DNA from: Sphaerolaimus hirsutus
Taxonomy: Eukaryota; Nematoda; Chromadorea; Monhysterida; Sphaerolaimidae
Assembly: GCA_964036195.1 (NCBI GenBank)
Contig: OZ038450.1
Span: 28,522,794 to 28,586,793 of the forward strand
Length of the DNA: 64,000 bases
Direction: 5' to 3'
Below the pieces are notes generated by a model, which had not been told where the DNA came from, searched no databases, and was given only the letters and a program-made list of their open reading frames with translations. How positions within the stretch are numbered: position 1 is the stretch's first letter; each line of letters begins with the position of its first letter. This document shows, in pieces, positions 1 through 64,000 of the stretch. The translations under genes were made by a program, and so were the position numbers.

Positions 1-1228
1 TTGAGCAGCAGCCAATCGTGCCATGGCCTTAGCTACCGCTTGATAAGCCAAATGTTCCTCAGATGTTAACAACGCCATTTCCTCAGTCAAAATTCTCGCC
101 AATTCATCAACAGGTATATCAAATGCATATTCTTCAAACGCTTCGTCCAAATTAACACGCTCATCAAATTCAACGGGTGCATCACGCCGGCGCGACAAAG
201 CATCAGCCAATTCGTTACTTTTCCCACGCAAATGCTTAAAAGTAACTTGATATGATTGAATAGCAAGCGCAAATCGGTGCAAACCCGTATGGGGATGGGT
301 TTCCAAATTTGGATTTTTCACCCATGAAATACTTTTCGCATCAGTCCAAACTTCAAACGGCCGACCCGCTAAATAACAATGCCAATTGCGTATGCTCTCA
401 AAAATAGCACATGCTTCTTGCGTAATTGCAGGCCATCGGGATTGCGCTTCAGAAAGTTTTCGACTATAAAATGAACACGCATGCAAAGCGGCGGCAGGTT
501 CAGCGCGTTGTACTAAAATGCCAGCTAATGCAACTTTAGAAGCATCGGTAATAATTATGAACGGTTTACTGGGATCAGGATACTGTATACAGGGACTTTC
601 AGCCACCATCACTTTCAACTTATTAAAAGCTTCCAAAGCGGCGGGGTTCGCATTTAAATCTACGGGAGTACTTCCGCTATACTTTTCAGTTCCTAATTCA
701 GTTTTTGTTCGAGTTAAATTAGACAAAGGAGCGGCATATTCAGCACATTTATGAATTAATCTCCGGAAAAACCCAACGGCACCCAAAAACGCTTTAACTT
801 CATGCACACACACAGGTAGCGGCCAGTCACTCAAATACTTTCGCTTATCATCCGGTATACAAATTCCTTCACGCCCTACCATATAACCCAGGAATTTAAC
901 AGCAGTTGTGCGCGCGAAAAAACACTTTTTTGGGTGTATTTTAAAACTGCTACTTATCAAACGCGACAAAACCTGACTTATATCACTCAAATGATCTTCC
1001 CATGACCTACTGTAAATGAGCAAATCATCTATATATACCAACACATTTCGATGCAATAATCCAGCCATTGTAACTTCAAAACAGCGCTGCGCTAAAGCCG
1101 GGGAACACTTTAATCCCATCGGCAAGCGTTTCATCTGAAATTGACCAAAACAATTACGAAACGACGTAATATGTCTATCATCCGGATGCAGCGCAATGTT
1201 GTAAAACGCTTGATTGATATCGACACTG
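1..1228 (-). CDS. RT palm and RNase H of the same element, in the shifted frame, partial
   Basis: Continuation of the polyprotein in another frame after a single-base shift at 1231-1235. The frame is open to the window edge. Visible motifs: RT motif A (SSVDINQAF) immediately after the shift; the catalytic YIDD box at 1024-1035; the RT thumb/connection (FLGAVGFFRRLI) around 770; RNase H with first Asp in IITDASKVALAG near 545, an acidic EACAIFE near 415, and a later Asp in VWTDAKSI near 345; then a Ty3-like KSNELADALSRR motif near 200. Integrase is not in the window. No further stop was found, so only one lesion separates the two parts. Confidence 0.85.
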
Positions 1229-4200
1229 CTAAAAATATTTGCAACTGTGCAATGACTCTATTGTATCGTCTAATCTGGGCAGCGGAAATTGGGGAGCGTG
1301 AACTACTGCATTTAATCGTCGATAATCTATCACCATGCGCTTGGCACCATCCGGCTTAGTAACAACTAATGTCGGCGCGCAGTACGGACTCGTACTGTGT
1401 TCAATGACGTCATGCTCAAGCAGGCAACTTAAATGCTTTTCTAAGTACTGCTGGTCATCCAAACTCAACCTATACATTCGACACGCGACCGGAATTTTAC
1501 TAGTCAACTGAAGTCGATAATCAACCAATTCACTGTATCCCAAATCATACTTATCCCTGGCGAAAGCATCCTGATGAGTCAAAATTAACTCTTTTAATTG
1601 CTGGCGCTTAATTTCGTCCAATTCAACCGGTACTTCAAAATCCATTTCCCTCCCATCGGCACAAACCACTTTCATAGTCGTATTCGCCGCTTTTGAAGGT
1701 ACAGTGCCCTTCGTTGGTACTTTTTCCTCACTAGCTTCAAGTATAGTATCGGTAAAACTCATATCACGCTCGCGGCACTCTCGCACCCACTCAGCAGGCG
1801 GATCACCTCGACGCACTTGTAAAACACACTCCACTGGCTCTACGATGGCAATTTTCTGGCCCACCTGCAACTTTACTGGCACCTCAGTCACATTAACACA
1901 CCTCACCGGAAATAATTCACTCGCGCTTTCATAAACAGCATTAGCTGCAAACACACCCGTTTTCACATGAAATTCGTTCAAAGGCTCAATCGCAAACGTC
2001 AATTCATCAATTGGTTCAGATAATTTCGCACTAATTATCGTTTCATGCCGCGGCTTAATTTCAGTCGGTTCAGTCACAACTGCATAAATATGCCGTTCTT
2101 GCACTACAGGCGACGGGTTGTCAAAAGGCACAGTCAACTTTTTACGCGCATCGCCACTCTCAATTCGCAACTCACGCGCAGGCATATCAATAACCATATG
2201 CCTCAATACATCAGCGCCTAATAAAATGTCGTCCGACAAACCGCTAATCACCTGAAATACAATAGAAAACGCTTTCCCGGTAATCATCACTTGAAGTTCC
2301 AGCTGACCCTCAATTTGCAATTTGCATTGAGATGCGCTTTGCAATCCCCCCACAGGCGTGACCTCATCAAACGCTATGCAATTATTTCGATGCCTAGCCA
2401 ACACCAGCGGGCTGCACAATGACCTCATCGCACCTGTGTCCAACAGACACCTTTTGTATTCATTCCCCTCAATTTCTACCGTAATCGACGGACTATAGTA
2501 AATTGGCACGAGTTCTTTACGCTTAGCCGTAATACTTTTGATGTTCGCAATTTCTTCACTGGTCAGCGTGACTACATTCACCTTTTCCATGACGGCAGAA
2601 CCTTTAGGAACGCGCAACGGCGGCAAACGCTTAAATCTACTCACTGGCGTTTCTTCAATATCGGCGCCATACCCTGAACTATCAGCGTCAGCGCTAACTG
2701 GATTTAACTTTTGCGGCGGTGTCACGGGGGTCGCACCCCTTGCAGGATTGCGCCTATTTTCTATCGCTAACATGCGATTTAATTGAACCCGCAACACTCT
2801 CATTTTTATCCAATCACACACTGTGAACACTAAATACAACACCAGTTCACACAAAGCGGGCAGAATATATCTCAAAAACACGGAAGTGCACATTCCAGCG
2901 ATAAATCCCTCAAGAAAATTTCGCACGGTCAAAATCCACTCATCTGACACTCCTTTTTTTTTAACAACGCCACCACTTGGAACACCCAGGGCGTCAACAC
3001 TTGCAAAAAACGTAAATAGACAGCACAGGAAAAACACACGGTTCAACACACTGGGCAACATACTCGGTTCCGACCACGTTCGGTACAAAGTTGGCACGCT
3101 CGCTTCACAATAATCGGACAACACATACAATTCAGAGTCAGATGACGTTCGCGACAAACTAATGTCCGGCGGTTCACACATAAATGTATGCATGGTCAAT
3201 TCTAGCAGCGCTTCTAACTTAACGTACGTCAACGTGTCCTCAGGGTCATCATGCGGATGCTCATCAGCATGCTCACAAAACCCGCTTATATTCAACCCCT
3301 GCAAACCCATGTGTTGCAATTGAGCCCACCACTTTGTTCGAAATATCATGCTATCTAACGAACGCGCATAAACCCAAGGCATAATCCAAGCCTCTCTTTC
3401 GAGCATGAATTGATGTTCTTGAGGCGTTATTTCAGGCGGATTGCATGGATCCTCTGCTTCCTCATCTGAACTTTCAAGACCCGGTACAACCCTAATCATG
3501 CGCACATATTCCTTACTTTCTTGCACGCTGCGTGCATGATTCACTGAGTTCGCAGACACGCGCGTCGGATTTAACGCAGTCAATTCAGTTGACGGAGGGG
3601 CCGCAATGGCCATTTGCGATGATTGAACTTGTTGCACTGGAGACCAACTAGTAGTTGACACTTGCGCGGGAGGGGGATAATACAGGTAAGGCGGCGCTTG
3701 CATGGAATATACAGGTTGCTGTGCAGAGCGCATCATATTCGCTGGACCTCTGAAGTTATTCATCGGTCGCTGCGGCGGCCCGCGCCGAAAATTTCTAAAG
3801 CGCGCTCTTTCCTCTTCTGTCAATTTAGGACAATCAGAGCGAAAGTGATCATCTGCCCCACATTCATAACAGCCCTCATCAAATTTACGCGGCCTAAATT
3901 TGGAAACTGGTTTCGCAGCATTGTTACCTATCAATTGCTTTTCCAAGTCAACTAAACGCTTATCCTTATCCTCTAACTGCCTAGAAAGTTCTTCCAATTT
4001 CACTCGCTGTTCCTCAAACTTTGGATTTTCCGCCGCCGCCGGAACGGGCGGGGAATTTCCGAAAGCTCCCGCACCCCCTAAAGCAAAAATTCGCTCGATT
4101 ACCGAATTGGTGGCTTCTGAAACTAATTCAGCGTTGGATTTTGACTTTTTCTTACCACCCACTTTGTCCTTATCAATTTCCAGAAAACTTTCTTGCGTGC

Positions 4201-5626
4201 GCGCATTATTGACTACGTCTTGAAACTTAGCCCCAGCAGTAATAGATACATTCCTACGGATGTCAGGATACAATCCACTGACAAATTTCGCCACTGCCAT
4301 CTTTTCGCGTTCAATTTTTGAAAGTTTCGGAAAAGCGCGTTTTATAATCTTCTCCAGCCGCACTGACCAATTTAACACATCTTCATCTTCGCCCTGCTCA
4401 CTACTAATCACTTCCCTTTGCGCATGATGCTCCGAAATGGGGTTAGTATAATAACGTTCCAAAGCGTCCATAAACTCCTCATAATTCAAATTAATCAATT
4501 CACTCTTATGCGACATGTAAATCGAACGCGCGCTGTCACGCAAATAAACCGGAAGCAGCGATTTTCGCTCATCCGTCGGAATTTGCAACGCCTCACAAAC
4601 TGCGTCCCAATTTTTACGCCAATCAGCAAATTTATCATCAGCGCGCCCCTTAAAAGGTATCACCTGTCCAGTAAGCGCGGTCATGGCAGCAGCATAACCC
4701 TCCCTACTAGTAGCAATCATACTCACAGCAGGTATAGGTGGTGTGGTAGCGGTAGAGCACCCTCCCGAATTAGAAACAGCGCTAATTATAGAATTAATCG
4801 CTTGCATGTCAGGCTTTTCTAAATGAATATACTCAGCAAATGCATTAATCGCGTCCGCAATTTGACTCACATCATTTCGCAAATTATAGCAGTCAACACC
4901 TAACTTTACTAATGACACTAATTTTTCGTCATTATCACTCATGTTCCCATTTTCCAAAGAACTCATGGGTCGCTGATTATACAAATAAGCGGCAATACTC
5001 ACCGTTTGAGTCACAACCTGACTAAGGTTCCATTCTGACCCCTGAACCGAATTCCCCACTATCGACGAATTAATTTGATTCAAAGTCAAATTTTTCGCTT
5101 GAATCAACAATTGCACCACATCGGGACCCGTGTTCACACCACTACCGCTCGCATGCGCCATACTCAAGGTAGAATACCGGAAAAACACACACTCACTCGA
5201 CGACTGGGTACTCGCGCTTCGGTACCCGGCACTCGCGCTTCGGTGCCCTAACTTACTTTGCCCTACGGTCGGGAATGGCACCTCCGCACCCGCACTTGGC
5301 TTGCCTTGCTCACAGGTCGGGAATGACTCCTCCGCACCTCTTTCAGGGACCGGTCCTTCCGCGTCCACCCAGCAGTTGACGTCAAAGTCGTTAGGTTCGT
5401 CACTCAACTCAGCGGTTCCCGGTTCAGAACAGTGCGCGTCCGTACTGAACTGAACCGATTTCGATTTTTTCTTACTTTTCCGCTTTTCCCTTTTTTGCCC
5501 ACTAATAATTTCGTCAGTTTCGCGTCCCAAAACAAAAATATCCGTGCTTATCGGTTGCGTCGATCGGGTAGCCTTCCGTTCCTCCAGCCGGGCGGTGGTT
5601 CGTTTGTTCTCACCAGCGATTGTCAA
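1229..5626 (-). CDS. Gag-protease-RT (N-terminal part) polyprotein of the Ty3/gypsy element
   Basis: Open frame of about 1,465 codons. The first in-frame ATG is at 5161 (protein starts MAHASGSG), so the true Gag start is probably there; the 155 codons upstream have no ATG. Domains by position: retrotransposon capsid about 4650-4150; CCHC zinc knuckle (C-x2-C-x4-H-x4-C) starting at 3871; retropepsin with LLDTGA, the DTG at 2432-2440; start of RT (PYCAPTLVVTKPDGAKRMVI) near 1370. Two strongly hydrophobic stretches lie between knuckle and protease (about 3050-2985 and 2917-2816), not usual for Ty3/gypsy. The frame ends at a TAG (1229-1231) produced by an A5 run (1231-1235 on plus) just where RT palm motif A should begin. 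Gag packages the RNA; protease cleaves the polyprotein. Confidence 0.88.
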   Translation of the reverse strand: MTIAGENKRTTARLEERKATRSTQPISTDIFVLGRETDEIISGQKREKRKSKKKSKSVQFSTDAHCSEPGTAELSDEPNDFDVNCWVDAEGPVPERGAEESFPTCEQGKPSAGAEVPFPTVGQSKLGHRSASAGYRSASTQSSSECVFFRYSTLSMAHASGSGVNTGPDVVQLLIQAKNLTLNQINSSIVGNSVQGSEWNLSQVVTQTVSIAAYLYNQRPMSSLENGNMSDNDEKLVSLVKLGVDCYNLRNDVSQIADAINAFAEYIHLEKPDMQAINSIISAVSNSGGCSTATTPPIPAVSMIATSREGYAAAMTALTGQVIPFKGRADDKFADWRKNWDAVCEALQIPTDERKSLLPVYLRDSARSIYMSHKSELINLNYEEFMDALERYYTNPISEHHAQREVISSEQGEDEDVLNWSVRLEKIIKRAFPKLSKIEREKMAVAKFVSGLYPDIRRNVSITAGAKFQDVVNNARTQESFLEIDKDKVGGKKKSKSNAELVSEATNSVIERIFALGGAGAFGNSPPVPAAAENPKFEEQRVKLEELSRQLEDKDKRLVDLEKQLIGNNAAKPVSKFRPRKFDEGCYECGADDHFRSDCPKLTEEERARFRNFRRGPPQRPMNNFRGPANMMRSAQQPVYSMQAPPYLYYPPPAQVSTTSWSPVQQVQSSQMAIAAPPSTELTALNPTRVSANSVNHARSVQESKEYVRMIRVVPGLESSDEEAEDPCNPPEITPQEHQFMLEREAWIMPWVYARSLDSMIFRTKWWAQLQHMGLQGLNISGFCEHADEHPHDDPEDTLTYVKLEALLELTMHTFMCEPPDISLSRTSSDSELYVLSDYCEASVPTLYRTWSEPSMLPSVLNRVFFLCCLFTFFASVDALGVPSGGVVKKKGVSDEWILTVRNFLEGFIAGMCTSVFLRYILPALCELVLYLVFTVCDWIKMRVLRVQLNRMLAIENRRNPARGATPVTPPQKLNPVSADADSSGYGADIEETPVSRFKRLPPLRVPKGSAVMEKVNVVTLTSEEIANIKSITAKRKELVPIYYSPSITVEIEGNEYKRCLLDTGAMRSLCSPLVLARHRNNCIAFDEVTPVGGLQSASQCKLQIEGQLELQVMITGKAFSIVFQVISGLSDDILLGADVLRHMVIDMPARELRIESGDARKKLTVPFDNPSPVVQERHIYAVVTEPTEIKPRHETIISAKLSEPIDELTFAIEPLNEFHVKTGVFAANAVYESASELFPVRCVNVTEVPVKLQVGQKIAIVEPVECVLQVRRGDPPAEWVRECRERDMSFTDTILEASEEKVPTKGTVPSKAANTTMKVVCADGREMDFEVPVELDEIKRQQLKELILTHQDAFARDKYDLGYSELVDYRLQLTSKIPVACRMYRLSLDDQQYLEKHLSCLLEHDVIEHSTSPYCAPTLVVTKPDGAKRMVIDYRRLNAVVHAPQFPLPRLDDTIESLHSCKYF

Positions 5627-5650
5627 ACGGTGATCAGTCGCCTGAACTCA

Positions 5651-8300
5651 CTGGGAATATTAAACAAACCACTCGCTGCTACCAGTTGTCATGAATTTTC
5701 ACCGGCTACTTTTTACTCAACCAAATTCCACTATGGCAAACTGCCAAGTTTTACCGATCTCACACCTACTCGTTGGATGAGCGACAAAGTAAGGCAACGG
5801 AAAAGCGACTACCGATTGAATTCGCAACGCACAATGGTGAATTCACCGAAGTGAATATCACAGGTGTACGCTACGTCAATTAAGTTAGCTTTTTAGCGAA
5901 TGGCGTTTTTATCAACGCACCAGCAATTAGTTGAATGTCTAATTTACACCAAGGGGTCCGAAGTTTTTAGAAGAGATTTTATTTTAGGCAATTTTTTAGA
6001 CTCAGAATTCACACATTTAGATAGAACACAGGGAACACACTGAGAGCGAGTTTCTAACCAGCGGCACAAAACCTTCGAAAAAACTCCAAGAAAATGAAAC
6101 CGAAGCAATTTCGACTGAATCGACCCCTACTCTAAATTACGGTACGCTTTTATACGCAACAACATAAGCCAAGTCCAGACAACACTTCCACATACCACGA
6201 GAAGCATGCTTACAAACGACTTTACAGACACACGGAATTTTAAAACGGGCATACCTAAAATTATTCACGGCGTCAGTTTACAGGATACGTCGATCAACTA
6301 CACAAAAACACAAAGAATTCACGCGCCAAAAATCGGGTTGGGAACAAGAGCGAGGATAAAAATAGAAAAATAAGAAAATGAACGAATGCGACAAGAATAA
6401 AAAGAACAGGAAAAACACACGAGATACTGTAAAAACTTGTTTTAGCGCGAAAAAAATGGCGGGCGATTCAAATTTTACTCAGCGAACTCTACCGAAATCC
6501 CAAAACCACCTCCACGAACGGGGAAACACACAGCAATTAGCGAAACAAATAAACACGCGAACAGTAATCCCATCAGCAAAAAGAGCGTATAATAAACGAA
6601 AATGACGTTGATATCCAAAGCGTAAGAAGCACACGTATTATTAATGCACAACGAAAAAATGTCGTAAGTGGGATAATCCATGATAAGATTAGGATACCGG
6701 TAAGGCGAATGGAATTAATTTCCACACTGACTGTCAAGGAAAAAATGAATTACGGTACCGTTTTAAAGACTCTTAGCGGAAATTCTATCAGAGTGATTAA
6801 ATAACTACGCACTCAAATCAGATCACCTTTACACTTATCAAAATATTCGGGGAAAAAACAGGAAAAACAAGCGGCTTATTATTTCATCTCTTTGTATAAT
6901 AAAGATCAACCACGAAATTTGCATAAATTCCTAAATATCCAAATGTCAAGTTATCAGTTTTCTAGGGGAAAGGGAAATACAAAAAAAATCAATCTAGGAT
7001 TAGGTAGATAAAAAAAATAGCGAAGTTGCAAACGTAAAATCAAATAAAAATTAACATACTCGAGTTTTACCTATTCCCTACCAAACCTAAAGTTAAAATG
7101 AATATGAAGTCGGTATAACGCTTAACAGAAATACGAACGCAAATGATTGGCAACTTGAAAGTTTATAAATTTCAATCTTTGTAGCTTAAATGCATGTTTA
7201 GATTGCATGACTTTTTGAAGTTTAAACTAAAAAAAAAAAAAAACAAACTCAAGTGAATCCACTGCCACATGCCGAAACGCAACAGCCATTAACTACCGAA
7301 GGCACTTATCACGAAAATGACCACTCTCGCTGCTACACCACTCATTCTGCTACCAGAATATTAATTAGTCAGCCACGGCTTTTTGATCCCATACTCACTG
7401 TGCAAAAACCACACCCCGACAATACCGAACTGCTCAACTCACTCAAAAATAGGTACACTTGTCACTGTATGGGTGCTTGTTTCGATGAGATCGGCGGACT
7501 GGGCTGTTCTCACAACAAGCCAAGGGAGTAGGCATTTAGACATGCGATCATGCCTGTCGAGTTAGACTCGATTCTTTTAATTACCTCTCATTTTCAACAC
7601 CAATCATCATCGCACCTCTATAATCAGTGTACCTTTGTAAAATCGCATGTAAATTAACTTTTGTTTCCCAATCCGGAAATGCAGGAATGCACAGTACATA
7701 CTAGATCAATAGCCGCGACCCTCACGTCAAAAAAAATGCAACGAAAGTTAGTCAAAATTCAACCTATGTGCCCTCAGTTATCACTGACCATTCACGCACT
7801 ACGACACGTAACTGCAGCGTCACTCTTTTTACTTAGAGAAAATAACTGAAACTTTGTTATGCAATCCAAACCGCTAGTAAAAAATTACTTTTAAATTAAA
7901 CTGTCACAATTAAAATTGTTGCCAATTCACTTGTCTCACTTTCTTAAAAAAAACTACCTAATTAAAAAAATCTAAACAAATAAAAACAACTATTTACATC
8001 ACAGCGTCAACTTTGTGTCAGATCCTCAATACCTCCAATCCTTTCCTTGGCCAGAAAAAACACACATAACACAATGGGGCACCGGAAAAACGGAAATGCA
8101 CGTTGCCACGTTGCCAACGTAGCGCAGCGACGTAGCCGAAAACGTCAACGCCACGTTCGCCCACCGAATCGCCCAAAACCATCGTCGAAGTAGAACTGAA
8201 ATGTTTAAATTATTGTAAGCTCGGAAGTGTAAACAACCCTCTACATAAATTCATTAAGTGAACTATATATACATTTACACTTAAAATTTTTGAAATTTTA
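5651..8300. other. Non-coding stretch beside the retrotransposon; LTR/leader not resolved
   Basis: Probably contains the 5' leader and LTR of the minus-strand element, but I could not fix the borders. It holds an A-rich tract near 7230-7245, a short CpG-rich patch near 8095-8165 and no convincing ORF. The small open frames here show no recognisable protein and no splice context. Confidence 0.4.
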
Positions 8301-9536
8301 CAATTTTTGGACACCCACTTTTGCTCACACCAGGTTCCATTTTTCCGGTCTATTCCATTCATTCACACCAGGGGATCAATCAATTCAATACGGTATATAC
8401 CAGTGAGGAAAAAGGACATGATTTTTGTGGCGGCACGACTTTTGATCCGAATCCATGAGCCAACTGAACCAGAATGTAGGATTTTTAGGGGGGGGGGGTT
8501 TCTGTCCGAATCTACATCTGGGATGCGCTATGGATTTGACTTTTGAAGTTGGATAGGAAATGCATGGAAATGAGGTTTTAAACGTTATACGTTTGAAGGC
8601 TGATACGTTTACTGATGCGTGGCGATTCAATTAGCACTTGAAAAGTTACGTCGCTGTTATATGTTACTTTTCCCGTTGGCTTTAAGTTCCGCTGATCTAT
8701 TAATTAAGTTCCAAATCGCAAGCACATTTCGCAGATTTTTATAATTTGACACTTTAATTCCACGCCAAAATTGATCCATTATAAATCTGGTTCATTCTTC
8801 ACCAATGCTACGACAAAGTTTTCTCCCCCCCCCCCCCCGAAAAAAAAATCTTGAACGGAACGGAACGAAATGAATGCACGCTGTGGATGCATGCAAAACA
8901 AACTGTAGATATTGTATTTAGCTCAACTGCATTTGGGCATGCTTTTCTATTTATGTGCACATACAACTTTCCACAGAGCTATCTTCACATACATATAGCT
9001 TACTGAGTTCATGTTTTACAGCGATATATACCATAACCCATCTGAATTAGGAACCTATTTTTTGTTGTTTTTTCATTAAATATATTTATCACATCGTTTT
9101 CCGTGTGGGTGAATTTAGCTAAAAATTGAATTTCGCATGTGCGTTTATTCATCAGAATATGGTAATAGCTTCAGTAAAGCGATCGACATAAATATGATAG
9201 CTGCACCCGGACGCACTAAAAGCACATTCATAGTATATCTTGGGTTTTCATCAGTCCTTTAGAAATAATTTACATTTTTATGTGCACTTTATATTTATAG
9301 TTTCATAACTCCCATATATCCTGCATCCAGTTAAGTGACAAGTTTCAGAAAAGTTTCAAATTCCCTGTCGAATGTTTCGATGCGTTCGAAACTTTAACAC
9401 TTTCCCATGGCGAGAGAATTTCGATATTTTTAACCACGACATGACCGCCCTGAAATCGGTCACAAACCGTTCGATTTTGGTTACACGGAACACAAAAATT
9501 CCAAAACGTAAAAATTTACATCGAGTAAAAAATTCA
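8301..9536. other. No gene or clear repeat seen
   Basis: AT-rich DNA with a G run near 8490-8500 and a C run near 8824-8839. No domain, RNA gene or paired terminal repeats recognised. Confidence 0.4.
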
Positions 9537-9832
9537 AGACCCTGTAAAATGTTCCTTTAAAAGGTCAAGTGTGATGGAAAGTGTCAAAAGTCATGTAAAA
9601 TGCCCTGGAAAATGGCAAGCGTACGCGTAACAGGTGCCACTCCCAGACCCTGTAAAATGCCATGTAATTTGAAAAATGTCAAACAATGAGTCAAAAGTCA
9701 AGTAATATGCCCTGGAAAATATTAAATGTCATGCAAACGTGTGCCATTTTCCAGGGCATTTTACATGACTTTTGACACTTTCCATCACATATCACATTTT
9801 ACACGTAATTTCACAGGCTTCGAACGTGCCCC
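9537..9832. mobile_element. Foldback MITE family A (ends near CAGGTGCCACTCCCAGACC), copy 1, complex
   Basis: Starts with a remnant (AGACCCTGTAAAATG, 9537) followed by a second end CAGGTGCCACTCCCAGACC at 9631. Arms carry TGTCAAAAGTCATG and its complement CATGACTTTTGACA, with GTGCCCCCAGACC near 9827. Family A copies are palindromes of about 150-220 bp with the word order CCCAGACCCTGTAAAA, GTCAAATGTCATGCA, AAGTGTCAAAAGTCATG, GCCCTGCAAAATGGCAAC, then the reverse complement. No coding capacity. Confidence 0.75.
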
Positions 9833-10015
9833 CAGACCGCAATTTTCAATCCGCTCAATTTTCGCCGCCCAAACTTTCATCGCAAAACATGGAGCAATTT
9901 TTTGGAACTGCCGGAAGCTAAATCGCATGCAAAGCGTGCAGCTGGGCTGAAACTTTGAGTTTGACTCCATACAAATGTACGCTTTGATAGATGACACTGC
10001 ATGGAGTGGGTGGAT

Positions 10016-10076
10016 AAGTGGCGCTTGGAGGAGCGCCATGGTTTATGGCGCTGGCGCCATTGTGGCGCCATGGCTT
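10016..10076. repeat. GCGCC-rich palindromic patch
   Basis: Overlapping copies of GGCGCC and GCGCCATGGCG. The same motif recurs at 19995-20300, 29110-29300, 39563-39632 and 58045-58130. It stands out against AT-rich surroundings. Confidence 0.6.
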
Positions 10077-10140
10077 TTTGCTATTTTGTGTATTTTTGCG
10101 CTGGGCGTTTTTTAATGGTTTAAATGAGGGAAACAGGACG

Positions 10141-10271
10141 TACCGTATTTACTTGAAATTACCTCCCCCCGAAATACCCCCCCCCATTGAAAAACCCCAT
10201 CGTTTAAACCTCCCTCAAAATTTTCACAATGAAAAATAAACCCCCTGGGGGAATGTAGAGGAAATAAGGTA
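10141..10271. mobile_element. MITE family F (TACCGTATTTCCTCGAAATACCCC ends), copy 1
   Basis: Left end TACCGTATTTACTTGAAATTACC, right end GAGGAAATAAGGTA, with C-rich then G-rich interior. Family F copies begin and end with TA and have inverted ends that run into CCCC/GGGG tracts. TA borders with this kind of end fit a Tc1/mariner- or pogo-type MITE, but no transposase was seen. Confidence 0.7.
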
Positions 10272-10560
10272 ATTGTATTTTTTACACCAGAAGATTGAGG
10301 GACGCGGTTCAAAAAGCACCCTATAAAGTGACAAATTTCAGACAAAGTTTCAACTTTTCTATCAATTTTCTTACGTGGTAACTGGAATTATTTTTGGCAC
10401 TTTACAGTACATTGGAAACTTTTTACTTGACAGCATACCGATAATTTGGAACTTTATCCTAAATATTTGTTGTGCCATACATCGCAAAGTTCATGGAGCT
10501 TTTCCACTATGGATACACATATATTTTTTGTCTCAAACTGAACCCCAATATGTATTTAGG

Positions 10561-10755
10561 TATACTCGGCGGACCGCAAAGTAAGTGCAGAATCCTACCA
10601 TAGTTTAATGAATAAAATCTTGTGATAAATTTCGTAATTGATTATTCCATAGTAAAAACGAAATATTTTGATGAAACCACTGTAAAATTTGTGGTTCATT
10701 ATTCAGATGCATTATGGTAGGTTTCCATACTAAGTGTGATGTCCGCCGAGTGTAT
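10561..10755. mobile_element. MITE family J (TATACTCGGCGGAC ends), short copy 1
   Basis: Left end TATACTCGGCGGACCGCAAAG, right end GATGTCCGCCGAGTGTATA, about 195 bp. The interior has AATCCTACCATAGTTTAATGA and its counterpart ATTATGGTAGGTTTCCATAC. Same ends at 23096-23296 and at the borders of 16493-19039. Confidence 0.75.
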
Positions 10756-11785
10756 ATTTACATAAATACATGTGTAGCACTCAAATGGATTTGACAATCT
10801 AGTAGATTACCCGCCCATGTTGAAAGACGATTTTATAGTTTGGTTTAATACAAGCAGAGCGAACACATTTGAATCGATTTGAAGCTAGAAATTGTACGGA
10901 TTGAATAAATAATTAAAGCCTTTTTCTTTGTTGTGTGCTTTTCATGTGCCATTCATGTGTATATAGCTTTATTTTTTATCTAAAAAATTATCAAATATTT
11001 ACAACTCAAAGAAAGTGTTACATGTAAAGTAATAACTACCTGCCATGACAGTAAATGACTTACCTATCAATATTATTTTCAGTGATTTCATTTGCATTTG
11101 CATGCTTCACAAACATATCACATTTTAACAAAACCTGGAACATGAGCCACCATCATGAGCATAATGTATTTTTACGGTGTGGTTCAAATTTTGAAAAATG
11201 GAGAAATTTGTCTTGTCATGCAATTTTGGGATATTGAACAATTGAACTGTGTTTGTTTGTTTGGTGAATTCAGTTCAGGGATATTTTCAGAGGCTTAGGC
11301 CACAGTTTATGTAAAATTTATGTTTTAACATCAAAATAAAGACGGAATAGGTAGTCTTTTTTTTCACGCCACATTAAATAGCCATCACTAGAATTGAATT
11401 TGGCTCATAATTTTCATGTTACATAATTCATCGAAATACGGTAGCACTTTTTGTATCGTATTTATATAAATAACGCGATCATTTTTTTTTGTAAAAAAAT
11501 TCAATTCCAGCTAAACAAACCAAGCTTTGAAAAATCTGTAACAAAAACACTTCCATTTTCCATTGGATCACGCACTACATTATATCACACATAACATATT
11601 TTTCTGTTAACCCTAGGCATGTGCAAACATGTGCATCTAGAGTGGTGCAAGGTTGTGTCACCCGTATTAGGTTAGCAGAGACAAAACACTGAGAGGTTTC
11701 TGGCCCAGATATTCATGTAGAACACACTTTTATACCCATTTACCTACCTACTTACATATTCATGGATTTTTTACCCATGTATAAT

Positions 11786-12936
11786 CAACGATGGAAAAAA
11801 CACAGAAATTGAACACAGAAACTCATTGAGTTTCTGTGTTTTTGTTTTACACAGAAACACGGAAACTCATAAATTTTGAAAAACTCAAAACTCAAAAGAG
11901 TTTTTTTTTGGAGAACACAGAAACACAGAAACACGGAAACACAGAAAAGTTTTTTTAGTTTTTGTGTGTTTTTTTCAGCGAAGCGGTTGAATGCACATTA
12001 ATTCAGTTATACTAAACAAGATAAGATAAGCATCTATAGTATGTAAATATGTACATAATGTATTCATATTTTTTAATGGTACAAAAAAGAAATTCAAGAT
12101 GGCATGCACATCTCATAGTGGATTTGACAGTTTAAGTTTCGACATTTAAGTATACCATATTACCTTGAATTAACCCCCCTTGAATTAACTCCCCTCAAAA
12201 TGGACTGGTGAAATAATAAGCCCCACCCCCCTCAAAATACCCCCCTCCGGAATGATGTACATCATGTATCCAATGTACATGATGTATTTATCACTGCTAA
12301 TTTGCATCGCAGCTACACATAGACTGTACTAGGTTGTGTAGCTATCTACATGTTTATTTCAAATATATCCTGTTTGTATGCATTTATAACCTGTTTTGGG
12401 TACATAAATGCCTACTATTTTCTATGATCCTTACAAAACTTTCTGACGAAATTATAATGCCCATGGGGGTATTTAGAGGTAATATGGTAGTTGTAGTTCA
12501 AATCAATTCCGTAGTCTTCCATACAGTGCACATCCATTGAAGAATTTTGGAGTACTGCGTAAATTGTCATTTCTGGGCATTTTGTTGCTGGTGTTGTGAT
12601 GTTGATGTCCTCATTGTGTACATTTTTATGGACTTTTTTTGACACTTGAATGAATACACAAATGTTATGTGGGGTTAAAACATGTGCAAAACCAATATTT
12701 TATAAGAAAACCACTGTTTCCAGATCGAAATGCTGTAAATCAAAATTTTTGGGGGGAAAACTCGAGTTTTTTGGAAAAAACTCAAAAAAACTCAAGTTTT
12801 TACAAAAAACACAGAAATAAAAACAGAGTTACTCAAGTTTTTTTCAAGAAAAAAACTCAAAACACAGGTAGGTATTCATTTTTGAAAAACTCAAAACACA
12901 GAAAGTGTTTTTTTTTGGAGAACTTACCCATCGTTG
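11786..12936. mobile_element. hAT-like element filled with ACACAGAAACTC repeats, 8-bp TSD
   Basis: Termini CAACGATGG / CCATCGTTG. Perfect 8-bp direct repeat TGTATAAT at 11778-11785 and 12937-12944. The interior is made of AACACAGAAACTCA-type repeats on both sides (11800-11965 and 12765-12925), interrupted by a family F element at 12153-12489. No transposase frame seen. Confidence 0.8.
12153..12489. mobile_element. MITE family F, copy 2, nested in the 11786-12936 element
   Basis: Left end TACCATATTACCTTGAATTAA, right end ATTTAGAGGTAATATGGTA. It sits inside the hAT-like element and is therefore younger. Confidence 0.7.
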
Positions 12937-13057
12937 TGTATAATATACCACATTATGTTTATTTATTCAAAATCCGATCATAATGTCGTTCTGCGATGTT
13001 CCGAATGAATGTATATTAATGACAACATTTGACATGACCTATATGCTTATAGATATT

Positions 13058-13316
13058 TACCGTATTTTTCGAACATAGAAAATCACTTTTTACCTTTTCG
13101 ATTGTTTTTTTACCTTTTTTTTATTCAACAGTTTACGCCGCGTAATTTTTCTATTAATTTTTGTTGCGTTTTAGGATGTTACCTAGGTACCTTATTTTTG
13201 CTTTTTTGACACCATCACAATCAAATAAATATCTGCGTGTCGTTCTATTTGGAGGTGCTCTATTCATTTGTATTTACAAAATTTATAGGGGGGCACTATT
13301 CGAGGAAATACGGCTA
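13058..13316. mobile_element. MITE family F, copy 3, degenerate
   Basis: Left end TACCGTATTTTTCGAACATAG, right end GGGGGGCACTATTCGAGGAAATACGGCTA (near 13298-13316). Ends are recognisable; the interior has diverged. Confidence 0.5.
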
Positions 13317-14719
13317 CAGCGCCTGATCTCGCGCGACACATTTGTTTGGGATTTGACAAAAACCAGTGATACCGAAAAGAGAATAAATGGCGTAGGCACT
13401 GGCGCTTGCGCCAAACTTTGCCACGCCTGGGCCAGGGTTCAATTAGAGCATAAGGTATCCACCTTCTAATTGAATCTGGCACCTGGCCTTGGCAGTGTCA
13501 TGAAAAGTTAGGGTTTTTCATGGAGTTGAAAATCCGGCACATTTTTCGAATTAAAATACTGATATGGACATTTTGAAACAATATTAAAAATCGACAAATT
13601 TTTGTATCCGATATCAGAATCAAATGTCGGGTACTTTTCAATATAGAATTTTGATATTGAAAATAAAAAGGAAATTCGATTTATCACTGACATGTCGTAA
13701 ATACATATTACACAGGATTATTTCCCAACACCTAAAAACAACGGATTAGTAAGAGATTTTAGGATAAATCTGTACTCTTTATAATTATTTTATCTAAATC
13801 TTGATTTTAACAAACCCACACTGACCGTTTTTCCCATTTTAACTAAATTCAACACGTACTCATGATAAAAATTGAAAGTGAACAAAATGGAAACGCGTCA
13901 TCTAAGCGTCCTTGAAGCGCGAAATTTACATTTTCCGCGCAATGGACATGATTATATTCCGCTGAAAATTTCGGCCCTGTATAATCTTTTCGCGCATGTT
14001 TTCATGCAAACATCAAGAAATTTTCATGTGATCCCCGGTGACACATTCTCATTTTTGGTCAACAGCTCTTTTGTTCTGCTTTTTTTCATTTTTACTGCAT
14101 TTTACGGATATTCATAGTGTCATTCATGAGAGTTGTCGTACTGGCGAGTTTTTGTATTTAATATAAATAATTATTTGTGTATGTTTTTTATTTTGTAATT
14201 ATGTTCATTTAGATAGCCATAAAAATTTAAATGGAAATTAAAGTGTAATAATGTATTTTTTTCATAAAGAGGATTGAGGGAAATCAATAAAAGCAGATGT
14301 CTACATCTATTCACAATCAGGTAAATTGAAAAATTCACTGTTGAAAAACTGTCACTTTTAATGCAGCAAGTGTTTTGCATACATCTGATGTACAAATATC
14401 GTGACATTAAGACACAGATATTGTGACACTATTTGGATTAATTTGGTAATGCAGAAAATGTATTGATATTCAGACAGTTAAATCTAATACTTGACAATAT
14501 TCTGAAGCTGCATGCATATCTATTTAAGCATTGCTCTACACAACATGCATTTTCCTTTATGTTGAATATTTAAGTAAAAGTTTTTTAAAGATGATTGACA
14601 AACATCAGTATAGTTACCTTATGCAAAAAGTTATACATGGGTGCATGGTTTGGATTGGCTGTGAAATGGATACAATTTGAAGAAGACATTTTAATTAAAT
14701 TGAGAGCCCTATCAATTAA
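13317..14719. other. No gene recognised
   Basis: AT-rich DNA without a supported gene. A short inverted pair around 13405-13500 (GCGCTTGCGCC / TTCAATTAGAGCATAAG) was noted but has no clear borders. Confidence 0.35.
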
Positions 14720-15211
14720 GCCGGAATTAGAGCTCAGCGTCTATTCGACGTGAAATGACTACATGAAATGACGTTGTGAAATTAATTACACGAGTGTGGA
14801 TCATGCTATGGGTCTACAATTTTCTAAGGATAATATATGAATCAATACCTTAATCGTGTCCAATACTGAGTGTTATCAGCCACAACTAGAGCGAATTGAA
14901 AAATTCAATTTTTATCATTCCACGTCATCATTTTATGTCAGGGAACAACTTGACATTTCACGTCAGACTATTGCTTGCAAATGATGACAACGACATAAAA
15001 TGATGACGTGGAATGATAAAAATTGAATTTTTCAATTCGCTCTAGTTGTGGCTGATAACACTCAGTATTGGACACAATTAAGGTATTGATTCATATATTA
15101 CCCTTAGAAAATTGTAGACCCGTAGCATGATCCACAGTCGTGTAATTAATTTCACGACGTCATTTCACGTCATCATTTCACGTCGAATCGACGCTGAGCT
15201 CTAATTCCGGC
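14720..15211. repeat. Long palindrome, arms of about 220 bp
   Basis: The left arm (about 14720-14940) starts GCCGGAATTAGAGCTCAGCG and the right arm (about 14990-15211) ends with its complement CGCTGAGCTCTAATTCCGGC. Arms match almost completely, including TAGACCCRTAGCATGATCCAC and TGATGACGTGGAATGATAAA. The loop of about 50 bp contains TGACATTTCACGTCAGACTA. No coding capacity; probably a foldback transposon. Confidence 0.85.
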
Positions 15212-16492
15212 TTTACTGACACATGCCCTGTCAAATGAAAAATAATTAAAAAGTCTCAAATCCCAAGTAAAATGGCTGATATGTTTCAAATGGCTGTTAC
15301 ATACCAAGCAAATGTTCAGATGTCTAGGACGCATCTTAGTGTGAATTTGTGACTTCATACTTACAAAATTTGTGATGTCACAGAGCACTTGACAAGACAA
15401 GGGGAAGTATTACTTTCTGACACCTGAAAGCAAATGATGTCTACAATGTACTACTCACCCCATTTATTGCCCAGGTTCTGGCATTAAAACTACTACATAA
15501 TACTATATTAAATTTTACCATACGTGTGCTTAGCCAATCAACTGTCACTTAACTTTCAAAGTTGCTTGTGTGTATGTATTTAATTCCAAAATATTGATTG
15601 ACAGTTTTTATGTGAAACACAAATAAACATTTTCTTATTACCCTACAAACAGTGAAACTGACAATACCCATGAATGGCACACTAGTACTCTTTTCGGTTT
15701 ACTTCCACAGTAAAACAGTAAAATATTGTACTGTCAGAATGTTAGAAAGTGATAATGCAGTATTATGAAACAATCTTTGAAGTATGTTTACTACAAAACA
15801 CTTATTTTTACCTATGCTATCATGTGCTTAATTTTGAATTCGAAATTTCGAAACTTCACCTGAAAAAGCAGCGCGGTTTGTTTGCACAGTACGGGTTTTT
15901 GCAACTATTTATTTGTATACAAACTATGTATAAAACTGATTTTTGTTTCAGCATTTGATTGTCCCTAAAATGCGTTTGTGCAACCCGGCAAAAAGTCAAC
16001 ACATCTAACAAAATGGTTTTTCTGTTATTTTTGTGAAGGGCTAATTTTTCATTTAACGATGTAGAGAGAAATATGGTGATGGCTTCCCATTTATATTTGT
16101 CAGACGGGAAATTATTTTGGCATTTGAAAGCTAAAAATTTGCGCGAAAATTTGAAAGCTAAAAATCATCATGATTTACATTGACCTACATCTACATGATT
16201 TCATCAAATATATCAATCTTCCCCCCAAAAAATTCCGCGTTATTATTCAATTGACCCACTGAAATGTTGTAAAATAAAAAAATCAAGATTTTTAGTCATT
16301 CGTGAACCCGAGTAAACAATTTTACCGGTGCGATTTCCTTCGAAACTTCCGGCTGTCACTCGTTTCGCTGGACATTTTCCATTTTTCTAGGTTTTCACTT
16401 TCGCTATTTTTTTATTTCTGGAGCGCAAAATCACTTTTAACGTGAAACCGGAGAAGGGTGACATTTACATTTTTGCCTTAGCACACCAGTTT
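15212..16492. other. No gene or clear repeat seen
   Basis: AT-rich sequence. Small open frames lack recognisable domains or splice context. Confidence 0.35.
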
Positions 16493-19039
16493 TATATACT
16501 CTGCGGACATCACACTTAGTATGGAGACCTACCATAAAACATTTAAATAATGAACCAAAAATTATACACTTTTTTCGTCATAATATTTCGTTTTTCTATG
16601 GTAAACACCTTCCCGGACAAGTTCACCACCCATTTTTTTAATTCACTTCGAATGCAATATCTCCGTCCATGGGGGTGTTATAAGGCTGAAACTTTGTATA
16701 TATAAAGTTGTAAGACCCCTCTACTCTTTAACAATGGGGGGAGGTGCGGCGACTCACTACAGGGTGGGTCGCCCTTATGCAACAATTTTTTGTAGCGTTT
16801 TTGGTGTCCCAAGCAAGTTCACCACCCACTTGATTAGCTACACTTTGAAGGCTATATCTGCAGCTGTGAGGGCGGTAGAAAGCTGAAATTTGGGGGATGT
16901 CTTGCCAACAACCCCCCTCACAATACACCAGTGGGGCGGCTGCCGACAACCCACTAAAGCATGGGCCACTGCATATAAAGTTGATATTTTTTTTAAGAAC
17001 AGCCCAAGTGTCCCAAACAAGTTCGCAACCCAACTGCATTATAAAAAAATGTTGTGACAACATACCTGATATAAAATTTAATCAGATTTTAACCCTAGTT
17101 TTGCTCATTTAATTTTTTTCAGTGGGGCACCCACACTGTCCCATAAACAGCAGACTGAAAATTTCACTTTAAACCAATTTTTTGTATCACACTTAAAAAG
17201 TTGGTTTACAAAGTTCACTAGGGGAGGGTCTAAGGTTCAAAGTTATGTAAACAACATAACCTCTAAAATGCTTCCATAAGGAAATTTATTTGGGGTGAAT
17301 GAAAAAGTGAAAATTTTGTTCCTGAAATGACATCATTTTGACATCATAGAATTCACCCCAAGTAAATTTCCTTATGGAGGTATTTTAGAGGTTATGTTGT
17401 TTACATAACTTTGAACCTTAGACCATTCTCTAGAGAACTTTGTAAACCAACTTTGTAAGTGTGAAACAAAAAAATGGTTTAAAGTGAAATTTTCATTCTA
17501 CCATTTATGGGACAGGGTGGGTGCCCCACTGAAAATAAATTTTGTGAGGGGGGTTGTTGGTAAGACATCCCCCAAATTTTAGCCTTATACCGCCATCACA
17601 GCTGGATACATACATGCCAACATCCTACGATAGTACTCTGGCGCAAGTCATGGGTAAGCTCGTTAAGTGAAGACTGCTGTAGCCGCCTGTGCGGGGGGTC
17701 TCCCCCCGGACTGGAGGTTACTGACATTGCAGCAACAAATTCACGACACCATGACTTCCAAAGCACTGAGCGACACGTTCCTAGTACAATCTTTGATGCG
17801 GCGGTGTGCCACAAGAAACGTAGTGAGGTGTCAATCTTCTTAGAAAACCTTATGGAAATATTAGCAGAATGGCCAGAACGCTGTGACGCTTATTCGTACA
17901 CGAGCGGGATGGCCATTTCTGCACAATGAAAAATAGCTGAACATAGATGTACAAAATTGGTGTAAGGGATTTTAGAGTTCGAGTTTCAATGACGCTTCAA
18001 TACGCTCAACGTGATGTAAGAGTTTTTCTCACCCGTAATCTGACTGATGTTTATGATGCAATGTATTTCTGTCAATGTAAGCTGGAAAGAGTCTATGAAG
18101 TTAAATCTGTGAAAAGTATGAGAAATTGCAATCAATTTTTGTGACAAATTGGAAATTATCATATGAAATGAGGATCAATAACTCTTCTAACATATCAATA
18201 CAAAGATGTTTTCAGAATGCAAAATTTCAACCAATATTTGGAGCTGGTTAAATAATGGAAATCTGTAGACTCAGTAGGTGATTAAATATGACAAGATGTA
18301 TCTGTGTGGTGTAATTCGCTTATATTCATGTTAAAATTCACTTGCCGTTTGTTATTTTTCTTTTTGTGCTCGCTCTTATGCGCGAGTGTTCAACCCGGGT
18401 CAGGGGTATTAGCGTGTTTTACACCGGTGTGACTGGCGATGTTGTCTGCCATTTTCCTGTATCGACTCATTTATTAGGACGCTAGGTAGTTTGTAGATTT
18501 TGTTTTTCACTGGCAATCGCAATACTTGTTATCTTGTCCACATTCACAATCACATGCCATTTCTATGCTGTAGTGCTAAGCAACAAGGTTAAAATCTCAC
18601 CAAATATGACCACAGTAAGGGTAGCCGACGGGTGTATGTTATTATTTTTACTTGCACTTGACTTGAACAGTCCGCGCCGAGTAAACTAATTGAATTAATT
18701 GAATGGCTCTCGTAGTGTAGCCAATCAAGTGGGTGGTGAACTTGTTTGGGACACCAAAAACGCCAAAAAAATTGTTGCATATAGGGCGACCCACCCTGTA
18801 GTGAGTCGCCGCACCTCCCCCATTATTAGGGAGTAGAGGGGTCTTACAACTTTATATATACAAAGTTTCAGCTTTATAACACCATCATGGACGGAGATAT
18901 TGCATTCGAAGTGAAATAAAAAAATGTGTGGTGAACGTGTCCGGGAAGGTGTTTATAATAAATGACGAAATTTATCACAATATTTTATACATTTAATTAT
19001 GGTAGGATTCAGCGCATACTTTGCGGTCCGTCGAGTATA
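16493..19039. mobile_element. Composite family J element, 2.5 kb, with nested palindrome and insertion
   Basis: The outer ends are those of the short family J MITEs: TATACTCTGCGGACATCACAC at the left and TTTGCGGTCCGTCGAGTATAC... at the right. Inside them a second inverted pair runs 16600-16860 against 18712-18960 (GGTGTCCCAAGCAAGTTCACC versus GGTGAACTTGTTTGGGACACC). Within that lies a palindrome, 16870-17600. The right arm is split by about 1.1 kb (roughly 17603-18710) that has no partner on the left, so it looks like a later insertion. No transposase recognised. Confidence 0.75.
16870..17605. repeat. Palindrome inside the composite family J element
   Basis: TTTGGGGGATGTCTTGCCAAC (16890) pairs with TTGGTAAGACATCCCCCAAA (17558). 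CAGTGGGGCACCCACAC (17120) pairs with GGTGGGTGCCCCACTG (17516). AGGTTCAAAGTTATGTAAAC (17231) pairs with GTTTACATAACTTTGAACCT (17399). The centre is near 17310. Confidence 0.8.
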
Positions 19040-19044
19040 CCTAA

Positions 19045-19200
19045 ATTTTACAAATTTAGTCAACTCATAAATCAGCTTAGAACGCATTTGAGTTTATCGG
19101 ATTGAGTTATTTTAATCTCCGTCAACTGTAGTTGACGAACACCACATGTCAATAAACTGTCTATCAAATGCCGATCCAAGTTGATTTATGAGTTTACCAA
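19045..19200. repeat. Short foldback of the family with CCGTCAACTGTAGTTGACG centre
   Basis: Arms ATAAATCAGCTTAGAACGCA... and ...AAGTTGATTTATGAG around a GTCAACTGTAGTTGAC palindrome. Relatives occur at 31440-31580, 33305-33345 (half), 35400-35535, 39175-39300 and 47805-47975. Confidence 0.6.
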
Positions 19201-19264
19201 ATGTTTAGGTTTTTGTTTTAGTGATATTTTCAGTTTTCGTAGGGCCAGTGGATTTTAAAAATGT

Positions 19265-19572
19265 ATACAGTAACTTCTCGCGTTAAGTCACCCTCGATTA
19301 ATTCCCCCTCCTTGAATATAATCCCCCGTATGACTTGAGGCTCTAAAAAGAATTTTACCATAATTTGATCATTATGATCAGGTAAAAACTTTGGTTCTAA
19401 ATTATCTCATAGTGAGACCAATGTACATATTGTAAGGAAAATATATATCTTTATGATTTTGTTATCTCCGAAAAGTGCGAAAATGTGCGATGGAAAAATA
19501 ACTCTCAAGTGCGCTGTTTCACAAAAACTCCCCCGTAAAATAATTTTTTTTCCAGAATTCTTCAATACGGTA
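19265..19572. mobile_element. MITE family F, copy 4
   Basis: Left end TACAGTAACTTCTCGCG, right end TTCTTCAATACGGTA. The interior has AATTCCCCCTCC and AATCCCCCGT blocks. Confidence 0.55.
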
Positions 19573-19994
19573 TTTTGTCTTTGATATTTTCCATGCATAT
19601 TGCACGGGGTTCATTTTTCATATACGATGCGCATATACATTTATCAATGCTTAGATATTATTCATAAATATATATCTATAACCCAAATATTTATTTGATA
19701 TACATAACTGCATAAAAATGTAGGCAGAAATTAACAGATTTGGAACTTTTTCGGCGCAACTGTTTGACGATTTTTGGAAGTTGCATCTAAAAGTCTCTTT
19801 TTCAAAAAATGCAGCATCTGGTGCGAAATTCAGTTTTCCCGACGCAGTTTTATCGGGCAGCCCGATAAATTGTCAAAATTTATCGAAAATTTTACGCTTA
19901 AATTGTGAAATTCAATGCGTTTCTTTTTGGCAGCGATTTGGTATTCCCACACTTTTTAGATTGTTTTCGCTGGGGGATAATTTCGCATAAAATT

Positions 19995-20300
19995 GGTCAA
20001 CTACGGTCTAGCGCCAAAAAAAGCGCCATGGCACTGGGCGCCATTTTGTTATGGCGCTATTGGCTCGTGGCGCCACAACTTTTTTTCATCATTACACCGA
20101 CTTTATTCATCAAATTATGGTAACATGTGTGCAAACCATGCTGTCATTAGATGCAAGCGAATTGTTTTATCCTTTTTATCCTATTTGCTGAGTTGCCAGT
20201 AAAATCCGGCAAGTGAAATCAATTTGTGGCATTCTTAGCTAAAACGTTCTGGAAAATGGTGCAAAATGACATAGAAAATGGCGCCATGGCGCTGGCGCGA
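19995..20300. repeat. GCGCC-rich patches
   Basis: GCGCCATGGCACTGGGCGCC near 20023 and GGCGCCATGGCGCTGGCGCG near 20280. Same motif as inside the hAT-like elements at 39309 and 57801. Borders not resolved. Confidence 0.5.
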
Positions 20301-20605
20301 TTCCAGTGCTACTTTCACTTCAATTGCTACATGTTTTTTCTTCATTTTTTTCTGCTCAACATGTCATAAGGAAGTTCACATTATTCTGATGTGTGTCATT
20401 TCGTCTGTCAGAGGTAAATAGGTATGTATATATACCTCGATATGCACATTTGGACATTTTGAGGTTACTTAGTACCTGCGCAAGTTCAATCTGAAAACTG
20501 ATTTTTTCCCTTTAAATGTGTTTCCAGAAATAATCATTTTTGTCAGGGTAGGGTCGCGCGGAATTTCCGAGAATTTATTTTCACATTTCAATATGGAAAA
20601 TCATA

Positions 20606-20869
20606 TACTGTATTTCCTCGAAATACCCTCCGGGGGTGATTGTTTCAGAGTGAGAATTTTGAGGGGGGGGGGGGGGGTAAGCGAGGGGGTGGTATTTCTA
20701 GGGGGGTTGCCCGGATACCAAACCCTGCATTGCCCGGATCACAAAACGTAACTTTTGTTATTCACGTTCTCTTTACACTCAATTGTGAGGGGGGGGGGGG
20801 GGGTAATAAATTCATAGTGGCCATTTTCAGGGGGGGGTATTTCGAGGGGGATTTCCAGAAAATACGGTA
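20606..20869. mobile_element. MITE family F, copy 5
   Basis: Left end TACTGTATTTCCTCGAAATA, right end GATTTCCAGAAAATACGGTA. Long G tracts (20667-20680, 20788-20802) with TATTTCTAGGGG-type words. Confidence 0.75.
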
Positions 20870-21077
20870 TGTACAGAAAAGTACACTTCAGTAACCGTTT
20901 TTTGCTTACCTATATTTGATTTTTCATATTAATTTTGCAAAGCTTTATTTGCGCATACAAAAGCGGGAACTTGACACTCGATATACAGTTGCCTAAGATT
21001 TGCAAGACATTTGACAATTAAGAATTATGCTAGAAAAGGACATATTCATCTACGGTACTTCTCTCAAATTACATACC

Positions 21078-21510
21078 TACCGTATTACCTCGAAATACCC
21101 CCAGGGGGTTTATTATTTCGCCAGCAAAATTTGAGGGGGGGATAATTCGTGGGGGGGTTTATTCGAGGGGGGGGGTCTATTATTTCGCCAGAAATTTTCG
21201 GAAATTCCCCATACGCAGACGTAGAAAAATCGAACAATTACATAGATGTATATGTGTTTATAGGCATATATTACTGTATATACACAAAAACCCTTCCCTA
21301 ACGTCACTTAACCATCAGTTTTAACGTGTGTTCTGCATTGTACAGATCACAAACTGCGGTATTTGTCATGTACGTTCACGTTACACTCAATTTTAGGGGG
21401 GGTATTTCGAGGGGGGGTTTATTATTTCCTCAGCAGAAATTTAGGGGGGGGGTATTTCGAGGGGGGGGGGGGGTTAATTCAAGGGGGGGTTAATTCGAGG
21501 TAATACGGTA
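21078..21510. mobile_element. MITE family F, copy 6
   Basis: Near-identical inverted ends TACCGTATTACCTCGAAATA / AATTCGAGGTAATACGGTA, many GGGGGTATTTCGAGGGGG words. One of the best-preserved copies. Confidence 0.8.
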
Positions 21511-22050
21511 TTAAGAACTTTTTTTAAAGTTTTTTCCAACTTTCGGAACATCGAAAATGTACTAAAAATGTGCTGAAAGTGAATGGGTTTTCGAAAGTGA
21601 TTAAAAATGTCTGGTTTACTTCACCCGGAGCAAATGTCATGCTAAACATTTACGATTTAAAAAAGTACGACATTTTGGTCCATTTTATGCAAAAAATGAC
21701 TGGAATAGGGTCAGTGCAATTTGCGCATGTAAAATTACAGTCTGTTTTTTTTCTATCGTACATTCAAAGTGATTTTTTTTGGTTTGAACAAGTTCCATGT
21801 TGTAATAAATAATCAGCATATTCAAGTTCCATGCGCTGTGATGATAATAATAGGTTTTTATGACCAATGTGATGCGTCTTTTGTACCATTTTAGACGCCG
21901 AAATTTTCACTTTTGACACTTCGTAAATGCGATGCCAATCCCGCTAGTGGACATGTAAGCATCAAGTAAAGTAGTCTTAAAGAATAAGCCAAGTTATAAG
22001 CGATAAGTGAACTATAGGACAAGTATAGGTACTTTGAATTGGGAACTATC

Positions 22051-22718
22051 TACAGTATTTACTCGAATGACCCCCGGGGTATTATTTTTTCTGACTTTTT
22101 TAAGGGGGCTCTTCGAGGGGGGATTATTCAAGGGGGATTATTCAAGGGGGGATTATTCAAGGGGGATTTTTCAAGGGGGGGGGGGGGGTTATTATTTCGT
22201 CAAAATTTTCAAGCATGTTTCTATCAGTTGAGTTGATGAAATATGCTATATTAACACATACCATGCCATTTTTGTTTAGATTAGGTACCTATACACAGGG
22301 TTGGCAAAATCTCAGAAAAAATAAAAATAAAATAAAAATAAAATGGAAAATTGAAGAATAAAATAAAAATAAAATACAATTTTAGTAAAAATAATTTTAC
22401 TAAAACCAATCCTGGTCACAAACTAAAATAAAAAATAATAAAAAAATAAAAAAAATAAAAAAAATTGAATAATAAAATAAAAATAAAATGGAAAATTGAC
22501 AAATAAAATAAAAATAAAATACAATTTTAATAAAAATAAAATACAATTCTAGTAAAAAGAATTTTACTAAAACCAACCCTGCCTATACACAATAAATTTG
22601 AATGTTCCTATAGGGGGTATTTTTTGAGGGGGGATTATTTATTCCTCACGCGTTTAACAATCGGAATTATTCAAAGGAGAATTACTCAAATGGGGGAATT
22701 ATTCTAGTAAATACGGTA
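22051..22718. mobile_element. MITE family F, copy 7, carrying a nested element
   Basis: Left end TACAGTATTTACTCGAATGA, right end ATTATTCTAGTAAATACGGTA. The interior holds GGGGGATTATTCAAGG repeats. It is interrupted by the hAT-like element at 22296-22581. Confidence 0.75.
22296..22581. mobile_element. hAT-like element filled with AATAAAATAAA repeats, 8-bp TSD
   Basis: Termini CAGGGTTGG / CCAACCCTG. Perfect 8-bp direct repeat CCTATACA at 22288-22295 and 22582-22589. The interior is AAAATAAAAATAAAATGG-type repeats plus TTTTACTAAAACCAA twice. Non-autonomous. Confidence 0.85.
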
Positions 22719-23095
22719 TCTTTGTTAACAATTTTGTACTTTTAATATTTTTGACTTTACATATTTAGGTACTGTATTGTATTTTAAAAGTTAATTGTCA
22801 CTTGACATATAAACTGTTTATACCCAGGTAACTTAAATTATCACTTCCCTTTTTTGTCACATGCAAAATCAACCCCAAACATGTACATTTTCAAATCGAG
22901 ATTACGCTGATGCATGTTTTCACCCGTTCACTCACTCTTGATTTGATTGGATAAAAGAAGAAATTGTGATATTTTCAGTTACCAACATAAAAAGTGGAAG
23001 CGCGCATGATTTAAACCGCACGAAAGGTCACATTACCTGGGTATTTTACAGAAAATTAAGTTTAGACTTTAGAAAAGGGCTAAACTGAATTATAG

Positions 23096-23296
23096 TATAC
23101 CGAGTGGAGCGCATACCACACCATAATCCTACTATAATTAAATGATTAAAATCTTGTGACAAACTTCGTAATTTATCATATTTACCATAGTAAAAAACAC
23201 ACGAAATATTAAGATGAAAAACTGTATTATTTTTTGTTCATTATTCAGATTGGTTATGGTAGGTTTCCATGCAAAGTGTGATGTTCGCCGAGTATA
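23096..23296. mobile_element. MITE family J, short copy 2
   Basis: Left end TATACCGAGTGGAGCGCATAC, right end GTGATGTTCGCCGAGTATA, about 200 bp. Interior words TACCATAGTAAAAAACAC and TTATGGTAGGTTTCCATGC match copy 10561-10755. Confidence 0.7.
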
Positions 23297-24325
23297 CGCC
23301 GAGAATTTTTTTTGTCGGGTTACCCGATATAGCTGCAGTCGGCAATTTTCTTGATAAACTCCTCCCTCGAATAACTCCCCCGTGGGATTCGGGTATAAAA
23401 TGACATTTTTATATTTACAAGGCGTTATTAGTTGGGAATATTCTAAATTTCAGAGAAAAAGTCATTCCGTAAATAGTCCCCAGCTCGAATAACGCCCCCA
23501 TGGGAATTGTCAAAATTCACTTCCGGAGACTTATTCAAGAATATGGCACTTTGAGTCGGGCACGGTTTTTTTTCAAATCTGAAAAATCGGGCTGATATAA
23601 TTTGTCGGGCAAAATGCAAACTGAAACTTAAATTTATGTCACTTAAATATGTGAAACTGAAAATTTATGTCTCACGCAGTGAGAGAAGACACGACCTCCG
23701 CGGCACATTATCTACATATTAAAATATTCATTTTCTACTGCCCAAATTACTGCCAAAAGTTCAGCACATTATCGCAGTATTTAACGGAAGATTCCAAATT
23801 TAGGTATTTTTAATTTTTGTACACGACGCCGCTAAACACTTCTCTACACTTAAATTGAATACATTCCTACCTAAAGGTATTTTACCTATATACCTGCCAC
23901 ATTTATTCCATTGGAATTATTTTACCTACTGCCAATTTACAGTTTTCAGCGCGCACCGTTTAATGGTGACGTTTAATGACATAATTAAAATGGTGCCTAT
24001 AGGCACTTAGGTTGACAATTTATTCCAGCTAACTAGGCAGTTTTTCGAATTGAATATTTTTCCATGCTGCTATTAAACTAGCTGCATTTAGCTAGTTAAT
24101 TATTTATTTTAGGCGACATTTTACCAGCGATTGACTGCCATTTACTTTTTATTCACACTTGACATTTGCTTCTACAAAAAATTACCACCCTGCCTGAATA
24201 ATTCAAAAAAGAGTTTTCACAATTCTAGTTTGAAAAAACTCTTTTTGATCATTCACAAATTATTCATTCCAAAAGTACCTAGACAGAAATTCAAAGATGC
24301 CGATTTCACTGCCGGAAAAGCGTAA
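23297..24325. other. No gene; degenerate family F fragments
   Basis: CTCCTCCCTCGAATAACTCCCC near 23360 and CCCCAGCTCGAATAACGCCCC near 23480 are family F-like words without intact ends. The rest shows nothing recognisable. Confidence 0.4.
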
Positions 24326-24529
24326 CAGGTGCCACTCCCAGACCCTGTAAAATGCCATGTAAAATGTCAAATGTCACACAATGTGTCAAAAGTCATGTAA
24401 TATGCCCTGGAAAATATTAAATGTCATGCAAACGTGTGCCATTTTCCAGGCTATTTTACATGACTTTTGACACCTTGCATGAGATTTGACATTTTACAGG
24501 GCATTTTACATGTTCTGGAAGTGCCCCAG
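24326..24529. mobile_element. Foldback MITE family A, copy 2
   Basis: Begins CAGGTGCCACTCCCAGACCC and ends TTCTGGAAGTGCCCCAG. Arms AGTCATGTAATATGCCCTGG / CCAGGCTATTTTACATGACT. The flank GCGTAA matches that of copy 1. Confidence 0.8.
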
Positions 24530-25120
24530 GAATAGATCCCTGTGTTCACTGTATACACCACCTCCATATCCTGGATATACAGCAAAATTGTGCAAAAATG
24601 GGGGAATGGCAAGTTTGTTGCTCAGGACTAGGGATTCCAGCCCTATTTGCATTAAGGTGAGGTTTGCCTTGATTTTCAGGGTTTTTTTGGATGTGATAAA
24701 ACGCAATTTCAAAGGCAGACAAGGCTTGGATAAACATTTCCAGATGTTTTTTCTATTGTCAAATTTTGTCCATTGTATTGTGACAACCAAATGCAAAAAG
24801 GAGCCCACTATGTAAAATCGATTTGGATAGTCAAAAACTTTGGTCTGCACGCAATAAAAATGTTTGTTAGAAACTTCCTGACAATCTAAAATCTCAAAAA
24901 CTCAACAATTTACACATTGTGCAGATCAATTGACTTGAACAGAACCACAATCAAAACATCTCTTCTAATAGAACGGCATACCTTCAATAGAACCTAAGGC
25001 TCCAATAGAAGTAAAAGTAAAAAATTTGATGAAAACAATTGAACGGCGCTTTTGTATTAGAAGAAATACGGTATTTGATTTTTCAACAATTTTCACACAA
25101 ACTAATTACATTTGTCACTA

Positions 25121-35734
<10,614 letters not shown>

Positions 35735-36900
35735 GATGGGAGGAATGGTGTTTTCGAAACAGAAATATTTATTTACCTAGAGGAATGTTATTCTAATTCC
35801 ATGAATTTGTTGTTTGATTTTTTAAACAGTTATTTATTTCCACATTTTTTGTTTGTTCACATTAGTGCATAGGCAAGCTCATACACCAGCACTATTGAAT
35901 GCACAAGTAATTAAAAAGAAATTAAACAATTTTCAATCCAATGGCTTTGCTACACAAATAAAGCAACCTTTCAGGGTAGATTGGAAATCAAATTTTCAAT
36001 CAAGAGTTCAATAAAATTTTGGAAATTAAAAATTTAAGTCAATCCAAATCAGAACAACAATGTGTAGGAGTTTGCCTATATATAAATGGGCTGGAATGAT
36101 AAATATATTCTAAATACCTATATTACTTTTCTTTATCAGAAACTTTGTTTTGAAAGAACATTCAATATTGATGTTGAGAAGTCATGTTTATCATTCCAAG
36201 CCTATGCCTTCACATGCAAAATTCTTTGCAAAAATATGTATGCATTTTGATGAACATACATATTTTATATTATACCAACATTCTTGATAATTTCCATGGT
36301 AGCAATCTCAATGGTAAGCAAACATTCATATTTATTTATTTTTATTGTAGGTTTTTATAGTAGCACTTTTTCTGAGGTTACTTTACCTGCCACTGCAGTA
36401 TTCTGCCTAGGTATAAAAGTGAACAACTCAACACTTGACAAAAAAACATCGCCTGATCATATCCTTTTTATTTTAGTATTTTTGCATAAAATATGGAAAA
36501 TGCAAATTTTGTAATTTTGCTGCCAGTGTTGCATCGCGGTGCTTTAAGTAAAATTTTAAAAGTTATTGATGTGTATTTTAAAAATTAGTTATGTATTTTA
36601 AGTGTAGTTTTTCAGAATGTCCAACAATTTTACCAACATGTTCTAAAACTTCCTCAGTAGCATGTTTTATTTGTTATCATTGATTTTTGTCGCCATTCAA
36701 AATGGTTATGAATTACACCTTGCAGAGTTTTGATTACTTATCCGCAATGAGATTTCGCTACTACATTTTTACATTTGCAGAAATTTGATGCTACCATATT
36801 TAAGGTTGGAAGGATATTGACTGACCCATACAAATAACATATGATTTTCAATTTCAATATGAACGTATTTCACATATTTAATGTGACAAAATGCTCATAC
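35735..36900. other. Downstream of the smoothelin-like gene; no further gene seen
   Basis: Probable 3' UTR at first, then AT-rich DNA. A weak inverted pair GGGCTGGAATGATAAATAT (36088) / TTTATCATTCCAAGCC (36186) was noted. Confidence 0.35.
35957..35962 (+). terminator. Possible polyadenylation signal of the smoothelin-like gene
   Basis: AATAAA about 220 bases after the TGA at 35732-35734. Placed by distance only; no cleavage site evidence. Confidence 0.35.
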
Positions 36901-37052
36901 CAGGTGCCACTCCCAGACCCTGTAAAATGTCAAATGTCATACAAAGTGTCAAAAGTCATGAAAAATGCCCTGCAAAATGGCAACCGGCATTTTCCATGAC
37001 TTTTGACACTTTGCATGACATTTGACTTTTACAGGGTCTAGGAGTGCCCCTG
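36901..37052. mobile_element. Foldback MITE family A, copy 6
   Basis: CAGGTGCCACTCCCAGACCC to GGTCTAGGAGTGCCCCTG. Compact, about 150 bp, with a clear palindrome around GGCAACCGGCATTTTC. No target duplication visible. Confidence 0.85.
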
Positions 37053-37383
37053 ATTAAAAAATTATTGATAAAAAGTGAAAAAATCGAGACAAATATTCAA
37101 TAAACACCATATATAGTTCCAACCCTAACATAAAAAAAAGTTACGCGCATATTAGGTAGTTAGATATATCTGGGAAATTCATATTGAACGGGCAGATTTG
37201 TAGCACGGGCAAGAGTGATTAGCCTAATCAAGTGTGTTTTTTTTCAATTTCTTTTTCAAAACACATTTTAATTGTTTTGTTTTTCAAATATACGTCGCAA
37301 TGATTTGTCTTGAATTGTTTATTTGTTTAATGCTGGTAACTAGCGTTAAGCGTGCATAAAAGTTTGTAAATACAATTGCACAT

Positions 37384-37538
37384 CAGGTGCCAATCCCAGA
37401 TCCTGTAAAATGTCATGCAAAGTGTCAAAAGTCACGGAAAATGCCCTGCAAAATGGCAACCGTGTTGCCATTTTGCGGGGCATTTTCCATGACTTTTGAC
37501 ACTTTATGACATTTGACATTTTGCAGGGTCTGGGAAGC
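37384..37538. mobile_element. Foldback MITE family A, copy 7
   Basis: CAGGTGCCAATCCCAGATCC to GCAGGGTCTGGGAAG. Arms CAAAATGGCAACCGTG / TTGCCATTTTGCGGGGC. Confidence 0.8.
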
Positions 37539-37699
37539 CGCAGTTTTCGAGATTACGCTCCTTGACATGGAAAACTGTGCTATCAAACAGCACTATCTGA
37601 AAATCTGAAGTTATGATTTTGCGTGTGCAATTGTATTAGATTTCCTACACGCACTGCAAAAAAACTCACTGCAGAGTGCAGACATTTGGAGTAGTCTCG

Positions 37700-37795
37700 C
37701 ATCATGTAAAATGTCATGTAAAACGTCGAATGCGGAGCAAAAGTGAAATACACTGGACATTTTACATTTCACATGGCTTTTTACATTTTACGAGG
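37700..37795. repeat. Small foldback related to family A
   Basis: CATGTAAAATGTCATGTAAAA (37703) faces TTTTACATTTCACATGGC (37758) with GGACATTTTACATTTC. Ends do not match family A tips. Confidence 0.45.
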
Positions 37796-38149
37796 TGCGG
37801 TTGATTTTGTTAACTGTTTTATTCCAATTATATTTGAATTTTACTTCATTCTTGAAACGTATACAGTGAACCACATAACAGTGATGATTTTCATACTGTC
37901 TGAACGAATATGCTTAAGTACTCGAATGAAAGTTGAGAGGTAAAGAATATTAATTCAGTATATATGAACATTTTAAAAAATCACAAATAGCGACAAAACA
38001 CGTGGAACGACAACAAAACCAGATATACAGGAAAATGTCAAAATACTTCAATTTGCACTCTCAGATTGTTCTAAAAACAGGTAGCAGCTAATTCTGTTTG
38101 TAAATATTATTTATAATGCTACATAAAATAATACCAAACGAGATTTGCG

Positions 38150-38352
38150 CTGCGCACACTTGGTGTCAACTGGTTTCCATGTCAACTCAGATTTTAGTTG
38201 ACGAGTCGCAGGACAATTTTCAAGTGCACACGCGAAAATGTATAAATATCGGTATGTGCATTTGAACAGCGTTCAGCGACCCGTCAACTAAAATAGCAAT
38301 GAAAACATATCGGCCCAGTTGACACCCGATTCAATTGTCAACTAGTGTGCGT
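38150..38352. mobile_element. Foldback with GTTGACA-type ends
   Basis: Left GCGCACACTTGGTGTCAACTGG, right CAATTGTCAACTAGTGTGCG. Inner GTCAACTCAGATTTTAGTTGA and GTCAACTAAAATAGCAATG. Confidence 0.6.
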
Positions 38353-38641
38353 AGAGTCATTATCCTTAACTCAAACCACACTCTAAATACAGTACTGGCT
38401 TGTTTTAGACTGGCGTGTTTCAATAGAGCGCCATGCTCAAATACAGTCCCCGGATTACAAATTTTTTTATATAGCTACATAAGCCACGGGAAGCCAATAC
38501 GGTATGCACCAACATAAATATGTAATTTTTTTGTGTTTCCGGGATACACCCTTTTCCCTCACTAAAACAAGAAACTGGCTTTTGATATACATAGTCACAA
38601 ACGCACTTTAGGGACGTTCACATGGATTTTCACGTGTCGAC

Positions 38642-39073
38642 TAGGGTTCAAACGGGATTGAATTTTCGGGATCGTGATCGGGATTGTTTTTTTGAGATTT
38701 CGGGATCGGGATCGGGATTGGCCGGGATTGGGGTCACGGGATCGGGATTGGCATTATTTCGGGATCGGGATTGGGGTCTTGGGATACAGATTTTGGCCAA
38801 TGTTCTGGCATCCACAGTTGTTCATAATGGTCTCAAAACACTGTTGGATGCCAGAAAATTAGCATAAAATGGACGCTGGGGGTTTTTGTTCACATTTTTG
38901 CATGCAAAAATGTCATTTTTCACTTTTTATTTTTTCCAGAAATTTTTCCGGGATCGGGATCCCGCGTTTGGGAGTTTCTCGGGATCGGGATTTGAAAATT
39001 TTCGGGATCGGGATCGGGATTGCTAAATCCCGGGATTTCATGGGATCGGGATCGGGATCCCGTTTGAACCCTA
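38642..39073. mobile_element. hAT-like element filled with CGGGAT repeats, copy 1, 8-bp TSD
   Basis: Termini TAGGGTTCAAACGGGAT / ATCCCGTTTGAACCCTA. Perfect 8-bp direct repeat GTGTCGAC at 38634-38641 and 39074-39081. Subterminal zones are runs of CGGGAT spaced by TT. The core has a short inverted pair (TCTGGCATCCACAGTTGTTC / GTTGGATGCCAGAAA) and CACATTTTTGCATGCAAAAA. The long frames through it (Arg-Asp-rich) are products of the 6-base repeat. Confidence 0.92.
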
Positions 39074-39308
39074 GTGTCGACAATGATCAATTTGAGAATG
39101 AATGAAATTTATGGACAATGTACCCACGTGCACCTTTTTGAAAACAGAAAATTCCAAAAGTCAATTTGAAAAATCAACTTTTAACACATCTTAGTTCACC
39201 GTAATGAGTAATTTTTTTGATCTCTTGATCAACTGCAGTAAACAGGCTCCTGCTTCTAATTAACTCAAATGTTTGAAATGGTTTTATCAGCTTAGGAAAT
39301 ACCAGTTG

Positions 39309-39743
39309 CAAGGACGTACGCAGGGGGGGGGCGGGGGGGGCGGCCGCCCCCCCGTTCCCGGGCCGGTTATAAAAATTTGCCAGGAATGGCACTTTTGTAA
39401 AGCGATTTTGTAGGTACTTTTAAAATTTTTTGCGCGCAAGCGCGCAAACCATACCTCGTTGTTTAATATATAATTCCAGGAGACCAATCAGCATTATAAA
39501 AGTGCCCAACGTGGTCATAGTAAGTATATATAGGTCTTAATAGATACCTATATAGTATACGTTGGCGCCAGCGCCAACGCCAATACTGCCATGGCGCTGG
39601 CGCCTACAAATGGCGCCAGCGCCATGGCTCCATTCCTTTACTATAGGGCCAAATTTTAGGGGCGGGGGCGCCGCCCCCCCCCGTTCGCCGGGCTCCGTAT
39701 ACAATCCGCCCCCCCCCGCTCAAAAATCCTGCGTACGTCCCTG
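39309..39743. mobile_element. hAT-like element with CAAGGACGTACGCAGG ends and GCGCC core, 8-bp TSD
   Basis: Right end CCTGCGTACGTCCCTG. Perfect 8-bp direct repeat ACCAGTTG at 39301-39308 and 39744-39751. Order inside: G tract, GGCCGCCCCCCCGTTCCCGG, a TTGCGCGCAAGCGCGCAAAC palindrome, a GGCGCCAGCGCCATGGC patch (39563-39632), C tract. A close relative is at 57801-58231, and a fragment of the same tip is at 55655-55685. Confidence 0.9.
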
Positions 39744-40089
39744 ACCAGTTGTCAGTGTTAGTGTGTGTGGCACTTATGTTGGCTTCGTGCCAAAAACATC
39801 TAGCCATTTGCATTTTAACCAGTTGACCCCACGAGACACCTAGCCGCTTGAGCAAGCAAGGCATTTTGTCGTTTTTTTCCCTGTCGCTCATTACAAAAGT
39901 GCATGTGGAAAAATTGCCGTATGTCAAAATCATAACTGATTGACTAATTGCGTGTAAAGCACAAATGGTTTCTACTTTAATAGCATAAATAACGACTTAT
40001 TTATTGTACTTGTTCAATTAAATTAATTTTTAACCCGATAATTGTCGTCACATCAAATCCATGTGAACGCCCCTATGGGCCCACACACC

Positions 40090-40445
40090 GACACCTAGTT
40101 GACATCGACACCAAATGTCAACTGGTGGCAGTCCCAAGCCCTGTAAAGTGTAAAGTAAAGTGTCAAATGTAAAGTAAAGTGTCAAATGTAAAGTCAAATG
40201 CAAAGTAAACTGTCAATTGTCATGCAAAGTTCAGTTATAAATTTTTTTTCTTTTTTATTTTGATTGACACTTTACTTTGCATTTGACTTTACATTTGACA
40301 CTTTACTTTACACTTTACAGGGTTTGGGACTGCCCCCTGGTGCCGATCCCAATTCAGAACTTGCTGACGAATGACATTTAAATGAAATCTTTGAATTGGG
40401 AACGGAACCAGTTGACATTTGGTGTCAATGTCAACTAGCGTGTTT
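40090..40445. mobile_element. CACACTAGTTGACA-type foldback with a nested family A relative
   Basis: Outer ends CCGACACCTAGTTGACATCG and GTCAATGTCAACTAGCGTG. The nested palindrome (40126-40340) starts GGCAGTCCCAAGCCCTGTAAA and ends CAGGGTTTGGGACTGCCCC. Its arms are runs of GTGTCAAATGTAAAGT. CTGGT on both sides may be its target duplication. Confidence 0.65.
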
Positions 40446-40752
40446 GGGGCCTATATAACAACGAGCACTCTGACTGCAACAACAAACACTTGTATACACA
40501 GAGTGTGGTTGACAAAATACACACAGACAGTTTCAAACAGTTTTGAGCAAGCACTTGGGAATGCTAATTTTTCCCCAAAAACCTTGTGCGTAGGGTGAAA
40601 AGTGACAGAAAAGTCGTATTTAGTATGTTTTAAGTCGAGTGACAAACGTTTTGTTCATCTATATACTTAGTACTTTTTGTCACGTAGCAAACTTACCACT
40701 TTTCTGGAAAATGAACTTTTGACGTTGACAACTAGTGGAATTAGCTTTGGCT

Positions 40753-40905
40753 TCAATTCCGCAAGTAGACAAGTCAAGCGACAAAAAATGATAAGGGACA
40801 AGTGGCAAGTCTAGTGAAAGTAACTTTACCAGTGACAAATGACAATTGTAAATTCGTCATTTCACTTCCCACTTAGTTTTCACTTGTCTGCTTGTTGCGG
40901 AATTG
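40753..40905. repeat. Foldback with TTCCGCAAGTRG ends
   Basis: CAATTCCGCAAGTAGACAAGT (40754) faces CACTTGTCTGCTTGTTGCGGAATTG (40881). Arms hold AAATGATAAGGGACAAGTGG. Relatives at 44745-44930, 51079-51520 and 60215-61091. Confidence 0.65.
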
Positions 40906-41477
40906 ATGCGAACTGACTGAAAGCTTGGAAATTGCGCATTTGATAAAAAGATTGCAGGGTGGTAAAAATTATGAATAAATAAATATTTATATGGTTTTCG
41001 GGCCGTCCGTTATATAGGCTACATGTTAGAAATACACAAAACACAGGAAAGTAGGTAGAAAAATAGCTGGCAATAGGTAAAATAGGTTACAATGCTTTTG
41101 AGACAGGTTGTTGACCATAGCGGAACCGGAATTGTTACAAAATCTCCACGAAAAATCCCTTCAAATATCTATAAAAAAATCGAATTCACTCACAAGTTTG
41201 AAAATTTTACAAAATCTCCATACTTAACCTTCACACGCAAAATCTCATTCAAATATACAACAAAAATCGAACTCATTCACAAGTTCGAAACTGTCCATAT
41301 TAAATCAAACACACCTTAAAATAAAAAATAATGCAAAAAGTGAAACTAACCTTTCTAAGCGGTGCTAGCCAAGCTGGCATTGAAACGCTCCGCCCGGCGC
41401 GCTTTTTTGGTTTCAACTCCCTGAAAGATGTTTTTTTTGTTGTTGCTTTTTGGGTGAAATTATTCGGGTTTAGGATG

Positions 41478-42003
41478 ATATGACTTTTCGATGCCCATAT
41501 CCTAAATTTTTGAAATGTGGTTTTTGCGCGTCGTTATTCGATATCTCATAAAATAGGGGCCGATATTCGATATAGAAAATGTGTGACATTTGATATTCGA
41601 TAAGACATATAACGCAAAACAACGCACAAGCACATTCTTGGGTAATTTGTGTGGCTGAAGGTTTTTGTAAAAACAACAACATATCAGCCAGTAGTAGTAT
41701 CCGTAGTAGTAGTAGTAGTAAAAACTTGGGCACCGGGCGTACTTGGGCACCGGGTTTACTGGGCACCGACACACCGTCACGGATACTACTACTGGCTGAT
41801 ATGTTGTTGTTTTTACAAAAACCTTCAGCCACACAAATTACTCAAGAATGTGCTTGTGCGTTGTTTTGCATTATATGTCTTATCGAATATCAAATGTCAC
41901 ACATTTTCTATATCGAATATCGGCCCCTATTTTATGAGATATCGAATAACGACGCGCAAAAACCACATTTCAAAAATTTAGGATATGGGCATCTAAAAGC
42001 GAC
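41478..42003. repeat. Near-perfect palindrome with about 225-bp arms
   Basis: The left arm runs from about GATGCCCATATCC (41489) to CCAGTAGTAGTATCCGT. The right arm starts ACGGATACTACTACTGGCTG (41778) and returns to GGATATGGGCAT (41985-41996). The arms are almost identical, including CGATATTCGATATAGAAAAT and AGGTTTTTGTAAAAACAACA. The 65-bp loop has GTAGTAGTAG and GGGCACCGGGCGTACTTG. Open frames seen in both arms on opposite strands encode the same residues because the arms are copies. Confidence 0.9.
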
Positions 42004-42009
42004 GGTGTG

Positions 42010-42190
42010 TCGGTGCCCAAGTAAACCCGGTGCCCAAGTACGCCCGGTGCCCAAGTTTAAATACCCGGTGCCCAAGTACGACCGGTGCCCAAGTAAGGTG
42101 CCCGTACATGTGCACCAGGCGGATGTTTACTTGCGCACCGGGTGGCTTTTTACTTGTGCATACTTGTGCAGTACTTGGGCACTGTGGCGG
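42010..42190. repeat. GGTGCCCAAGTA minisatellite, block 1
   Basis: Degenerate tandem of GGTGCCCAAGTAMRCCC units, continuing motifs in the loop at 41728-41772. Block 2, partly inverted, is at 43015-43190. Confidence 0.75.
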
Positions 42191-42306
42191 TTGCTTACTT
42201 GAACACACAGGGTTTACTTGAGAATCAAGGATTTGCTCATCCCCCTCCCCCATAGCAGCCCGGACACTCATTCGCGATGGCACTCAAGATGAATAGTGAT
42301 GGCACT

Positions 42307-42814
42307 CAGGGTTTTTTTAATTTTGACCCTCCGAGTGGTTGGATATATAGCAAATCGCTCCTCCGGAGGGATAGATAGCTGAAAAATTTTCTGGGGGGGT
42401 TGGGGGGGGGTTGTGGTGGTTCGATAAATATATAGGCTTTTTAGGGACATAGAAGGAAGAAAAGGGAGAAAAATCGCTAAAAGTAGGTGTAAAATAGCTC
42501 AAAATGGGTATACAAGAGAAAATAGTACTTAAAATAGCTGAAAATCAGTGAGACGCATGAACTAGTGGTTTAAGAGGTGAAAATCTATATATAGGTATGA
42601 AAAATAGTGATTTTGAGCGAAAATTGGGGTATAGTTTCTGAAAAATCGCTCCAGATATGTAGATAGCTGGGTGATTTGGGGGGGGGGGGGTTAGGGGGTA
42701 GTAGCTCAAAATTTTGCCTCCGGGATAGATAGATAGCAGAGCGGCCTCCGGGATAGATAGATAGCTGGGCGGTTTGAGGGGGAACCCCCTCAACCCCCCC
42801 ATTTGAGACCACTG
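42307..42814. mobile_element. hAT-like element with GATAGATAGC repeats (family G), copy 1, 8-bp TSD
   Basis: Begins CAGGGTTTTTTTAATTTTGAC, ends TTTGAGACCACTG. Perfect 8-bp direct repeat ATGGCACT at 42299-42306 and 42815-42822. Subterminal GGGATAGATAGCTG units at both ends (42368, 42723-42775), long G tracts, and a middle with AGAAGGAAGAAAAGGGAGAA and AAATCGCTAAAAGTAGGTG. Its three relatives lie inside PRPF19 introns. Confidence 0.88.
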
Positions 42815-42831
42815 ATGGCACTAGCGATCAC

Positions 42832-42960
42832 CTTCACAACCCGGAATGTTACCCGGACTCGATATTTTTTTCTGGTCATAAATACAAGCACTAGTCAACT
42901 GGCGCTTGTATTTACGACCCGAAAAAATATCGAGTGTGGGTAACATTCCGGGTTGTGAAC
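42832..42960. repeat. Short palindrome
   Basis: CACAACCCGGAATGTTACCC (42836) faces GGGTAACATTCCGGGTTGTG (42938). Inner GATATTTTTTTCTGGTC / GACCCGAAAAAATATCG and AAATACAAGC / GCTTGTATTT. Confidence 0.85.
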
Positions 42961-43014
42961 ATGAAATGCTGGAAGTTTCTGTGACTCGCTCGCACGAGTA
43001 TGGTGCACAAGTAC

Positions 43015-43190
43015 CCCCACAAGTTTCTTGTGCACCGGGCAGGGCGCTTGCACCTGAGCGGTGCCCAAGTAAACATCCGCCCGGTGCCCAAGTACAGGCA
43101 CTTTATGTGGGCACTGGGCGTACTTGGGCACCGGGTATTTAAACTTGGGCACCAGGCGTACTTGGGCACCGGGTTTACTTGGGCACCGGT
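43015..43190. repeat. GGTGCCCAAGTA minisatellite, block 2
   Basis: GGTGCCCAAGTA-type units up to 43095, then the complementary TACTTGGGCACCGGG orientation to 43190. It ends just before the hAT-like element at 43210. Confidence 0.75.
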
Positions 43191-43209
43191 CTTTCGCCGT
43201 ATCCGTCAG

Positions 43210-43769
43210 TAGGGTTCAAACGGGATTGACTTTTCGGGATCGGGATTCACTTTTTGAGATTTCGGGATCGGGATCGGGATTGGGGTTTCGGGATCGGGAT
43301 TGGTATTTTGAGATTTCGGTATCGGGATCGGGATTGGCCGGGATTGGGGTCACGGGATCGGGATCGGGATTGGCATTTTTTCGGGATCGGGATTGGGGTG
43401 TAGGGATAGAGATTTTTGTCACTGTTCTGGCATTCACAGTTGTTCATAAAGGTCTCGAAACACTGTTGGATGCCAGAAAAGTGACATAAAATGGACGCTG
43501 GGGGTTTGCGTTCACATTTTTGCACGCAAAAATGTCATTTTTTAACTTTTTATAATTTTCACTATTTTTTCCGGGATCGGGATCCCGGACTTGGGAGATT
43601 CTCGGGATCGGGATTTGAAAGTTTTCGGGATCGGGATCGGGATTGGTATTTTTGGATTTCGGGATCGGGATCGGGATTGGGGTTTCGGGATCGGGATCGG
43701 AATCGGAACTGCTAAATCCCGGAATTTCACGGGATCCGGGATCGGGATCGGGATCCCGTTTGAACCCTA
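43210..43769. mobile_element. hAT-like element filled with CGGGAT repeats, copy 2, 8-bp TSD
   Basis: Termini TAGGGTTCAAACGGGATTG / ATCCCGTTTGAACCCTA. Perfect 8-bp direct repeat TCCGTCAG at 43202-43209 and 43770-43777. Same core as copy 1 (GGACGCTGGGGGTTTGCGTTC, ATGCCAGAAAAGTGACATAA) with more CGGGAT units. Confidence 0.92.
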
Positions 43770-43828
43770 TCCGTCAGTAGACCACACGACCTCGCACATC
43801 AGCTTTTGCACATGTTTTTCTGTCATTT

Positions 43829-46724
43829 TTAATGTAAAAAGTCAATTCCAAAGACACTTACATCCTCCACCCCTCCAGTAATTTTCCCTCCGCCAATGCT
43901 GGCGCCAATTTTCGCTTCTGGCGCAGGCGCTGGCGCCTTGGCGGCGTCGCCAAAACGCTCCCGACGCTTGGAAAGTGTATCGCTGGCCGGCGGTGAAGCG
44001 ACGATTTTCAGAGGTACCGTGCCCTGAATTAATTTTGAGGGGGTGTTTTTAATGGGATTTAAATTAAAAAAGTGGATTGGAACGATATTTTAATGTAGGG
44101 CCGAAATTGAAAAAAACTTGACATTTGCACCGCATTCAAGACGAATTTAAGAGAAAAGATTTGTGAGAAGAATTGAGCCTATACTTTTAAATTACCTGAC
44201 CAAAATCAAGTAAAAGTAATAAGGTAGATTTCACGGTAAAACGGCGCTCAGTTGATAGTTGAAAACAAAAAATAACAATTCAACATAATATAAATAAAAA
44301 ACACACAAAAACGATCCAAAAAATCGTTCAAATCTAAACATCAATCTAAACACCCAACAACAATCCCAAAAAAACCTCAACACAAACCTTATTCGCCAAT
44401 TCGCCGCTATTAAATCTGGCGTTTCTGGCGGCCAACTTCTCATCCACAATATTGGTTTCCACCGCGGAAACGGCGCCGAAACGCTCCGCCCTTTTCTTCA
44501 ATTTGTCCGAATCCACTGGGGGCTTGTCGGTGCCGACGGCGCCCGAGGGGGCCGTGTTGGCGGCCAGGCCGAAACTGAACATAAAGGAAACGATTTTTTT
44601 GCGTTGGGTGAAAGAATTTTTTTGTCAATCGGTCTGGTTCTGGTTTGATTTTATTATATTTTTTACAAGGAAAGATAAGGGCTTGAATAAGTTTATAGGT
44701 AGGAGGCGGCACGAAAAAATGAAAAACCACATGCCCATCCCACAACTGGACAAGTGACAAGAAAAGTGGTAAGTGACAAGTAACGTTATAAGCGTCAAGT
44801 CATGTGACATGTAGTAAATTTTTTGATGAACGAACTTGTCACATAGATTAATGCGTCACTTGACTTAAATACCACTTATAACATGGCTTACCACTTCTTT
44901 CACTTGTCTACTTGCAGAATTTGCATCAAGTCATTCTGTAGCGCGCATAATTTTTGTTGTTTCTCCAAAAACGTCGATTGTGTGGCAAATACAAAGCTTT
45001 TAACTACCATTTTTCCACCACTAAAACCCAATTCCCATTCTTAAACCCCCCCCCAAAACCAACCGTTCAGCCCTAAGCACCGCCCTACTCCCTACATCCA
45101 ATTCAGTACCAAACTTTTTCGCCCTAGCCATCTTTTTCTGCTCATCAAGCGGAACTGAAACTGGCGCGGGCACATCTGGGGCACTTCCAGACCCTGTAAA
45201 ATTTCAAGTGTCATGCAAAGTGTCAAAAGTCATGTAAAATGGCAAACGTTTGTCCACTCTTTCACCTGCCGTTCTATTGGAAGTCGCCATTCTATTTTTT
45301 TCCACAATTTTTGTTTGCTGTTTTACAAGGCATTTTACACGACTTTTGACACTTTGCACAACATTTGACATTTTACAGGGTCTGGGAGTGGCACCTGGAG
45401 GGCCTCGTAGGGCGATTTTGGAGGGCGAACCTCCAGCTGTTTTGCCGGTGGCGTCCGAGTTGACGTCGGACATTGTGATGGGCACGTGCGTGGATTTTGT
45501 CGTTTTTGTCGTGGCAGTTGGCGAAGAAGCGGTTCTGTGTAGGGGTGGGCGGAGTTTGAAGAGGTTTGCGATGATTGGATGGTGGGATGGAAAGGGTGGG
45601 TGAATAGTTTGGTAACATGGCGTCCTAGTTACTTATCGGTTGCATGATTTTTTTAACTTTAGCTACGGTTTCAGATAAAAAATTATTTGGTTGCTTAACA
45701 GATTCCAGCTTCCGGAAAACCGAAAAAGGTTAATCCTGCAATAATTTCACAAACTTATTGCAATATCATCGAAAGGAAAATTTTACCTAAAATGTAATCA
45801 CAAAATGTCATAATCACGCTAAGCATTGATTTTCCTGCCAAAAAACTCCAAATTTCCAAAATCAAGTTGACCAAAATACACCCCCACCTCCGGAGGCAAA
45901 AAACGCACATTTGCACCGGCTTCCGATCGAGTGGTTTTATAGCTGGTGCCGCCTGAGTTGCCGGTTCGCTAGCTGGCGCTGGCTGCGCGTTCTCGCCAGA
46001 TTCAGAGGGAGCCAGCTGAAAAAGTTTTTTTTTCCAGGATAAGGAAAAAGTAGGCGGAGCTTGTGCAGTTTCATTTTGAAGATTCAAATGGAAAAAAAAT
46101 TGAATTTAGTACACTTTACAGTCAGCCAAATCCGTTCAACTGTAACCAAATTAATGAGTTGACAAAAGCGTGGACAGTCAACTAACACCGAGCACAGCCT
46201 CCTCAGACAAACTCGAGCCGGAGCCGTCAACTGCACCTGAAAAATATAATCACCGTTAACAAACACGACCACGAAATTAACAGTTTCAATTTGCATTTCC
46301 CGGTGTTTTTCAGGTCTGGGGGGGGGGGGGGCTGCCCACATGGATGCGTCCAAACATCAAAATTTTGCGGCATCAAAACAATGCCAAAAAATTCAGTTGC
46401 GCTCAGTTTACAAATGCACCGCGAAACTAGCAAACACCGGAAAACCGGTCAACTTCGGAAAAAACATTTCAAACTGCAATCGAACGATCGACAGAACAAA
46501 GGGGGTAACAAACCCCAACCCAACAAACCATCACCCAAACTAGAATCTTCAGTACCCAAAATCTGATTCTCAGCTTTCTGAATATACTCAGCGAGCCGCT
46601 GCACCAAAATTGGCTTGTTGCCAGCGCTGGACAAATTTCTCTTTTTCAAATGCTCCCTCAATTGCACCACGGTCATTTGTTCCAACGAAGCTTCGTCCAT
46701 TCCTACTAGCGAAGTGTCCGCCAT
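43829..46724 (-). CDS. SARNP: SAP domain-containing ribonucleoprotein (SARNP/Tho1-like), 7 exons
   Basis: Exons (5' to 3'): 46724-46556, 46236-46187, 46015-45909, 45534-45395, 45154-45064, 44574-44388, 44023-43829. Phases agree; 312 codons plus TAA. Residues 13-49 form the SAP helix-loop-helix (TVVQLREHLKKRNLSSAGNK, then PILVQRLAEYI). The C-terminal half has the repeated basic RxxRFG motif typical of SARNP: KKMARAKKFG, LRAERFG (across the exon 5/6 junction), KKRAERFG, ARNARFN, KRRERFG. In animals SARNP joins the TREX complex through UAP56/DDX39B and helps mRNA export; that role is by family. It is longer than human SARNP (210 aa) owing to Ala/Pro/Thr-rich exons 3-4 and 7. Odd: intron 4 is almost all a MITE (45178-45398), and a strong GTAAGT donor (43861-43856) lies in the last exon, so an alternative 3' end is possible. 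Confidence 0.88.
44745..44930. repeat. Foldback with CAAGTGACAAG arms, in SARNP intron 5
   Basis: CAACTGGACAAGTGACAAGA (44743) and AAGTGGTAAGTGACAAG face TTACCACTTCTTTCACTTGTC (44888). Related to 40753-40905. Confidence 0.55.
45178..45398. mobile_element. Foldback MITE family A, copy 8, makes up most of SARNP intron 4
   Basis: Ends GGGCACTTCCAGACCCTG (left) and CAGGGTCTGGGAGTGGCACCTG (right). Intron 4 of SARNP is 45394-45155 on the minus strand, 240 bp, and the MITE covers all but about 23 bp of it. On the minus strand the MITE tip reads CCAG/GTGCCACTCCC; the slash is the inferred donor, so the tip supplies the last exon bases and the GT. Confidence 0.85.
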
Positions 46725-46871
46725 GGTGTTGGAGTTGGTGCCGAAGTTGAACTAGGGCAACGGATCGGACAGTGATGGGTTTGGACTGGGGGCTGTATTT
46801 GGATGGGTGTGGATTTTGGGAAGGAATGGGGGTTGTGCATTTGCATGTGCAAAATGAGTTGAGTAAAAAAG

Positions 46872-47294
46872 TACCGTATATCCTTGAATAAGTCCCCCGG
46901 GGAGTTATTTTGTCGTCAGAGTTTTTGAGGGGGGAGTTATTCAAGGGTGGGGAGTTATTCAAGGGAGGGAGTTATTTTTTCCTCATAACTTTCAGGAAAA
47001 TTTGCATGTAGATAGGTGTGTATACACTGTGTAATACACACTGTGCATCTGCTTTCGCTGCCGTATGCTAACATCCTTTGTATTTTTTGTCTCACACACT
47101 GCACTGCATTTGCATTTCGTTTTTTTCACTTGTTCCAGTATCCTCTTTACTCATCACAGAGGGGGGAGTTATTCAAGGGTGGGGAGTTATTCAAGGGGGG
47201 GGGAGTTATTTTTACGTCAATGTTTTTGAGGGGGGAGTTATTCAAGGGTGGGGAGTTTTTCAAGGGGGGGGGTCTTATTCGAGGATATACGGTA
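46872..47294. mobile_element. MITE family F, copy 12, just upstream of SARNP
   Basis: Left end TACCGTATATCCTTGAATAA, right end TTATTCGAGGATATACGGTA. Interior GGGGAGTTATTCAAGGG, about seven units. It lies 148 bp upstream of the SARNP start codon (46724), in or next to the promoter. Confidence 0.8.
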
Positions 47295-48123
47295 TGCTGA
47301 ATGGTCTTCACATGACAGTATTGCTTTTGCAAATTCAAATGCATTCACACGAATTAAAATAACAAAATAAAACTTGTACAGTAAATGAAGCGAGATATTT
47401 GAAACTCACGACTGTGCGAAACGGAAAAAGCAGTTCGATTCAGAAATATTATAGGCTTTATTCAAATTAATACGGAGTACGAAAATGTTGACACAAATAC
47501 ACGGAATACAGTGCGCGGCGTCAAATTTGAATCTGCCGCAATTTTTTCGAAATTGTAATCAGGAGAATACAATACATGTGCAAATATGAACGATATAACA
47601 AAATATCCGTAACGAGAACCACATTCACCGTAGAAGTTGCGCTAATTTTAACAGCTAATAGAAATAATTCACAATGCAATACATTGGGTAAATATACATT
47701 ACCTAAGTTTTCGGAAAACGCATAAAAATAGTGATGTCAGAGCAGTTTTTGCTTTGGCGCTTGACACCAATAGCCATTAAAAACCAACATATTCCACTGC
47801 ATAGTGCCTGCGCACACTAGTTTACAGCCGAAATTTCTAAAGCTCATAAATGTGGATTGAACCCATTTGAATTTTCTAGAATAATATTACCGTCAACTAC
47901 AGTTGACGGAGATTAAAAATTGACCCATTCTGGAGAATTCAGATGCGTTTATGAAATTTCGGTTGAAAACTATAGCTAGCAGGCACATAAGTATACGTGT
48001 TATTCCAAGTGTAAAAGGAGTGTTTATGTATCCTCCAATCAGAACACAACCCGACAAATAAACCCACAAAAACACATTCCGGCGGAAATTGAACACACAG
48101 AGCGCCGCTAACCACCCGACCAT
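47295..48123. other. Between SARNP and PRPF19; one foldback, no gene
   Basis: A 19045-type foldback at 47805-47975 (CCGTCAACTACAGTTGACGG centre, CACACTAG left tip). TTTATT at 47457-47462 (AATAAA on minus) could be a PRPF19 poly(A) signal but is 660 bp past the stop. Nothing else recognised. Confidence 0.4.
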
Positions 48124-51100
48124 TCACTCTTTGTCGCTGCTCATGGAGTAGAACCTGAGCGACCTGTCCATGCCCACCGAAGCGATAAAGCTGGCATTTT
48201 GCCCAAATCTCACTCCCGTAGCCGGCGCGGTGTGTTCGGACAGGCGGGCCAATTCATGCCACGCTTTGCATAGGTACACCCTGGAAAGGTGTGAGAGAAA
48301 TGGTTTATTTAGTATGGAGAAAAGATTTATTTAGAATGAGGTCTATAGACACTTAAAAAAAACGAAAAAAATAGTGTGCATAGAAAAGATCTTTCGTGGT
48401 GGTTGAGACCAGAGTTCTAGGAAGAGCCCAGGATGTAAATTTCGCATTACAATTTATTATCAGAAGAAATTATGAAAAGTAGAGGTCATAGAGTTCAAAA
48501 ATTATTGTCGCGGTCTTTCACTCAAGTGACTTAGTTCTGATTCTGACTCTAGATATCGATAGTAGGGTTGGGACGATATATCGTATCGAATATCGAATAT
48601 CGGATATCGACTATTTTTTCATATCGAATATCGATATCGAAAATTTTGAAAAAATATCGAATATCGACCATTTTTTCGATATTTTCGATATTCTATCCTC
48701 CCTGGGCCTGACTTCAAATAAGCCAGGAATGGCACTTTTAGAAGGCGATTTCATGAGCAATTTTACCAAATTTTGCGTGCACTTTGTTCTCAGATGACAG
48801 GGATTTTTGTTTCAGCACTTGCGACAGCATCAAATCTTGTATAAATGCGCAAATCTTATATTTGTGTGTTTTATAGCTAATTACACCATGGGAACAGCAA
48901 TGGCACCATGGCATGGCACCTATAAATAGGGCTGGTATATTTCATGGCTGGGGGCGGCCCTTTCATTATCACATCTGTTACATTTTAAAATCATTTTCTC
49001 ATTTTGATCCTTGTGAGCCATTGAAATTTGTATCATCTACTTTTCAGGAGAGATGATCAATTGGGTTTGTGACCAAATGGAAATACAATATGCCAAATGA
49101 GATATGCCCTGCTATACAAAAAGCAAAATATCGAAATATCGAAAATATCGAAATATCGATATCGAATATCGACCATTTTTTCATATCGAATATCGAATAT
49201 CGATATCGAGGGTCCATATCGTATCGATATCGAATATTGAGTTTCAGAAAAAAATATCGAATATCGAATATCGATATCGAAAAGTCATATCGTCCCAACC
49301 CTAATCGATAGTCTAAATTTTTTTAAATCGAGCGACATTAAATGCCACGATAGTTTGAACCCAAAATTACCAATGAATTGAACTGCCGGGAATACCGGAC
49401 CAGGGGTCTCCAATGGGGGGGGGGAGGTCACACCTCACAATTCCGCTCAGGCAGGGGTTTAGTGGATTTGGACCCCTCCGGGGGTTCACATAGATAGTAA
49501 ATCGCTCCCCCGGAGGGATAGATAGCAAAAAAAATATTTTTTTTGGGGGGGGGGTTCGTGGGGGTTCAATATATAGGCTTTTCTAAGGTATAGAAGGAAG
49601 AAAAGGGAAAAAATCGCTAAAAGTAGGTGAAAAACAGCTCAAAATACGTGTATAAACATATATAGTGCACAAAATAGGCAATAAACACATAAACTAGCGA
49701 TTTTGAAGGTGAAAAACTATAAAAAGGTATGAAAATTGGCGGTTTTGAGCGAATGGCCCTACACACACTAGTTTTCACCGTGACTGATGTGAAAACTGAA
49801 ATGGCGACATGGCGACATCCAGCCTACTCATTATGTATGCTTTATGTGTTTTAGTTTTCAAATTTCAAAGTTTAACTATCATTTATTTAAACTCAAATTT
49901 AAATCAAATCAAATTCAACCGTGATATTTAATTTGCATTTGAAAAAATTTCAGTTTTCACACGAAGTCGCGGTGAACTAGTGGGTGTAGGCACAATATCG
50001 GGGTAAAATTTCTCAAAAATCGCTCCAGACAGATAGATAGCTGGACGATTGGGGGGAAGGGTTAGGGGATAGTAGCCAAAAATTTTGCCTCCGGGATAGA
50101 TAGATAGCTAACAGATTTGGGGGAGGGGGGGGGTAACCCCCCATACTGAACCACTGCGCTCAGGGAAACCTACAAACCTGACATCCTTGCCAGCCACAGC
50201 CAAATAAGTTCCACTTTCATCAAATCGCACATCATTTGGCTCGCAGCCAACTTCCAATTCAATCGTCCTAAAGTTGCGCAATTTTCGCAAATCCCACAAT
50301 TTTACGTGGGTAGCCGCCGCTGTAGCCAGATAAAATCCATTTTCGCTGAACGATATCGACTGAATTGGACCTTCGTGCCCGGGAAAGTTTGCCACGTTCG
50401 ATTGTTCCTGCGGTGTGAAGGTTTTTTGCATAGGTTTGGTTGACGATTGTGAAAAATAAATGCTTATCAAATGGATGTTTTCAATCTTTGGTCAATGTGC
50501 CCACACATACTAGTTGACATAAAAATTCATGTCAACCAAAATCAACTAAATTTCGGTTAATAAGGTGATTTCAACTATCCCATGTGATAGAGCATTGTTA
50601 ATTTTACATAGTGTCACAATTTACATTCAGTTGAAATTCAGTTGACACGAATTTGATATGCCAACTAGCTTGTGTAGGCTCATTTAGCATATAGCAAAGT
50701 AGTTGCGCAAAATGATAACTGGGATTTCCTCAGAACCCAGACTGGGGCCACCCTATTTCCGGACATTCACAGAGTTTAGGAGAGAATACAAAACTGCACT
50801 GGTAAAAAACTGACCTTCAGATCCCAAATCTTGACCATGGCATCTTGCGTACCAACACCGAAAATCAGCCCATCAGGGTGAAATTGCGCACAGGTCATCG
50901 CTGAAAAAAAACAGAAAAATATTTACCAGGGGTAGCCATGGAACGTCAACTGATTTCTATGTCAATTCAGATTTAAGTTGGCGGGTCGCACGATCATGTT
51001 CAAATGTAGACGAATTTAGACATGCATTGTACTTCGACAAGTCAACACAAATCTTGAATCGGCATCTAAACCAGAAGCCAGTTCCGCAAGTGGAAAAGTT

Positions 51101-54100
51101 AAGAGTTAAAACTTAAGAGTTGAGTAAAATGACAAATGGCAAGTTAAGAGTAAAGTTAAATGATAAATGATGAGTTAAGAGACAAGAGTAAAGTTAAATG
51201 ACAAATGATTAGTTAAGAGATAAGAGTAAAGTTAAGAGTCAAGCAAGTGTATCCAAATCTTATCTTTTTCGTATCCAAATCTAATTTTTGGACATAAGAT
51301 TTGGATACAAAAAATAAGATTTGGATACGAAAAAATAAGATTTGGGTACACTTGCTTGACTCTTAACTTTACTCTTATCTCTTATCTAATCATTTGTCAT
51401 TTAACTTTACTCTTGTCTCTTAACTCATCATTTATCATTTAACTTTACTCTTAACTTACCATTTGTCATTTTACTCAACTCTTAACTTTTAACTCTTAAC
51501 TTATCCACTTGCGGAACCAGCTCCAGCCCCATTTTTTCTATGATCATTCCAAGTGGCAACACAAAAAAAATGAGAGTTACAACTTGCCTTGGGAGACCTT
51601 TGAATCGTCGTTAATTTTGCACAGAATGCGCCCCGAACGGATGTCGCTGAAGGCCCATTTCTGAAAATTTAAATAGTTAAACTCACAGGGAAAAATTTAG
51701 TACAAATGATAACGTTACAAAAATATGCTTAAGGGACAACGTAAAAAATATTTTTCTGGTTCGTTTCATATCACAAATACGCAATTTCTGTAATTTTATA
51801 ACCTAAGCGATCTTGATAAAGCTTGCAATTGATTTTCAATACATCGATAAAATTGAACATATACACTTCTAGTTTTAGCTGATTTAAATCACAGCCCCCA
51901 ACAACGAAAAACGCCAGATTCTAAGCTCAACCCCCAAAAAAAGAAAAACCCCAAAAACCAACAGTATCCAAGCTGACACTGAGCACATAATCGCCAGTGG
52001 CGTGCAGACTGACTCCAGTAATAGCATCTGTATGCGCGCGCAGAATGTGTTTCGCGTGGTGTTGGGGTTGTTGTTCGGAACTCTGTTCGGACTCGGAAAT
52101 GTTCCACACGCGGATCGTGCTGGGATTTTTTTTTTGGGGGGGGGGGGGTGTTTGAGGGGTGGTAAATGAGAATTGGTTTTTGCGACATTTACGTGCCAGC
52201 TTGGTAGGAAATATGATCACACCACGCTTGTTTGCGGCGGAAAGTTCGGAAACTGATAAATATTTATATTCTGGACACAAACAGGGTGGATATTTCGGAA
52301 ACGAGGTACCACAAATTTTCATATCTTTTATAGTTTTTCAGCTTCAAAATCATCATCTTTCAGTTGAATTATCGCCTATTCTGTTTTTGCCTATGTGCTT
52401 ATCTACCCATGTTCAGTCATTTTGCGCCCTTTTTAATGAGTTGCCGCCGTTTTTTTCTTCCTTCCAAACCGTGAAAAAGCCTATATATTGAACCCCAGCG
52501 CACCCCAAACTTTTTTTCCCATCTATAATCTCTCCGGAGGTGGATATATTATTTATGTGAACCCCCGCAGATGTCCAAATTCACTCAAACCCGGGTTCGG
52601 CGGGGCAGGGGTCTTATAGATTTCGACCCTCCGGGAGGTTGGATAGATAGCAAGTCGCTCCTCAGGAGGGATAGATAACTGAAAAAATTTCTGGGGGGGG
52701 GGGGTGGGGGGGGGGGTTCGCGGGAGTTCAATATATAGGCATAGAAGGAAGAAAAGGGTGAAAAATCTCTAAAAGTAGGTGAAAAAATGGGTATATAAGC
52801 ACATATACAACTAAAAATAGCTGAAAATAGGCAGTTAGACGTAGGGTTCAAACGATATATCGTATCGAATATCGGATATCGACCATTTTTTAATATCGAA
52901 TATCGAATATCGATATCGAAAATTTTGAAAAAATATCGAATATCGATATCGAAAATTTTGAAAAACTATCGAATATCGATATCGAATATCGACCATTTTT
53001 TCGATATATCGAATCTGTATTGTGTCCCCAAATTTACTTTTCATTTTCATTTTGAGATGTTTATGGTTGATCTGATGTGCTTATAGTATTGTATTTGATG
53101 AGTAAAAGTACAGTATTTATAATGTCATTGTTGTTGGAGTGCTAAATTTGAAGCCAGAAAATGCTGATATACTTTTTTTTGCAACATACCCTTAAGCAAT
53201 TAGGTTAGGATGAACTGTAATATCTACCAATTGTTATTTGTCTGATACACTTTGATTCATCATGTTTTTCTTCTATTTTCTACCATTGAGTGATGTAAAG
53301 CTTGTTAAAATCACTTGTACCATTCAAATTTCAGTAAAGAGATGATTAAACATGTGTGCAACCACATGAAAATACAATATGCCACTTGAAATATGCTGTG
53401 CTATACCAAAAGCATATCGCAATATCGAATATCGAAAATATCGAAATATCGAATATCGAATATCGACCATTTTTCAATATCGAATATCGAATATCGATAT
53501 CGAGGTTCCATATCGTATCGATATCGAATATCGAGTTTCAGAAAAAAATATCGAATATCGAATATCGATATCGAAAAGTCATATCGTTTGAACCCTAGTT
53601 AGACGCATGAACTAGTGATTTTGGAGGTGAAAATCTACAAAAAGGTATAAAAAATAGCGATTTTGAGCGAAAATTGGGGTCGTGTTCCTCAAAAATTTAC
53701 CAAAAAAATAGCGGTTTACCCCACAACCCCCCCCCCCTTTCTTACCCCTGCGGCGGGGGTATACGAACATGGATAAAATGACGCCGCGTCAGGTTTCATA
53801 ATTACCCCCGCCCCTATAAAAAAGACAAAAATTTGCAGACCCTCGTTGCAAGGTGCCTGAATATCAAAGTTTCACTAACCTATCGGCACTTCCAGTGACG
53901 CACAGCGGTTCAGATGGGTGATAAATCGCTGCGGTAATTTTCTTTTGATGTCCTTTCAGTTCGGCCACAACTTTTTCAGTTTCTTTGTTGAATACAACGG
54001 CACTTTTGTCCATGCCGCCTGAAAGTGGATGATTTTGCGATTTGAATTATTTCTTCCATTTGTCTCAGATCGGGTTCGAAAAGCGTTTTTGAAACCAACA

Positions 54101-56887
54101 ACAGAAGTTCAGCTCAAAGACGTACCAATTGTCTATTCCTTCCCAAATCTCAAAACAATACAACTGAAAATCTTAATAAAATACAAACTCACCAGTGAGT
54201 ATCATGCGTGAATCGCTGGACTGAATGTCAATAGCAGTAATACCCGGCTGGCCCGCGCTGTGTAGACCCTAAAACGACACAAGTGTTGTGCGAGATGTTT
54301 TTGCTTATCCACAGCGTAGGGTTGGGACGAAACAGGGGTTTAGTAGGGGGGTTGGGGGGGGGGGGGGTTACCCCCCCCCCCACAAATCCGCCAGCTATCT
54401 ATCTATCCCGGAGGTAAAATTTTGGGCTACTATTCCCTAAACCCCGCACCCCAAAAAACCGAAAAACTCCCACCCAACTCACAGTGTGCTGGGCGACCTG
54501 TCTGTATTCTTTTATATCGTCCGATTTTACCAAATTTGGTGGCACAGTTTTTCCGCGTTGTTTACGAGCGGACGTGAGAACTGCAGCGCGGTCTTGCAGC
54601 TGGAGGGGGAGAAGTTATTTACAGTGTTTAAAAAAAGTTGAAATACTTTGGCAGAATTTATTGCGTGGAGAATTGCGACAAAATGCTTGGGTTTTCAAAA
54701 TGAAATGATTGAAATGTATTCGAGATGTCAAACTGTGACAGTATAAGTGTTTATGAAGCATTCAAACTATTTTCCTGTTCGTAGTTCGTACAGTAGGGTG
54801 CCAAACAGCACGCGGCTAAGCGTTCCACGGTACGGTAAACTTGCCCACTTTACGGTACGGTACCCCCGCCACCCTACCAGCCAAAACAGTCTCAAAACAA
54901 TTCTTCACAACCCCACCCCAACCCCCCAAAACCCCCATTTCGTCCAGACCTTTTTCAGCACTTCCTCGCTCATCCCGTCCTCTTCCGGCACCTCCGACTG
55001 TTCGGTGTCCATTTGTTGCACCTGCGGTTGTTGCGCCGCCGCCGTGCCCAATTGCACCGGGGCCGAAACGGCACCGGCCGGTTTGAGGGTAGCCAAAGCT
55101 GGAGTATTTGGGGGGGGGGGGTTGATGGGATTTTTTTTGCTTGGAGGATTGATGAAAAGAGTTTTCTATGTGGTTTCTAACTTTTTGCACTTGGAAATGG
55201 GAACGGAAAGGACCGGTGTGATTTTTTGGTAGTTCAAGTGTCTTTTTAGATATTTTTGTTTTTGTGAAAAATTAGAGAAAAACCGTAAATACCAGAACTT
55301 TTGCCAAAACCGCGATCCACAAACAAAAAAACAAGCATGTGGCCCCACTCGCAACCACTAAAAGTCAATCCTGTTTGAACCACAGTTTTCTAGGAAATAA
55401 AGCGAAAAAATATGTCAATTCCACTGAAACTATTCTATACTTCTAACACGCTATTCTTTTAAAACCAACCGCTGTACCATTCTACAACGTGACGAAATGA
55501 ACGTACCTTCTCTAGCTGCGGTGACTTCCTTGTTCAAGCGGGCAATAACTCGGCAGGCGGCGTCATGTTGATACAGCGCGTGCGACAGTTCTGCGGAGTT
55601 TTTGAAGTGTGAAATATTTGAAGCGTTGAATGATTGAGAAGTCAGTGTAAACAGGGACGTATCCAGGATTTTTGAGGGGGGGCTGCTAGTTTACGGAAGG
55701 CCGCCTTACCATTTACCGGAGACGAACCACTGGTAATATACCGGTCACAGAGCCACAAGTACATATCATAGTTGTGTGTGAAATAGCGGTCTGTGAAAAC
55801 TTCCCACTATATCCATCGCAACATTCACCGAATATCACCTCAACATCGAATCAATACGGTACGGTAAATTCCGGTAACCGGAAAATTACGGTACGGTAAA
55901 CCCCCAACCCAAATACACCCCCACCCCAAACCCACCCTTCCTGGCGGTGTGCAACTGCTGCCTCATGGTGAAGTTGTGCAACATGCACGCGTCCCACTCG
56001 TCCTGCAACAGCTTCAGGATGGACGGGATCGACGTGGCCGTCACCGGCCGCGGCTTGACCACTTCATTGGCTGGGGTGGTTTTGGGTGTTTTTGTGGAAG
56101 GTTTTAGAGAGTTGAGTTTGGAGATCTGGGTGTCGACTGCAACGCAGATTTGGGTGTCAACTGGTTTTCGTGTCAACTCGGATATTAGTTGCCGGGTGGC
56201 AAAGCAGTTTTCAAGTGCAATGTGGAACGGAACGGGGTAATTCAGACAGTACACAGGGGGATCAAGTGATATGAATGTGACTTGCCATGATTCATAAGTG
56301 AAATTTTATTTATAACAATTACAATTATTTGACCTAACATCCATAAGCTAACTTTTTATATCTAAAAATACATCTGCCATTTACATAGGCTCCCCAAAAC
56401 TCACTTTTAATTTGAATCAAATCTTCATGTGTCAGCTCTTCGCCAGAAATCGGGTCAGTTCCATTTTCGGCGATGTATTTTTCGATCAGCCGTTTTTCGA
56501 AAACGTGACCGCTCCGCGGAGAAATCACCGGCTCTTGCGGAACTTCCTGACTGACTGAAAGGGAAAAATTGGCACTTGTCCAACTTCAAGCGTGTCAATG
56601 AATGGATCGGTTTCGAATAAAAGGTGAATGCTACGCAGGCTTTGTTTTGCATGTGCAAACTCAAACACTTTAAATTAGGGCTAGTGTTTCGGAAATTTCT
56701 GGTACTGGTATTCTTGCATGAAACTTTTTTTACATGGTAGTTTTTGGAACAATATTTATAGTTTAACCATTTGAAAAGGCAAAAAGCCGCGTACAAGGAC
56801 CTAAAGTGCGCAACTAAAACAGCGGATTTTGCAAATAGATTTGATATGCAATAATGTAAGCGACTAACTAGTGCAAATTAATGCCAT
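48124..56887 (-). CDS. PRPF19: Pre-mRNA-processing factor 19 (U-box E3 ligase), 13 exons, complete
   Basis: Exons: 56887-56869, 56554-56405, 56070-55936, 55590-55507, 55098-54950, 54599-54483, 54268-54193, 54018-53880, 52119-51963, 51660-51588, 50900-50815, 50407-50178, 48280-48124. Phases agree; 523 codons plus TGA (human 504). Starts MALICTISQEVP; U-box about residues 1-57 ([20 protein letters not shown]); Prp19 tetramerisation coiled coil in exons 3-4 ([20 protein letters not shown], then [18 protein letters not shown]); WD40 propeller from about 219 to the end ([47 protein letters not shown]). By family it scaffolds the NineTeen complex, activates the spliceosome and ubiquitinates PRP3-type substrates in the nucleus. 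Intron 10 appears to be GC-AG (CAAG/GCAAGT at 51588/51587). Introns carry several hAT-like elements. Confidence 0.93.
48563..49303. mobile_element. hAT-like element filled with ATATCGA repeats, copy 1, 8-bp TSD, in PRPF19 intron 12
   Basis: Termini TAGGGTTGGGACGATAT / ATATCGTCCCAACCCTA. Perfect 8-bp direct repeat ATCGATAG at 48555-48562 and 49304-49311. Subterminal runs of ATATCGAATATCGA (48572-48695, 49127-49290). The core has ATATGCCAAATGAGATATGC. Confidence 0.92.
49452..50156. mobile_element. hAT-like family G element, copy 2, 8-bp TSD, in PRPF19 intron 12
   Basis: Begins CAGGGGTTTAGTGGATTTGG, ends ACTGAACCACTG. Perfect 8-bp direct repeat CGCTCAGG at 49444-49451 and 50157-50164. GGGATAGATAGC near both ends. 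It carries a nested foldback (49750-49992, CACACTAGTTTTCACCG / GGTGAACTAGTGGGTGT). Its right end is only about 20 bp from the exon 12 donor. Confidence 0.88.
50506..50685. mobile_element. CACATACTAGTTGACA-type foldback in PRPF19 intron 11
   Basis: Left CCCACACATACTAGTTGACA, right GCCAACTAGCTTGTGTAGGC; inner AATTCATGTCAACC and GTTGACACGAATTTG. Confidence 0.6.
51079..51520. repeat. Long palindrome with GTTCCGCAAGTGG ends, in PRPF19 intron 10
   Basis: CAGTTCCGCAAGTGGAAAAG (51079) faces CCACTTGCGGAACCAG (51505). Arms are runs of GAGTAAAGTTAAATGACAAATG and their complement; the centre is AAGATTTGGATACAAAAAAT near 51300. Arms are about 200 bp. Confidence 0.85.
52606..53750. mobile_element. hAT-like family G element, copy 3, with a nested ATATCGA element, 8-bp TSD
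   Basis: Begins CAGGGGTCTTATAGATTTCG, ends TTTCTTACCCCTG. Perfect 8-bp direct repeat CGGCGGGG at 52598-52605 and 53751-53758. Split at 52842-53597 by the second ATATCGA element. Lies in PRPF19 intron 8. Confidence 0.85.
52842..53597. mobile_element. hAT-like element filled with ATATCGA repeats, copy 2, 8-bp TSD, nested
   Basis: Termini TAGGGTTCAAACGATAT / ATATCGTTTGAACCCTA. Perfect 8-bp direct repeat GTTAGACG at 52834-52841 and 53598-53605. Same interior as 48563-49303 but with the TTCAAAC tip used by the CGGGAT elements. Confidence 0.92.
54303..54440. mobile_element. Remnants: AGGGTTGGGACGA tip and family G fragment, in PRPF19 intron 6
   Basis: TAGGGTTGGGACGA (54307) is the tip of an ATATCGA-type element. 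It is followed by CAGGGGTTTAGTAGGGGG and an inverted CAGCTATCTATCTATCCCGG (54391). Both are truncated; no TSD. Confidence 0.6.
54793..54872. repeat. GGTACGGTA patch in PRPF19 intron 5
   Basis: TAGGGTGCCAAACAGCACGCGG followed by CCACGGTACGGTAAACTTG and TTACGGTACGGTACCC. A similar patch at 55852-55905 in intron 3 reads TACGGTACGGTAAATTCCGG. Possibly remnants of one more tip-plus-motif element. Confidence 0.5.
55655..55690. mobile_element. Fragment with CAGGGACGTATCCAGG tip, in PRPF19 intron 3
   Basis: CAGGGACGTATCCAGGATTT followed by a G run, matching the tips of 57801-58231. The other end was not found nearby. Confidence 0.55.
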
Positions 56888-57800
56888 TTTCCCGGTGAAA
56901 TCAGCAGAATCCCAGCTCCAGCAGCTCAGTCGAAACTTTTTGTATCGTTTTTCTTTTACGAAAAATCTACGAAAGAGACTAGTTTAATCAAATTGACTCC
57001 ACTTTGAGATGTTTTGTTACTGATTCACGGACGATTTTTAACGATTTAGTGCAAAAATAGGCGGAGTTTACGCAGATATATCAGATAAAACTTCCCGCAA
57101 ATTTTCCCGAAATTTGACCCCTCGGAGCGATTTTTACCGGGCTTCTGGACTTTTTCAAGGTATTTATTACGACTTTCCGTGTCTTCAGCGTACCTTTTAG
57201 TTGTTTTTAATTCAACAAAATTCAATACATGAGTACTCCAGGGATGTACAGAATTTTGTACAGATGTACATGTAGCATGTTTGACCCAAACAAGATTGAG
57301 GTTCATACTGTGCTTTTTGCATTGTTTTGGTTAATTTTGTACGTTAAAATACTCCCAAAATACGATACTCGAAATACTTTTTACAAGTAGTTATTATTTG
57401 AGAAAAAAATTAACCCTAAATATTTTAGCTCGCGCAAATTCTCAATGGAAATTTCCCAGTGGCGAAATTTTCACCGAAACATATACGTAAACAACGAAAA
57501 AGACCGTTCTAAATATTTGAGTGGGATTTTTCCGTTCAAGTTTTCAGTACTATATAAGCTCAGTGTGTTCATTCTCAATGCAAGCCAAGCTATATATTTA
57601 TTTTTAGTTTACTTTCAAAAATCATTCGCTATACGATTTCTGTGTGTCCATACGACTGCTGGGAACTATTTGTGCAGCGGCGGGAAATTTTCATATTTTT
57701 TTTCTAATTTATGTATGTAGAGTGCTGGGAACAGATTTAATCGACAGATTTGTTTCATTTTTCATCTGTATAGGCCCCTGATAACTTGTTTCATTTTGTA
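56888..57800. other. PRPF19 5' flank; no other gene recognised
   Basis: Should hold the PRPF19 promoter and 5' UTR on the minus strand. An open frame at 57046-57306 (minus) has no recognisable domain. No TATA box placed with confidence. Confidence 0.35.
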
Positions 57801-58231
57801 CAGGGCCGTATCCAGGGGGGGGGCGGGGGGCGGGGGGGGCTGCAGCCCCCCCCCCTCCCGGGCGAGACCAGAAAGTGACCAGAAAATGCGACTTTTTTAA
57901 CGTCAGCGTAAAAAATTTTGCGCGCAAGCGCGCATTCTTCACCACATATAAGGTATTATCATCAGATTTGCTCCATGTGGCCGCAAATCATTAAAAATGT
58001 TGTGCTTTTTGCTGTTTTGCATGTATATTTACATACACATACAGCGTTCCATGGCGCTGACGCCAACGCCAATGGCGCCATGGCGTGGCGCCTACTAATG
58101 GCGCCAGCGCCATGGCGCCATTCCGCCACTATGTAGCTAAAATTTTAGGGGGGGGGGCTGAGCCCCCCCCCCCCTCGCCGGGCTCCGTAAACACGCAGCC
58201 CCCCCCCTCAAAAATCCTGGATACGTCCCTG
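57801..58231. mobile_element. hAT-like element with CAGGGCCGTATCCAGG ends and GCGCC core, 8-bp TSD
   Basis: Right end CCTGGATACGTCCCTG. Perfect 8-bp direct repeat ATTTTGTA at 57793-57800 and 58232-58239. Same order as 39309-39743: G tract, TTGCGCGCAAGCGCGCATTC, GGCGCCAGCGCCATGGCGCC, C tract. Confidence 0.92.
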
Positions 58232-58308
58232 ATTTTGTACCAAAACTTGCACTTTCATGTGCAAAATTACATTTGTAAAATCACAAGCATACACATGGTG
58301 TTTTTAAC

Positions 58309-58400
58309 TACTGTATTTCTTCGAAATACCCCCAGGATTTTTTTTTTAGAGTGGAAATTTTGAGGGGGGGTCTATTATTTTCACCAGTAAAAATTTGACA
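58309..58400. mobile_element. MITE family F, copy 13, left part
   Basis: TACTGTATTTCTTCGAAATACCCC, then TTTTGAGGGGGGGTCTATTA. The right end was not found. Confidence 0.45.
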
Positions 58401-58479
58401 TTTTGTGGACATTTTGAGGGACATCCAACATAACTTTTGATACTTTGAATGACATTTTACAGGATGTGGGTGTGGCAGC

Positions 58480-58706
58480 AGGGGGCAGTCTCAAGCCCTG
58501 TAAAGGTAGAGTAAAGTGTCAAATGTAATGTCAAGTGCAGAATAAAGTGTCAATCATAACAAAACAAAAAAGATTTTATAACTGAACTTTGCATGACAAT
58601 TGACACTTTACTTTGCATTTGACTTTTCATTTGACACTTTACTTTGCATTTGACTTTACATTTGACACTTTTCTTTACAATTTACAGGGCTTGCGACTGC
58701 CACCTG
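58480..58706. mobile_element. Family A relative with AAGTGTCAAATG arms
   Basis: Starts CAGGGGGCAGTCTCAAGCCC, ends GGGCTTGCGACTGCCACCTG. Arms are repeats of AAAGTGTCAAATGTA. Sister of the palindrome at 40126-40340. Confidence 0.75.
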
Positions 58707-58728
58707 GTGCAAAATAATGCCTTTTTGG

Positions 58729-59343
58729 TAGGGTTCAAACGGGATCCCGATCCCGATCCCGGATCCCGTGAAATTCCGGGATTTACCAGTCCCGATCCCG
58801 ATCCCGATCCCGAAACCCCAATCCCGATCCCGATCCCGATCCCGAAATCTTAAAAATACCAATCCCGATCCCGATCCCGATCCCGAAAGTTTTCAAATCC
58901 CGATCCCGATCCCGAGAAACTCCCAAGTCCGGGATCCCGATCCCGGAAAAATTAGTGGAAATTATAAAAGGTGAAATAATGACGTTTTTGCATGCAAAAA
59001 AGTGGATGCAAACCCCCAGCGTCAATTTTATGCCACTTTTCTGGCATCCAACAGTGTTTTGAGACCTTTATGAACAACTGTGAATGCCAGAAAAATGGCC
59101 AAAATCTTTATCCCTAGAACCCAATCCCGATCCCGGAAAAATGCCTATCCCAATCCCGATCCCGATCCCGTGACCCCAATCCCGGCCAATCCCGATCCCG
59201 ATCCCGATCCCGAAATCTCAAAAAACCAATCCCGATCCCGATCCCGATCCCGAAACCCCAATCCCGATCCCGATCCCGATCCCGAAATCTCAAAAAGTGA
59301 ATCCCGATCCCGATCCCGAAAAGTCAATCCCGTTTGAACCCTA
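58729..59343. mobile_element. hAT-like element filled with CGGGAT repeats, copy 3 (inverted), 8-bp TSD
   Basis: Termini TAGGGTTCAAACGGGATCC / GGGATTGAC... ends GTTTGAACCCTA. Perfect 8-bp direct repeat CTTTTTGG at 58721-58728 and 59344-59351. Core in the opposite orientation to copies 1-2 (TTATGAACAACTGTGAATGC). It inserted just beside the 58480-58706 element. Confidence 0.92.
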
Positions 59344-59560
59344 CTTTTTGGCACATTTTGTGAATTTCCCGCCAATGCAGACGGCCAACTGTCTGCTCGC
59401 ATAAGTCAAGTTGGGAAATCCCTTGTTTTTTCTCCCAGTATTCCTGTGCGCATATCCTAGGCGATTTTTATTATACACATTTGAATATTTGCCGCACCCG
59501 TTTCCAGTGCAAATACACGTGCGATTCACGTGAATTTTAATTTTAATTTTTGAAATTATT

Positions 59561-59728
59561 CTCCCAGACACTGTAAAAAGCCCTATAAAATGTCAAATGT
59601 CATGCAAAGTGTCAAAAGTCATGCAAAACCGAGTTGCCATTTCGCAGGGCATTTTCCATGACTTTTGACACTTTGCATGACATTTGACATTTTACAAGGC
59701 TTTTTCAGGGTCTGGGATTGGCACCTGG
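59561..59728. mobile_element. Foldback MITE family A, copy 9
   Basis: CTCCCAGACACTGTAAAAAGC to CAGGGTCTGGGATTGGCACCTG. Centre AAACCGAGTTGCCATTTCGC. Confidence 0.8.
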
Positions 59729-60214
59729 ACTAAATCACTCGAATATATTAGTGGCGCATTTAATTTTACACTGTTTTTTTCCCGCGATTTTCAAGTTCTG
59801 AGATAAATGTGCAAGTTTTTACCTGGCTAAATCGTTTTAAAAATGATCGAGTTTGTTTGGTAGAGATTTCATTTCTAAAATTCAACTGCCAATATCGCGC
59901 AAATTTCAATTTTTTTAATACAAAACTTCTGCCAGTTCCGTGCTTTGTCAAGTAGAATTCAAGTATTAAGTAGAATTTCAAGTGTTAAGTAGAATTTCAA
60001 GTGTTAAGTAGACTTTCAAGTGTTAAGTAGAATTTCAGGTGGGAGTCACTATTTTTTGCAAGTTTTCTTCTCATTACAAGCTTACTATTATACCACATCC
60101 TATCACGTATTATTACCTATCACTTTTATTACCATCTTTGAAGTGTTTTGACACAGCAAGAAACTAATTTTCTGTCAAATCCGATATATTTTTGATAATA
60201 TTTGCAATCTGTGG

Positions 60215-61091
60215 CAAATTCCGCAAGTTGAAAAGTGACAAAAATGGGAAGTTATAAGTAGGGTTGGAAAAAAAACGTTTTTTTTTAACTCGATGTTTTT
60301 TTTTAAATAAAAAAAACGTTTTTTTTTAAAAGCTCCCAGATATGACCTAGTGTCAACATATATAGGTATATCAGACACTGGCAATACTCTGTGATGTTAA
60401 ATATGACCATATAATGGCTGTGGAGCCATGGGATAGCATTATAAGTGGTGATTTGTGTCAAAAATATCCATTTTTCGTCGACATATCGTTCGTATATCGC
60501 CTTATAGTCGAATGTTCGTGACTTCAGGTAAAGTTTGGCACGGAATGGTGATCAAACAAGGTTATAAAAGGAGGTTGTTACTTTGGGAGTGAAGTTACAC
60601 ACTGTGGAGGTACATGGAAGCACATTACCTCAATATTATATATTACAGCAACATATGTCGGCTTATTCACCCATGGTAGCACATAGAAATGGATGTTTTG
60701 ATACTAAAAATGCAACAAAACCAATGAAAACAACCACCAATGTCAATTTGTGTGTGAAATTGCGCGCTTGCGCGCAAAAATTTTGCAAAATACCTAGTGC
60801 TTAGTACTAAAAATTTCGGCCGATGTTTTTTAAAAAAAAACACATTTCGGACGTCATGTTTTTTTTTAAAAAAAACGTTGTTTAAAAAAAAAAAACGTTT
60901 AAAAAAAAACATCGGCCAACCCTAGTTATAAGTAAAGATGGTGATAAATGGTAAGTCAACTATTATTGACTAGTATTTTCATACAAATTGTCTTGTCACC
61001 CGTAGGAACACTAATTGCTTGACATTCCACTTGTCACTTTACTTGCCACCGGATACCATTTTACTTGTCATTTATCCAGTTGCGTAATTGC
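60215..61091. mobile_element. Foldback with ATTCCGCAAGTTG end, split by a nested hAT-like element
   Basis: Left AAATTCCGCAAGTTGAAAAG, right GTCATTTATCCAGTTGCGTAATT. The interior GTGACAAAAATGGGAAGTTA is interrupted at 60259-60924. Confidence 0.6.
60259..60924. mobile_element. hAT-like element with AAACGTTTTTTTT motif, 8-bp TSD, nested
   Basis: Termini TAGGGTTGGAAAAAAAACG / CGGCCAACCCTA. Perfect 8-bp direct repeat GTTATAAG at 60251-60258 and 60925-60932. Subterminal AAAACGTTTTTTTTTAA blocks on both sides; TTGCGCGCTTGCGCGCAAAA near 60760 as in the CAGGGACGTA elements. Confidence 0.9.
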
Positions 61092-61093
61092 CC

Positions 61094-61290
61094 TGGGAGC
61101 ACTCCCAGACCCTGTAAAAAGCCATGTAAAATGTCAAATGTCATGCAAAGTGTCAAAAGTCATGGAAAATGCCCTGCGATTTGAATGAAACACGTTTGCC
61201 ATTTTGAAGGTCATTTTCCATGACTTTTGACACTTTGCATGACATCTGACATTTGACATGGCATTTTACAGGGTCTGGGACTGTCCCCAG
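61094..61290. mobile_element. Foldback MITE family A, copy 10, upstream of MTHFR
   Basis: GGGAGCACTCCCAGACCCTG to CAGGGTCTGGGACTGTCCCC. It ends about 120 bp before the MTHFR start codon, so it may overlap the promoter or 5' UTR. Confidence 0.8.
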
Positions 61291-61413
61291 CCCAGAGCAT
61301 ACTCACAATCACAACCCCCATCCAAACACCCGCAGAAATCCTCTTCCAAAAAATTCCACCCAACTAAACCTATCAAAAATCACAATCAACCCCCAAAGCA
61401 CCCTCAAAGCAAA

Positions 61414-63756
61414 ATGGTGCAAGTCGACAGTGGGGGCAGTGCGGTCAGCAATGGCACCCCTAACGGGGTCACCCTACAGCGGGTGTCCAGCATGCCCTAC
61501 ACGGGCGAGGGCGGGTTAGGGCATACCAATGGGGAGGTAAGGGGGTAGATGGGGGGTTGTTTGGGGGCGATGGGAGGTGGCAGTTTTTTGTTTATCTGGC
61601 ATTTGACATTTTATAGGATTAGCGCTTGACGCCCAGGCATTTATTTTTCTTCTGGCGCTTTTCGGTGATTACTCAAAAGTAACGCAAAATATAAATAAAT
61701 ATGCGTTTTTTTCTTCCGGTTTTTGGCAAAATTAAATATCTGCAAATGGTCGCAACGACCACTGCAGATAATTTTGAAAATGTCACCCAAAAATGAACGC
61801 GAAATTCAAATACGAAACGAGTACTCGAATAATTCCCCATCAGTAATTACCATTACCAAAAGTCACCCCCGGGAGCACTCCCAGACCCTGTAAAAAGCCC
61901 TGTAAAATGTCAAATGTCATGCAAAGCGTCAAAAGTCATGCAACTGCTCTGCAAAATGGCAACCGAGTTTTGCAGGACATTTTCCATGACTTTTGACGCT
62001 TTGCATGACATTTGACATTTTACAGGGCATTTTACAGGGTCTGGAAATGGCCCATGTGGGCGTTATTCAAGGTGATACGGTAACTCAAAACAAAAAAACC
62101 GCAGGCTCGCAAAGAAAGCGGCATGCCTCGGGTCCCATCGGGAACTCAATTCGAAGCTTCATATCGCCGTTTGAGCGACAGAGTTCGCGATCGAATTTCC
62201 AGCGGAGATGTTTTTTATTCGCTCGAATTTTTCCCGCCGAAAACTACCAACGCGCTGCCCAATTTTTATCAGAGGTTGGTGGGACAAAATACATGTAGGA
62301 AATAGTCCAGTAAATCAGTGGATTTATCGACCATTGGCGAATTGTGGACTTATCGACTTCTAATAGAAATTATAGAAATCACAATATAAACACTAAACTT
62401 TCTTGCCGAAAATTTCCAAAAATGTGGGCCTATCGACATTTTCCAAGATTCTTCAGGGCACCAATTCTAAATACCGTTTCCAATTGGCCGAAATTTTGGA
62501 CTTATCGACATTTAGAAGTCGATGAGTATGAAATATCAACAATCTTCCTCACAATAAAACACCTCAAATTTACTCACCCCTGACACAAACATAATACCAG
62601 CAAACCAACTGCTAACATCTTACCCCCTCCCTCAAACACCCCCCCCCCTTTCAGAGTGGACCGCCTAGTCTCTGGGGGTGCCGAATTCGTGGACATAACT
62701 TGGCATCTGGGCTCCAACCCAGGTTCGACAACAGAAACCAGCAGTAGTAGCGTAGCTGGGGCTTGTCTCAATTACTGTTTGGTGGATACAATGTTGCATG
62801 TTACGTGTGCACAGTATGAGAAGAGGCAGACTATTGAACATTTGCACAGAGCTAAGGGGTTGGGGTTGAGGAATATTTTGGCTTTGAGGTGAGTTTTTTT
62901 TTTTTGGGGGGGGGGGTTGCAGTTTTATGCCTGCAGCTTTTTACTTTCTTTAAAATTAATTATGGGCAAAAACTCTGGTCATCTCATAGTATACTGGCGG
63001 CGTGCCAACGGTTAGTCACGAATGCGATGTATCAAAAATAATGAGAGATATTTGTGTGATGCATTTTCGTTTCAACGCGAATTACTCATATTTTTATCAT
63101 TTACAAAGCTTACATACGTGAACTATTTTTGGCACGCTGCCACCGTGAACTGCGCGTCCACAGTTTCAAATCAGCCGAGGTTTTTATACCCTTCACGTCA
63201 ATGTTAATATCAAGAAATTTCTGCAATATCCCTTCAGGGGCGACCTCCCCGAGCCGTCAAACTTGAGCCAGTACAAATACAAAGCAGTTGACTTGGTCAA
63301 GTGGATTAGGGAGGAGTTCGCCGATTATTTCACTATTGCCGTTGCTGGTTGGTTCATTTTGAAATCGCAGTCAGTGTTGTAGTTTCTGGTGGTATACTAC
63401 GTATTTCCTCGAATTATCCCCCCTTGAATTGACCCACTCGAAATATTTTTTTTGATCCCTGACTTTTTGAAGAAAACGATAAAAAAACAAATTTTTATTT
63501 TAAAAATCAAGCTTCTATTCTAGGTAACTATTATTTTTAAAAACAACGACCTTTTCGCACAGGCTACCCAAGTGGACATCCGGATGCGGAATCATATACA
63601 GCGGATTTAGAAAATTTAAAAGAGAAATGTGAAGCTGGCGCTGATTTTATAATCACTCAGCTATTTTTCGAGGCTGATGTGTTCATAAAATTCGAGCGCG
63701 ACTGCAGAGAAATCGGCATTACTGTGCCGATCATTCCTGGCATCATGCCAATTCAG
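61414..63756 (+). CDS. MTHFR: Methylenetetrahydrofolate reductase, first five coding exons, cut by the right edge
   Basis: Exons: 61414-61536, 62105-62274, 62655-62888, 63238-63347, 63563-63756; 277 codons in consistent phase. Exon 1 encodes a Ser/Thr/Gly-rich N-terminus ([18 protein letters not shown]) in the place of the phosphorylated regulatory segment of vertebrate MTHFR. The catalytic TIM barrel begins in exon 2 with [11 protein letters not shown]; the Glu corresponds to the catalytic Glu of the family. Later: [59 protein letters not shown], and [15 protein letters not shown], all typical. The enzyme uses FAD and NAD(P)H to reduce 5,10-methylene-THF to 5-methyl-THF. The last visible exon ends PGIMPIQ/GTGAG; the rest of the barrel and the SAM-binding regulatory domain would lie beyond the window. 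The start is the only ATG close to the first splice donor that lies outside the upstream MITE. Confidence 0.92.
61871..62054. mobile_element. Foldback MITE family A, copy 11, in MTHFR intron 1
   Basis: GGGAGCACTCCCAGACCCTG to CAGGGTCTGGAAATGGCCC. Arms AAAGCGTCAAAAGTCATGC / CATGACTTTTGACGCTTTGC; the C in GCG is mirrored in both arms. Confidence 0.8.
63397..63460. mobile_element. MITE family F, copy 14, left end only, in MTHFR intron 4
   Basis: TACGTATTTCCTCGAATTAT, CCCCCCTTGAATTGACCC. No right end before the acceptor at 63562. Confidence 0.45.
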
Positions 63757-64000
63757 GTGAGAAAAAATTTATTGGGGAAATAATAACTTGAAATTGAAAT
63801 TGCTGGACTTTTTTTGTGAATTGGGAACTGGTGAATAAAATTTGTGAAGTAGTTACCTTTTTAACGCGTTTCGCGGGTTTGCGTTAGGACTAGACGTCTC
63901 ATTAAATGTTGAAACTATTAGATCGAACATCCACATGCAAAATTTTTAAAAATTCTTGAATATACGTAAATATCGGAATATAAAAGAGAATTTCTTTCAA
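63757..64000. other. Start of the next MTHFR intron; nothing else seen
   Basis: Begins GTGAGAAAAAATTTATTGGG; AT-rich to the edge. Confidence 0.5.

Follow-up and report, generated by a model that had tools for sequence, protein, structure and literature searches.

In the window analysed here, a stretch of 64,000 nucleotides from the nematode Sphaerolaimus hirsutus with a GC content of 39%, a SARNP/Tho1-like gene is interrupted by a short foldback element. On balance, the gene and element sequences suggest that the element inserted into a continuous SARNP exon and was kept since it can be spliced out, most likely supplying the 3' splice site itself. In the course of events that we propose, the foldback would have inserted in sense orientation into the coding exon and would have been retained because the transcript can splice the element out. 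The element would most likely provide the 3' splice site, either as a TTTTACAG-type acceptor in its 3' arm or as CCCCAG at its tip, and the donor would be the exonic GGAG/GTTCGC, 33 nt upstream of the element, or the element tip CCAG/GTGCCA. Transposon-driven intron gain is a known kind of event, and we regard the locus as a fair candidate introner.

Judged by its predicted product, the interrupted gene is a SARNP/Tho1-like, animal-like RNA-export gene, as the sequence-only reading had proposed. Both SARNP/Tho1 domains are present, the SAP domain (E 6.3e-11, 42.1 bits; cut-off 23.9) and the Tho1/MOS11 C-terminal domain (Tho1_MOS11_C, 29.5 bits; cut-off 26.8). In the gene model (Table 1) the donor of intron 1 is GATG/GTTTGT, exon 4 ends at 45431 instead of 45395 if its donor is GGAG/GTTCGC, and exon 5 starts at 45193, 45175, 45160 or 45154, depending on the choice of acceptor. 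The 46 codons of exon 4 outscore all 896 open intron windows of equal length, and the exon taken as far as GGAG likewise outscores all 1790 such windows of its own length. The latter argues against a mis-modelled exon 4, in which the gap between exons 3 and 5 would be a single intron, or hold a different exon, with the element inside it. Although the encoded linker has no obvious equivalent in an approximate human SARNP sequence, we consider this improbable, as the best donor of exon 3 is in phase 2 and the acceptors of exon 5 call for phase 1, a change that exon 4 provides. The alignment to this approximate human sequence pairs VVKITSEIP with PVQITASSP at the junction of exons 3 and 4; it gaps over KIALRGPP, a segment previously described as SARNP-like, and that likeness was not recovered.

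Table 1. Features of the SARNP/Tho1-like locus (positions in the window; scores relative to the 28 reference donors or acceptors)
Feature	Position	Strand	Remarks
SARNP/Tho1-like gene	41355..46724	-	eight exons modelled; stop codon read by eye
SARNP exons 1-3	46724-46529, 46236-46187, 46015-45909	-	
SARNP exon 4 up to element	45395..45534	-	ACACAG acceptor, phase 2 to 1
SARNP exon 5, right of element	45064..45175	-	in frame with Tho1/MOS11 repeat KKMARAKKFG
SARNP exons 6-8	44574-44388, 44023-43862, 41420-41355	-	
MITE-like foldback element	45176..45397	-	222 bp; gene-strand tips CAGGTGCC...GTGCCCCAG
In-frame TGA within element	45204..45206	-	
Candidate donor GGAG/GTTCGC, exon 4	45429..45430	-	score 4.12, below all 28 reference donors
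Candidate donor CCAG/GTGCCA, element tip	45393..45394	-	score 0.96, below all 28 (lowest 4.78)
Candidate acceptor TTTTACAG/GG, 3' arm	45194..45195	-	score 7.2, above 12 of 28 reference acceptors
Candidate acceptor CCCCAG/AT, element tip	45176..45177	-	score 1.32, above 2 of 28
Candidate acceptor TTTCAG/TT, right of element (sequence-only reading)	45155..45156	-	score 2.57, above 2 of 28

The foldback, given as about 217 bp before, was confirmed, with the boundaries listed in Table 1. Its arms (45182-45241 and 45331-45390) are 60 nt each and 90% complementary, and thus provide the terminal inverted repeats of a MITE; on the gene strand the element reads CAG/GTGCC...GTGCCCCAG and lies between SARNP exons 4 and 5. 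As RNA, the segment 45155-45434 has a predicted fold of -114 kcal/mol (z -9.95 against 200 shuffles). The minus-strand tip reported earlier, CAGGTGCCACTCCCAGACCCTGTAAAA (45397-45371), has error-free matches at 9631, 24326 and 36901. A fuzzy tip search together with BLAST delimited 12 copies in the window, the focal one included, besides partial copies; the 11 others, bounded at both ends and with the left tip degraded in one (59553), agree with the earlier count of at least ten. This is a local family of short foldbacks with tips CWGGKGCMACTCCC, its tips being summarised as CWGGKGC(M)ACTCCCAGACCCTG, and the 12 delimited copies with inverted arms make it a multi-copy transposable element with terminal inverted repeats, as looked for in an introner. 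The arms of the focal copy are 91% identical to the family consensus, and the insertion is not unusually fresh, because this value falls within the 64-95% of the other copies. Two copies, 40122-40339 and 58479-58706, form a diverged subfamily with arms 64-77% identical to the consensus and GTAAAG/CTTTAC units in the arms.

MITE and foldback elements are short, non-coding and multi-copy, with long inverted repeats out to their tips. The focal family shares all of these properties, but differs in that no target-site duplication was recognised, a comparison by eye of the printed flanks revealing no consistent duplication at the copies. An ancient duplication could be eroded, the copies being 5-36% diverged from the consensus. 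Since none was recognised, we leave the superfamily of this putative foldback transposon without assignment. An Rfam search at gathering thresholds returned no matches, and a tRNA scan with the bacterial code found none. Exact matches to two tip-derived patterns were likewise absent, for the first from a viral contig collection and for the second from viral and prokaryote contig collections, which says little as these collections consist of viruses and prokaryotes.

The focal element has a length that is a multiple of 3, and if it were read through, the in-frame TGA would truncate SARNP to 227 aa, with loss of the C-terminal repeats. An insertion that stays unspliced, as a damaged or polymorphic allele, would fit the weak donors and the position of the splice signals within the strong predicted RNA hairpin. 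We give this very little credence, as the divergence of the element from the consensus is about that of most copies, and no damage was seen in the SARNP exons modelled elsewhere.

Composition is exon-like on both sides of the element. In the left flank, the 27 nt that follow GGAG/GTTCGC favour exon over intron start by +12.1 bits, which exceeds the value of every one of the 26 real intron starts (maximum 7.6) and of the 26 real exon ends. To the right of the element, the adjacent 18 nt favour exon over intron end by +7.6 bits; none of the 26 real intron ends comes that high (maximum 1.1), and the values of real exon starts span this figure. An intron bounded by GGAG/GTTCGC and TTTCAG/TTCC would measure 276 nt with the element and 54 nt without it, and the shortest of the 26 reference introns has 171 nt. 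Because both flanks are exon-like, the 54-nt remnant is implausibly short and the in-frame stop needs removal, intron gain by insertion is favoured, as the sequence-only reading had it, and we infer with moderate confidence that the element sits in a former SARNP coding exon. The stop-free frame across the flanks says little here, since 37 of 78 frames were also open in a control that joined 33 nt from the start of real introns to 21 nt from their end.

Composition favours exon on both sides, but the left 12 codons gain no such support from their codon usage. These last codons of exon 4, from GGAG to the element, are not coding-like when taken alone: among CDS windows 45 of 1065 fall lower, among open intron windows 958 of 6440 reach their score, and the two other frames outscore the coding frame over them. 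The missing codon-usage signal after GGAG would be expected if the element were a passenger within an older intron running from GGAG/GTTCGC (45430) to TTTCAG/TTCCGC (45155); no intron would then have been created, and spliced transcripts would be without GSPSKIALRGPP and without DVPAPVS. The sites of this older intron outscore those of the element tips (4.12 versus 0.96 for the donors, 2.57 for TTTCAG versus 1.32 for CCCCAG). Its protein also gives the best alignment of 16 to the approximate human SARNP sequence (score 156, compared with 137 for the exact-tip protein and 131 when the tip donor is paired with the arm acceptor), an advantage due largely to its shorter length in this region. Nevertheless, an element-free intron of 54 nt, and flanks more exon-like than any of the 26 real intron starts or the 26 real intron ends, lead us to consider a passenger unlikely, though with a real chance of being correct.

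Candidate splice sites were scored against 28 donors and 28 acceptors from four genes, the leave-one-out donor scores ranging from 4.78 to 11.13; the PRPF19 and MTHFR borders in this set follow from conserved protein sequence, and some of the SARNP and 25-28.5 kb gene borders were set partly by consensus, which brings in some circularity. Four candidate donors (first bases 45430, 45394, 45376 and 45265) were combined with four acceptors (last bases 45194, 45176, 45161 and 45155), and the frame is kept in 16 of 16 combinations. Phase therefore cannot choose between them, and the 240-nt intron 45394-45155 that had been deduced from phase is in frame and does begin with a GT (45394-45393), but is not determined by it. 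With exactly these borders, CCAG/GTGCCA (45394) and TTTCAG (45155), the intron would be a variant of the gain model with an element-made donor. We find this variant highly improbable: its frame is intact and the tip GT falls exactly at the element border, but the donor scores below all 28 references, the acceptor exceeds only two of 28, and the 18 nt that precede TTTCAG do not look like the end of a real intron. The earlier suggestions that the element tip acts as the splice donor, and that the insertion made or took over the donor, thus fared poorly, as the exonic donor scores higher and the family has good acceptors, not donors. The exonic GGAG/GTTCGC, formerly put forward as the alternative, does outscore the tip, but it too lies below every reference donor.

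The best splice signal at the locus is the predicted acceptor within the element arm, TTTTACAG, ending at 45194. An acceptor scoring at least 7 is found in the 3' half in 20 of 24 copy-orientations, which as homologous copies describe the family and are not 24 independent events; 729 of 5000 random 190-nt stretches reach the same measure. This acceptor sits at most 31 nt from the 3' end in 14 of the 24; the best site of the other copy-orientations lies closer to the centre. Donors scoring at least 4.78 within the first 45 nt are present in a single copy-orientation of 24, versus 786 of 5000 random stretches, and a strong donor carried by the family was rejected on these numbers. The family brings acceptors rather than donors, which is the opposite of the emphasis of the sequence-only reading. 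By eye, TTGAC/ATGAC stretches before the arm acceptors look branch-point-like. A broader and distinctly unlikely reading would be that of an animal foldback family that becomes an intron in either orientation, its 3' arm always ending in a TTTTACAG-type acceptor and the donor coming from the exon struck; such a family would lack a target-site duplication and a good donor of its own, and with arms that are inverted copies of one another it would carry an acceptor to any site of insertion.

Copies of the family had been placed away from exon borders. Assessed against four gene models (SARNP, PRPF19, MTHFR and the 25.1-28.5 kb gene), this has one possible exception, the copy at 24326-24529, itself without codon-usage support. 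This copy has the same CAGGTG...CCCCAG tips in sense orientation and is directly adjoined by an open frame (24530-24656) that ends in a strong donor at 24657 (score 10.63). All 1034 CDS windows have a higher codon score than the frame, its score is reached by 72 of 1075 open intron windows, and a Pfam search of the frame gave no match. With codon usage against coding, it was not counted as a second exonic insertion and is a weak lead only; 24530-24656 could be a 5' untranslated exon. Of the remaining copies, one (61869-62056) is inside MTHFR intron 1, another (61093-61290) is found 123 bp upstream of the MTHFR ATG, and partial copies near 25355 and 26405 are within introns of the plus-strand gene at 25.1-28.5 kb; the others fall outside the four gene models.

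The intron-containing genes of the window include, besides SARNP/Tho1, PRPF19 (minus strand) and MTHFR (plus strand). The best PDB match of PRPF19 reaches 660.7 bits and the next 519.8; we take these two to be the human and C. elegans proteins. PRPF19 has an apparent GC donor at 51587 (minus strand), CCCAAG/GCAAGT, in agreement with the conserved protein alignment. The multi-exon plus-strand gene at 25127-28456 gave no family in a Pfam search, and one stretch of it weakly matches AEBP2 (E 0.065). Over 50 nt, the 27 introns of PRPF19, SARNP, MTHFR and the 25-28.5 kb gene are G/T-rich at the 5' end (C 10%) and A/C-rich at the 3' end (G 9%). End-to-end pairing of introns like that of the focal hairpin was rejected, with a mean cognate duplex energy of -17.4 versus -17.95 for non-cognate ends, and none was found beyond composition in these 27 introns. 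Four larger foldbacks (41484-41999, 14712-15219, 51076-51522 and 17113-17538) have arms of 188-228 nt that are 91-99% complementary; the last SARNP intron contains one of them, and a PRPF19 intron another. Retroelement remains occupy 1-5647 (minus strand), with PNMA/gag-like and zinc-knuckle matches in 1232-5647 and reverse transcriptase and RNase H domains at 1-1257.

The sections of the introner survey on which we draw (Gozashti et al., 2022; PMC9860276) describe introner families with terminal inverted repeats but no target-site duplications, some families that carry the 3' splice site only, their donor coming from elsewhere, and a family that adds codons to the transcript. Like the introners in those sections, the focal copy is short, non-autonomous and equipped with terminal inverted repeats, and it apparently lies in a coding exon, near-flush with candidate splice sites (PMC9860276). 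Unlike them, it is one likely exonic copy among 12 delimited, and there is no set of similar introns: introns with similarity reaching both splice borders amount to one candidate and one weak lead (24326) in 64 kb. For the hairpin introner elements of Amoebophrya, the portion of PMC7789003 used here reports inverted repeats of 8-20 nt near the intron ends that can form a hairpin, direct repeats of 3-5 nt bordering the exons, and splice sites that are for the most part non-canonical. The focal element resembles these, as far as that portion describes them, in its hairpin-capable inverted repeats near the candidate intron ends, and differs in its 60-nt arms, in that no direct repeat was seen, and in its GT and AG candidates (PMC7789003).

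In the sections of the survey cited above, introners occur in two groups only among animals and land plants, both of them animal (PMC9860276), and it is in this context that the present locus stands as one candidate. If most copies of a family lie outside exons and one or two have inserted into them, the family would represent the stage just before specialisation of a transposon as an intron, and which of the splice sites comes from the transposon could then be tested directly.
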